This document shows, in pieces, positions 1 to 45,490 of a stretch of DNA of 45,490 bases. Every line of letters begins with the position of its first letter. Position 1 is the stretch's first letter. This DNA comes from an uncultured Erysipelotrichaceae bacterium (lineage in GTDB: Bacteria; Bacillota_I; Bacilli_A; RF39; UBA660). The notes below the pieces were generated by a model. That model saw only the letters and a program-made list of their open reading frames with translations. It searched no databases and was not told the origin of the DNA. The stretch covers positions 1-45,490 of the forward strand of contig CACZFH010000010.1 of the NCBI GenBank assembly GCA_902780395.1. The letters are read 5' to 3'. The translations under genes and the position numbers were made by a program.

Positions 1-107
1 CCGTAACCCCACTTACGGTGCGTTGCTGTGCAATAGTTTTAAATTTAAAACTTTTTAATTTTTTATCAAAAACTATTGACTATTCATAGTTGGTCTCCAC
101 TTGAAAA
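1..107. other. non-coding window edge with inverted repeats
   Basis: No credible reading frame is seen. Three inverted repeats are visible: CCGTAA/TTACGG (1-6 with 13-18); CAATAGTTTT (31-40) with AAAACTATTG (69-78), a perfect 10-bp stem; and AACTAT (72-77 region) with ATAGTT (86-91). The stretch could be the end of a structured RNA whose remainder lies outside the window, or only terminator-like debris. I could not match it to a known RNA family. Confidence 0.35.
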
Positions 108-121
108 GGAGATTAATCTCC
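103..121 (-). terminator. intrinsic terminator of the thioredoxin-like gene
   Basis: The palindrome GGAGATTAATCTCC (108-121) is followed on the minus strand by a short TTTT run. The stop codon of the gene (113-115) lies inside the hairpin. The U-run is short, so termination may be partial. Confidence 0.5.
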
Positions 122-637
122 TATTTCATTTAATTCTAAAAATTGTTTAACTTTACTAATCTCCAAAGATTTATTATTTTTTCCTTGTAAAATACTTTTA
201 ATCTTTCCATCTTCAAATAAAACAAAAGCTGGATAATTAGTAGTAAGATTTACTTTATATGAATACTTTCTATTAAACTCATTAACAAACTCATCTTGAT
301 TAACATCTGTTAAATTTAAATAAATAATTTGATTTCTATAATCTTTTTTTTGTAAGAGTTTCTTAAAACTCTTTTCAAAAGTTCGACAAGTATCATCATT
401 AGCCGTACACATATATATAATTGCTGTAGGATTATCCCAAATATAATGTTCTAAGTCTTCTTTATATATCTCTAATAGTACACCATCAATAACCGGAGTC
501 TTTTTCTTTTCAGCATCATTTATTTTGTAGATTTCACATACATATAAAACAAACAAAATACATACAATAAATATGCCTAATAGTATAAAATAATTATGAA
601 AAATATGCTTTGATTTTTTTTCTTTTGAATTTCTCAT
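113..637 (-). CDS. membrane-anchored thioredoxin-like protein
   Basis: About 174 residues. One membrane segment lies near the N-terminus (roughly residues 15-37), followed by an outward-facing domain. The pattern after the anchor (hydrophobic strand AIIYMCTANDDTC, helix, then TTNYPAFVLFEDGKI) resembles a thioredoxin fold with a cis-Pro-like TNYPAF turn. The usual CXXC is replaced by Cys-Thr-Ala-Asn-Asp-Asp-Thr-Cys, so a classical dithiol reaction is doubtful; related bacteriocin-accessory-like proteins have similar layouts. The ATG at 637 was chosen because AGGAG lies 7 bases upstream; a GTG at 652 would swallow that ribosome site. It lies downstream of the U32 gene. Function is inferred from fold only. 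Confidence 0.65.
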   Translation of the reverse strand: MRNSKEKKSKHIFHNYFILLGIFIVCILFVLYVCEIYKINDAEKKKTPVIDGVLLEIYKEDLEHYIWDNPTAIIYMCTANDDTCRTFEKSFKKLLQKKDYRNQIIYLNLTDVNQDEFVNEFNRKYSYKVNLTTNYPAFVLFEDGKIKSILQGKNNKSLEISKVKQFLELNEIGD

Positions 638-699
638 AAAACCACTCCTCACATTATCATTTTATCACAATTATCAATTATTTTGTATAGCTTTTTCAC

Positions 700-2862
700 T
701 TAATCATATTGCTTTACAATTTTGATAATTTCATCTCCTGTTTCTTGATAAAAATCAAATCGTTTATGAAAAGAAGAAAAAGCTAAATCAGTATAATTAA
801 TATTTTCATAATTAAGTATATGAGTATCTATCCCATCATAATACACAGGAAATTCTCTTTTTTTAGAATCAATCAAAAAATATTGAAAGCAATCTGCTTC
901 TAATTGTAAAATATTTCCTTTAATAATCATATTTTCTACTTTACCATAAACTAAGATTTCAAAATTCATTCCACCAAATTTCTCTTTAAAAAGAGAAATA
1001 AATTCCATCAATTCTCCCTTAGTTAATTCAACAGATAAAGTAACAGTAGACAATCCCATTTTTCGAAGATAATAAGCACTATAGATATTCATAACATTCA
1101 ATGTATAATTACCAACAGAAGATTCATAAGATAAAGAATAATCAGAGATTAAACTAGGAAAAAATGTATTTCTAACATAAGAACATCTCTTAGGAGAATA
1201 ATATATTTTATCATCCAATCCATGATATTTTTTCCATAACTTTAAATCATTAGTATATAGATTACCATCAATCAATGTACGACAGGCTAAATATTGCTCT
1301 TCATTATGAATAAAAGCGCTACTAGATTCATTAGCAGATATTTCATAATAATCAAATGAAACATCTTCATCAATCACTTCTTTTTTTACATTTCTACGAC
1401 AATTTTCTAACTTTTCTACCAATTTCCTTCTAATTTCATTAAGGTGCTTAACTGGAATAAAAATATTATCATCCATCTGAACATCAAAAGAAGTACAAAT
1501 AAAAGGACTATCTCCTAACTTTCCAAGTTGTTTCATAATAGATTCTTTTGAAATAGGTGCATTCATTGATTTTTCAACTATATTTCCTTGTTCAATAAAA
1601 CAATTAGCCCCATCATGAATTTCTATTTGTAATGTTTCTCCAATAAAAGCCTTAACTATAAAAGAAACATTTACTTTTCTTTTAGAAAGATTCATATACT
1701 CTTTTTGTAACAAGCTATCTTGCGTTTTATAAACAATATCTCCTTTTTTTATTGTTGATGAATGTCCAACATAACAAATATCATCAGAAGCATTAATTAA
1801 TTTCATATATTCATCATATAAATAATTGACAATAAAGCCTTCTCCATCTGTTTGAAAACGAATAGCATCATGTTGATGTAAACTTTTTCCCTTATCCAAT
1901 TGAATACAAACTTTATCTCCAACAACTTTCACCACTTTGCCAATTCTTAAGCCTCTGTGATTAGGAGAATCTTGATTCATCATTTCCATATCGCTTGCTA
2001 AAAACAATCTACCCTTCGTAAAATCTCGATTAAAAATCGTCTTTAAAGAATCCATTTCTACAGATAAGTCAACATCTTCCCCATATAATAATCTTCGATA
2101 TAATCTAGTAATAAAACCAACGTATAATGGGCCTTTCATACGTCCTTCTATCTTAAAACTATCAATATTGCTATTGATAAGAGAAGTAACATATCCCGTT
2201 GTATTTAATTCTTTAGTACTTAAAAGATAACGATTTTTTTGAAGAATTGAATTTTCTTTTTTTAAAGAAAATGGCATACGACATACTCCCGCACATTCTC
2301 CTCGATTACCACTTCTACCTCCTAACATACTACTCATTAAACAACAACCAGAATAAGAAATACAAAGTGCCCCATGAACAAAGATTTCTTTTTCTATTGG
2401 AACATCAATAGCATCGCACTCTTCTAAAGATAATTCACGAGCAAAAACAACCCTTTTTACCCCTAAACGATGATATAATAAGCAAACATCTTTAGAACAA
2501 ATATTAGCTTGTGTAGATGCATGTATTTCTAAATTAGGATATTTCTCACGTAAATAACAAATCATTCCAAAATCTTGAACAATTAAAGCATCTACTCCAT
2601 TTTTATGCAAAAAAAGAGCTTGTTTCAAAAAATCATCTACTTCATTATTTTTAACTAAAGTATTCATTGTAACATATACTTTAACTCCATATAAATGACA
2701 ATATCTAATAGCTTCAACAATTTCTTCATTTGAAAAATTTTGAGCAAATTTACGAGCCCCAAAACTTTTACAAGCAAGGTATACTGCATCACAACCATTT
2801 TGCACAGCCTGATATAAACATTCCATATTCCCAGCTGGAACTAACAATTCATGTTTTTTCAA
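700..2862 (-). CDS. U32 family peptidase / RlhA-like protein
   Basis: 720 residues. The N-terminal 330 residues are a U32 (YhbU/RlhA-type) domain, starting with the typical ELLVPAGNMECLYQAVQNG motif. The family signature is complete: EIFVHGALCISYSGCC at about 159-174 and GNRGECAGVCRMPF at about 185-198, supplying the cysteines (C167, C174, C190/C194) that in RlhA hold an iron-sulfur cluster. A long C-terminal half matches the extra domain found in large U32 proteins such as RlhA, which hydroxylates 23S rRNA C2501. An rRNA- or tRNA-hydroxylation role is more likely than proteolysis, but is inferred. The start is TTG, with GAGGTGAT just upstream. A TGATATAAT extended -10 is seen upstream near 2893. 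Confidence 0.85.
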   Translation of the reverse strand: MKKHELLVPAGNMECLYQAVQNGCDAVYLACKSFGARKFAQNFSNEEIVEAIRYCHLYGVKVYVTMNTLVKNNEVDDFLKQALFLHKNGVDALIVQDFGMICYLREKYPNLEIHASTQANICSKDVCLLYHRLGVKRVVFARELSLEECDAIDVPIEKEIFVHGALCISYSGCCLMSSMLGGRSGNRGECAGVCRMPFSLKKENSILQKNRYLLSTKELNTTGYVTSLINSNIDSFKIEGRMKGPLYVGFITRLYRRLLYGEDVDLSVEMDSLKTIFNRDFTKGRLFLASDMEMMNQDSPNHRGLRIGKVVKVVGDKVCIQLDKGKSLHQHDAIRFQTDGEGFIVNYLYDEYMKLINASDDICYVGHSSTIKKGDIVYKTQDSLLQKEYMNLSKRKVNVSFIVKAFIGETLQIEIHDGANCFIEQGNIVEKSMNAPISKESIMKQLGKLGDSPFICTSFDVQMDDNIFIPVKHLNEIRRKLVEKLENCRRNVKKEVIDEDVSFDYYEISANESSSAFIHNEEQYLACRTLIDGNLYTNDLKLWKKYHGLDDKIYYSPKRCSYVRNTFFPSLISDYSLSYESSVGNYTLNVMNIYSAYYLRKMGLSTVTLSVELTKGELMEFISLFKEKFGGMNFEILVYGKVENMIIKGNILQLEADCFQYFLIDSKKREFPVYYDGIDTHILNYENINYTDLAFSSFHKRFDFYQETGDEIIKIVKQYD

Positions 2863-2916
2863 GATATCACCTCAAAACCACTCATATTATATCATAAAAA
2901 CAGAATATAGTTTATT

Positions 2917-3291
2917 ATGAATGAGAATATTAAAAGAAGATTAGATTTAATTAACACAGAAAATAATATTTGGATACTCTATTTAGTAATAATAGGTTTA
3001 TCATTTTATGCCAATGAAAAAGAAAAAAACTATTTTTTAACAAATAATAATCAAGACAAGAATACTTATAGAACAATTAATGCTATAGTATTTATCATAC
3101 TAATTGGAGTATATACATACTTTGAAAAAGAAGCTATCAATTCCTTAACTAATAAACAAAAAACACCAAAACAACAGCAATTAGATATTTTATCTTTCAT
3201 AGCAACATCAGCTGTTTTAATATCAGGAATCATCTTTTTATATATTATTATCTTAGATAATGAATTAACCGAAGAAATTGCTTTTAATTAA
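2917..3291 (+). CDS. small three-helix membrane protein, unknown
   Basis: 124 residues with three hydrophobic segments (about 17-33, 54-69 and 91-112) joined by charged loops (EKEKNYF, TNKQKTPKQQQ). No enzymatic motif is seen and I do not recognise the family. It is divergent from the U32 gene and convergent with rubrerythrin, ending at a bidirectional terminator, so it looks like a stand-alone unit. No ribosome site precedes the ATG; a TATAGT hexamer sits 5 bases before it, which would fit a leaderless transcript. Confidence 0.65.
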   Translation: MNENIKRRLDLINTENNIWILYLVIIGLSFYANEKEKNYFLTNNNQDKNTYRTINAIVFIILIGVYTYFEKEAINSLTNKQKTPKQQQLDILSFIATSAVLISGIIFLYIIILDNELTEEIAFN

Positions 3292-3293
3292 AA

Positions 3294-3311
3294 AAAACTC
3301 CGAAGAGTTTT
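3294..3311. terminator. bidirectional terminator between convergent genes
   Basis: AAAACTC (3294-3300), loop CGAA, GAGTTTT (3305-3311), with an A-run on the left and a T-run on the right, so it can end transcription both from the plus-strand membrane-protein gene and from minus-strand rubrerythrin. Confidence 0.7.
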
Positions 3312-3852
3312 ACATATAATTATCTGCTTTAACTTCAAAATATGATTGTGGATGAGCACATACTGGACAAACTTTAGGTGCACTTTTTCCAACACAAACA
3401 TGACCACAATTACGACAAATCCAAACCTTATCTCCATCTTTGCTAAATACTAAATCGCCTTTTACATTTTCAAGTAATTTACGGTATCTTTCTTCATGTT
3501 CTTTTTCAATAGCTGCTACTCCTCTAAATTTTTTAGCAATAGTAGTAAATCCTTCTTCTTCAGCAACTTTAGCAAATTCTTCATACATATCGGTCCATTC
3601 ATAATTTTCTCCATCTGCAGCTGCTTCTAAGTTTTCAACAGTAGAAGGAATTTCTCCCCCATGTAATTCTTTAAACCACATTTTTGCATGTTCTTTTTCA
3701 TTATTAGCAGTTTCTTCAAAGATAGCAGCTATTTGCTCATAGCCATCTTTTTTTGCTTTACTAGCAAAATATGTATATTTATTTCTTGCTTGAGATTCTC
3801 CTGCAAAAGCAGCTAATAAATTTTGTTCTGTCTTACTTCCTTTTAATTCCAT
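3310..3852 (-). CDS. rbr: rubrerythrin
   Basis: 181 residues, normal for the family. The N-terminal four-helix domain carries diiron ligands in [21 protein letters not shown] and [13 protein letters not shown]-terminal rubredoxin-like domain has two knuckles, CRNC and CPVC, for one iron. Rubrerythrins reduce hydrogen peroxide with electrons from NAD(P)H via small redox proteins and are typical of anaerobes, which supports an anaerobic host. The start at 3852 ([10 protein letters not shown]) was chosen over an upstream in-frame ATG at 3912 because AGAGG precedes it and the family begins there. Confidence 0.95.
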
Positions 3853-3880
3853 AATAAACCTCTTTTCCTTATTAAATTTA

Positions 3881-3895
3881 TATTTATTATTATAA
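3881..3895 (-). promoter_or_regulatory. possible PerR-like box over the rubrerythrin -10
   Basis: The minus strand carries an extended -10 TGTTATAAT upstream of rubrerythrin. The 15 bases overlapping it match the PerR consensus TTATAATNATTATAA at 11 of 14 defined positions by my count, with one half-site perfect. Rubrerythrin genes are often peroxide-regulated. The sequence is very AT-rich, so a chance match is possible. Confidence 0.3.
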
Positions 3896-3956
3896 CATCT
3901 TTTATCAATCAATTCACTATTTTTTTAGAAAAGAATAAACTATGATAGGTGATCAT

Positions 3957-4169
3957 ATGAATACCAAACATAACTTTTTATGTAGATGTAATAGTTGCAA
4001 ACAAAAAAGAAGAAATAATATTCTTTTCCTAGCAAGTATTATAATTAATGCTATTATTATCTTCTATCAATTAATAATACTAATATTTATAACTACTAAA
4101 TTAAATGTCTTTATCTTATTATTTGAATATTTATTCATTAGTTTTCTGATATTCTTTATCTTTTTCTAA
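3957..4169 (+). CDS. small membrane protein with N-terminal Cys cluster
   Basis: About 70 residues. It begins MNTKHNFLCRCNSCKQKRR, with three cysteines and a basic patch, followed by two hydrophobic helices to the end. The cysteine spacing suggests a metal-binding knuckle, but only three cysteines are present. The start at 3957 has AGGTGAT upstream. The 3' end overlaps the last 13 codons of the convergent YsxE-like gene, which is unusual and lowers confidence. I do not recognise a family. Confidence 0.45.
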   Translation: MNTKHNFLCRCNSCKQKRRNNILFLASIIINAIIIFYQLIILIFITTKLNVFILLFEYLFISFLIFFIFF

Positions 4170-5015
4170 AACAAATTGAAAAGTATTATCAATATACTTT
4201 AATGTCTTTTGAATACAAACTGTATTCTGATATACATCATTAGAAAAAACAATTCGTCTAGGAATACAAATAAGAGAAAAGAAAAGATTCCAATCAAAAA
4301 AAGATAATAAATTATTTTTTTCATAGATAGAAAAAAACTCCATCATAGAACCTTCTAAATAGTTTTCTCGATAAAAATCTTCAATATTATAAACTATAAT
4401 CTTAACAGTACTGCCTTTACAATCAATAAAAAATGATTTTTCTCCGAACCGAAAATTAGAAAAAGAAACATTATTAATACAAAAACTTTTTAAAATAATA
4501 GAATCTCCCCGAAACCAAACTTCTAATTTCTCCTTAGCAAAATACAAGATTTGATATAACAAACTGACATTATTCAACAAATAATAATAATCTAATCTCG
4601 GAAAAGAATCAATTTCTTCCATCCTATCCTGAAAATCTAAATAATAATTTATTTCTTTTTCTATTCTAGAGGAAATATCTTGATATATTTCTTTTTTTTC
4701 ATTTTCAGTCAATTCTACTCTTTGCAATGTTTTTTGATGCAAAAAGGATATAGCTTCCATCATTTTCTTTCCTTTTTCCAAAGAACTATATAAATCACTA
4801 TAATAAGGAAATAAACCATAAAAGGAAATAGAATGAATAGGACTTAATACATAGATAAAATCTATTTTTCTTAAAAAAGACAAAATATCTTCATCCTTTT
4901 CTATAAAATAATAAATATTATCATAAGTATATATAAGACAATAATTAGGAAAAAAAGATATTTTAGAATATGAAATATCTAATACTTTACATAATTCAAA
5001 TAATTTCTCATTCAT
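4131..5015 (-). CDS. YsxE/CotS-like kinase-fold protein (putative)
   Basis: 294 residues, soluble, Lys/Glu/Phe/Tyr-rich. Sequence resemblance to the CotS/YsxE aminoglycoside-phosphotransferase-like spore-coat family is weak: an N-terminal strand-rich part, then a helical part with FLHQKTLQ and a late FFIDCKGSTV stretch. The stronger argument is position: it overlaps the 3' end of a SpoVID-like LysM gene by 8 bases, and in B. subtilis ysxE lies directly downstream of spoVID. No intact kinase motif (HxDxxxxN) is seen, so catalysis is doubtful. Translation is probably coupled to the upstream gene. Confidence 0.55.
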   Translation of the reverse strand: MNEKLFELCKVLDISYSKISFFPNYCLIYTYDNIYYFIEKDEDILSFLRKIDFIYVLSPIHSISFYGLFPYYSDLYSSLEKGKKMMEAISFLHQKTLQRVELTENEKKEIYQDISSRIEKEINYYLDFQDRMEEIDSFPRLDYYYLLNNVSLLYQILYFAKEKLEVWFRGDSIILKSFCINNVSFSNFRFGEKSFFIDCKGSTVKIIVYNIEDFYRENYLEGSMMEFFSIYEKNNLLSFFDWNLFFSLICIPRRIVFSNDVYQNTVCIQKTLKYIDNTFQFVLEKDKEYQKTNE

Positions 5016-5658
5016 GAAGTAAAGGAATTATAATCTTAGTACCTACTGCAAGAGACTGAATATCATTATACTTTTCAATTTCTTCTAAGGAAGTAGCATA
5101 TTTTTCTAAAACAGTATTAATTGTTTCATTTGGCTGTAATACATACACAACAAAAGTACCATAAGTATCATCATCTTGTAATGAAGAAAATAAAGAACTT
5201 TCTTTATCTTTTGAAACCTCTTCTACAACTTCTTCTTGAATTTCTTCTTTCTCATTTTCTAGAACAGGATCGCCATCACATTCTCTTTCTTCTATTTCTA
5301 CTGATTCCATAGGAAGTGATTCTTTATCATCCTCTATTAACTCCAAAGCATCAATTAATAATTCAATATGGCAAATAAGAAGCCTATCCTCTATTTCAAA
5401 TGTAAAATCAGTAATATCAATAGATCCAGTCTGGATATCTACTTTTTCTACTAAAGCCATTTCAATTGGTATTTCATAATAGAAATCTTCCTCCAAACGA
5501 GATGCCTCAGTTAATTTATACTTTCCCTTTAATAATAATTTACCCTCCATAGTATTTTCATTTACAAAATGAATATCTTTTTCTAATGAAATAGCACTAA
5601 TTTCTCCTATCATTGTAGGAAACTCAATTTCTTTTTTTAAAGTAACTTTCTTTTTCAT
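5008..5658 (-). CDS. SpoVID-like LysM protein
   Basis: 216 residues. The N-terminal ~115 residues (EIEFPTMIGEISAISLEKDIHF, then LLLKGKYKLTEASRLEEDFYYEIPIEM) match the N-terminal domain of SpoVID/SipL spore morphogenetic proteins. A central acidic, Glu-rich linker (about 115-155) leads to a C-terminal LysM domain (about 168-216, ending GTKIIIPLLHE). In spore formers SpoVID drives encasement of the spore by coat proteins. No signal peptide is seen, in keeping with action on the mother-cell side. A very strong AGGAGG precedes the ATG. It lies downstream of lon across a terminator, so it may depend on read-through or an unseen promoter. Confidence 0.7.
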   Translation of the reverse strand: MKKKVTLKKEIEFPTMIGEISAISLEKDIHFVNENTMEGKLLLKGKYKLTEASRLEEDFYYEIPIEMALVEKVDIQTGSIDITDFTFEIEDRLLICHIELLIDALELIEDDKESLPMESVEIEERECDGDPVLENEKEEIQEEVVEEVSKDKESSLFSSLQDDDTYGTFVVYVLQPNETINTVLEKYATSLEEIEKYNDIQSLAVGTKIIIPLLHE

Positions 5659-5683
5659 AATAATCCTCCTAAAAAAAGGTATG

Positions 5684-5714
5684 AAAAAAGAAGATTAATT
5701 ATTCTTCTTTTTTT
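5684..5714 (-). terminator. lon terminator
   Basis: AGAAGA (5689-5694) pairs with TCTTCT (5703-5708) around an 8-base loop, and on the minus strand the stem runs into T6. The lon stop codon (5699-5701) lies in the loop. Confidence 0.75.
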
Positions 5715-8011
5715 GTTTCTTTAAATAAGGATTTATAAATATCATGATAATTATGAACTGGTATAAAAGTAATATCATGTTTAATATCATTTGGTATTTC
5801 ATCTAAGTCTTTTTCATTTTCAACAGGAATAAAGATTTTACGAACACCAGCTCGATGTGCTCCAATTACTTTTTCCTTTAAACCACCAATTCCTAAAACT
5901 CTACCCCGAAGAGTAATCTCACCTGTCATAGCAACATTTTTTTCCACAATTTGTTGTTTAAACAAACTAATTAAAGCCGTTGTAACAGTAACTCCAGCCG
6001 ATGGTCCATCTTTATTAACAGCTCCCTCAGGAACATGAATATGAATATCATTTTCACTAATTATCTTACTATCAATTTGAAAAACATCCATATTAGATTT
6101 AATAAAATCTAAAGCAATATGACAAGATTCTTGCATTACCTCTCCTAAAGAACCAGTTAGTATTAAATCACCTTTTCCCTTAAATAAAGTAGCTTCAATT
6201 GGTAAAATATCCCCACCAAAAACCGTATAGGCCATACCATTAACAACACCTATCTCATCCTCTTCTAGTTGCTCTAGATAAGAATACTTCTTTTTCCCCA
6301 ATAGTTCTTCTATCATAGTAGTATCAACAAAATAAAAGGCTGTTTCCTTACTTAATAACAATTTCTTAACAATCTTTCTAAGTACCGTCGCAATTAATCT
6401 CTCTAATTCACGAACTCCAGCTTCTTTAGTATAATTTCTTATCATCATCATAATAGCATCATCATCAAATTGTACTTGTAAACTAGTTAATCCATGTTCT
6501 TCTAATTCTTTCGGAATTAAATGGTTTTTCGCAATATCCAATTTTTCATATTCCGTATAACTAGAAATATTAATTATCTCTAATCTATCTCTTAATTCAT
6601 ATGGAATTTGTTCAACATAATTAGCAGTTGCAATAAACATAACTTTTGATAAATCAAACTCCTCTTCAATATAATGATCAGAGAATTTATTATTTTGTTC
6701 TGGATCCAACACTTCCAATAAACTACTGGCTGGGTCTCCCTTAATATCTTTGGTCATTTTATCTATCTCATCAATGATAAAAACTGGATTAGTAGTACCT
6801 GCTTTTCTAATACCTTGAATAATTCTTCCTGGATTTGCTCCAATATAAGTTCTACGATGTCCTACAATTTCCGCCTCATCATTAATGCCACCAACACTTA
6901 TCTTAGCAGTACTTCGATTAAGACTCTTCGCAATACTTAAAGCTAAAGATGTTTTCCCAACTCCAGGAGGACCAACTAAACAAAGAATTGGACTACGTAA
7001 ATTATTTGTATTTTGTTTAACCGCTAAGTATTCTAAAATACGATCCTTTACTTCTTCTAAAGAATAATGAGAAGAATCTAAAATACTTTTAACTTTAACT
7101 AAGTCATCATTATCCTTTGTATAATGATTCCAAGGTAAAGAAATCATCCAATCTAAATATTCACGTACCATACCAAGTTCAGGAGAATTGCTATTTAAAC
7201 TATCATAACGATCTAATTCTCTCTTTATCTTTTCCCTAATTTTAGCATTACATTTCAACTTAGATATTTTCTTTCTCAACCGCTCAACTTCATTATCTTT
7301 ATTATTTCCTTCTCCTAATTCTTTCTGCATCAATTTAATTTTTTCTCGCAAAAAATACTCTTTTTGAGTTTCACTTAGTTCTTTTTCAACTTCAGTTTCT
7401 ATCTTTTGCTCTAACTCAACAAATTTTAAATCTCGATTCATATCTTCCATTAAATATTTAGCTCTTTGTATAGGAGATAATACCGTAATATATTTCTTTT
7501 TTTCCTCATATCCAATAGGCAGAAAACTAACAATTAAATCACATAATTCATCTAAAGTATGAATACCACTTAACTGACTCATAATAGCATTACCCATATA
7601 AGGAACTTTACTAATATAGTTTTCTAAACTTTTCACTAAAATAGAAAAATAATCCTTATCATCAACACTTTCAGGAATAATAACTTCTTCATAATTAGCT
7701 CTAAAAAATTTCCCATCTTCAACAAAAGAAGAAATCATAACTCGCTTTATTCCTTCAATAACAATTCTTGTTTTACCATTAGGAACATTCATTTTTAGCT
7801 TTAATCGACCTAACACTCCATACTTTGGAAAAGAAGTAACCGATATCCCATTATCATCAATAGGATTTACAATAAGCATTAAATTATCATCAATTCGATC
7901 AACAATTTCTATCATTTGTTTATCATAAGTATTATCATACTCAATACGAACTTCATTATTAGGAAATATTACCATATCATTAATGATTAAAACGATTAAT
8001 TTATGATCCAA
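5699..8011 (-). CDS. lon: ATP-dependent protease LonA
   Basis: 770 residues, full length for LonA. Order: N-terminal LAN substrate-binding domain (1-195), coiled coil, AAA+ module with Walker A GPPGVGKT (347-354) and Walker B FIIDEID (411-417), then the Lon protease domain with catalytic Ser671 in KDGPSAG and Lys714 in GGLKEKV (spacing 43, as in E. coli). It degrades misfolded and regulatory proteins in the cytoplasm. The start is TTG, with GGAGGTG 6-7 bases upstream. It has its own promoter. The tig-lon-spoVID-ysxE order recalls B. subtilis. Confidence 0.97.
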   Translation of the reverse strand: MDHKLIVLIINDMVIFPNNEVRIEYDNTYDKQMIEIVDRIDDNLMLIVNPIDDNGISVTSFPKYGVLGRLKLKMNVPNGKTRIVIEGIKRVMISSFVEDGKFFRANYEEVIIPESVDDKDYFSILVKSLENYISKVPYMGNAIMSQLSGIHTLDELCDLIVSFLPIGYEEKKKYITVLSPIQRAKYLMEDMNRDLKFVELEQKIETEVEKELSETQKEYFLREKIKLMQKELGEGNNKDNEVERLRKKISKLKCNAKIREKIKRELDRYDSLNSNSPELGMVREYLDWMISLPWNHYTKDNDDLVKVKSILDSSHYSLEEVKDRILEYLAVKQNTNNLRSPILCLVGPPGVGKTSLALSIAKSLNRSTAKISVGGINDEAEIVGHRRTYIGANPGRIIQGIRKAGTTNPVFIIDEIDKMTKDIKGDPASSLLEVLDPEQNNKFSDHYIEEEFDLSKVMFIATANYVEQIPYELRDRLEIINISSYTEYEKLDIAKNHLIPKELEEHGLTSLQVQFDDDAIMMMIRNYTKEAGVRELERLIATVLRKIVKKLLLSKETAFYFVDTTMIEELLGKKKYSYLEQLEEDEIGVVNGMAYTVFGGDILPIEATLFKGKGDLILTGSLGEVMQESCHIALDFIKSNMDVFQIDSKIISENDIHIHVPEGAVNKDGPSAGVTVTTALISLFKQQIVEKNVAMTGEITLRGRVLGIGGLKEKVIGAHRAGVRKIFIPVENEKDLDEIPNDIKHDITFIPVHNYHDIYKSLFKETKKEE

Positions 8012-8046
8012 AATAACACCTCCAAATAATTAAAATACTGTCCTAT

Positions 8047-8074
8047 ATTATAAAGAAATATTATTTTTTTTCAA
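8047..8074 (-). promoter_or_regulatory. lon promoter
   Basis: Minus strand TTGAAA (8069-8074), 16-base spacer, TATAAT (8047-8052), about 36 bases before the start codon. No CtsR box or CIRCE is seen. Confidence 0.6.
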
Positions 8075-8079
8075 CCAAA

Positions 8080-8118
8080 AACAAAAAATTTTATAGTAAA
8101 TTAAATACTATAAAATTT
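8080..8118 (-). terminator. terminator of the 776-residue surface-protein gene
   Basis: A 13-bp perfect stem: AAATTTTATAGTA (8086-8098) with TACTATAAAATTT (8106-8118), 7-base loop, followed on the minus strand by TTTGTTTTTGG. Confidence 0.8.
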
Positions 8119-8152
8119 CTTTATAACAATTCTAAAATAAACAAGCAATTTA

Positions 8153-10483
8153 TTACACTGGAGAAGTAACAACAACATAAGGATCAGTCATAGAACCATT
8201 TCCAACATCAGTATCATATAAAGTTCCTGCTCCTAAAGAAATAACAGGACGAATTCCTCTAACCCCACGCACATAATGATTACCTTCCGTAACTAAACCA
8301 TCACTAGCAACACTTCGATTAACGGCATTAACATCAAAATAACTAGGAGACATAGTCCAATAAGAAGCACTAGTTCTTCGAAGCATAGCATTTTCTAAAG
8401 CATTCATTTCCATAATAGTAGGCAATCCAGCTTTAACACTTAACTTTGCGTCAGGATTATTAACACTAAATTGATCAGAGACATTTTCACAACTAAAATC
8501 TATTGTCGGAGAAGATGTTTCATTATAATAATTAAATTCTAATTTTGCCCCAGACCAATTATTCTGATCATTCCATCCAGAATTATTTTTAATACTTCTA
8601 TCATTACAATATATAGTATCTTCAATAACAGCAACATCACTTTCTGCCATATTATTTAAATACCAAGCATCTATAGCTTTCTTTATAGTAGAATTATTAC
8701 TATTACGAGTAAGCATTTCTGTTAATGCTTGTTCTCCAGTGGTAACACCATTAGTTAGAATAATATAATTGCCTGTCTGATTAGATGATGGAGCATAATA
8801 ATAATATCTTACCGCAGAACAAACCTTCTCACCAATTCCCAAACAAGAATAATGGTGAGTAGCCAAAATATTAGAATTATTATAATTTTCAATTTCAATT
8901 GGATTAACCAATGTATAATTTGTTCCATCCCAGTTAACACTTTCCCCATAATAACGATTAGGAGCATAACTATAACCATTACCAGAATATGAAACAATCA
9001 TACTCAAAGAAGTCTCTGTACAAGTAGCATTTTGGGTAAAACAAGTATATTTATAATCTGTATAATTATTTGAATTTTGCATCAACTCATCCAACCTTAC
9101 TACAACTGTATCTGATAAGACTAATCCATTTCTTTCTTTTCCAAGTAAATATTTTATACCAGCATTATAATACGTATACGTATTAGCAGCTGTAGCTGTC
9201 GTATAACGAGGCATTTCACAAGTTACCCGACTATCTCCACAAGTATATTTATTCTTGTAATTATTATAATCACTACTCCAACTTGTGAGATTAACATTCT
9301 CTGTATTATCTAATGTATAAGTACCATCTCCATTATCAATCAATGAAGTTCCAAAAACTATTGGATTATACTTAGTTAGTAAATCTCCATTTTGCAATAA
9401 CTTATAATACATAGCTGTATTATAAACTCTAGATATATAATACACAGAACCATTTGTATAATATTGATCAGTATTACGAAATGTATATTTGCCAAGCAAA
9501 TTTGGATAATCAGAAGTAGAAGAAACTTGATATGGATTAACCAAAGAATACTTTCCAGTAGTTGAATCATAAGAAATACTATCAGCATACCAATAAGAAG
9601 TTCCTAAAGAAGTATTAGAAAACATTGTTTGAGTAGAAGTAACAGTTTTATTCAAAGCAAATGACTCTGAACCTCCTTCAAATTGATCCCCATACATATA
9701 CCCAACATAACTAGGTAAATTATCTTCAACATTATAAGGTAATGTTCCAATCTGAGCATAATTTATATTATTAGTAATAGTTAATACATAAGCCGTAGAG
9801 GAAGAATAATAATCTTCGATATAATACAACGTTGAGCAAGTACCATTTTCATCAGTTGAAAGACAGGTATATTTACCTATTAAATTATTATAGGTTGATG
9901 CATCCCAAACGGAACTTATTTTTCCTCTCTTATTAAGATAGAAAACATTATTATTAGAATCAAAAAAATACCCATCTGAATACCAATAAGCCGTACTAGA
10001 AGATAATCCTAGCGTTGTTCTAGAACTATATCCTGGATGAACACCCCTAGTATTTAAACACTGATTATTTTCAGATTCTCCATTATAAATCAATTTAACC
10101 CCACCAGTGTCAGTTGTCCTCAATATTTTCCAACATGAACCAGCAAAAATAACATTATTCATATCATTAATCTCTGTTGCATAAGCCGTAGAATTAGTAT
10201 TCCAATAATAAATTTTTTGAGAAGGTTCTTCCGTAAAAGAATCATGATGATCTCCTACATACTCTTTAGCATAATGATTATTTTTAGCAGCTTTTCTCAA
10301 AACGTTATAAAGAGTTGGTTCCAAATATTCCTCTACCTTGGTATTTCCATTAATTGTTAATTCTGTACTAAACATAGAATAACCTATTCCTAAGAACATA
10401 AAAACTACTAAAATACTATTTAGTAGAAATATTTTTCTTGTATGTAGTTTTCTTCTTCTTTTCTTTCTTTTTTTCGTTTTCAT
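8153..10483 (-). CDS. large anchored surface protein with Cys-pair modules and DUF6273-like end
   Basis: 776 residues. A very basic N-terminus (KTKKRKKRRRK) and one membrane helix (about 17-38, ending LGIGYSMFSTELTINGN) place the rest outside. The core has imperfect ~80-residue modules, each with an aromatic YWYxD turn and a GKYTC...C pair: C207/C216, C415/C422, C481/C488, C547/C555; a fifth copy at 332-350 has lost its cysteines (KYTF). The C-terminal ~150 residues (ASYWTMSPSYF, VRGIRPVISL, GSMTDPYVV) resemble DUF6273, a formylglycine-enzyme/C-lectin-like fold. It lies between tig and lon with its own promoter and terminator. Adhesion or glycan binding is a guess. Confidence 0.75.
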   Translation of the reverse strand: MKTKKRKKRRRKLHTRKIFLLNSILVVFMFLGIGYSMFSTELTINGNTKVEEYLEPTLYNVLRKAAKNNHYAKEYVGDHHDSFTEEPSQKIYYWNTNSTAYATEINDMNNVIFAGSCWKILRTTDTGGVKLIYNGESENNQCLNTRGVHPGYSSRTTLGLSSSTAYWYSDGYFFDSNNNVFYLNKRGKISSVWDASTYNNLIGKYTCLSTDENGTCSTLYYIEDYYSSSTAYVLTITNNINYAQIGTLPYNVEDNLPSYVGYMYGDQFEGGSESFALNKTVTSTQTMFSNTSLGTSYWYADSISYDSTTGKYSLVNPYQVSSTSDYPNLLGKYTFRNTDQYYTNGSVYYISRVYNTAMYYKLLQNGDLLTKYNPIVFGTSLIDNGDGTYTLDNTENVNLTSWSSDYNNYKNKYTCGDSRVTCEMPRYTTATAANTYTYYNAGIKYLLGKERNGLVLSDTVVVRLDELMQNSNNYTDYKYTCFTQNATCTETSLSMIVSYSGNGYSYAPNRYYGESVNWDGTNYTLVNPIEIENYNNSNILATHHYSCLGIGEKVCSAVRYYYYAPSSNQTGNYIILTNGVTTGEQALTEMLTRNSNNSTIKKAIDAWYLNNMAESDVAVIEDTIYCNDRSIKNNSGWNDQNNWSGAKLEFNYYNETSSPTIDFSCENVSDQFSVNNPDAKLSVKAGLPTIMEMNALENAMLRRTSASYWTMSPSYFDVNAVNRSVASDGLVTEGNHYVRGVRGIRPVISLGAGTLYDTDVGNGSMTDPYVVVTSPV

Positions 10484-10504
10484 ACACTACCCTATACTAC
10501 TTTA

Positions 10505-10533
10505 ATTATAGAGTAATTATTATTATTTGTAAA
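10505..10533 (-). promoter_or_regulatory. promoter of the 776-residue surface-protein gene
   Basis: Minus strand TTTACA (10528-10533), 17-base spacer, TATAAT (10505-10510), directly after the tig terminator. Confidence 0.65.
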
Positions 10534-10540
10534 CCAAAAA

Positions 10541-10563
10541 TAAAAAGGAAGAATAATCTTCCT
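10541..10563 (-). terminator. tig terminator
   Basis: AGGAAGA (10546-10552), loop ATAA, TCTTCCT (10557-10563); the minus strand continues TTTTTA. The tig stop codon lies in one arm of the stem. Confidence 0.75.
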
Positions 10564-11830
10564 ATTTATTCAATTCTTTTAATAAATCGATTGTTTTTCT
10601 CATTTTTAAATCATATTGAACTAAATCAATACCACCAAATTCTTTTAAGAAATCCTCTTTACTCATTTGATACTTTTTAGCAATTTCTTCAGCTTCTTTT
10701 TCAGCATCATCTAAACTAATTTCAACTTTTTCTAGTACTCCAACTTCTTCAAGCATAAAACGATAAAGAACATTCTTATAAGCTTCTTTTTCCATTTGAC
10801 TTCTTAAAGCTTTTTCATCAGAACCTGTAAATTGGTAATAAACATCTAATGAAATTCCTTGCATTTTCATTTGTTCTTCAAAACGACCCATTAAACGATT
10901 AATTTCTTCTTCTACTAATTCTTCAGGAATATCAACTTCAACATTCTTAGAAACTTCTTCTAAAATAGTATCTACATATTTATTTTCAGCTTCCATCTCT
11001 TTTTGAGCTTGAATAGAGTTTTTAATCTCTTCTTTTAATTTTTCTTCAGTATCAATTCCTTCCATACCTAAGTCTTCAAAGAAATCTTCATCTAATTCAC
11101 GAGTTTGTTTTTGTTTAATTTCATTTACTTTTACTTTAAATACTACTTTAGCACCTGCTAAATCTGCTACTCCATAATCTTCTGGGAAAGTAAGTTCTAA
11201 ATCTTTTTCTTCACCTGTTTTCATTCCTTTTACGCCATCCTCAAAACCAGGTATAAAAGTATTAGATCCAATTTCTAAAGAATAGTTTTCACCTTTACCA
11301 CCATCAAAAGCTACTCCATCTTTAAATCCTTCAAAGTCAATAATAGCAACATCTCCATCTTCAACTTTACCCTTTTCTTTAGTTACTAATTCTGTATATC
11401 TCTCAAGTAAATGTCCAAGTTCATGATTAATCTCTTCTTCAGTTACATTTACTTTTTCAGGTTTAATCTTTAATCCTTTATATTTCTTAACAGTAACTTC
11501 TGGTTTCGTAATAATTTTAAAAATAAATTCAATTCCTTTATCAGTTATATCTTTAATTTCAACACTAGGTTGTACAATTGGCTCTAATTTTGAATCATCC
11601 ATTACTTTATCATAAGCTTTTGGTAATACTATATTAGCAGCATCATAATATAATGTTTCAATTCCAAATTTCTTTTCAAAAACATTTCTAGGTACTTTTC
11701 CTTTACGGAAACCATCTACCTTAACAGTCTTTTGCTTTTCTTTAAAAGCTTTATCAACAGCTTCTTCCCAATCTTTTCCTTCAATAGTAACATTTATTTC
11801 ATGTATATTTTTCTTTTCCTTTTTTGCCAT
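10562..11830 (-). CDS. tig: trigger factor, ribosome-bound chaperone
   Basis: 422 residues, full length. N-terminal ribosome-binding domain with the signature GFRKGKVPRNVFEKKFG (about 41-57), a central FKBP-type peptidyl-prolyl isomerase domain (about 155-240, DGDVAIIDFEGFKDG to LTFPEDYG), and a helical C-terminal chaperone domain. It binds nascent chains at the ribosome exit and helps early folding. The start has GGAGGG 6 bases upstream. It is a single-gene unit between a good promoter and a terminator. Confidence 0.97.
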   Translation of the reverse strand: MAKKEKKNIHEINVTIEGKDWEEAVDKAFKEKQKTVKVDGFRKGKVPRNVFEKKFGIETLYYDAANIVLPKAYDKVMDDSKLEPIVQPSVEIKDITDKGIEFIFKIITKPEVTVKKYKGLKIKPEKVNVTEEEINHELGHLLERYTELVTKEKGKVEDGDVAIIDFEGFKDGVAFDGGKGENYSLEIGSNTFIPGFEDGVKGMKTGEEKDLELTFPEDYGVADLAGAKVVFKVKVNEIKQKQTRELDEDFFEDLGMEGIDTEEKLKEEIKNSIQAQKEMEAENKYVDTILEEVSKNVEVDIPEELVEEEINRLMGRFEEQMKMQGISLDVYYQFTGSDEKALRSQMEKEAYKNVLYRFMLEEVGVLEKVEISLDDAEKEAEEIAKKYQMSKEDFLKEFGGIDLVQYDLKMRKTIDLLKELNK

Positions 11831-11864
11831 ATTAATCCCTCCAACGTCTTATATTATACAGGAT

Positions 11865-11893
11865 ATTATAATAGAAAACAACAATAAGTTCAA
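11865..11893 (-). promoter_or_regulatory. tig promoter
   Basis: Minus strand TTGAAC (11888-11893), 17-base spacer, TATAAT (11865-11870). A second TATAAT-like hexamer lies downstream in the leader. Confidence 0.7.
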
Positions 11894-11982
11894 TAAAAAG
11901 CTCATTATTAATAGTAAACTTATAAAGACTTACAAAATAGTATAAGATTATTTTTATATTGAATTATCTAGAAAAAGCCAAA

Positions 11983-12019
11983 CAAAAAAAATAAAAAATA
12001 TAGAAGTAATTTCTATATT
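11983..12019 (-). terminator. terminator of the Nudix operon
   Basis: AATATAGAA (11997-12005) pairs with TTCTATATT (12011-12019); on the minus strand it continues into TTTTATTTTTTTT. Confidence 0.75.
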
Positions 12020-12033
12020 ATTTTAGCCTATTC

Positions 12034-12552
12034 TTAACAGTCATTAAATAATTGATGATATACATCTACTACATAAAGCATTTCTCTACCTATCTTAGCA
12101 TCAATATCTCCAGAATTAATATTCATTTGTAGAAAAGAATCTAAATCTTTAAAATTAATATAGAACAAATTAAAATCTGTAGATAATTCTAATTCATCAT
12201 AATGTGTTTCTAAGAAATTAGGTTCCTGATCAGTAAAAAAACGATAATAATAAATACTATTCAATACTTTTCGTCCACTATTAAAATAATTATCATCATA
12301 AGTAGTAATACATAAAAAAGGTGGTTCTTCAACAGTTAGATTAATACCTGTTTCTTCCTTAACTTCACGTATAATACATTCATCATTCGTTTCATCTTCA
12401 TTTTTATGACCACCAGGAAATTGATATGTATTATTATTATGTGCTAGTATAATTTTACCCTTAGAATTTATAATTAAAGCTTTCACTCGTATTACTTTTT
12501 CTTCAATTTCGTTTTCATTTAATTGATTATCATTAATAACTATATTCTTCAT
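12034..12552 (-). CDS. Nudix hydrolase
   Basis: 172 residues. The Nudix box is complete: G-HKNED-E-TNDECII-REVKEETG fits Gx5Ex7REUxEExGU, with the metal-binding glutamates present. Such enzymes cleave nucleoside diphosphates linked to another group; the substrate cannot be told. The start at 12552 (MKNIV) was chosen because GAGGGTGG lies upstream and it avoids overlap with the peptidase gene; an upstream ATG at 12582 would overlap it. Last gene of the operon that begins with the DUF1292 gene. Confidence 0.88.
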   Translation of the reverse strand: MKNIVINDNQLNENEIEEKVIRVKALIINSKGKIILAHNNNTYQFPGGHKNEDETNDECIIREVKEETGINLTVEEPPFLCITTYDDNYFNSGRKVLNSIYYYRFFTDQEPNFLETHYDELELSTDFNLFYINFKDLDSFLQMNINSGDIDAKIGREMLYVVDVYHQLFNDC

Positions 12553-12563
12553 ATTACCACCCT

Positions 12564-13511
12564 CTACAAAAATCTTTCCCAATATTCTACTACATCAGGA
12601 CTAACAGAATCTAGAGAAGCTTCCAAAGTTCTAGCCATATATGTAGCCTTTTGCCATACTGTATTTCCATTATTTAAACAACTAGCTTTACTAGCTGCCA
12701 TCATATATTCAAAAGTAGATGCCCTATCTTCAGCACCCGAAGATTGAGCATAATTATTTACAAATGGAGATTCTGCTAGAAAAGTATTTGCATAAGAATA
12801 ACTATTGTAAATAGATCCATAAGAAAATCCTTCTGGATTAAGAGCATCCCAGCTATTAAAACTAGCACCTTCTCTAAATATATATCTTTCTATATAATGA
12901 TAAGATTCATGATAAAATGATTCCTCGAATGGATATATAGCAGCAATTGATATTTTAGCATAATTATAATTTGAATCAGTAATACCCGTAATACTATTTT
13001 CCGAATAGCTATTGATTAAATAAATAGAGAGAGGAATCCCCCCATTCTTTATTTCCAAAAACAATCCATTTGGATATAAACTAAGAGTATTTTTTAATCT
13101 CATTAATTGATTATAAATAACCGTCTCATCAGTAATTTCAGTAGTATCTATTCCTGCTACTGTATAATTAGCAGTTTCTTCTCCATAATAAACCTTAACT
13201 TGAAATTGTTTTTCTATTTCTTTCCTCAAAGAATCATTCTTTTCACTAATTAAAGTATTTAAATCAACGGATGGTTGAGGAATATTATTATCGACTTGAG
13301 AAGAAGTTGTACTATCCGTGACAACTTCACTTCCATCTACAGGAGTAATAGATACAATAGACTCTTCTTGATTATCAATAGGAATTACTTCTTTAACAGG
13401 ATCAAATACTTTGTTAATACTTCCAAATTCTAAAAAACAACCATACAAAATAAAAGTAATTGAAACAACGATGAGAATTTTGGCATAATAATTAGCTTTT
13501 TTTCTATGCAC
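12564..13511 (-). CDS. membrane-anchored HExxH metallopeptidase (putative)
   Basis: 315 residues. One N-terminal membrane helix (about 10-28, with ILYGC that only loosely fits a lipobox), then a low-complexity Ser/Thr/Asp linker (50-85), then a globular domain with HESYH (201-205), the zinc-protease motif, and a possible third ligand in GAEDRASTFEY (Glu261). The layout fits an extracellular gluzincin-type peptidase, but the family is not one I can name. The start is GTG with AAAGGAGATGA upstream; the nearby in-frame ATG runs into a stop. Downstream of the tail-anchored protein gene by 28 bases. Confidence 0.65.
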   Translation of the reverse strand: MHRKKANYYAKILIVVSITFILYGCFLEFGSINKVFDPVKEVIPIDNQEESIVSITPVDGSEVVTDSTTSSQVDNNIPQPSVDLNTLISEKNDSLRKEIEKQFQVKVYYGEETANYTVAGIDTTEITDETVIYNQLMRLKNTLSLYPNGLFLEIKNGGIPLSIYLINSYSENSITGITDSNYNYAKISIAAIYPFEESFYHESYHYIERYIFREGASFNSWDALNPEGFSYGSIYNSYSYANTFLAESPFVNNYAQSSGAEDRASTFEYMMAASKASCLNNGNTVWQKATYMARTLEASLDSVSPDVVEYWERFL

Positions 13512-13539
13512 AAAAAATCATCTCCTTTCAACTACTTTA

Positions 13540-14073
13540 CTATCTAATAATTATCATCATTGCAATCAAAGCAATTGTAAATAAACCGATCATAAACAAT
13601 AGACCAACGATATTTCCTGAACCCTTTCTACTAGATGAGATACTTTTAGGAGAACTTACTTGAATATTTTGAGATAACAACAACAAATTATTAGCATCAT
13701 CAGGACTTAGACCATCAATAGTAAATAAATCATTGTTATTCGTAATAATACGAAAAGTAACTAGATCATCTTCCGTAAGATTTACAATATCTTTTGTTTG
13801 CACTTCAACAATCTCACATATTTTCTCCACCAAAGGTATTAAGAAAGAAGAAGAAAAAGCTTGATCACAATCTAACATAATATCTTGAAATTCTTTTTTT
13901 TCTCCCTCCATATTAACAATAGATAATTTCGCCCTAGCCTGATAATCTTTAATCTTTATATCATATAAGATTGAACTGTGACTATCAGAAATACGAAAGA
14001 TATTAGCAATTTTATCTAAGTATTCTTGATAATCATCTTGGGACATTGCCTTTTCCATTAAACCATTTCCCAT
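13540..14073 (-). CDS. C-tail-anchored membrane protein, unknown
   Basis: 177 residues: a soluble cytoplasmic domain (1-140), a short Ser/Arg/Gly linker, and a single membrane helix at the very end (about 154-175, VGLLFMIGLFTIALIAMMIII). That is the topology of a tail-anchored protein with nothing outside. No catalytic motif is recognised. It starts 8 bases after the repeat-protein gene ends, with AGGTGATAG as ribosome site. It may hold its operon partners at the membrane, which is inference. Confidence 0.6.
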   Translation of the reverse strand: MGNGLMEKAMSQDDYQEYLDKIANIFRISDSHSSILYDIKIKDYQARAKLSIVNMEGEKKEFQDIMLDCDQAFSSSFLIPLVEKICEIVEVQTKDIVNLTEDDLVTFRIITNNNDLFTIDGLSPDDANNLLLLSQNIQVSSPKSISSSRKGSGNIVGLLFMIGLFTIALIAMMIIIR

Positions 14074-14081
14074 ACTATCAC

Positions 14082-16088
14082 CTATGCAACCATTTGAGTT
14101 GAATATTCCTTACTTAAAATTTTTCCATCTTGAGCAGAATATCTTTTACTTAATTCACTAATCTTTTGAGATAAAGCCTCAGCTTCTTCATATCTTTTCT
14201 CATTATATAAAACACTTACTTGATTAACCATTTCTGCCAATTGTTCCTCAGAAATATTAGCATAATCATTTTCACTCATTGGAGGCATTTCTACCATTGG
14301 AGTAGTATCAGCAACAACTGCTTGAGGTGCTTCTACCAAATTATTACCACTCATTGGAGGCATTTCTGCCGTTGGAGTAGTATCAGCAACAACTGTTTGA
14401 GGTGCTTCTACCGAATCACTTTCTCCTATTCCCAAATATGGAATAATAGGAATGATTTTAGCAAGTTGCTCTTTCTTAGATTTTCTTAAATTTGCTGCTT
14501 GTGTTAGATTTACACTAAGAGCATTACCTTTATATCCAGCTGAAGTAGCAAAAACTTTAGGAGGTCTTTCTACTTGCTGAGAAGATACAATAGCTGGAAC
14601 CTCTGGTACAGTAGTTATTTCACTATTTGGTTCCATAACTACACCATCATTTACTACTGGAATTTCTGAAAAAGAAGGCATCATACTACTAACCTCAGCA
14701 GTCTGTTGTTCAGCAACAACATTTTGCACTGGCTGTTCAGCAATAACATTTTGTACCGGTTGTTCAACAACAACATTTTGAACTGGCTGTTCAGCAATAT
14801 CATTTTGTACCGGTTGTTCAGCAATATCATTTTGTACCGGTTGTTCAACAACAAGCCCACTATTTTCAGGAATAGCACTAGCAACAGGTTCACTTACTTC
14901 AGGATTTTCCTGTATCACAATATCATTAGCAAGAGATGTAGTTTCTGCTACTTCTCCTTGTGAAACTTCATTTTGACTTAAATCAACACTAGGATTTACA
15001 CTTAAATTTTCATTATTCACTTCTACTGGAGTTACTCTATCATCAGGAATAATAATAACTTTCGTTGGTTCATTAGCTCTCATAGTTGTTTCTTCCATTG
15101 GAGGAGAAACTTCTGCTACTTCTTCTGTAGTTACTCTATCATCAGGAATAATGATAACCTTCGTTGGCCTATCCTGAACTTCCATAGCTGTTTCTTCTGT
15201 TGGAGGAGAAACTTCTGCTACTTCTTCTGTAGTTACTCTATCATCAGGAATAATAACCTTCTGTGATTCATCCTGAACTTCCATAGCCTTTTCTTCTGTT
15301 GGAGGAGAAACTTCTACTACTTCTTCAGGAGCTTCACTTGTCTCAGAATCAATTATAACCTTCTGTGATTCATCCTGAACTTCCATAGCCTTTTCTTCTG
15401 TTGAAGTAGAATCATCTGCTACTTCTTCTGTAGTTACTCTATCATCAGGAATAATAACCTTCTGTGATTCATCCTGAACTTCCATAGCCTTTTCTTCTGT
15501 TGAAGTAGAATCTTCTACTACTTCTTCAGGAGCTTCACTTGTCTCAGAAATAATTTTCTCTTCAATAATTCCTCTTATTTCTTTGTCATGATCTTCAACA
15601 TCTTTTTTTACTTCTCCTATTCTGTTATTAATTGTTTCTTCCAAACTAGAAGTAGCCTTTGCTAACGATGCTTTTAATTCTTCAACTTGCTTTTCTAAAT
15701 CTTGAATTTTATGATCATCTTTTTCACCTTCATCAGATTTAGAGACTACCGAAGACACTTCATGAAGATCTTTATCTTCTTCAACTTTAACGTCTGATTT
15801 AGTTCTTTTTTGAATAATATTCATACATTCTTTTGCTTTTTCATGTAAAGGAAGTAATGAATTCATTAAATTATTAGTATCAAGAATAACATTACTAAGC
15901 AACTCGTGGTATTCTGCCCAAGTATCTCTTTCAGTTTGACTATTTACTAAATCATTACCATCAAAAATAACCACTTCTAAATCTTTCATAATACCTTGAT
16001 AAAAAGCAATAACGTCAAACATACTAGCCTTAAACTCTTTCTCTGCATCATTTAACACTTGTTTACTATTATTAATATTGGTATTCAT
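14082..16088 (-). CDS. long repeat-rich coiled-coil protein
   Basis: 668 residues, acidic, no signal peptide or membrane helix, so probably cytoplasmic. Order: helical N-terminus (1-100), coiled coil (about 125-178), ~30-residue repeats built on PDDRVTTEEVA and EEKAMEVQDESQKVII (about 181-353), five copies of the 9-mer EQPVQNDIA or close variants (415-461), a basic stretch (RKSKKEQLAKIIPIIP), two ~25-residue repeats (APQTVVADTTPTAEMPPMS, 560-608), and a helical C-terminus resembling a TPR helix pair (612-650). Looks like a scaffold or spacer protein. Function unknown. Confidence 0.7.
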   Translation of the reverse strand: MNTNINNSKQVLNDAEKEFKASMFDVIAFYQGIMKDLEVVIFDGNDLVNSQTERDTWAEYHELLSNVILDTNNLMNSLLPLHEKAKECMNIIQKRTKSDVKVEEDKDLHEVSSVVSKSDEGEKDDHKIQDLEKQVEELKASLAKATSSLEETINNRIGEVKKDVEDHDKEIRGIIEEKIISETSEAPEEVVEDSTSTEEKAMEVQDESQKVIIPDDRVTTEEVADDSTSTEEKAMEVQDESQKVIIDSETSEAPEEVVEVSPPTEEKAMEVQDESQKVIIPDDRVTTEEVAEVSPPTEETAMEVQDRPTKVIIIPDDRVTTEEVAEVSPPMEETTMRANEPTKVIIIPDDRVTPVEVNNENLSVNPSVDLSQNEVSQGEVAETTSLANDIVIQENPEVSEPVASAIPENSGLVVEQPVQNDIAEQPVQNDIAEQPVQNVVVEQPVQNVIAEQPVQNVVAEQQTAEVSSMMPSFSEIPVVNDGVVMEPNSEITTVPEVPAIVSSQQVERPPKVFATSAGYKGNALSVNLTQAANLRKSKKEQLAKIIPIIPYLGIGESDSVEAPQTVVADTTPTAEMPPMSGNNLVEAPQAVVADTTPMVEMPPMSENDYANISEEQLAEMVNQVSVLYNEKRYEEAEALSQKISELSKRYSAQDGKILSKEYSTQMVA
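14265..14411 (-). repeat. tandem repeat, ~25 residues x 2
   Basis: Two near-identical coding units for APQxVVADTTPxxEMPPMS in the repeat-rich protein gene. Confidence 0.75.
14706..14846 (-). repeat. 27-bp tandem repeat, ~5 copies
   Basis: Five in-frame copies encode EQPVQN plus three variable residues (DIA, DIA, VVV, VIA, VVA). Copy number could change by recombination or slippage without a frameshift. Confidence 0.8.
15030..15548 (-). repeat. ~90-bp tandem repeat block, 5-6 copies
   Basis: In-frame units encode TEEVAxxSxxxEEKAMEVQDESQKVIIPDDRVT-type segments, with some units swapping in SETSEAPEEVVE. The mosaic of unit types suggests past recombination between copies. Confidence 0.75.
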
Positions 16089-16103
16089 ATACCCACCACC
16101 TTA

Positions 16104-16367
16104 TTAAACATTAGCTATTTTTTTCAATAAATTAAGAACCTCTGCCCACTCTATATCATCTTGAATTTCCTTAATCTTAATAATATTACCCTCTTGGACA
16201 ATTTTAGAAATATAAATAATTTCATCTGACTCAACTTCCGCTTTTTCGCCCTTAGAATAAACTAAATAAGTATTTACATGGTTCTCACTTACCAAATAAG
16301 TTACTAACTCAACTTCCGTTTTATTACCATCACTATCTTCTATTACAACCATTTCTTTATCTTCCAT
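16104..16367 (-). CDS. DUF1292 family protein (YrzB-like)
   Basis: 87 residues. It begins with the acidic strand pair typical of DUF1292 (MVVIEDSDGNKTEVELVTYLV), followed by NTYLVYSK and a C-terminal helix (DDIEWAEVLNLLKKI). Members are small, widespread in Firmicutes and of unknown function; in B. subtilis yrzB lies near yrrK. Here it heads a five-gene operon (repeat protein, tail-anchored protein, HExxH peptidase, Nudix), an unusual setting. Confidence 0.75.
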   Translation of the reverse strand: MEDKEMVVIEDSDGNKTEVELVTYLVSENHVNTYLVYSKGEKAEVESDEIIYISKIVQEGNIIKIKEIQDDIEWAEVLNLLKKIANV

Positions 16368-16397
16368 AATAGATAAACTCCTTTTACTCTAAAATAT

Positions 16398-16426
16398 ATT
16401 ATATCGAATAATTTCAAAGAAGTAAA
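16398..16426 (-). promoter_or_regulatory. promoter of the DUF1292-to-Nudix operon
   Basis: Minus strand TTTACT (16421-16426), 17-base spacer, TATAAT (16398-16403). The -35 abuts the stop codon of the CcdA-like gene. Confidence 0.7.
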
Positions 16427-17617
16427 CTATTTAAATTGAAACATTAACCACCCTGGCTTAAATAGTAGTAAAATACCAATAAGAATCATAATTATACCAC
16501 CTAATAAATGAGAGTATTGATTATACTTTGTAGTAATTCCTGTTACTTTCATTGTAACCATTGCAATAAAAAAGACAATTAAATCATCTATTAAAAAGAA
16601 TATTATATAAAGAATTAAATATCCTATTTTTAAAGTCTCAGAGACTTTATTTAAAGCTAATAATTCAGTAAATACCAATGGTAATCCAGCCGAACATGCA
16701 AGTTCAACAATATTAACAGAAATAGCTAATCCCATAACTCCTATTAATGCTAAGAAAAAACTCTTTTCTGATGTAAACTTACGAATCTTCTTAAAAATAC
16801 TCTTTCTTTTTTTATCATCAACAATTTCACACCCACTACTTTTTCTATTTTTTAAGAAACTACGAAATTGCCAAACTCCTCCAATGAGTGATATGATAGC
16901 AATTAAATCTCTTATCCAAATAATAGTAGTTATTTGAACAGCTATTTGAATCCAAGAAAGCATAATTAATAAATAAACAAAAGCTGAAGTAAATAAAAAA
17001 GCTAATCCAAGTATCCACATTCTTTTCCGATTTTTCATACCTATCAAAACACTAATCAAAAACAATAATACCCACATAGCACAAGGATTAAATCCATCTA
17101 CAAAACCTATAATAATAGCAGCACTTGCTAAAGAAACATCTTTCAAATTAACAGTCTTAAAAAAAGGAATATGAATATCATAAGATTCATCTTTATCTTT
17201 TTCCTTTTCTTTTGGTGCAACATAAGTTCCCTTTTTAATCTGCTCAACAACATCAATATATTCTTCTGTTTGATAATAAGTAATAGCCTTTTCTATCTTT
17301 TTACTAGTATTTTCTGAAAAACCTACAAATGTTTTTTCCCCAATAATAGTAGTTGGAACACCACTTCCTAAATGCAACTTTTTTTGTACTTTATTCAACA
17401 ATAAAGAATTTTTTGGATGATACCAAACTTCATATTCTTTAATAATAAGATTTGGATATTTATCCTTAATAGTATCTAAGTATTGATTCTCTGCCTCACA
17501 ATGAGGGCATCCATCTCCATGGAAAAAATAAAGGATGATTGCCTCATCATCCTTTGCCAATACCGAAAAAGGACATATTAACAAGATAAAAAAGAAAAAA
17601 AGAATTATTTTTTTCAT
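16427..17617 (-). CDS. thioredoxin-like/CcdA-like fusion membrane protein
   Basis: 396 residues. Signal peptide (1-21), a thioredoxin-fold domain with Cys-Pro-His-Cys (C37, C40) and a GVPTTII cis-Pro loop, a charged linker (about 138-152), then a CcdA/DsbD-like membrane domain with about six helices, including FNPCAMW and ELACSAGLP, each with the conserved cysteine that carries electrons across the membrane. The likely job is to move reducing power from cytoplasmic thioredoxin to an extracytoplasmic thioredoxin domain of the same chain. It starts 1 base after the small thioredoxin gene, its likely electron donor. Confidence 0.85.
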   Translation of the reverse strand: MKKIILFFFFILLICPFSVLAKDDEAIILYFFHGDGCPHCEAENQYLDTIKDKYPNLIIKEYEVWYHPKNSLLLNKVQKKLHLGSGVPTTIIGEKTFVGFSENTSKKIEKAITYYQTEEYIDVVEQIKKGTYVAPKEKEKDKDESYDIHIPFFKTVNLKDVSLASAAIIIGFVDGFNPCAMWVLLFLISVLIGMKNRKRMWILGLAFLFTSAFVYLLIMLSWIQIAVQITTIIWIRDLIAIISLIGGVWQFRSFLKNRKSSGCEIVDDKKRKSIFKKIRKFTSEKSFFLALIGVMGLAISVNIVELACSAGLPLVFTELLALNKVSETLKIGYLILYIIFFLIDDLIVFFIAMVTMKVTGITTKYNQYSHLLGGIIMILIGILLLFKPGWLMFQFK

Positions 17618-17618
17618 A

Positions 17619-17879
17619 TTACTTACTCACCTCTAAATATTTTTGTTCTAACTCTTGATAAGAAACTTCTCCAACAAGACGACCAACTTCTTGATTATCT
17701 TTCAAAAAAACAAATATAGGTAAAACATTCCCCGGCTGATAAGAAAGTACTTCTTCTTCATCAATATCATAGTCAAGTTCTACTCCCTCAAAAGAATAAT
17801 TATTCTTTAATTGATTCCATCCTTTATTTGTTTTTAAACAAGCTCCACACCATATAGCACTAATCTTTACAATTTTCAT
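17619..17879 (-). CDS. small thioredoxin-like protein
   Basis: 86 residues. Active site Trp-Cys-Gly-Ala-Cys (C11, C14) right after the first strand, and VLPIFVFLKD as the cis-Pro strand. Shorter than classical thioredoxin (about 105), lacking one N-terminal helix-strand unit. It overlaps the stop of the cysteine desulfurase gene by 4 bases (ATGA) and is followed directly by the CcdA-like gene, so the three are surely co-translated. Confidence 0.85.
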   Translation of the reverse strand: MKIVKISAIWCGACLKTNKGWNQLKNNYSFEGVELDYDIDEEEVLSYQPGNVLPIFVFLKDNQEVGRLVGEVSYQELEQKYLEVSK

Positions 17880-19003
17880 ACTTCTCTCCTAAATGATAGT
17901 TTACTAATAGCATCTTTTAAAGTATCTACAAAGATATCTAATTCTTCCTTTGTCGTTAAATAAGACAAACTAATGCGAAGACTACTACTAGCCAAATCTT
18001 TATCATGAGTAATAGCAAACACTGCTTTAGAATAATTTCCAACTGAGCAAGCTGTTTGTGTAGATATAAATATTTCTGTTTCTTCTAGAGCATGAAGCAT
18101 AACTTCACTCTTAATTCCATGTAAACTAATATTTACCATATGAGGAAGACAATAATCATTACTATTAATAGTAATATCAAAATCTTTTATTTTATCAATT
18201 AAATATTCTTTTAATTCCCTTACCTGTTGATATTTTATATCATAATCTTCATAAGCCAATCTTAATGCTTTGGCAAAAGAAGCAATTAAAGGAGTAGCTG
18301 GTGTTCCACTACGAAATACTGTTGTACTTTTTCCTCCATGTATTAAAGGTTCAATCACCAACTTTTCTTTTTTAATAAGAGCTCCAATTCCTTTCATTCC
18401 ATAAAACTTTTGACAAGATAAACTAGCCAAATCTAAACAAGAAAAATCTATTTTTTCTTTTCCAATACTTTGAGTAACATCACTATGAAATAGTGTTCTT
18501 CCATTATTATGAACAATTTCACTTATCGCTTTTAAATCTTGTTTAACTCCAACCTCACTATTAACAGAGGCAATTGATACTAATATAGTATCTTCTCGCA
18601 ATTTTGCTTTTAAATCATCTAAATCTACTAAACCATTTTCATCCAAAGAAACAAAATCGACCTCATATCCCAATGTAGTTAAATAATTAAGTGGAGCAAT
18701 TACTGAAGAATGCTCTAATTCTGTAGTAATTATATGTTTACCCCTATTTTGATATTTAAAACATACTCCCTTAATAGCTGTATTATTAGCTTCACTAGCT
18801 CCACTAGTATATATAATTTCATTAGGTTTTACCCCCAAAATAGTTGCAATTTGCTCACTACTAGCATCAATTAATTCCTTAGCTTTTACACCTAATGAAT
18901 GTAAAGAATTTGGATTTCCAACAAACTCCCTACAAGCACGAGTATAAGTATCCAATACTTCTTCTCTCACAGGAGTAGTTGCACTATAATCTAAATAAAC
19001 CAT
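17876..19003 (-). CDS. cysteine desulfurase, NifS/IscS family
   Basis: 375 residues. PLP fold type I: MVYLDYSATTPV start, TSGASEANNTAIKG, TELEHSSV with His98, PLP lysine Lys199 in SCQKFYG, and active-site Cys319 in TACSVGNYS. It removes sulfur from cysteine for iron-sulfur clusters or tRNA thiolation. The residue before the PLP lysine is Gln, where most members have His. No IscU, MnmA or ThiI gene follows, so the acceptor is unknown. The start at 19003 was chosen for AGAAGG upstream and the family start; the upstream ATG at 19054 adds an unrelated hydrophobic tail. Confidence 0.93.
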   Translation of the reverse strand: MVYLDYSATTPVREEVLDTYTRACREFVGNPNSLHSLGVKAKELIDASSEQIATILGVKPNEIIYTSGASEANNTAIKGVCFKYQNRGKHIITTELEHSSVIAPLNYLTTLGYEVDFVSLDENGLVDLDDLKAKLREDTILVSIASVNSEVGVKQDLKAISEIVHNNGRTLFHSDVTQSIGKEKIDFSCLDLASLSCQKFYGMKGIGALIKKEKLVIEPLIHGGKSTTVFRSGTPATPLIASFAKALRLAYEDYDIKYQQVRELKEYLIDKIKDFDITINSNDYCLPHMVNISLHGIKSEVMLHALEETEIFISTQTACSVGNYSKAVFAITHDKDLASSSLRISLSYLTTKEELDIFVDTLKDAISKLSFRREV

Positions 19004-19025
19004 ATTATGCCTTCTTTCTATAATT

Positions 19026-19054
19026 ATTATAAAAAAGATAATATCTAAAAACAA
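19026..19054 (-). promoter_or_regulatory. cysteine desulfurase operon promoter
   Basis: Minus strand TTGTTT (19049-19054), 17-base spacer, TATAAT (19026-19031). Confidence 0.7.
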
Positions 19055-19055
19055 T

Positions 19056-19080
19056 AAAAAGGAAGTTGAAATGACTCAAC
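19056..19080 (-). terminator. weak terminator after the 195-residue protein gene
   Basis: GTTGA (19065-19069) with TCAAC (19076-19080), 6-base loop, then TTCCTTTTTATTG on the minus strand. The stem is only 5 bp. Confidence 0.45.
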
Positions 19081-19091
19081 CCCTCGTTTAG

Positions 19092-19679
19092 TTAAGAAAT
19101 ATAAATCGTAAAAGCAGAAAAACCTTCATGATCATACATCATCGTTAAATAATAATCAACATGGCAATAATGATTATCTTCTTCATAATCATATCCAACA
19201 TTCCAACCAGAGTATTCTACATTATAATCTAATAAGTCCCTTAAATAACTTTTATCATGATCATTCATATAATACTCTTTTCGCATCAAAAACCTATCGT
19301 CAAAATAATTCTCAATAAGATGAAAACTACCAGTAACCATCTGATATAATTCATCAATATTCTGAATAATCTCATCTGTAGTTAACGTTGTATCTTGCAA
19401 ATCAAAACGAATAGTAATAGAACTTATAGTATTATTATAAAAACTATATTTTATTTCCTGTTTATCTTTATTTGTAAAGCTAATATAATTAAATTTATTA
19501 TCTACATCTATTTGATAATTATTATAAACTGGCTTTAATTTTTCTGATACCTCCGAAAGAATATAATCTTTTTTATTTATTACTTTTTTAAGACTACTAT
19601 TATTATTCATAAGAATAATAGCAAAAATAAAAGTTACAACAGTAATAATAATAATAATAATAATAATTAGTTTTTTCAT
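19092..19679 (-). CDS. membrane-anchored extracytoplasmic protein, unknown
   Basis: 195 residues. The N-terminal helix is almost pure isoleucine (residues 4-13), encoded by a trinucleotide run, followed by an exported domain rich in Tyr, Asp and Asn with a few cysteines and histidines near the end (HYCHVDYY). No family recognised. Its start overlaps the stop of the inositol-phosphatase gene by 4 bases, so it is co-translated with that gene. Confidence 0.6.
   Translation of the reverse strand: MKKLIIIIIIIITVVTFIFAIILMNNNSSLKKVINKKDYILSEVSEKLKPVYNNYQIDVDNKFNYISFTNKDKQEIKYSFYNNTISSITIRFDLQDTTLTTDEIIQNIDELYQMVTGSFHLIENYFDDRFLMRKEYYMNDHDKSYLRDLLDYNVEYSGWNVGYDYEEDNHYCHVDYYLTMMYDHEGFSAFTIYIS
19643..19666. 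repeat. TAA trinucleotide microsatellite, 8 units
   Basis: Eight uninterrupted units that read as isoleucine codons within the membrane anchor of the 195-residue protein. In-frame slippage would lengthen or shorten the helix. Confidence 0.85.
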
Positions 19680-20452
19680 ACTTTTTTTCTCACATATTCA
19701 AGTATTTCATCATGGGATATACCATTACTAATAATAGCTCCATTAATATCTTCATCATATCTTTGGGTAAAACCATTAAAATCAGTAACTCTACCACCAG
19801 CTTCTTCCACAATCAAAGAAGAAGCAGCAATATCACAATTACCATGAGCAACGCCAGGGAATAAATCACAAGAAAAATATCCAGATGCCACAGCCATACA
19901 AGCTCTTGCAACACTTCCAATAGAAGAAACTTTTACATTAGAAAGCAAGTCTTTAGCAATCGTCATTGTATCATATTTTGCTTTATCCCACATCTCATAA
20001 TTTAATCGATATCCTAAATCACCAAGATGCAAGTTATTTGCATGTATTTTTCCACCATTACAATAAGCGCCTTTTCCCTTAATAGCCGTATACATATTAT
20101 CTAAATAAGGATCATAAACAACTCCTACTTGTACTTCTCCATTAACTACAAAAGCCAAAGAAAATACAGAAACTGGCACTCTAGCTGTAAACATTCCAGT
20201 ACCATCAATAGGATCACATACCCATACATAATTAGAATCTGTTTTATAAGACTCTTCTTCCCCAATAACCGCATGTTCTGGATACTTATCCATAACTTTT
20301 TGTATCAGATAATGATTAATGTCTTTATCAATTTCAGTAACTACTGTTTTATCACTTTTATAATTAAAATCTAATTCATTAGAAAAACCTTCCCTAATCT
20401 TACTTCCTGCATATTTAGCAATAGAAATTGCAAATTCTAAATATTCTTCCAT
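19676..20452 (-). CDS. inositol monophosphatase family protein
   Basis: 258 residues, family length. All metal and substrate motifs are present: GEE (64-66), DPIDGTGMF (80-88, metal loop) and GNCDIAASS with Asp207. Members dephosphorylate inositol phosphates, fructose bisphosphate or PAP with Mg2+; the sequence alone does not decide which. Ribosome site GGTGAT. A TGTTATAAT extended -10 lies just upstream, after the terminator of the preceding gene. Confidence 0.9.
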   Translation of the reverse strand: MEEYLEFAISIAKYAGSKIREGFSNELDFNYKSDKTVVTEIDKDINHYLIQKVMDKYPEHAVIGEEESYKTDSNYVWVCDPIDGTGMFTARVPVSVFSLAFVVNGEVQVGVVYDPYLDNMYTAIKGKGAYCNGGKIHANNLHLGDLGYRLNYEMWDKAKYDTMTIAKDLLSNVKVSSIGSVARACMAVASGYFSCDLFPGVAHGNCDIAASSLIVEEAGGRVTDFNGFTQRYDEDINGAIISNGISHDEILEYVRKKV

Positions 20453-20477
20453 AATATCACCATTTTCATTATAACAT

Positions 20478-20504
20478 AAAACACCAATTATTTATTGGTG
20501 TTTT
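20478..20504 (-). terminator. terminator of the 89-residue protein gene
   Basis: An 11-bp perfect stem, AAAACACCAAT with ATTGGTGTTTT, containing the stop codon at 20488-20490. The minus strand ends the arm with TTTTAT. Confidence 0.65.
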
Positions 20505-20757
20505 GATAATAATCTCTTTCAGCAATAGATTTAGACACTACATCTAACTCTTCATCAACAATATCCATATCACAAATAGTATCTTCTATATAAAATAAAA
20601 TTTCTTTTAAACTCTTACAATTTTGATAAGGAATATGATACAAATCTAATACTTCTATTTCATGAACCGTTAATAATAAGTTATTTCCAATTGTTTGAAA
20701 AGAATTACTGACAAAATCTAATTCATTTCCAATTTCTTCAATTTTATTATAATCCAT
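20488..20757 (-). CDS. small helical soluble protein, unknown
   Basis: 89 residues, acidic, predicted all-helical with two cysteines (C47, C63 region). No recognised motif. It starts immediately after the stop codon of the 172-residue membrane protein gene, with no gap, so the two share a transcript. Function unknown. Confidence 0.6.
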   Translation of the reverse strand: MDYNKIEEIGNELDFVSNSFQTIGNNLLLTVHEIEVLDLYHIPYQNCKSLKEILFYIEDTICDMDIVDEELDVVSKSIAERDYYQNTNK

Positions 20758-21276
20758 TTATTTACAACGATATCCATTATTTTTTAATCGTTTCATGAAT
20801 TCACCATCAGAATAATTATCCCCAACTGCTAAAGTTATAACATTACTACTCTTCGTATTAGAATCAATTTCTACTTGTAAATCATCATTAACTATGAATT
20901 GAATATTATTTAGTAATAACACTTCATTTTTATCAACTTTTATTTCTACAATAATACGATCATTACTAATCGTATAATATACTTTATTTCCTAAATACTC
21001 TAAAGTATTATCAAGAGCATACTTAATACTATTTAAATGTGTTTCATCAGCAAATCTTTCAGGTAAAACAATTGTCTTAATTACATGCATACCAGTTATT
21101 TTTTTTCCATCAAGAGTAGTAGTAATATTTTCAGTCAAACGAATATCCGAATCAAAAGTTTTAGACATAGAACATACAATCTCAGTCTGCTTAATTGTAG
21201 TAAATAAGTATACTATAATCGCAATAATAATAAATGTAATAATAATAGGTAATGTCATACTTTTACGAGTAGCCAT
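20758..21276 (-). CDS. single-pass exported protein, unknown
   Basis: 172 residues: an N-terminal membrane helix (about 8-26), then an exported domain with VCSMSKTFDSDIRLTENITT and a strand-rich remainder ending NGYRCK. The layout resembles DUF1307/YehR-like exported proteins, but lacks a lipobox and I do not assign it. A TGGACA-17-TATAAT promoter and GAGGTGATTTAG ribosome site precede it. Confidence 0.6.
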   Translation of the reverse strand: MATRKSMTLPIIITFIIIAIIVYLFTTIKQTEIVCSMSKTFDSDIRLTENITTTLDGKKITGMHVIKTIVLPERFADETHLNSIKYALDNTLEYLGNKVYYTISNDRIIVEIKVDKNEVLLLNNIQFIVNDDLQVEIDSNTKSSNVITLAVGDNYSDGEFMKRLKNNGYRCK

Positions 21277-21294
21277 CTAAATCACCTCAAACAC

Positions 21295-21323
21295 ATTATA
21301 CTATAAAATACTCAATATGTCCA
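21295..21323 (-). promoter_or_regulatory. promoter of the 172/89-residue gene pair
   Basis: Minus strand TGGACA (21318-21323), 17-base spacer, TATAAT (21295-21300), just after the htpG terminator. Confidence 0.65.
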
Positions 21324-21330
21324 TGCTGAC

Positions 21331-21357
21331 AAAAAAATAGAGACAGAGTCTCTATTT
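21331..21357 (-). terminator. htpG terminator
   Basis: AAATAGAGAC (21335-21344), loop AGA, GTCTCTATTT (21348-21357), then a run of seven T on the minus strand. The stop codon (21352-21354) lies in the stem. Confidence 0.82.
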
Positions 21358-23232
21358 AGCTAATACATCACATATTAGTTTACTAATTTCAGTAGGATTA
21401 TCAATAGGTAATCCAGCAATAATACGTGCTTCACTATATAATATTTTTGTATATTTTTTAAATTCATCTTTATTATGTTCATAAAGATCTTTTAATTTAT
21501 CACTAATTGGATGTTTTTCATTTATTTCCAAAATAGTTTCAGCTTTTATACCCATACTATTAGGCATAGCATCAAACACTTTTTGCATTTCAATGGAAAC
21601 ATCACCTTTAGTAGTTAAACAAACAGGATGAGTTTTTAACTTATTACTAAATTTAACTTCTTTAACTTCTTTTATTTCATCACACATTTCTTTTAATAAA
21701 CTAGAATAATCTTCATTAATCTTTTTAACCTCTTCTTTTTCTTCATCAGACTCTAAGTCTAAATCTCCATCACTAACATTAGCAAATTTCTTATTTTCAT
21801 AAGATTGTAATGCTGTAATACAAAATTCATCAACATAATCAGTTAAATATAAAATATCAAAGTCTTTATCAAGAACTTGCTCTACTTGAGGTAGAGAATG
21901 AATCTTTTCAATAGAAGAACCAGATGCATAATAAATAGCCTCTTGATTATCTTTCATTTCTTCCACATATTCTTTCAATGAAATAAGTTTTTCATGCTTA
22001 CTAGAATAGAATAATACTAAGTCTTTTAATTTATCTTTATCCTGTCCAAAATTATTATAAACACCATATTTAATTTGATCACCAAAAGTTTTAAAGAAAG
22101 AAATATAATCTTCACGATTCTCTTTCATCATTTCTTCTAACTCTTTTCGTATTTTTCCTTCTATATTTTTAGCAATCAATTTTAAACCATGAGATTCTTG
22201 CAATAACTCTCTAGAAATATTTAAAGATAAATCTTCACTATCTACTACTCCTTTTATAAAACTAAAATAGTCAGGTAATAAATCTGCACATTTTTCCATA
22301 ATTAATACCCCATTAGAATATAAAGCCAATCCTTTTTCATATTCTTGAGAGTAAAAATCATAAGGAGCATGAGAAGGAATAAATAATAAAGAACGATAAG
22401 AAACCATACCTTCAACAGAAGAAGATATTACTTTCATTGGTTTATCGTAATCACTAAATTTATCCATATAGAAGTTCTCATAATCTTCATCACTTACTTC
22501 ATCTTTTTTCTTTTTCCAAATAGGAACCATACTATTCAAGATTTCTATTTCTTTATGATCTTCATATTCATGTTTTTTTTCATCCTTTAATTCATGATGA
22601 GTACATTCCATTTTAATTGGATATGAAATATAGTCAGAATATTTTTTAACAAGAGATTTTAATTCATACTCTTCTAAATATTTATCATAAGAATACTCTT
22701 CTGTATTTTCTTTAATTGATAAAGTAATAGTAGTACCTCTATCAGCTTTTTTACCTTTCTTAATAGTATACCCATCTGCTCCTTCACTTTCCCAAACATA
22801 AGCCTCATCACTATCAACACTTTTTGAAAGAACCGATATATGATTACTAACCATAAAAGCAGAATAAAAACCTACCCCAAATTGTCCTATAATGGAAGAT
22901 TTTTCTTCTTTAGACATATTTTCTTTAAAAGCTAAAGAACCACTTTTAGCAATTGTTCCTAAATTGTTTTCTAACTCTTCCTTAGTCATTCCACATCCAT
23001 TATCACGAATTACTAATTCACGTTTTTCTTTATCATATTCAATATTAATCTCTAATTCATCACGATTTATATGAATTTTGTCATCTGTTAAACTCCTATA
23101 ATATAATTTATCTAAAGCATCACTAGCATTACTAATTAATTCTCTTAGAAAGATATCTTTATTTGTATAAATTGAATTAATCATTAAATCTAATAATCTT
23201 TTTGACTCTGATTGAAACTCTTTTTTAGCCAT
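21352..23232 (-). CDS. htpG: Hsp90 chaperone HtpG
   Basis: 626 residues, full length. N-terminal GHKL ATPase domain with ELISNASDALDKL (Asn for Mg-ATP), DNGCGMT and GQFGVGFYSAF (lid glycine motif), a middle client domain, and a C-terminal dimer domain ending at about 626. It acts in the cytoplasm as an ATP-driven folding chaperone. AGGAGATG lies 6 bases before the ATG. The promoter region carries a CIRCE-like operator, suggesting heat-shock control by HrcA. Confidence 0.97.
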   Translation of the reverse strand: MAKKEFQSESKRLLDLMINSIYTNKDIFLRELISNASDALDKLYYRSLTDDKIHINRDELEINIEYDKEKRELVIRDNGCGMTKEELENNLGTIAKSGSLAFKENMSKEEKSSIIGQFGVGFYSAFMVSNHISVLSKSVDSDEAYVWESEGADGYTIKKGKKADRGTTITLSIKENTEEYSYDKYLEEYELKSLVKKYSDYISYPIKMECTHHELKDEKKHEYEDHKEIEILNSMVPIWKKKKDEVSDEDYENFYMDKFSDYDKPMKVISSSVEGMVSYRSLLFIPSHAPYDFYSQEYEKGLALYSNGVLIMEKCADLLPDYFSFIKGVVDSEDLSLNISRELLQESHGLKLIAKNIEGKIRKELEEMMKENREDYISFFKTFGDQIKYGVYNNFGQDKDKLKDLVLFYSSKHEKLISLKEYVEEMKDNQEAIYYASGSSIEKIHSLPQVEQVLDKDFDILYLTDYVDEFCITALQSYENKKFANVSDGDLDLESDEEKEEVKKINEDYSSLLKEMCDEIKEVKEVKFSNKLKTHPVCLTTKGDVSIEMQKVFDAMPNSMGIKAETILEINEKHPISDKLKDLYEHNKDEFKKYTKILYSEARIIAGLPIDNPTEISKLICDVLAK

Positions 23233-23265
23233 AATATCATCTCCTATTTTCTTGCATACAAATAA

Positions 23266-23294
23266 TATATACCACTATTTTTAGCAGATGTCAA
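23266..23294 (-). promoter_or_regulatory. htpG promoter
   Basis: Minus strand TTGACA (23289-23294), 17-base spacer, TATATA (23266-23271). The -35 lies inside the CIRCE-like operator. Confidence 0.8.
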
Positions 23295-23307
23295 TATAGA
23301 GTGCCAA
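23281..23307. promoter_or_regulatory. CIRCE-like HrcA operator at htpG
   Basis: Minus strand TTGGCACTC, 9 bases, ATCTGCTAA. The consensus is TTAGCACTC-N9-GAGTGCTAA: 8 of 9 match on one side and 6 of 9 on the other, with the exact spacing. It overlaps the -35 and spacer of htpG, where a repressor would block polymerase. Confidence 0.6.
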
Positions 23308-23392
23308 AAGAAAAATGACAAATTTCTACTATAAAAAAAGATAGGAATTATAAGATGATTAAGATATAATATAAGAAAGAAGGTATAAAAAT

Positions 23393-23968
23393 ATGGATAT
23401 AAGTAATTATTTAAATAATATTCAATTTGATTATAATTCCCCAGTAATTATAACGTATTTAGTATTATCCTTGATTGCCTGGTTTTTAAACACAATTAGT
23501 AGAGGAAAAACTAATAAAATCTTTTTTAGTAGTTATCGCTCTTCTCTCTTGAATCCATTAACTTATATAAGGCTAATAACCCATTCAATAGGACATAAAG
23601 ATTTAGAACATTTAATTCATAACTTTTTATTTATATTACTAATTGGACCCATGGTAGAAGAAAAGTATAATAGTTTGAATCTAATAATAATGTTAGTAAT
23701 AACATCCTTAGTAATTGCCCTATTCAATATCATATTTAATAATTATATGATTTTAGGAGCTAGTGGAAATGTCTATATGCTAATTGTATTAAGTTCTTTT
23801 TCAAATATAACAGAAGGAAAAATACCTTTAACATTAATTCTTATTCTAATCTTTTATATAACTAGTGAAGTTCAAAAAAGCTTAATAGAAGGTAATAAAA
23901 GAGTATATCACGATGGCCACTTAATAGGAGCCATATGTGGTATAGTATTTGGTTTTTATTTCTTATAA
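23393..23968 (+). CDS. rhomboid-family intramembrane serine protease
   Basis: 191 residues with about six membrane helices. Rhomboid signatures: HxxxN-like segment in EHLIHNFLF, catalytic serine in GASGNVYML (GxSG), and the catalytic His in HDGHLIGAICGIVFG, followed by the GxxxG helix. It cleaves membrane proteins within the bilayer; substrates unknown. AAGAAGG precedes the ATG. One of very few plus-strand genes here, with its own terminator. Confidence 0.85.
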   Translation: MDISNYLNNIQFDYNSPVIITYLVLSLIAWFLNTISRGKTNKIFFSSYRSSLLNPLTYIRLITHSIGHKDLEHLIHNFLFILLIGPMVEEKYNSLNLIIMLVITSLVIALFNIIFNNYMILGASGNVYMLIVLSSFSNITEGKIPLTLILILIFYITSEVQKSLIEGNKRVYHDGHLIGAICGIVFGFYFL

Positions 23969-23992
23969 ATGTATCAGTAGATACATTTTTTT
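23967..23992 (+). terminator. rhomboid gene terminator
   Basis: ATGTATC (23969-23975), loop AGTA, GATACAT (23980-23986), then T6 on the plus strand. Confidence 0.75.
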
Positions 23993-24611
23993 ATATCAAA
24001 CAAATAATATCTAATAACTTCTCAGTCTGAGTAGAATAATGATATTTAATATGGTCTAATAATAATTGATACTGTTCATAACTACTTTTCTTATCAGAGA
24101 ATAATTCTTGATATAAAAAATTAATTACGTCATATTCCTTCCTTAAATAAAAAGAAGTCACTTTTTTTAATAGTTTATTTTGTATTTCTTTTTCCCTTCT
24201 AGTTAAAAATGAAAAAATTGAAGAAGAAACAATAGTATAAGAAAAATCAGTAACACAAAGATCTTGATTTTCATCTATAACAGCCATTTCTTCATCTAAT
24301 AGTAAACTACTCTTTCCAATTAATACTCCATTTCTATCAAATCTTAAACCAATAACTTTATCATTACTCATAACCAATAAACCAGTAAAAAATTGATAAT
24401 CAATCGACTTTGACTTTTGCCAAATATCATTTAAAAAAGAATCTGATATTTGAATAATACTTTTCTCTATTTCTATCATTTGCATTTCAGATATTTTTAT
24501 AATAGGAATCTCTTGAATTATTAAAAAAGAATCATCTTTATTCCACTCATAAAAATCAAAAAATTGATTTTCTTCTGAATAATTCAACATAACATCACAA
24601 ACTATGTTCAT
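23991..24611 (-). CDS. UPF0736/DUF3603 family protein (YjbA-like)
   Basis: 206 residues, soluble. The N-terminal pattern (DVMLNYSEENQFFDFYEWNKDD, then EIPIIKIS and SFLNDIWQKS) matches what I know of the DUF3603 family of Bacilli, typified by B. subtilis YjbA (about 250 residues; this one is shorter). No function is established. It begins 1 base after the 66-residue membrane-protein gene ends, so the two are co-expressed. Confidence 0.65.
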   Translation of the reverse strand: MNIVCDVMLNYSEENQFFDFYEWNKDDSFLIIQEIPIIKISEMQMIEIEKSIIQISDSFLNDIWQKSKSIDYQFFTGLLVMSNDKVIGLRFDRNGVLIGKSSLLLDEEMAVIDENQDLCVTDFSYTIVSSSIFSFLTRREKEIQNKLLKKVTSFYLRKEYDVINFLYQELFSDKKSSYEQYQLLLDHIKYHYSTQTEKLLDIICLI

Positions 24612-24612
24612 A

Positions 24613-24813
24613 TTAAACTCTCCTTATTAATAAAAATAAGTACAACAAAAAACCAATATAAAAAAAATAACACTCAATATTAGTAAAAATAAATTCTAAA
24701 TATTCTCTCATAGTATATCCAAACGTAAAAAGATTTATGTATAAAAGAATAAAAGTTAATCCAATAATCATAAATAGAAAACTAACTATCCACAATAATA
24801 TTCTCATATCCAT
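24613..24813 (-). CDS. small two-helix membrane protein, unknown
   Basis: 66 residues with two membrane helices (about 5-30 and 44-63) joined by a short loop holding TFGYTMREYLEFIFTNIECYFF. No family assigned. No ribosome site is visible: the start codon lies 8 bases past the T-run of the rmuC terminator, so translation may be leaderless or start on read-through RNA. Coupled to the UPF0736 gene downstream. Confidence 0.6.
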   Translation of the reverse strand: MDMRILLWIVSFLFMIIGLTFILLYINLFTFGYTMREYLEFIFTNIECYFFYIGFLLYLFLLIRRV

Positions 24814-24820
24814 ATATATG

Positions 24821-24849
24821 AAAAAAAAAAGAACTTATTCAAGTTCTTT
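24821..24849 (-). terminator. rmuC terminator
   Basis: AAAGAACTT (24828-24836), loop ATTC, AAGTTCTTT (24841-24849), then T10 on the minus strand. The rmuC stop lies in the hairpin region. Confidence 0.78.
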
Positions 24850-25920
24850 ATTATCTGATTCCTTTATTTTAGCTACATCTACTTGATGAATACTATCAAA
24901 CTTTTTAGCAATCTTATCAGATGTAATAGATATATTTTCTACATCTTTATTAACAGTCTGAATACTTCGAGCAAGTTTATCCCATCTTTCTCTATAACGA
25001 GCAAATTCCAATCCAAGTTTATTCAATTCTTCATGAATAATAGAGGTATATTTATCTCTTTCAATATTCTTTATAATCATTTGAATAACCGTTAAAGTTG
25101 AGATTAAAGTAGTTGGACTAGTAATCCAAACTCTTTTTCTATAAGCATATTCAATAATGTCAGCATGATAAGCATTTACCTCTGCAAAAATAGCTTCTGC
25201 TGGTAAAAATAAAATAGCTTGATTAGTTGTTTCTCCAGCAATAATATACTTACTACTAATTGCATCAATATGCTTTTTCATATCCTGTTTAAATTGCTTT
25301 TCATAATGTTCCCTTGCTTCTAATGAATTCTTTTTATCAACCATCATTTGATAATGCTCCAATGGAAACTTTGAATCAATACAAATTGTACCTAAAGGTT
25401 CTGGTGCAAATAATACCGAATCAGCAATAACTCCTGTACTAAGAGTATATTGAAGTCGATAAATAGCGTCATTCTTTTCTCCAAAGACACTTACTAAAAT
25501 ATGCTTCAAATTAACCTCTCCATATATACCTCTAGCTTTCTTATCTGTTAAAACACTTTGTAAACTAACAATATCAGTAGATAAAGATTCTATTTTCTTT
25601 TGAGCCTCATCAATCTTAGATAATCTCTCAATAACATTCATAAATGTTTTATTAGTTTTCTCAAAATTCTGATCTAATCTTTCATTTACTTTTTCATTAA
25701 TCATTAATAGTCTTTTTTCCACTTTTTCATTTAATTTATTAAAATCTTCATTCATATTACGATTCAAATCAGTTTTGAAGTCACCCATCTCTTTCATCAT
25801 ACTAACTTCTAACTGACCTAATCTATCTGTAATATGTGCTTCATTAATATTTTTCATTAAAGAAATAACCGTTAAAATAATTAATATAACTAATAAAATA
25901 ATAATTACAATATCCATCAT
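24835..25920 (-). CDS. rmuC: RmuC family DNA recombination protein
   Basis: 361 residues. An N-terminal membrane helix (4-22), a long coiled coil (about 30-125), then the RmuC nuclease-like domain (about 135-330: KARGIYGEVNLKHIL, TICIDSKFPLEHYQMM, AILFLPAEAIFAEV). In E. coli RmuC limits recombination at inverted repeats; it is often predicted to be a PD-(D/E)XK-type nuclease. GGGGTGAT precedes two adjacent ATG codons; either could start. Confidence 0.88.
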   Translation of the reverse strand: MMDIVIIILLVILIILTVISLMKNINEAHITDRLGQLEVSMMKEMGDFKTDLNRNMNEDFNKLNEKVEKRLLMINEKVNERLDQNFEKTNKTFMNVIERLSKIDEAQKKIESLSTDIVSLQSVLTDKKARGIYGEVNLKHILVSVFGEKNDAIYRLQYTLSTGVIADSVLFAPEPLGTICIDSKFPLEHYQMMVDKKNSLEAREHYEKQFKQDMKKHIDAISSKYIIAGETTNQAILFLPAEAIFAEVNAYHADIIEYAYRKRVWITSPTTLISTLTVIQMIIKNIERDKYTSIIHEELNKLGLEFARYRERWDKLARSIQTVNKDVENISITSDKIAKKFDSIHQVDVAKIKESDNKELE

Positions 25921-25954
25921 ATCACCCCATGCTTATTAAAATAGTATATAAATT

Positions 25955-25983
25955 ATTATAGTATATTTCTATTTTCTTAACAA
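25955..25983 (-). promoter_or_regulatory. rmuC promoter
   Basis: Minus strand TTGTTA (25978-25983), 17-base spacer, TATAAT (25955-25960), overlapping the end of the rhodanese gene. Confidence 0.65.
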
Positions 25984-26253
25984 GTAATTATGATATCCAC
26001 CCAGTATATTGACAACTTTATAACCTTTATGAATTAGTTCATTAACAACTCTACTACTCTGTACTCCAGAAGAGCAATAAACATAATAAGTATGATGCTT
26101 ATCTAAATAAACATCTGGATTACTAAGCAATAGATATTTAGGTATAGATTTAGCATTTTCAATATGACCTTTTAAGTATAATGAATAATCTCTAATATCT
26201 ATAATATATTGAGGTTTAATTTTATATAATTCCTCAATCGTGATATTATTCAT
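25969..26253 (-). CDS. single-domain rhodanese
   Basis: 94 residues. Rhodanese fold with DIRDYSLYLKGHIENAKSIP, the active-site loop YCSSGVQS holding the persulfide cysteine, and NILGGYHNYL at the end. It moves sulfane sulfur; partner unknown. Ribosome site AGGGGGAT. It stands between the end of the secretion locus and rmuC. Confidence 0.9.
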   Translation of the reverse strand: MNNITIEELYKIKPQYIIDIRDYSLYLKGHIENAKSIPKYLLLSNPDVYLDKHHTYYVYCSSGVQSSRVVNELIHKGYKVVNILGGYHNYLLRK

Positions 26254-26275
26254 ATAATCCCCCTATATATTAAAT

Positions 26276-26307
26276 GTAAAAAAAAGAATCTATATTATTA
26301 TAGATTC
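26276..26307 (-). terminator. terminator of the Tad/T4SS gene run
   Basis: GAATCTATA (26286-26294), loop TTAT, TATAGATTC (26299-26307), then T10 on the minus strand. It marks the left end of the secretion locus. Confidence 0.78.
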
Positions 26308-27516
26308 CTATCTAACAGTATAAGGTTTTTCTAAAGTTCCTTCACCTTTCTTATATAATATTTTACTATTTAATAAAATAACTGGTCTTACAACAGCATA
26401 ATTACTTGCCGTTTCAGCAGTAACTGCACCATTACGTCCAACTTGGAAAACTGTAGAAGTATTTTCATTATTAGCTGTCACTAACCACCAACTAGACTCT
26501 TTATTAACTAAATAATTGTAGTTTTTACAAGATTTAGTAGAAGCTGATTTACAGTTAGGATCAACCGAAGCATATAAATAGTCTGAAAGAGTTAATAAAC
26601 CATACTTTTGATTTTTCAAAGTTTCCGCACATTCCTCAGTATTATCGTTCTTCTCACTTTTTGGAGAACGCTTAGCTGTACATAAAGAATATGCTAATAT
26701 TCTCGTTTTATCCTTCTTAGAAAGAAGCTTTTCACCATCATCCTTAACAGGATTATCATATATTTTATCTAAGTACTCTTTAACTCTACTAGCACTATAT
26801 CCATTCATTCCAGATTCATATAAACGTTCCTCATTATAACGATCATCCCATGGTTGAGAAAAATGAACGCCTTCATTACTAATTAAATACATTGTATTAT
26901 CAGAAGTAATCTTAACAATACGCCACAAACTTTCACCTAATTTAACATAATTATTAACTATTTCACCACGGAAAACATAACTTCCATTTGCCTGATATAA
27001 TCCATATCCAGAAGTAACAATTGTCTCATTAGCTAATACTTTACGATATAGTTCAATAGTAACATAATCATCTCCACAATTTAAATAAGGAACATATAAA
27101 TAATTAGAACCAGATTTTTCAACTTGTACAACACCAGAACAAGTTTTATCTTCTCCTACATATTCAGGTAAAGGTTTCATTTTACCAGCACTAGCTAAAT
27201 TGCTAGAATCAATTTCAACAATACTACCTTCCTCTAAAGGTAAATGCTCTGGATACTCTTTAAAATAATCAACAGCTGCTTCCTTCATTATGTTTTCGAC
27301 TTCTCTATAAGTATAATTATGTTTTGTAGTAATAGATAATATATACAAAACTAATAATATAAAGACCATAACAAAAATGACAATAAGCATAAAGCGAACC
27401 ATTCTTTTTTTTAAAAAATCATTATTTCCAGATGGTTTTGATTCTTCTACATCATCATCATCATCAAAAATATCATCGGAATCATCCGTTCTTTTTTCAA
27501 TATTAAATTTACCCAT
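26308..27516 (-). CDS. anchored surface protein with pseudopilin-like and DUF6273-like domains
   Basis: 402 residues. Cytoplasmic acidic tail (DDSDDIFDDDDDVEES, 11-26), membrane helix (39-61), then a segment resembling pseudopilin globular domains (about 68-155: YREVENIMKEAAVDYFKEYP, KTCSGVVQV, PYLNCGDDYVT, with a Cys pair), and a C-terminal DUF6273-like domain (about 185-400: GESLWRIVKIT, WWLVTANN, YAVVRPVILLN, GTLEKPYTV). The last domain is shared with the 776-residue surface protein at 8153. Last gene of the Tad/T4SS run, 14 bases after virD4. Possibly a displayed adhesin or exported substrate; inferred. Confidence 0.7.
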   Translation of the reverse strand: MGKFNIEKRTDDSDDIFDDDDDVEESKPSGNNDFLKKRMVRFMLIVIFVMVFILLVLYILSITTKHNYTYREVENIMKEAAVDYFKEYPEHLPLEEGSIVEIDSSNLASAGKMKPLPEYVGEDKTCSGVVQVEKSGSNYLYVPYLNCGDDYVTIELYRKVLANETIVTSGYGLYQANGSYVFRGEIVNNYVKLGESLWRIVKITSDNTMYLISNEGVHFSQPWDDRYNEERLYESGMNGYSASRVKEYLDKIYDNPVKDDGEKLLSKKDKTRILAYSLCTAKRSPKSEKNDNTEECAETLKNQKYGLLTLSDYLYASVDPNCKSASTKSCKNYNYLVNKESSWWLVTANNENTSTVFQVGRNGAVTAETASNYAVVRPVILLNSKILYKKGEGTLEKPYTVR

Positions 27517-27530
27517 ATTTATTAACCTTT

Positions 27531-29939
27531 CTAATTATCAAAGAAGTCATCAAAGAAATCATCATCTCCATCATCATCCAAATTAATAGGACTAGCTGGC
27601 TTAACAGGAACAACTGGAGAACTCTTTTCAGAATCACTTGATAATTTTTCAATATCATTAGACACTGGTGGAATAACTTCCGCCTCTTCTACATCTTTCT
27701 TTTCTTCTTTTTCAACAACATTATCAGTTTGTTGCATCTTTTCTTCTTTTTGTTTTTGTCTATCTTCTTCTTCTAATTGAGCAATTTTAGCATCAATTTT
27801 CTTCATTAACTCAGCAACATCAAAATCAAAATCTTCTTCGCCTGAACCACTTTTTTTATTATCTGAAACCGGTTCAGAAGGTCTAGCAGGTTCTGCATTA
27901 TGTGGTATATCAAACGGATTCATAGATCTTGGAGAAATAGAATCATCAAGAGGTCTTCCCATTGGATTTACCATAGACTCAGGTCTTGGCATTCCTCCTC
28001 CATTCATATCTCTCATCATACTATTTTTAAATTCATCAAAACTTGGTATTGGTCTTTGTGTATCTCTCTCAGGCATTCTAGTTAAGAAATCAGGAATTCC
28101 TCTACTATCTCCCATTCCACCAAATCCTGGAGGTAATGCACCTGCCATATTATTATCCATTCTAAAAGGACTAGGAATACTACTCATCTCAGGGCCTTTT
28201 TCTTCAGCTGAATTCATCATTTCCAATAATTTTTTCTTCTTTTGATTTTTAACAAATTCCTTAATATCAAAAGTCTTAACTTCTTGTTTTTCACGAGAAG
28301 GATACTTAGCTTTAGGATAAGTTACTCCCCAATCTAATTTAAAGTATGGTGTAAACTTGGTCTTAAAAGGTTGCTTACGCATACGCATGATAATAACTTC
28401 AAATTGTTTCATTCTTTGTAAATCAGAAACCGTAACAAGTGGCGTAGAAGCTGTCTTATCATCCTTTTTAGATTTTTCTTCTCCACACATTTTAGATATT
28501 TCTTCCAAAGCCTTTAACTCTGTTGTAATCAAATAAATGATATTACCACAGTTACCACGAATTGTTTCAGCCTCTTCTTTTCCATAAACATCATCTAATT
28601 GAGCAAAGTTCTGAATAATCATAGTAAAACGAATAAGTCTTGAACGAGCAGCAGTAATCATAGTAGTAACATCTTTCAAAGGTGGCATATTAGCAAACTC
28701 ATCTAGTAAGAAATTTGTTCTAACAGGAAGTTTTCCACCAGATTGTTGTGCAACATTAATTAAAGTTTCATATATTTGCTTTAATAAAATTGTAACTAAA
28801 GAATGATAAGTCTTCTTTTCATCTTGAATAACTATATAAACAGCTGTAGGTTTTTTTCCAATACTCTCTAAATCAATATCAGAGTGACTTAACATTTCAG
28901 ATAAATTATCACGAGAAGCAAACAATTTAACCTTTTGTTTAAATACTGATAAAATACTTCCTTTTGTCTCATTTGGTGCCATTATAGTACTAGAAGCATT
29001 TATAGCCGCAGCACTAGAAGGATCTTTAGCTGCAAAATACTCCTTAATATAAGTAGAACCACCAAACTTTTCTTCACCAACAGTAGTTGCTAAAGAAATA
29101 CTATTAATATTAATTTCTTCTTCCTTAGCATCTTCAAATAAACCTAAAGCAACTCCCGAAAAATAATCAGCAGAAGTTTTTTCCCAGAAAGGATCGGCAT
29201 TTTTATTAGAATCATCATACAAGATATTCAAAGCCAAGTCATCCAATAACTCGATTGCTTTATCTTGATTTCCCATTTTATACATCTTATAAGGTAAAGA
29301 CATTGGATTCCAAGCATTACCATTTTGTGGATCACGGAAATTTAAAAGTAAGATTTGATATCCTCTAGCTCTTAACATATTACTAGTCTTTTCATAAATC
29401 TCACCCTTAGGGTCAGTAATAATCATAGATTCTTTAGCTTTTGCTAACGAATGAACCATTGGTAAAATAACTGTCTGAGTTTTACCAGAACCAGTAGCAC
29501 CAATTACTAATGAATGGTACTCACCATTATCTACCCACATATTCTTATCATTTAAAATAAGTGGTATTCCTGCTGCTTTAGCATTCTTTGCTTGAATTGG
29601 AACACAACTTAGCTCAGCTTGTATTTCCTTATCTTTTGCCCATCTAGAATAACCTTTATCTTTCTTACCAACAATAATACCTGGAAGTCCACTTTCTCTT
29701 TCAAAAAACATAGAACTAACACTACCAAATAATCCTAATAAACCTAATAAATATAAAGAAATAGTAGAAAGCAAATAATCAGGTCCAAAAGCAGGAAGTG
29801 GATTTAATCCAGCAAACTGTCCTTCTGATGCGAAAGAATGAATATTCACAATACAGATTGCAACAATATATAACAAAAAAACTGCAAACATAATAAAGAT
29901 TATTAAATCTTCTGAATCTGCACGAAATTTAAACTTCAT
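27531..29939 (-). CDS. VirD4/TraG-type coupling ATPase
   Basis: 802 residues. Two membrane helices (about 12-34 and 54-77), then a P-loop domain with Walker A GATGSGKT (about 147-154) and Walker B NFLLDEF, as in T4SS coupling proteins that bring substrates to the channel. A tail of some 230 residues is unusual: Met/Pro/Gly-rich, then a coiled coil (AELMKKIDAKIAQLEEE), then an Asp/Phe end (DDDGDDDFFDDFFDN). The ATG at 29939 was chosen because GGAG lies 9 bases upstream; a TTG at 29948 touches that site. It has its own promoter inside the end of the preceding gene. Confidence 0.9.
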   Translation of the reverse strand: MKFKFRADSEDLIIFIMFAVFLLYIVAICIVNIHSFASEGQFAGLNPLPAFGPDYLLSTISLYLLGLLGLFGSVSSMFFERESGLPGIIVGKKDKGYSRWAKDKEIQAELSCVPIQAKNAKAAGIPLILNDKNMWVDNGEYHSLVIGATGSGKTQTVILPMVHSLAKAKESMIITDPKGEIYEKTSNMLRARGYQILLLNFRDPQNGNAWNPMSLPYKMYKMGNQDKAIELLDDLALNILYDDSNKNADPFWEKTSADYFSGVALGLFEDAKEEEININSISLATTVGEEKFGGSTYIKEYFAAKDPSSAAAINASSTIMAPNETKGSILSVFKQKVKLFASRDNLSEMLSHSDIDLESIGKKPTAVYIVIQDEKKTYHSLVTILLKQIYETLINVAQQSGGKLPVRTNFLLDEFANMPPLKDVTTMITAARSRLIRFTMIIQNFAQLDDVYGKEEAETIRGNCGNIIYLITTELKALEEISKMCGEEKSKKDDKTASTPLVTVSDLQRMKQFEVIIMRMRKQPFKTKFTPYFKLDWGVTYPKAKYPSREKQEVKTFDIKEFVKNQKKKKLLEMMNSAEEKGPEMSSIPSPFRMDNNMAGALPPGFGGMGDSRGIPDFLTRMPERDTQRPIPSFDEFKNSMMRDMNGGGMPRPESMVNPMGRPLDDSISPRSMNPFDIPHNAEPARPSEPVSDNKKSGSGEEDFDFDVAELMKKIDAKIAQLEEEDRQKQKEEKMQQTDNVVEKEEKKDVEEAEVIPPVSNDIEKLSSDSEKSSPVVPVKPASPINLDDDGDDDFFDDFFDN

Positions 29940-29962
29940 ATATGACAACTCCTTCTTTCTAT

Positions 29963-29991
29963 ATTATACAATTATTCACTAGAAATTGCAA
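29963..29991 (-). promoter_or_regulatory. internal promoter before virD4
   Basis: Minus strand TTGCAA (29986-29991), 17-base spacer, TATAAT (29963-29968), located in the last codons of the VCBS-like gene. Confidence 0.65.
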
Positions 29992-30748
29992 TTTTAAATG
30001 CATTATCACGATACTGATAAAGCATATGAATTGGCTCAGAGATACTAAATCCACCACAACTTAAAATAAACTCATAAATAGAATCATCATTAACATCTAA
30101 AAAACTAGTAAAATATGGTTTACAAATATTAAAAGAATTACCTCCATCAAGATATTGATAAATCATTGATATTTGCTCATCTTTTACCATATAAACAAAA
30201 GAAAATGTAGTATCAACTTCATCTTGAGTAAAAGCATTACTAACAATATAAAAATCTTCTATAGAACCATCATGATCAAAATCAAAAGGAACATGATAAG
30301 CTGATGTTAATTCACTACTTAAAGAAATATTATACCTCTTTAAAACCTCATTAACAGAAGAATAATCTTCAATTTCTTCTTCTGAAAAAGGATAGAAGGA
30401 TAATTTGTAATTGCCCATATAAGCCAACAAATCACCTTCTAATGAAACAGCTTCTTTATTATCATCAAAAGCATACCATTGATCATCATGCCAAAGCAAA
30501 TAATCTCCAACATATTCTTGATTAGAATAAACATGATATTTCTTCCAATTTAAGTCATAACGACCTAAATTTTTACTCAAATTAAGCCATTGTTTTTCAT
30601 TATATTGCCAAACCGTATTATGTCCAAGTAATATGGTTAAGTTTTGTTTACTACTCTTAATTTCATCTAATCCAAATAAGTAAAACATGACACAGAAAAA
30701 TACTATAAAGATTATTATAAGAAATATATATATTTTCCTAATTTTCAT
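29972..30748 (-). CDS. anchored extracytoplasmic protein with VCBS-like repeats
   Basis: 258 residues. One N-terminal membrane helix (7-27), then an exported domain. Two Asp-rich loops, DFDHDGSIEDFYIV (about 170-183) and DVNDDSIYEFIL (about 216-227), look like VCBS/FG-GAP calcium-binding beta-propeller repeats; the earlier half has WHDDQWYAFDD. Its place between the wall-hydrolase gene and virD4, 8 bases from the former, suggests an outward part of the secretion machine. No known T4SS subunit is matched; a VirB8-like role cannot be excluded. Confidence 0.6.
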   Translation of the reverse strand: MKIRKIYIFLIIIFIVFFCVMFYLFGLDEIKSSKQNLTILLGHNTVWQYNEKQWLNLSKNLGRYDLNWKKYHVYSNQEYVGDYLLWHDDQWYAFDDNKEAVSLEGDLLAYMGNYKLSFYPFSEEEIEDYSSVNEVLKRYNISLSSELTSAYHVPFDFDHDGSIEDFYIVSNAFTQDEVDTTFSFVYMVKDEQISMIYQYLDGGNSFNICKPYFTSFLDVNDDSIYEFILSCGGFSISEPIHMLYQYRDNAFKIAISSE

Positions 30749-30756
30749 TTTATCAC

Positions 30757-33165
30757 CTAACTTACTTTAAAATATGCCAAAGAAGAAGTATTTGCCCAAT
30801 TATATTGACCCCATAAATCAGTAGACTTACTACCTGGATCCATCATAGTAACTTTATCACCATTAACTGAATCAATAGCAACCCAATGTTGACCAGTACT
30901 TCCTTTAACTTCTGCTACTACATAAATATTTTTTTGAGAAGTTAATTCTTTTATTTTATTCAATTTTTGTTGCTTACTAAATTCAGATACATCAATTTTT
31001 TCTTGAAATACAAAAGATGGAGCAACATTTTTAGTCGAAGGCCAATAAAAATTACCACCTGATACAAAACCACCAACTTTATTTAATTTCTGTACAAAAG
31101 TTCCAGGATTAAAATCAGTAATATTGGTCTCAACGCCACTTCTAGCCATTTGAATTGCCACAGAAGTTACTAAACATCCAATTTGTTTAATTGTTTTTCC
31201 ACTACTACCTAAAGTGATAGAAGTCCAAGGGCCTTCATATTGCTTCCAATTTTTATATCCTGAAGTTTGACAATTAGCAATATCACAATTATTTCTTTGA
31301 ATATCAGTTGCTCCAAAATTATAATCTCCTTGATTATACGCTTGAAGCAAAATTTGTTTATAAGACATATTCTTTTTACCATATGAATCCATTTTAGCTT
31401 GTAAAGTCGAATTATAACTAGTACGAATAACATATCCTTGTTGATTTACTAATACCTCTCCATAAGTTTGAGAAGCATAAGTACGTAAAGGAGACTCTTT
31501 ATCTAAAGGATCTTTTCTATATCCTTTATTGTATGAAAGACCACTATGTATTTGTCCCCACTGACCACTATCAGAAGAACAACCTTTATCAGGATTACAA
31601 AATACTTGATCTAACGTACAACTAGCAGCTTGAATAACCCACTTATCTCCTTCTTTTTTTAGTGTTCTCCAGCCACCATCCAAATGACGAGATAAGATAT
31701 AACTACGAGCTGCAATTAATTGCGCTTTAAAAACTTCAGGTGAAGCCCCTCCATGCTCACCATAAGCTACTCCTAAAACATAAGTTTCAAAAGGAACTAA
31801 TTCTTCTCCAGCCAATGGCTGACCAAAAGTTCCTCCATAATTATGCAAAACACCATTACCATCTGTAAAGGAACCACACTGCATTAGACGAACATATAAA
31901 TTAGATAGCTGTAATTCCTCCGAAACATTACCCCTACTTTTAACATAAAAGCCTTTTATATTATAAGTACAAATTCCAGAAGAACAAGTTGACATGGTAT
32001 AATCCGAAGAAGATGAAGCAAAAGGATCTTCCCCAATATAAGAATAATAATTTTTTATATACTCAAATACTTGATCAGCCATTAGTTCTCTTTTTTCATA
32101 ACTAGAATTTGGAAAAAAGGTAGGAAAAACAGCATTAATTAAATTACTTCTAAATCGCTCCTCACTATATTCATTACCATCAAACATCATATTAGCAATA
32201 TATGATATCATATACTCTGTCATATCTTCATAATCAATACTAGAACCATTTTGTCTTAACACATAATAAACCGCTGCTACTTTCAAACCATCTAAAGTTC
32301 TTCCCCTAGCTTGCATTTCTAATTTAACATTACTAACACGTTGATAAAATTCTTCTTGTCTCGTAGTAGCAGATTGATAAGTAACATTTCCTGTAGACCC
32401 ACCAGTTATATTACTAATTCCCCATGCATCACTAAATGCAAGATTCCAAAGAAAAGAAGGAATCAAAGATGTTATAATTGTGATAAACAATAATAATAAA
32501 ATTATAAAAACAAATACACCTATAATAATCATCTTAGGCAAACTTATTTTTCCAAAAAAATTATTATTATTCTTTTTTCCACCAAACAAAGTGCTTGAAG
32601 CACTTTGCTCTTCTTCAGTACCTTCTGCAGTAGATTTTTTTGATTTTTTATCATCTAATTCGCTGCCTTCTTCCTCATTTGCATCATCATTTTTCTTAGA
32701 AGATTTATTAAATAAAGAACTATCTTCATCACTATTATTAGAGGGCCTTTTCATAGCAGCATCAGCACTTTCATTGGCATCAACACCACGATTATTAGAA
32801 ACAGAAGAAGGAAGAGATTGTCCTCCTCCCATTCCTGCTTGACCGCCTCTTAAACCTGAACCCATTCTAGAGGCTTTTCCAACTTTATCACCTAAACCGC
32901 TTTCATTAATACCATTAGAAAGGTTTTGAAGTTTTTTACCGAATGGTGACGTACGGCTAGCAGCATCAACACCTTTTCCTAAAAGCCTACTACTTTTTCC
33001 ATTAGTCAATGCATTTGCTCCTTTTACAGCCATACCAGCTGCTACCCCATAAGGATTTTTAGAAGCAATTGCCACATCTGCAGCATTATTAATATTTTGT
33101 GCATTATTATTTATATTTCGCTCTTTTTCAGCTTCATGATCATCATGATTAGCTTCATACGCCAC
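30757..33165 (-). CDS. T4SS-linked SpoIID/C39-like cell-wall enzyme
   Basis: About 802 residues. A disordered, Gly/Asn/Ser-rich cytoplasmic region (1-210), one membrane helix (213-238), a helical exported region (about 265-390), a SpoIID/LytB domain (about 455-620) with the likely catalytic Glu474 in GVAYGEHGG, and a C39-like cysteine peptidase (about 645-806) with Cys668 in IGCLVTS, His764 in QHWVAID and Asp780 in MMDPGS. SpoIID domains cleave peptidoglycan glycans; C39-like domains cleave peptides. Together they could open the wall for the channel, replacing the usual SLT-NlpC/P60 enzyme. Start uncertain: several GTG codons from 33177 to 33165; the last has AGGTGG upstream. Residue numbers count from the GTG at 33177. 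Confidence 0.8.
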   Translation of the reverse strand: MAYEANHDDHEAEKERNINNNAQNINNAADVAIASKNPYGVAAGMAVKGANALTNGKSSRLLGKGVDAASRTSPFGKKLQNLSNGINESGLGDKVGKASRMGSGLRGGQAGMGGGQSLPSSVSNNRGVDANESADAAMKRPSNNSDEDSSLFNKSSKKNDDANEEEGSELDDKKSKKSTAEGTEEEQSASSTLFGGKKNNNNFFGKISLPKMIIIGVFVFIILLLLFITIITSLIPSFLWNLAFSDAWGISNITGGSTGNVTYQSATTRQEEFYQRVSNVKLEMQARGRTLDGLKVAAVYYVLRQNGSSIDYEDMTEYMISYIANMMFDGNEYSEERFRSNLINAVFPTFFPNSSYEKRELMADQVFEYIKNYYSYIGEDPFASSSSDYTMSTCSSGICTYNIKGFYVKSRGNVSEELQLSNLYVRLMQCGSFTDGNGVLHNYGGTFGQPLAGEELVPFETYVLGVAYGEHGGASPEVFKAQLIAARSYILSRHLDGGWRTLKKEGDKWVIQAASCTLDQVFCNPDKGCSSDSGQWGQIHSGLSYNKGYRKDPLDKESPLRTYASQTYGEVLVNQQGYVIRTSYNSTLQAKMDSYGKKNMSYKQILLQAYNQGDYNFGATDIQRNNCDIANCQTSGYKNWKQYEGPWTSITLGSSGKTIKQIGCLVTSVAIQMARSGVETNITDFNPGTFVQKLNKVGGFVSGGNFYWPSTKNVAPSFVFQEKIDVSEFSKQQKLNKIKELTSQKNIYVVAEVKGSTGQHWVAIDSVNGDKVTMMDPGSKSTDLWGQYNWANTSSLAYFKVS

Positions 33166-33189
33166 AGTCACCACCACCTAACTAACTAA

Positions 33190-34980
33190 TTAGAAACCTC
33201 CACCTAATCCGAAGGAATCTAACTCTTCTTGCGTAACCGCTACATTAATTCTCATACGCCTACTTCCACAAACTAGCAAGGCTTCACCTTGAGAATAATG
33301 TTTAATACTTTCTTTTTCACTTTCATTTAAATCAATTAATAACGATAAATCTTCAACAGCTTGTTTTTTAAGACCCATAACTAAATAATAAGATGAGTTA
33401 TCAAAAATTGCTTTTCCTTCAGTAATAACTGCTTGTGAAGAAAAATCACTAGGCTGTTGAGTAATAATAATCGTTCCTGTATTATACTTACGAGCACGTC
33501 TTTGAACCTGTGCTAAGAACTCAGCACCCAATTTATTATTATCACCTAATAATACATGAGCTTCATCAACCATTAATACAGTATCTACATTAAAGTCTAA
33601 GCATAATCCCCATGCATACTTTAATACATTGAAGAATAACGCATTTTTAACAGTAGAATCACTATTCATTAATTCCTTAATATTGAAGACCATAAAGTCA
33701 CTACCTCTAGTGATAGTAGTATGACCATCAAAATAGAATTTTAATTCTTTAACAATAGGTCTTACCTTTAATTCCAAACGTTCCATAATATCACGTTCTT
33801 GAGTCATATCCGTCATAGACATTAACCTTCCACGAATCGTAGCATAAACATCTGAAAAAGTAGGATAATCCTGAGAAGTAAAACCAGTAAAATCTGTATC
33901 AAAATCAATACCAAATCTCTTATAAGTATCTTGTACAACTTCAGAGAACATAGTTAATACATCATCTGGAATAGAAGGATCATAATATCTCATAAAAGCT
34001 TTTAAGAATTGTAAAGTTCTAGTAAGTACAGTATAACCAAGTCCATTTTTAATTTCTTCTTCATCAGAATCAATAACAATTTCAAGGGGATTAATTAATC
34101 CAAATTGTCCACCTTTACCAATATCAACCGTATCTCCACCAAAAGCCATAGTTATTTCTCTAAATTCATCTTCAGGATCGATAATAACTATCTGACATCC
34201 ATTACGAATATGAGAACGTAATAACAATTTAGCAGCTGTAGATTTACCAGAACCAGAAGTACCAAGAATAATCATATTAGCATTGTTACGATTTGTCTCT
34301 TTTCTAATTTTATATAAAAATTGATTAAATAAGATAATTCCTCCAGAAAAATCAACTCCAAGTATAGTAGATAATCCAGGGTCCTTAATACTATCAAAAA
34401 TAAATGGATACATAGCTGATAGTGTAACAGATGGAATTGGAGTACCAATTCTTTCTTCTATATCTTGAGCAGGGAAAATTGGTAAAATTGACTTCAATAC
34501 TTTTTCCTGTTCAAAACGTAAAGAAATAGCTCTTAACTCCATTGCATCTAAATAATTTTTTACATTTAACTTCTTTAATTCAAGTTCTTCTTTGGTATCA
34601 GCCGTAATCATAATATGTAATTGAAAATCAAAGTTACGAGCTTGAGAACCAGCAATCATAGAAGTAAAATATTCCAAACTCTCAGCATCCTGACGAATTC
34701 TTTCTCGTACAGTTTGATCTCTCTCATTCTGATATCTTTCTCTTAATTCAGCAACCTGCTTATTTAACATTTTTTGCATCTCTTGAGCAGGTACTGGAAT
34801 ATGCTTAGCCACTACTTTAATACCACTCATATTAGTAAGAGATGATAAGTAACCAGGCATAATATATTTAGGAAAAGACACTACTGTTAAAATAGTAGCA
34901 TACTTGTCGCTAATAACAAAATCAGAAGGATGAAATTCTAGCCCCTTAGGAGCTATTTGACTTTTTAACCCTATACTCAT
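33190..34980 (-). CDS. VirB4 ATPase, C-terminal part
   Basis: 596 residues. It covers the middle and ATPase domains of VirB4/TraE: Walker A GTSGSGKS (240-247), Walker B TVLMVDEAHVLL and the late motif IIITQQPSDF. It drives assembly and transport at the inner face of the T4SS channel. The usual N-terminal domain is absent here and is encoded by the preceding gene, whose stop overlaps this ATG by 4 bases (ATGA). The two chains sum to 780 residues, the normal length of a one-piece Gram-positive VirB4. Confidence 0.9.
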   Translation of the reverse strand: MSIGLKSQIAPKGLEFHPSDFVISDKYATILTVVSFPKYIMPGYLSSLTNMSGIKVVAKHIPVPAQEMQKMLNKQVAELRERYQNERDQTVRERIRQDAESLEYFTSMIAGSQARNFDFQLHIMITADTKEELELKKLNVKNYLDAMELRAISLRFEQEKVLKSILPIFPAQDIEERIGTPIPSVTLSAMYPFIFDSIKDPGLSTILGVDFSGGIILFNQFLYKIRKETNRNNANMIILGTSGSGKSTAAKLLLRSHIRNGCQIVIIDPEDEFREITMAFGGDTVDIGKGGQFGLINPLEIVIDSDEEEIKNGLGYTVLTRTLQFLKAFMRYYDPSIPDDVLTMFSEVVQDTYKRFGIDFDTDFTGFTSQDYPTFSDVYATIRGRLMSMTDMTQERDIMERLELKVRPIVKELKFYFDGHTTITRGSDFMVFNIKELMNSDSTVKNALFFNVLKYAWGLCLDFNVDTVLMVDEAHVLLGDNNKLGAEFLAQVQRRARKYNTGTIIITQQPSDFSSQAVITEGKAIFDNSSYYLVMGLKKQAVEDLSLLIDLNESEKESIKHYSQGEALLVCGSRRMRINVAVTQEELDSFGLGGGF

Positions 34981-35531
34981 GCAGGCATCACCGTTCCAAA
35001 TTCAGTTTTACTTCCTCCATTTAGGAAATTTTCAAGAAGTAATTTTAAATCTTCATTACTAATCAAAGAAGCGTTTAATCCACAAGTTCCCAAACCACTA
35101 ATCATTTGACGAACTTGTTTCTGTAATAATTCCGTATCTTTTCCTTTAAATAGGAAGAAATACTCTGTATCAACAACATTATTACGAATAAAAGTTTCCC
35201 CCTTATCAATATCTTGCATAATTAATTTACGAATAGCAGGAGATGACGTTTCATTAAGCAATAATTGCATCTGAGACATATAAACTGATATATCAACTGG
35301 TCTATCCGCAACAACCAACCAAAATTCATAATCAATTGTATTATAAAAATTACGAAGCCCAATCAATACATTACTCTGAGTTCCAGGATCCAAAATAAAG
35401 ATATTTCTAGGAGTAATCTTAACTCCCGTAACTTTATAATTATCTCTCGTAATAATCATATTATTTTGTATGGCTCTTACAGGTAACCAATCTTCTGTAA
35501 AACCACTTTTACTTTTCTTTTTCTTCGCCAT
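34977..35531 (-). CDS. VirB4 N-terminal domain as a separate protein
   Basis: 184 residues. The opening (TEDWLPVRAIQNNMIITRDNYKVTGVKITPRNIFIL) and the following SNVLIGLRNFYNTIDYEFWLVVADRPVDISVYM match the N-terminal domain of TraE/VirB4 proteins of Firmicute conjugation systems. No ATPase motif. It overlaps the PrgI gene by 23 bases and the ATPase gene by 4, so all three are co-translated. Probably binds the ATPase part to restore a full VirB4. Confidence 0.8.
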   Translation of the reverse strand: MAKKKKSKSGFTEDWLPVRAIQNNMIITRDNYKVTGVKITPRNIFILDPGTQSNVLIGLRNFYNTIDYEFWLVVADRPVDISVYMSQMQLLLNETSSPAIRKLIMQDIDKGETFIRNNVVDTEYFFLFKGKDTELLQKQVRQMISGLGTCGLNASLISNEDLKLLLENFLNGGSKTEFGTVMPA

Positions 35532-35829
35532 TCTTATAACACCAACCTTTCCAACGATAAGTTTGTCGATTCGTTAAAAACTCATACAATTCAACTATAA
35601 CAGTAAGCATATTATGATAATAAGGTAATGGCATAACCAAAAAAGCTGAAATTAAACCAGGTGCCAATATTAAAATTGTAACAAAAGTACTATTAAGTGG
35701 CATAAAAGCTAACAATACCATTGTTATTAATATACCAGTAGTTACTAATGCTAAATCAAAAGGTCTAAACCATCCCAATAATAATTTTCCCCTTTTTGTA
35801 TTTGCAGGGATCAAATATTGATTATACAT
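35509..35829 (-). CDS. PrgI/VirB3-like membrane protein
   Basis: 106 residues. A PrgI-type pattern: YLIPANTKRGKLLLGWFRPFDL, two close membrane helices (about 27-68), LPYYHNMLTVIVELYEFLTNRQTYRWKGW at the end. In Gram-positive T4SS this small protein precedes VirB4 and fills the VirB3 role, as it does here. Confidence 0.88.
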   Translation of the reverse strand: MYNQYLIPANTKRGKLLLGWFRPFDLALVTTGILITMVLLAFMPLNSTFVTILILAPGLISAFLVMPLPYYHNMLTVIVELYEFLTNRQTYRWKGWCYKNGEEKEK

Positions 35830-35850
35830 CTATTATCACACTCCTCCAAT

Positions 35851-37977
35851 CTATTTTTTTTGCTGATTATTTGCATTTCTTATTGTCTGGCTCATACCGC
35901 CACGACCTCTACCAGCATTTGTATCAGAAACATAAGTATTAGCCGCACCAATAGTTGCTCCATAAGTATCTAGGTCAGTAACATCAAATGTCCTTATAAC
36001 TTCAGTAGTAGAACCTTGAACAGCTGATTGTACATTAGTAATCATAGAAGCAAGTTTTTCAGTTCCAGTTGACATTTGTCTATAACTTTTACCACCAGTT
36101 TTAGTTGCACCACCAGGCTGCATCCAAGCTTTAACTTGTGCTTTTCTTCCACCTTCAACACTTATTTGAGAAATTTCACTTTTTCTAAATATATGATCAC
36201 CATGACTATCTCTATAAACAAACTCATCATCATTAGAACTTTTCCAGGCATTATCCCATCGTTCTCCATCAAATTCAATATCTGTTCCATTCATTCTATA
36301 ATTAACCGCAGCACCATTTTTTATACCTTCTTCTTCGGTAGTAGCTTTTAACTTTGCAATTAATTCACTAGCCTTACTAGTATTTTCTAATACTCTATTT
36401 CCTGAAGAAGCCAAAGACTCACCAGAAACTAATCCATAAGCAGAATCAAGAAATTTACCAGGTAAAGTCTGATGACCCCTACGTGCTGCATTTCTAGCTG
36501 ACTGAGCATCTAAAACTTTTTTTAAATTTCCATCTTTTTCACTGAAAGCTTTTCCACCAGTATAAAGTCCTCCAACAGCCCCAGCAGCAGTTGATCCAGC
36601 AGTCCTAAAAGCCCTAAATACATTAGCAGGCAAACTATCTCCATATAATTGTTGTCCCTCTTTGCTAGCTGCTCTAAAGTTAGTAACTGCACCACCTATT
36701 GCACCAGCTGCCACAGCTCCAACACCTAGAGCTTCTCCAATACCACTAAATAATCCAAATTTAGTATCACTTTTTATACCTAATACACTTTTAATAAAAG
36801 CTGGAGCTTGTTTAGCAAAAACAAATAAACCAACCCATAGTATTATCCAAGAAATAATACCTATAGTACCTATACCATGCTGTATTACAACACCCTTTTC
36901 TATCATATCTTGGATTAAGAAAATAACAAAATAGACTACTGCTAAACGGATAAATAAATCAATATAAGTAGAAGTTAATGTTTTAACCCAAGAATTAAAT
37001 GCTCCATCTTTTCCACCTTTTGGATCCATATAACTAATTATAGGAATTGGAGCAAGCAATCTCAAAACAGCCAACTTAACACCACGAACAGCAACATCAA
37101 TTGTAAAACTCAATAAAATAGCCGCAAAACCAAATCCAACAATCATTGATATTAATCCAGTATAAGCAAATACATAAAAACTATCTCCAGGATTCAATGT
37201 ATTCCGTGGATTTATTTTAGGATCAGCTTTACATGTTAGCTTAACCATATCAATAATATCACCAGGATCAACGTCTTGCTTAATATAAGTTTGTAAAGCA
37301 AGATCATCAATAGTAGGACACACACGAACATCATTAAAAATAGCCGGATCATCTTTATCATAATTATGAGTAGTAGGCCATTGGTCTTCTGGTAATAAAT
37401 TAATACGATAAAAACCCTTTAAAATAGTAGAACTAAAAGAACGTGCTGCCTTTGCCAACTTTTCCTCTTCAGTTTTTGCAACTGTATCATCATCAGAAAA
37501 AAAGCTATTATGAGTACTTCCACCTAATACTAATCGACCTATTGTATTATTTTCCAACAAACGATGTTGTAAATCAAACAAAGTTCCAAATAAAATACCA
37601 TTATTACTAATTTGTTTTTCTAATTGATTAGAACCACCAGTTCTAAAAGGTACCAATAGTGTTAACAATATAAGAGAAACAGCTATACGATATATTAAAT
37701 TAGCACCACCTGATTTAGCATCCATAAAAGAATCAGGATTAACTATTCCTTTTAAAATAGTCATAGCTAATTGAAACATCATATAAACACCAATAATAAG
37801 TTGAACTCTTCCAAAGAAATCCATAATTGTTTGATTACCAAAAAGATCAGCTGAAGCTACATTAAAAAATAATTGATAAATAATAGTTAATAACCAATAA
37901 GCTGGTCTATCAAAAAAAGAAAAAACACTACGAATAAGATCGCTTGTTTGATCAGCAGGACTAATTTGACTATTCAT
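35851..37977 (-). CDS. VirB6/TrbL-like polytopic channel protein
   Basis: 708 residues. About six membrane helices within residues 25-425 (including TLTSTYIDLFIRLAVVYFVIF), separated by an exported loop of some 130 residues (about 115-245) with two or three cysteines. The C-terminal 280 residues are soluble, beginning with a Gly/Ala-rich AVAAGAIGGAVTNF stretch. Such VirB6/TrbL proteins form the membrane core of the T4SS. AGAGGTGAA precedes the ATG. It lies between the VirB2-like pilin and PrgI. Confidence 0.82.
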   Translation of the reverse strand: MNSQISPADQTSDLIRSVFSFFDRPAYWLLTIIYQLFFNVASADLFGNQTIMDFFGRVQLIIGVYMMFQLAMTILKGIVNPDSFMDAKSGGANLIYRIAVSLILLTLLVPFRTGGSNQLEKQISNNGILFGTLFDLQHRLLENNTIGRLVLGGSTHNSFFSDDDTVAKTEEEKLAKAARSFSSTILKGFYRINLLPEDQWPTTHNYDKDDPAIFNDVRVCPTIDDLALQTYIKQDVDPGDIIDMVKLTCKADPKINPRNTLNPGDSFYVFAYTGLISMIVGFGFAAILLSFTIDVAVRGVKLAVLRLLAPIPIISYMDPKGGKDGAFNSWVKTLTSTYIDLFIRLAVVYFVIFLIQDMIEKGVVIQHGIGTIGIISWIILWVGLFVFAKQAPAFIKSVLGIKSDTKFGLFSGIGEALGVGAVAAGAIGGAVTNFRAASKEGQQLYGDSLPANVFRAFRTAGSTAAGAVGGLYTGGKAFSEKDGNLKKVLDAQSARNAARRGHQTLPGKFLDSAYGLVSGESLASSGNRVLENTSKASELIAKLKATTEEEGIKNGAAVNYRMNGTDIEFDGERWDNAWKSSNDDEFVYRDSHGDHIFRKSEISQISVEGGRKAQVKAWMQPGGATKTGGKSYRQMSTGTEKLASMITNVQSAVQGSTTEVIRTFDVTDLDTYGATIGAANTYVSDTNAGRGRGGMSQTIRNANNQQKK

Positions 37978-38000
37978 TTAATTCACCTCTTTATAAATCA

Positions 38001-38438
38001 TTATTTAATACCACCAGTAGAAGTTCCTGTTAAACCGAAAATATTTAAAGCAAGTTCTACAAGCATTGGAATAAAGAATAAAGATGCAGCTAAAATAAGA
38101 CGAATAATTAACTTCTTTTGAGCTTTAGCCATTGCTTCATCATCATTCTTAATAATAACTTGGGCAAAATCAATACTACTTAAAACAATAACAACAACCG
38201 GACCAACTATTTTAATAACATTGAATACTTGCTGCAATAACCAAGCAACAGATTTTTCATCATCAACATCCCCTAGCAGAGGCTCATTTGCAAGAACCTG
38301 CACCAAATTATATTGATCAGATTTTAACTTTTCATAAGTATTTACTTGATCAGGCACCGTAACAGCATTAACTGATATAGGAGTAAACACCATAAATGTA
38401 AATAACACGATTAAAAAAGCCAAAGAAAACTTCTTCAT
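38001..38438 (-). CDS. VirB2-like pilin with signal peptide
   Basis: 145 residues. Signal peptide ending SVNA (about residue 25), an exported segment of some 40 residues, two membrane helices (about 72-93 and 110-135) with a charged loop KNDDEAMAKAQKKLIIR between, as in TrbC/VirB2 pilins and their Gram-positive equivalents. Paralogous to the next gene upstream. It has its own extended -10 promoter and GGAGTTGA ribosome site. Confidence 0.75.
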   Translation of the reverse strand: MKKFSLAFLIVLFTFMVFTPISVNAVTVPDQVNTYEKLKSDQYNLVQVLANEPLLGDVDDEKSVAWLLQQVFNVIKIVGPVVVIVLSSIDFAQVIIKNDDEAMAKAQKKLIIRLILAASLFFIPMLVELALNIFGLTGTSTGGIK

Positions 38439-38456
38439 ATAATCAACTCCGCATAT

Positions 38457-38485
38457 ATTATATCATATTTAGTATAACAGAACAA
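38457..38485 (-). promoter_or_regulatory. promoter of the 145-residue VirB2-like gene
   Basis: Minus strand TTGTTC (38480-38485), 17-base spacer, TGATATAAT extended -10 (TATAAT at 38457-38462). The -35 overlaps the T-run of the upstream terminator. Confidence 0.72.
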
Positions 38486-38511
38486 AAAAAAAATAGCAAT
38501 TAAAATGCCAT
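38484..38511 (-). terminator. terminator between the two VirB2-like genes
   Basis: Minus strand ATGGCA / TGCTAT (38506-38511 with 38493-38498, one G-U pair), then ten T. It would let the 112-residue pilin mRNA end separately. Confidence 0.68.
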
Positions 38512-38517
38512 CTTTTT

Positions 38518-38856
38518 CTAACCATTTTTAGCAGCTTTCCAGCAATCTGACCATCCACCAGTACCTTCTTCAGCACCAGAGGCAACTACATTCATAACAA
38601 CTCCAACTAGCATTGGAACGAAGAATACTAATGCAGCATAAATAAATCTCTTTATTAATCTATTTTGAGCAGACTTAATCTCCTTTTCATCACTTGCTAT
38701 AACGGCTTTTCCTAAATCAATAGTTCCAAAAACAATCAAAACAATAGGAATTACAATCATAGTAATCCAAATAACATTATAAATAACTTTTACTAGTGGT
38801 AACAAACCACCACAAACCTCAACACCGATTAAAAATAAATCTGACATATTAAACAA
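38518..38856 (-). CDS. VirB2-like pilin without signal peptide
   Basis: 112 residues with two membrane helices (about 22-46 and 66-95) and the loop IASDEKEIKSAQNRLIKRF, the same plan as the neighbouring 145-residue protein, but with no cleavable signal peptide and a short Gly/Trp/Cys tail. The VirB2-type fold is inferred from length, topology and position. Strong promoter upstream, terminator downstream, so it may be the abundant subunit. Confidence 0.72.
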   Translation of the reverse strand: MFNMSDLFLIGVEVCGGLLPLVKVIYNVIWITMIVIPIVLIVFGTIDLGKAVIASDEKEIKSAQNRLIKRFIYAALVFFVPMLVGVVMNVVASGAEEGTGGWSDCWKAAKNG

Positions 38857-38870
38857 CTCCTTCTTTAAAT

Positions 38871-38900
38871 ATTATAATATTATTTATAATTTTTTGTCAA
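38871..38900 (-). promoter_or_regulatory. promoter of the 112-residue VirB2-like gene
   Basis: Minus strand consensus TTGACA (38895-38900), 18-base spacer, TATAAT (38871-38876), beginning right after the tadZ stop codon. Confidence 0.75.
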
Positions 38901-38904
38901 TAAA

Positions 38905-39969
38905 TTAACGTCTAAATAAACCAAATATCTTACTTGATCCTCCACTATTACTTGGTTTATCACTTGATAATCCAAGTTTTATAATAAACTCATGAATAAT
39001 TCCATTTCGCTTTCTTTCATCCAATGGAGGAATATTATAAAATACTTTAATACCAGCTTCACTCTCAAAATCAAATATATCATTATTTAATAACAAACTC
39101 TGATTTAAAACTACTTTACAATTCAATAGTTTAGAGAAAGCATCTTTATGTGCTCGAATCAAACCATTTAAACGGATTGTACTAGGTTCTATTAAATAAA
39201 CTATATCATGACAGAAATTATCATCTTGGCATTTATTTAAATCAACCAATATAATAGAAGCCTTTGAATACTTTGATATAGTACTAGGTACTTCACTTTC
39301 CCTAATAGAAATCATAGTCTTTTCGTTAAATAATTGGAAATCGTTATTTTCAATTTCAATAGCAATTACATTTTCATGACCATATCTTAAAGATAACTCT
39401 TTTTTCATCATGTAAATTAATGTTGTAGCTCCAGCATGTTCCGTAACATTTCTAAAACCAATGATTTTAGTAGGAATATTAGGATCTTTAGCAACTGGTT
39501 GATAATTATCATTACTATTACTTATAGCACCATTATCACCATCACTATTATTAGAAGAATCACTAGGATCATGAGAATAATCTTTATTAACCATAGTCCT
39601 TATATGAGCAACATCTTCTAATGTATTAGATTTTTTTAATAAATATTTAATCCCATTTACTTTACTAGTAAAATTATAAATACCTAAAGATATCAAATGA
39701 GATAAAAAATTTGGAGTACATAAAGAACTCTTATCAGGTAACAAAAAAATAATTTTTTGTACATCAAGCCCTTGAGCTAAAACTTCATAAGTATGAATAT
39801 CTTTATATTGATTAATAGCAGTAACATCTAAAATCATCTTACTAAAAAAGAAATCCTTAAACATACTTACTAATTCATTTACATCATATGTACCTGATAT
39901 ACTTTTAATAATATCAATATCAAGATTTGTTAATAAATCCTGCTGTTCATTTCCAACAATAACATTCAT
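38905..39969 (-). CDS. TadZ/CpaE-like pilus-positioning protein
   Basis: 354 residues. N-terminal receiver-like domain (1-120), an Asn/Ser/Asp-rich linker (130-160), then a MinD/ParA-like domain (165-335). The P-loop is degenerate: GFRNVTEHAGATT (171-183) lacks both lysines of the deviant Walker A, as in many TadZ proteins that bind nucleotide poorly. TadZ marks the pole or site where a Tad pilus is built. Last Tad gene before the T4SS genes begin. Confidence 0.75.
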   Translation of the reverse strand: MNVIVGNEQQDLLTNLDIDIIKSISGTYDVNELVSMFKDFFFSKMILDVTAINQYKDIHTYEVLAQGLDVQKIIFLLPDKSSLCTPNFLSHLISLGIYNFTSKVNGIKYLLKKSNTLEDVAHIRTMVNKDYSHDPSDSSNNSDGDNGAISNSNDNYQPVAKDPNIPTKIIGFRNVTEHAGATTLIYMMKKELSLRYGHENVIAIEIENNDFQLFNEKTMISIRESEVPSTISKYSKASIILVDLNKCQDDNFCHDIVYLIEPSTIRLNGLIRAHKDAFSKLLNCKVVLNQSLLLNNDIFDFESEAGIKVFYNIPPLDERKRNGIIHEFIIKLGLSSDKPSNSGGSSKIFGLFRR

Positions 39970-39991
39970 ATATAATCAACACCTTTTTTCT

Positions 39992-40480
39992 TTAATCAGC
40001 TACCTCAAAAGATCTTGTATCACCACTAATATAGAAAAATTTAAAATCTATAATATTATTTACAACAGGTATTTGAAGATTAATTTTAGTAACAATTGTA
40101 AAATAATGCTTAGTCTTTACATCAGATAAAGCAACACCTGATTTACCAGATTTTTTAATATAAGAAATACTACTATTACTCTTATCAGAATCAACAATTT
40201 GTTCTCTAACACAATATAATCCTTTAATTTTCTCAAAATTATTTGGACAAGTTAAACTATTATCAATTGTATAACCTATTGTTTTAGCATAATCAGTAAT
40301 TGCTTTCTGACACTCACTACTAGAGCAATCTCCTTTGTAATCTTCATATACAGAAATTATTTTATTTTTCATACGAAAAGCTTTGGTATAATTGACATTA
40401 AATGCCATATAAGCCAAAGCAAAAACAATAAATACAACAATAATCATTAAAGCAACAGTTCCACCTAAAGCGTCTCTCAT
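39992..40480 (-). CDS. TadE/TadF-like pseudopilin A
   Basis: 162 residues. Short leader MRDALG then a membrane helix (about 7-29), then an exported domain with four cysteines (C52, C57, C78, C90) and ending KINLQIPVVNNIIDFKFFYISGDTR. Paralogous to the next gene, sharing leader, the NYTKAFRMKN motif, the cysteine plan and the IPxxNxI...GDTR ending. The G-G after the leader suggests processing by a prepilin peptidase. Probably a minor pilin. Confidence 0.75.
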   Translation of the reverse strand: MRDALGGTVALMIIVVFIVFALAYMAFNVNYTKAFRMKNKIISVYEDYKGDCSSSECQKAITDYAKTIGYTIDNSLTCPNNFEKIKGLYCVREQIVDSDKSNSSISYIKKSGKSGVALSDVKTKHYFTIVTKINLQIPVVNNIIDFKFFYISGDTRSFEVAD

Positions 40481-40488
40481 TATATCAC

Positions 40489-40926
40489 CTAACCTCTATC
40501 AATCACTCTTGTATCTCCATGGACTTGAAAGAAATCCATACTAAGTATTTTATTAATAATAGGAATATTAATATCAACTTGAGTAACAACCGTATACACA
40601 TAGTGATTTCCAGAAGTAGAATCAGCTTTCTTATAACAGAAATAATTATCACTCTTAGTATAACCTGTTGAACAATTTAAATTATTATTTGGAAAGTAGC
40701 CGATGCTTCTAGCGCCATCTTGAATTCTTGTTCTACAATCAGATTGTCCACTTGTTTTATCACTAAAACAACCAAAACCTTCATATCTTTCAATAGCAGA
40801 TATGACAACATTCTTCATGCGGAAAGCTTTTGAATAATTTACAGCTAACCCTAGTATTCCTTCTACTAAAACAAGAAATACTACTATCAAAACAAGATTT
40901 AAAATACCACCAAAAGCATCTTTCAT
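40489..40926 (-). CDS. TadE/TadF-like pseudopilin B
   Basis: 145 residues, paralogue of pseudopilin A: leader MKDAFG, membrane helix (about 7-29), NYSKAFRMKN, four cysteines (C53, C64, C85, C97) and the ending VDINIPIINKILSMDFFQVHGDTR. AAGGAGATAG ribosome site. It lies 8 bases before pseudopilin A. Confidence 0.78.
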   Translation of the reverse strand: MKDAFGGILNLVLIVVFLVLVEGILGLAVNYSKAFRMKNVVISAIERYEGFGCFSDKTSGQSDCRTRIQDGARSIGYFPNNNLNCSTGYTKSDNYFCYKKADSTSGNHYVYTVVTQVDINIPIINKILSMDFFQVHGDTRVIDRG

Positions 40927-40957
40927 ACTATCTCCTTATTTTATTCATATTATGATA

Positions 40958-41128
40958 TTAATCACCAACTTTACTTTGGTCATTTTCACTATAAGTATTA
41001 ATATCTCTCCATTGTCCACTAATAGAGTTTTTAATACTTGGCCACATGAACCAAAAGAAACCAATTACAGCAGCAATAGCAATTAAAGTAATAACTGTTA
41101 AGTTTAATTCACCTGTAGCAGCTTTCAT
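40958..41128 (-). CDS. Flp-like major pilin, 56 residues
   Basis: A short frame read directly from the sequence: it starts MKAATGELNLTVITLIAIAA, has one hydrophobic helix (about 9-29) and ends with a 25-residue polar part, NTYSENDQSKVGD. Size, single helix and place after TadC fit a Flp/Tad major pilin. The leader MKAATG resembles MRDALG and MKDAFG of the two pseudopilins, pointing to a shared processing enzyme. AAGGATGGG lies upstream, somewhat far from the ATG. It has its own near-consensus promoter. Confidence 0.75.
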   Translation of the reverse strand: MKAATGELNLTVITLIAIAAVIGFFWFMWPSIKNSISGQWRDINTYSENDQSKVGD

Positions 41129-41163
41129 TTATATATCCCATCCTTTCTATAGTATACAATTCA

Positions 41164-41192
41164 ATTATAGCAAAACCTATTTTAATTAACAA
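41164..41192 (-). promoter_or_regulatory. Flp-like pilin promoter
   Basis: Minus strand TTGTTA (41187-41192), 17-base spacer, TATAAT (41164-41169), about 36 bases before the pilin start. Confidence 0.75.
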
Positions 41193-41209
41193 TAGATTTT
41201 ACACAAAAA

Positions 41210-42013
41210 TTAAAACATCATCATCATAGATACCAAAATAACTAACATAACACCAATACCAGTAACAACAAGCATTACCATAGTTTGGCTTTCCATATGA
41301 TTTAATCTTTCTTTATATTTTGTTTCTCGAGCTTTATTTTGTAAACTAGACACTGTTCTAGAAAACATCATAAGTCTTTCCTGTTTTCTCTCTTGCGAAC
41401 CAATTCCTAAACGATATAACAATCTCATCATTCTAACAGAATCTCTAACAGGATATGTATTAGCAAATTCCATATATGGATCAACTGTAGAATCACCAGA
41501 ATTAATTCTATCAATCATTCTTCTTAAACCAGGTTTAAATATATCAGGTGCATCTCCAATTGACTTACCAATAGCAACAGGAACCGTATAGTGTTGAATC
41601 AAAATCTCTAAACTTTTCAAATAATAAGGTAACATTATATCTATTTCATGCAAATGTTGTTTATAAAAACCTTTTAATTGAGTATAAGGAACTTTAAACA
41701 CTACAACAGCAACAACTATAGATAAAACTAAATTTAAAAAGAATTGGGAATTAATAATCTCAACAGAAGCATTTCCTGAAATAGAAAATACTAATACTAT
41801 TAAAAATGCAATAAATGCATAAGTAACACGTTTAGAATACAATTGATCAACATCTACATCTTCTCCATAACGAGCATATACTAAGAATTGATAATCGTCT
41901 TCTTTAAACGCCTCTAAATATTTTTGATTATCAGCAAAAAATTTATCTTTATCAATTGTATTATTATATATTAATATAAAGACAATAATTGCTCCTACTA
42001 CTAATATCTCCAT
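41210..42013 (-). CDS. tadC: TadC-like pilus platform protein
   Basis: 267 residues. Membrane helices near 5-20, 67-83, 86-104 and 245-267, with a cytoplasmic T2SSF-type helical domain (HEIDIMLPYYLKSLEILIQ, PFRDSV-like turn, LGIGSQERKQERLMMF). Partner of TadB in the inner-membrane platform. Its start shares one base with the stop of tadB. Confidence 0.82.
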   Translation of the reverse strand: MEILVVGAIIVFILIYNNTIDKDKFFADNQKYLEAFKEDDYQFLVYARYGEDVDVDQLYSKRVTYAFIAFLIVLVFSISGNASVEIINSQFFLNLVLSIVVAVVVFKVPYTQLKGFYKQHLHEIDIMLPYYLKSLEILIQHYTVPVAIGKSIGDAPDIFKPGLRRMIDRINSGDSTVDPYMEFANTYPVRDSVRMMRLLYRLGIGSQERKQERLMMFSRTVSSLQNKARETKYKERLNHMESQTMVMLVVTGIGVMLVILVSMMMMF

Positions 42014-42915
42014 TACTCAGCACCTACATTCTCATTATAATATTTTTCTCCTTTTAAAAGGAAATAGGTATTTACAATTAAAACAAAATGCATTAAAAAC
42101 TGAATATACCATCTTTGTAACAAAACAAGATAAGTTTCTCTTCCTAATAAATATTGAACTAACATAACTAACAAATATAACATGATACCAAATTGTAGAA
42201 ATGATTTATGGAAAGATGCTCTTTCAATACGGTCTCTATAAACACTCTCTACTAACATATCAATATCTTGTTGCATGTTTTCCAAAGAATCAGCTGAGTT
42301 TTGAGCTCCTTCTTTCGTAATTTGTAAAAACAACTGATGCATATTTTTAACAATATAATATGGATATAGTTTACTCATATAATCAAGAGCTTCATCTATA
42401 GTACCATTATCATAACTCATATTAATCATTTGTCTTACATCACTTAAAACAGGATCTTCCAATACCCCAGAGTTAGCAACACCCTCTAACGCCTTAACAA
42501 AAGATTGAGTAGTTGCAAATTCCATAATAGTATTAGAAGTATATACTTGTATCTGCTCAAATAAAAATTCAGAATAAACTTTCTTATATCTTAAATATGC
42601 CAAATAAGGAACAAAACTAACAGCAATTAATGCATAAATAATACTAATTATTAAATTATAAAAGTATAAATAACTAATTACAGCAGCAAAACTAGCAAAA
42701 ACAGTAACTTGTAATGCATATTGTCTAGGAGTATAATCCTGACCTAACTGTTTTGTTTTCTCTCTTACTACTTTAAAAGAATAAGGAGAAAATCTATCAT
42801 ACATACTTTGTGCTTGATCAATTACATATTTACCAACATTTTCACCTTTATAATTCCAATATAAATAAAGGAATAAAAACAAGCCAGCTAAGAAAAACAA
42901 CTCTTCAAAATACAT
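42013..42915 (-). CDS. tadB: TadB-like pilus platform protein
   Basis: 300 residues. An N-terminal helix (3-19), two close helices (about 70-108), a T2SSF domain (FLFEQIQVYTSNTIMEFATTQSFVKALEGVA), and two C-terminal helices (about 240-290). Forms the pilus platform with TadC. AAGGAGATGA precedes the ATG, 17 bases after tadA. Confidence 0.82.
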   Translation of the reverse strand: MYFEELFFLAGLFLFLYLYWNYKGENVGKYVIDQAQSMYDRFSPYSFKVVREKTKQLGQDYTPRQYALQVTVFASFAAVISYLYFYNLIISIIYALIAVSFVPYLAYLRYKKVYSEFLFEQIQVYTSNTIMEFATTQSFVKALEGVANSGVLEDPVLSDVRQMINMSYDNGTIDEALDYMSKLYPYYIVKNMHQLFLQITKEGAQNSADSLENMQQDIDMLVESVYRDRIERASFHKSFLQFGIMLYLLVMLVQYLLGRETYLVLLQRWYIQFLMHFVLIVNTYFLLKGEKYYNENVGAE

Positions 42916-42932
42916 AACGAATCATCTCCTTT

Positions 42933-44327
42933 CTACCCTTCTAATTTAGTAATATTTGATAAAGGTGGATTAGCAACATTTGAAATAGTTGCACTCTGCA
43001 TCACCGGTTGAGAACTTACAACTCCTCCATTTGGATTAGGAGTAACTGGACTACTAAGAACTGGAGTTACAACAGTTGGTGTAACTACCGGAACCGGACT
43101 AGGAGCAACTACCTCCGTACTCTTTATTTCAGGAATATTCACTACAGCTTCTTCATTACTAGTAGCATTATCAACAGTAGTTTTCGAAGTATCACCCTGC
43201 TTAACAGGATTATCCACACTTTCTTCTACTTTAAAATGCTCACTTTCAGAAATCGTATGAATTGGTAATTCATCAGGCAAATCATGAATAATGGATTGAA
43301 CCTCTATATTCTGATTTTCCAAATATTCAACTAAATGAGCACTTGGTTTACACATCATAGGTTTACCAAATATTTTTTGATAAATAATCCTTGAACGAGG
43401 AATATTTTCATCATCAACATAAAATTCTGTAACTTCATCTACTTCACGATGAAATTTACCATATTCTTTACTATAAAAAGCTTTAATATGTACACCTAAC
43501 TGGATATAACGATAAATCGTTGTTAAAAATTGATGTACATCCAAATCAGTTTCCATCAATGAATACAAACGATAAGGAATAGCACTTGCTTTATCAGCAT
43601 GGATAGTAGATAAAATATTATGTCCTGATGAAATAGAGTTACGAACAGCCGAAACAGCTTCAGCAGAACGAACTTCTGATAATAAAATCCATTTAGGATT
43701 CTGTCTCATACAAGTAACTAACACATCAGAATAACTAGCTACATTATTAGTTTTCATAGCAACAATATCTCTTTGTGGGAAAATCTTATCCAAATGAAGT
43801 TCCAAAGTATCTTCAATAGTAATAATCTTTTCATTAGTTTTTGTATGAGAAGCTAAATATTTAACAAATTCTGTTTTACCAGAACCAGTTTCCCCCGCAA
43901 CCATGATATTACAATGTCCTTCAACACATTTTATTAAAAAATCATGAATTGCTGGAGTAAAATAATCCTCTTGAATTAATTTTTCTTTTTCTAATCGAAT
44001 CTTAGCAGGAGTCTTACGAATAACCAAAGCAATTCCATTAGTTGCAATGGACTGATGAACGAAATTCATACGTAGCTCAGCAGATTCTGCATCCAAGAAT
44101 GGTTTAGCATTATTAAAGGTTGTACCCATAACATTAGAACATTGAAAGGCCAACTTCTCAACAAATTCAGGAGTAAGCCCTTCAATTTCAACTCTCATTG
44201 ATCCTTGAGTCAAAGAACGAATCCATATCTGTCCACCATTATCATAAGAAATATCTGTAATATCATCATTATCTAGTAACGAACGAAATGGTCCAAAATC
44301 TAACTTATCAAAAATATTTTCGTTCAC
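42933..44327 (-). CDS. tadA: TadA/CpaF secretion ATPase with long tail
   Basis: 464 residues. N-terminal domain, then the VirB11/TadA ATPase core: Walker A GETGSGKT (145-152), Asp box IEDTLEL, Walker B ILLSEVRSAEAV (canonical GE is here SE) and His box STIHADKA. It powers pilus assembly and retraction. From about residue 365 to the end there is a ~100-residue Pro/Val/Thr/Ser-rich tail with no fold, not usual for TadA. The start is GTG. Could also serve as the VirB11-type ATPase of the neighbouring T4SS. Confidence 0.9.
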   Translation of the reverse strand: MNENIFDKLDFGPFRSLLDNDDITDISYDNGGQIWIRSLTQGSMRVEIEGLTPEFVEKLAFQCSNVMGTTFNNAKPFLDAESAELRMNFVHQSIATNGIALVIRKTPAKIRLEKEKLIQEDYFTPAIHDFLIKCVEGHCNIMVAGETGSGKTEFVKYLASHTKTNEKIITIEDTLELHLDKIFPQRDIVAMKTNNVASYSDVLVTCMRQNPKWILLSEVRSAEAVSAVRNSISSGHNILSTIHADKASAIPYRLYSLMETDLDVHQFLTTIYRYIQLGVHIKAFYSKEYGKFHREVDEVTEFYVDDENIPRSRIIYQKIFGKPMMCKPSAHLVEYLENQNIEVQSIIHDLPDELPIHTISESEHFKVEESVDNPVKQGDTSKTTVDNATSNEEAVVNIPEIKSTEVVAPSPVPVVTPTVVTPVLSSPVTPNPNGGVVSSQPVMQSATISNVANPPLSNITKLEG

Positions 44328-44359
44328 TTAACTCACTTCCCTTTTTATTCTTCTTTTTA

Positions 44360-45175
44360 TTAATCTGTCCAATATGTATGAGTATTAATCCATTCCATTA
44401 ATTGTTCAGAAGATAACTCAAGATTACCAGGTTCATCTTTTAAACTTTCATTAGTTGGAACAAGTTCAATAACCGTATCATATGTTCTCATATAATTTGC
44501 TTTACGAAGTAATACGAAATACTCTTCTGGTAAAGCAAATACTATCATAGCAGGTGTTTTATGTTCGTCTAAGTTTTGGAATACTGCTTGACCATTAGAA
44601 TCTTTAACAGCCAACACTTGAACATTAGATATTAATTTACCATACATAATTTGATCTGCTTTTTGTCTTTCTTCAGCACTTAAATTAGCCTCATCAGAAA
44701 CTTTATAAACTGCTTTTAACCATATATCAATATAATTTCCAGGATATACAGAATTACCATAAGTAGTATTTGTATTAACTGGTAAATTATAAAGAACATA
44801 ACCTTTAGGATACTCTAAAATAATATTAGCAGGTAGTTGTTCTTTCTCAACAACTGCTCTTTTATAGAATAAACTTCCTTCAGGAATAACTGTATCCGCA
44901 GCAGAATACTTATCAATGATTTCACCAACATTAACGATAACTTCACCCTTCAACATAGAAGGAGGTACTTCACGAGTACCTATCATACCTTCAGTAATCT
45001 GAGTTCCAGCATTGATTTGTTTAATGGCATAAGGAACAGTTTGAGGATTAATAGCAGCCTTAACACGCATTGTATAAGCAAAATATAATATAACAATACC
45101 TAGTATTACACCAACAACAGTAACAGTATTTTTATTTTGTAAAAACTTTCTAAAACCAGTAGTTAAATTACCCAT
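44360..45175 (-). CDS. SAF-domain CpaB/RcpC-like protein
   Basis: 271 residues. A membrane helix (about 17-33), then an SAF domain (about 45-115: VPYAIKQINAGTQITEGMI, VIPEGSLFYKRAV) and a CpaB-type C-terminal part with YPGNYIDIWL. In diderms RcpC/CpaB supports the outer-membrane secretin; no secretin is expected here, so in this monoderm-like host it may bind the wall. GGAGAATAA ribosome site. Confidence 0.82.
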   Translation of the reverse strand: MGNLTTGFRKFLQNKNTVTVVGVILGIVILYFAYTMRVKAAINPQTVPYAIKQINAGTQITEGMIGTREVPPSMLKGEVIVNVGEIIDKYSAADTVIPEGSLFYKRAVVEKEQLPANIILEYPKGYVLYNLPVNTNTTYGNSVYPGNYIDIWLKAVYKVSDEANLSAEERQKADQIMYGKLISNVQVLAVKDSNGQAVFQNLDEHKTPAMIVFALPEEYFVLLRKANYMRTYDTVIELVPTNESLKDEPGNLELSSEQLMEWINTHTYWTD

Positions 45176-45189
45176 TTTTATTCTCCTCT

Positions 45190-45490
45190 CTATCCTGTTT
45201 GTCCAAGATCAATTAGTTTTTTACATTGATCTAAACTCATATCTTTTAAGCCCTCTTCAGTAGCAAAATCACCATAATAAGTAGTTTCTAAGATAGCATC
45301 ATAACTTGTTGTAATATCAGCTGCTGCTTTTTCATCTTCTCCTGCCTTAACAGATAATACTGTTAAAGAATCTACTTTTACACTAACTTTTGGAGGTACT
45401 TCATTGATATCATAAAATTTAATATCATAATCTCTTGTTGCATCGACGCTGTTTGCGAATCGATAAATGAAGTTCTCAACAAACTTTTCT
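45190..45490 (-). CDS. partial gene upstream of the SAF-domain gene
   Basis: The last 99 codons of a minus-strand gene whose start is beyond the right edge; it ends LIDLGQTG, 14 bases before the SAF-domain gene. The visible part is soluble and mixed alpha/beta (FYDINEVPPKVSVKVDSLTV, then DMSLDQCKKLID). No family recognised. Co-oriented and tightly spaced, so probably part of the Tad/T4SS run. Confidence 0.7.
   Translation of the reverse strand, partial: EKFVENFIYRFANSVDATRDYDIKFYDINEVPPKVSVKVDSLTVLSVKAGEDEKAAADITTSYDAILETTYYGDFATEEGLKDMSLDQCKKLIDLGQTG

Follow-up and report, generated by a model that had tools for sequence, protein, structure and literature searches.

The Gene Cluster and Its Predicted Wall Hydrolase

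On the minus strand of the window (i. e., the whole stretch of 45,490 nucleotides that was analysed), a gene for a predicted wall hydrolase with a SpoIID and a C39-like domain is embedded in a cluster of T4SS-type and Tad-like genes (Table 1). In the direction of transcription, this cluster comprises genes for a CpaB-like protein, a TadA/CpaF/VirB11-type ATPase, a pair of membrane proteins of TadB/TadC size, two small anchored proteins, and a TadZ-like candidate, followed by two VirB2-like pilins, a VirB6/TrbL-like protein, a VirB3-like candidate, VirB4 (divided over two genes), and the hydrolase, behind which lie a 258-aa protein, VirD4, a DUF6273 protein, a rhodanese, and RmuC. The T4SS link put forward in the preliminary description of the locus holds well beyond the window: in each of the first 20 relatives inspected, the hydrolase gene has VirB4 as its immediate upstream neighbour, and VirD4 is the second gene after it.

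Table 1. Features of the hydrolase locus in order of transcription, with domains listed below their gene; residue numbers refer to the 806-aa frame.
Feature	Position	Strand	Basis
CpaB/RcpC-like protein	44360..45175	-	TIGR03177 E 6.7e-8 (below cut-off); PF16976 E 4.1e-6 (just below); PF08666 SAF above cut-off
TadA/CpaF/VirB11-type ATPase	42933..44327	-	PF00437 E 1.2e-27; TIGR02788 E 3.7e-33; TIGR03819 E 5.8e-29
TadB-like membrane protein	42013..42915	-	position and size; no PDB match
TadC-like membrane protein	41210..42013	-	position and size; model pLDDT 68.8, meaningless fold matches
Small N-terminally anchored protein, putatively TadE-like	40489..40926	-	layout
Small N-terminally anchored protein, putatively TadE-like	39992..40480	-	layout
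TadZ/CpaE-like candidate	38905..39969	-	motif NVTEHAGATTL only; no PDB match
VirB2-like pilin	38518..38856	-	PF18895 E 0.00043, below cut-off
VirB2-like pilin	38001..38438	-	PF18895 E 0.0026, below cut-off; length in relatives about 130-501 aa
VirB6/TrbL-like membrane protein	35851..37977	-	PF19597 E 3.7e-6, 26.9 bits (cut-off 27)
Small membrane protein, putatively VirB3/PrgI-like	35509..35829	-	position and size; no family match; syntenic
VirB4 N-terminal part as separate gene, 184 aa	34977..35531	-	NF045975 E 2e-14, profile 95-277
VirB4 ATPase part, 596 aa	33190..34980	-	NF045975 E 1.7e-101; in 160/186 family genomes
Wall-hydrolase gene, SpoIID + C39-like, VirB1 position	30757..33165	-	probable GTG start 33165, longest frame to 33177
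N-terminal region, low-complexity, predicted cytoplasmic, residues 5-213	32539..33165	-	composition and hydropathy
Single transmembrane helix, about residues 214-238	32464..32538	-	Kyte-Doolittle
Helical juxtamembrane domain, residues 262-384	32026..32394	-	AlphaFold2 model and profile search of slot proteins
SpoIID domain, structural match residues 401-630, Pfam 460-530, catalytic Glu474	31288..31977	-	Pfam, fold, PDB profile
C39-like papain-fold peptidase domain, residues 638-806; Gln646, Cys668, His764, Asp780	30760..31266	-	conservation, Pfam, fold
258-aa membrane-anchored protein between hydrolase and VirD4, fast evolving	29972..30748	-
VirD4 coupling ATPase	27531..29948	-	NF045973 303 bits (cut-off 250); PF02534 E 9.7e-57
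DUF6273 membrane protein, syntenic	26308..27516	-
RmuC, chromosomal flank conserved beside cluster	24835..25920	-

With regard to the Tad-like half, the TadA-type ATPase and the CpaB/RcpC-like protein give clear family-level matches, although the ATPase scores about alike as VirB11 (3.7e-33) and as TadA (5.8e-29), with both values below the NCBIfam equivalog cut-offs. The TadB and TadC candidates matched no family, a profile comparison between the two gave no support for homology, and profiles of the TadB-like, VirB4-N, and TadZ-like families retrieved nothing from the PDB. As the identities of TadB/TadC and TadZ are thus unproven after these tests, "Tad/T4SS hybrid" is used here as a working description only.

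Counted from its first GTG, the hydrolase frame has 806 codons (30757-33177, minus strand). A product started at the later GTG at 33165 (VAYEAN...) aligns with the MAYEAN/MAYQAK starts of its relatives, and since these begin at the residue matching the fifth codon, the true gene is probably 30757-33165 with 802 aa (residue numbers in this text follow the 806-aa frame; for the 802-aa protein, 4 is to be subtracted). From N- to C-terminus, the protein consists of a disordered region, one membrane helix, a helical domain, the SpoIID domain, and the C39-like papain-fold domain. Residues 1-210 are enriched in Asn, Ser, Gly, Ala, and Lys and evolve fast (mean p-distance 0.73), while a hydropathy scan places the membrane helix at roughly residues 210-245; the following part (residues 245-806) was modelled by AlphaFold2 with a mean pLDDT of 90.6. 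The predicted orientation would leave the N-terminal region in the cytoplasm and expose both the glycan- and the peptide-cutting domain outside the membrane anchor, as is characteristic of VirB1-type enzymes. Searches with the full-length protein returned zero relatives in viral contigs, phages, and plasmids.

The SpoIID Domain

In the window protein, PF08486 matches residues 460-530 (E 2.5e-5, 25.3 bits versus a cut-off of 23), and the same family is matched by all 65 sequences of an alignment of relatives (best E 1.2e-13). Searched against the PDB, the profile of this alignment finds only SpoIID, namely the proteins of B. anthracis (E 9.6e-7) and C. difficile (E 1e-5). Residues 401-630 of the predicted model accordingly superimpose on C. 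difficile SpoIID (5i1t) with a Z-score of 13.1 over 153 residues at 2.7 Å, and further fold matches of this part include SleC (9h68, Z 12.5) and 4rwr (Z 9.8). The profile alignment places Glu474 on Glu101 of C. difficile SpoIID, a residue essential for activity of that enzyme (PMC6221140); it is kept in 64 of the 65 aligned sequences, the exception being locus L101 with Lys.

A second conserved block lies near the end of the domain (YKQIL, aligned with YYDIL in C. difficile). From the helix with the catalytic Glu to this C-terminal YxxIL helix, there are about 98 profile positions here versus about 196 residues in 5txu, and the middle of the domain is about 100 residues shorter than in C. difficile SpoIID. 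The missing central segment is typical of sporulation SpoIID and is not demanded by the Pfam model. Judged by its sequence, the domain therefore appears to be that of a compact SpoIID-domain protein, not a sporulation SpoIID, and its activity should not be assumed, since some 100 central residues of the known enzymes are absent. Cys527 and Cys533 are invariant throughout the 65 sequences and might form a zinc site, although the alignment gave no clear correspondence to the zinc site of C. difficile.

The genome encodes Spo0A, and the SpoIID domain could in principle serve engulfment during sporulation, with the T4SS neighbourhood being incidental. Such a role is extremely improbable, however, as relatives consistently have the gene between VirB4 and VirD4, other hydrolases replace SpoIID in several lineages (see below), and a second SpoIID gene is located elsewhere in the same genome (contig C16).

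The C39-like Domain

The window protein alone gives a weak hint of a C39 peptidase (PF03412, E 0.034, below cut-off), and 14 of the 65 aligned relatives match Peptidase_C39_2 (PF13529, best E 3.8e-6). The modelled residues 638-806 resemble the C39 peptidase of PCAT1 (Z about 11), a C39-like peptidase of B. anthracis (3erv, Z 10.0), and also the pseudomurein endoisopeptidase PeiR (Z 11.9), i. e., the predicted C39 fold is papain-like. Across the alignment, Gln646, Cys668, and His764 are present in 65/65 sequences and Asp780 in 64/64, so that a putative Cys-His-Asp triad and its oxyanion Gln occur in the expected order. Taken alone, this domain found no relatives in phages and two weak matches in plasmids. 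A "24145-aa open frame" of genome G126 with a C39 match proved to be masked N sequence and was discarded.

The SpoIID and C39 matches, together with the residue conservation, are far beyond chance. The architecture anticipated in the preliminary description, that is, a SpoIID-like glycan cutter with Glu474 and a C39-like peptide cutter with Cys668, His764, and Asp780 behind a disordered region of about 210 residues, is recovered, including the cytoplasmic side predicted for the latter region ahead of its single helix. The proposed family searches succeeded for PF08486 and gave a hint of C39 below cut-off in the window protein itself, with PF13529 found in 14 relatives, and structure prediction returned both the SpoIID fold (Z 13.1) and a papain-like fold (Z 10-12). 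A loss of the catalytic residues in all homologues, named beforehand as an observation that would speak against the proposal, did not occur; they are kept in essentially all 65.

A Modular Enzyme Slot Behind VirB4

The SpoIID-C39 combination is found in 71 of 80 named loci, while the others have CHAP, M23, VanY, or a second C39 in addition or as a replacement. For 20 further genomes in which protein searches detected no relative, the gene after VirB4 was inspected, and 18 of these carry wall-hydrolase domains in this slot, for example, M23, CHAP (two of these assignments being pairwise profile matches only), NlpC/P60, SpoIID with NlpC/P60 and Amidase_3, SpoIID with glucosaminidase, or M23 with phage lysozyme, among others. 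In the remaining two (L179 and L182), the gene after VirB4 is unrelated. Many of the 20 genomes preserve the order VirB4, slot, a protein of about 235 aa, and VirD4. When the slot proteins of 87 genomes are mapped on their VirB4 tree, at least 18 changes of the peptidase set and at least 7 changes in the presence of SpoIID are required. ICE-type clusters of the host's family, furthermore, encode a C39-only membrane protein directly after VirB4. SpoIID-C39 is thus one of many module combinations in the slot, which refines the preliminary description. Its proposal of an alternative solution to wall opening is, by analogy with these replacements and with the C39 module of the ICE-type clusters, well supported.

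The helical juxtamembrane domain, a possible docking scaffold, was detected in many slot variants and in one slot protein that lacks SpoIID (L183, E 2e-5). That it would be a constant scaffold of all slot proteins was confirmed only in part, as the domain was not detected in most of those without SpoIID.

Because SpoIID and C39 are replaced by established wall hydrolases, wall cutting suggests itself as the shared function of the slot, and the repeated replacement by recognised peptidoglycan hydrolases at the same place also speaks most strongly for peptidoglycan as the target of the C39-like part. In the main rival reading, cutting is left to SpoIID alone and the C39-like domain has a regulatory role, either by binding the wall or by autoinhibition, for which PrgK offers a precedent with its LytM and CHAP domains, both without activity (PMC11323569). 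We consider this unlikely, since Gln646, Cys668, His764, and Asp780 are retained in essentially all relatives, whereas the LytM domain of PrgK has lost its metal ligands (although PrgK CHAP retains Cys and His and is still inactive). Moreover, a mere regulator would be difficult to reconcile with the exchange of the C39-like domain for other peptidase families or with the C39 domain that occupies the VirB1 slot of ICE-type clusters alone.

The exposed parts of the machine evolve very fast, with mean p-distances of 0.58 for the hydrolase and 0.64 for its 258-aa neighbour as compared to 0.18 for VirB4. This and the frequent module exchange, both of which resemble adaptation to varied targets, as well as the surface proteins and sortase encoded upstream in relatives, would be in keeping with an anti-bacterial weapon, in which the machine presents or delivers the enzyme against the walls of neighbouring cells. 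Such a weapon nonetheless seems quite unlikely: an effector that is released would not be expected to have a membrane-helix anchor and a long N-terminal region, no gene was recognised as conferring immunity, and the position fits VirB1 enzymes, which act on the cell's own wall.

Distribution and Inheritance of the Machine

At a threshold of E <= 1e-100, the VirB4 of the window is matched in 160 of the 186 genomes of the host's family, which represent 132 of its 148 genera, usually in single copy and with 66-88 % identity. In a sample of the class (296 genomes), no VirB4 match outside the family exceeded 34 % identity. The named relatives are Bacilli MAGs, mostly from the gut, including Candidatus Faecimonas and Candidatus Onthousia, which we take to be associated with the RF39 group. 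A few weaker VirB4 matches (e. g., in genomes G018, G083, and G094) may be ICE copies.

Gene order is shared across 20 relatives, with the RmuC/rhodanese flank present where contigs extend that far. In 18 relatives, pairwise VirB4 distances track those of trigger factor (rho 0.83, reached in 0 of 500 permutations), as do those of VirD4 (rho 0.82). Linkage alone does not explain this congruence, since trigger factor and the cluster lie on separate contigs in 12 of these relatives and share one in the other 6. Pfam searches detected no relaxase among the annotated ORFs of the window; PF03432 relaxase matches in this genome are restricted to other, small contigs, one of which (C54) carries the relaxase next to a separate ICE-like VirB4 (33 % identical) and an M23 protein.

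From VirB4 and VirD4, both of which fall into ICE-related models (NF045975 and NF045973), one might suspect a conventional integrative conjugative element that uses the enzyme as its transfer hydrolase. This is highly improbable in view of the lack of a relaxase match among the window's ORFs, the near-core and mostly single-copy presence, the conserved RmuC flank, the congruence with trigger factor, and the distinct VirB4 beside a relaxase on contig C54. With no relaxase detected in the window and with divergence that parallels that of trigger factor, the machine is chromosomal, near-core, and passed on vertically, as opposed to an ICE or conjugative element, which is a second point in which the preliminary description is refined.

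Relation to Known Systems

Gram-positive VirB1-like hydrolases such as TraG of pIP501, Orf14 of Tn916, and PrgK of pCF10 are anchored in the membrane and carry domains for glycan and peptide cutting on the outside of the cell, often preceded by an intracellular N-terminal part, and belong to T4SSs of the VirB4 type; some carry an NlpC/P60-type peptidase. The enzyme described here resembles them in these respects and is likewise encoded in a cluster with VirB4, VirB6, and VirD4. A 2025 T4SS review describes the VirB1 classes ALPHA, BETA, and DELTA as SLT/muramidase domains with CHAP and/or LytM, with SpoIID unmentioned (PMC12857230), whereas here the glycan cutter would be SpoIID and the peptidase C39-like. 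By this analogy, the enzyme is best read as VirB1-like in role and outside the described VirB1 domain classes, that is, as a putative new domain class. Our literature searches found no report of a SpoIID-based VirB1, and SpoIID, VirB1, and conjugation appeared together only in a Thermus genome paper; nothing was found that joins Tad with VirB4 or RF39 with T4SS.

With the SpoIID lytic transglycosylases of C. difficile and B. anthracis, the domain has the fold, the catalytic Glu, and a conserved core in common, but it differs by the absence of about 100 central residues, by the fused peptidase, and by its place in a T4SS cluster instead of a sporulation locus. Phages and conjugative elements encode polyvalent proteins, a few of which also contain a SpoIID-like domain that was proposed to breach peptidoglycan during invasion (PMC5512222); those are large multi-domain proteins of mobile elements, in contrast to the anchored VirB1-type enzyme considered here.

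For the machine as a whole, the closest precedent is the near-core, relaxase-free chromosomal T4SS of Patescibacteria, which is likewise widespread, mostly relaxase-free, centred on VirB4, equipped with VirB2-like pilins, and akin to monoderm conjugation machinery (PMC12102498). It belongs to another phylum, and neither a linkage to CpaB/TadA-type genes nor a modular SpoIID hydrolase is known from it (PMC12102498). Conjugation machinery appears to have been fixed for a different purpose not only in Patescibacteria but, with this relaxase-free and near-core chromosomal cluster, also in uncultured gut Bacilli.

Proposed Function

We propose that the hydrolase acts in the manner of VirB1 to open peptidoglycan for a T4SS-type machine that is fixed in the chromosome and vertically inherited within one family of gut Bacilli, a reading based on modelling and analogy to which we assign a probability of about 0.78. 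The N-terminal region and the helical domain would tether the enzyme to the T4SS at the membrane, where the C39-like domain may cleave stem peptides or cross-bridges and the SpoIID domain may next cleave the locally bared glycan strands, presumably creating a local pore through which a pilus or secretion channel could cross the cell's own wall. This division of labour would correspond to that reported for SpoIIP and SpoIID in spore engulfment, for which peptide removal followed by glycan cutting was described and where C. difficile SpoIID works after peptide stripping by SpoIIP (PMC6221140). SpoIIP and SpoIID are, however, two separate sporulation proteins, and SpoIIP is not papain-like, whereas here one chain would hold both activities, and the fused peptidase may allow a single protein to perform both steps locally at the T4SS. 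A chlamydial SpoIID homologue was found to cleave intact peptidoglycan as well (PMC6635528). In our reading, host lineages retain the slot and repeatedly swap its cutting modules.

A bolder formulation, which we advance tentatively and rate somewhat below even odds, is that the two-step logic of engulfment (peptides stripped, glycan cut) has been rebuilt in one polypeptide, which would serve as the drill in a near-core nanomachine of hybrid Tad/T4SS type. A whole family of gut Bacilli would have taken this machine from conjugation and domesticated it for a task other than conjugation, and the drill bit would be an adaptable module that is exchanged repeatedly. As a natural experiment, the modular slot allows one to compare which pairs of domains are sufficient to open the wall. 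With the proposed enzyme, a SpoIID and C39-like pair would join the set by which T4SSs of Gram-positives pass a thick wall, and SpoIID-domain genes would gain a role outside sporulation and division. Peptidoglycan synthesis by the host is indicated by five Mur ligase matches in its genome.

Organization and Genomic Surroundings of the Cluster

In the window, CpaB/TadA-type genes are mixed with VirB2/4/6/D4-type genes in a single operon-like order (24835-45175), and this near-core, relaxase-free cluster is confined to one gut Bacilli family. VirB4 is split between two genes (window 33190-35531), one for the N-terminal part (184 aa) and the other for the ATPase part (596 aa), an arrangement that is kept family-wide. 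The second VirB2-like pilin (window 38001-38438; loci L033-L050 in relatives) varies in length among relatives from approximately 130 to 501 aa, while its core region is retained despite these differences.

In one relative (L137, 2-9745), the region upstream of CpaB carries a sortase gene together with genes for two further named types, a GDSL/PGA_cap protein and an Ig-like surface protein, as well as for DUF5411 and a protein of 911 aa; genes related to this set are likewise found 5′ of the cluster in other relatives. In genome G126, a YfhO-type membrane protein gene (L141, 14018-16372) lies between the TadC-like gene and the genes for small anchored proteins. An open frame of 24145 aa on contig C2 of the same genome was rejected as an artefact of masked N sequence.

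Variation at the Position after VirB4

The SpoIID/C39-like hydrolase itself varies among relatives. A single relative (L101, 10001-12358) has the catalytic Glu of SpoIID replaced by Lys, with the C39 triad intact. In two further loci (L123, 7838-11446; L125, 7856-11263), the helical juxtamembrane domain is apparently interrupted by VanY and CHAP domains, resulting in four-module hydrolases of 1100-1200 aa. In two genomes (L179, L182), VirB4 is followed by unrelated genes, encoding a nuclease/transposase-like and a pyruvate phosphate dikinase-like protein; here, the hydrolase seems to have been lost or relocated.

ICE-type clusters of the same family encode, immediately 3′ of VirB4, a membrane protein of 546-547 aa with solely a C39-like domain, which is an additional type of putative VirB1-position enzyme.

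C39-only membrane proteins encoded after VirB4
Locus	Coordinates	Setting
L167	13959-15602	ICE-type cluster
L168	3624-5267	ICE-type cluster
L170	11393-13033	ICE-type cluster

The host genome also holds a separate ICE-like fragment (L171, G000:C54), in which VirB4 (786 aa) is directly followed by an M23 peptidase and which includes a relaxase.
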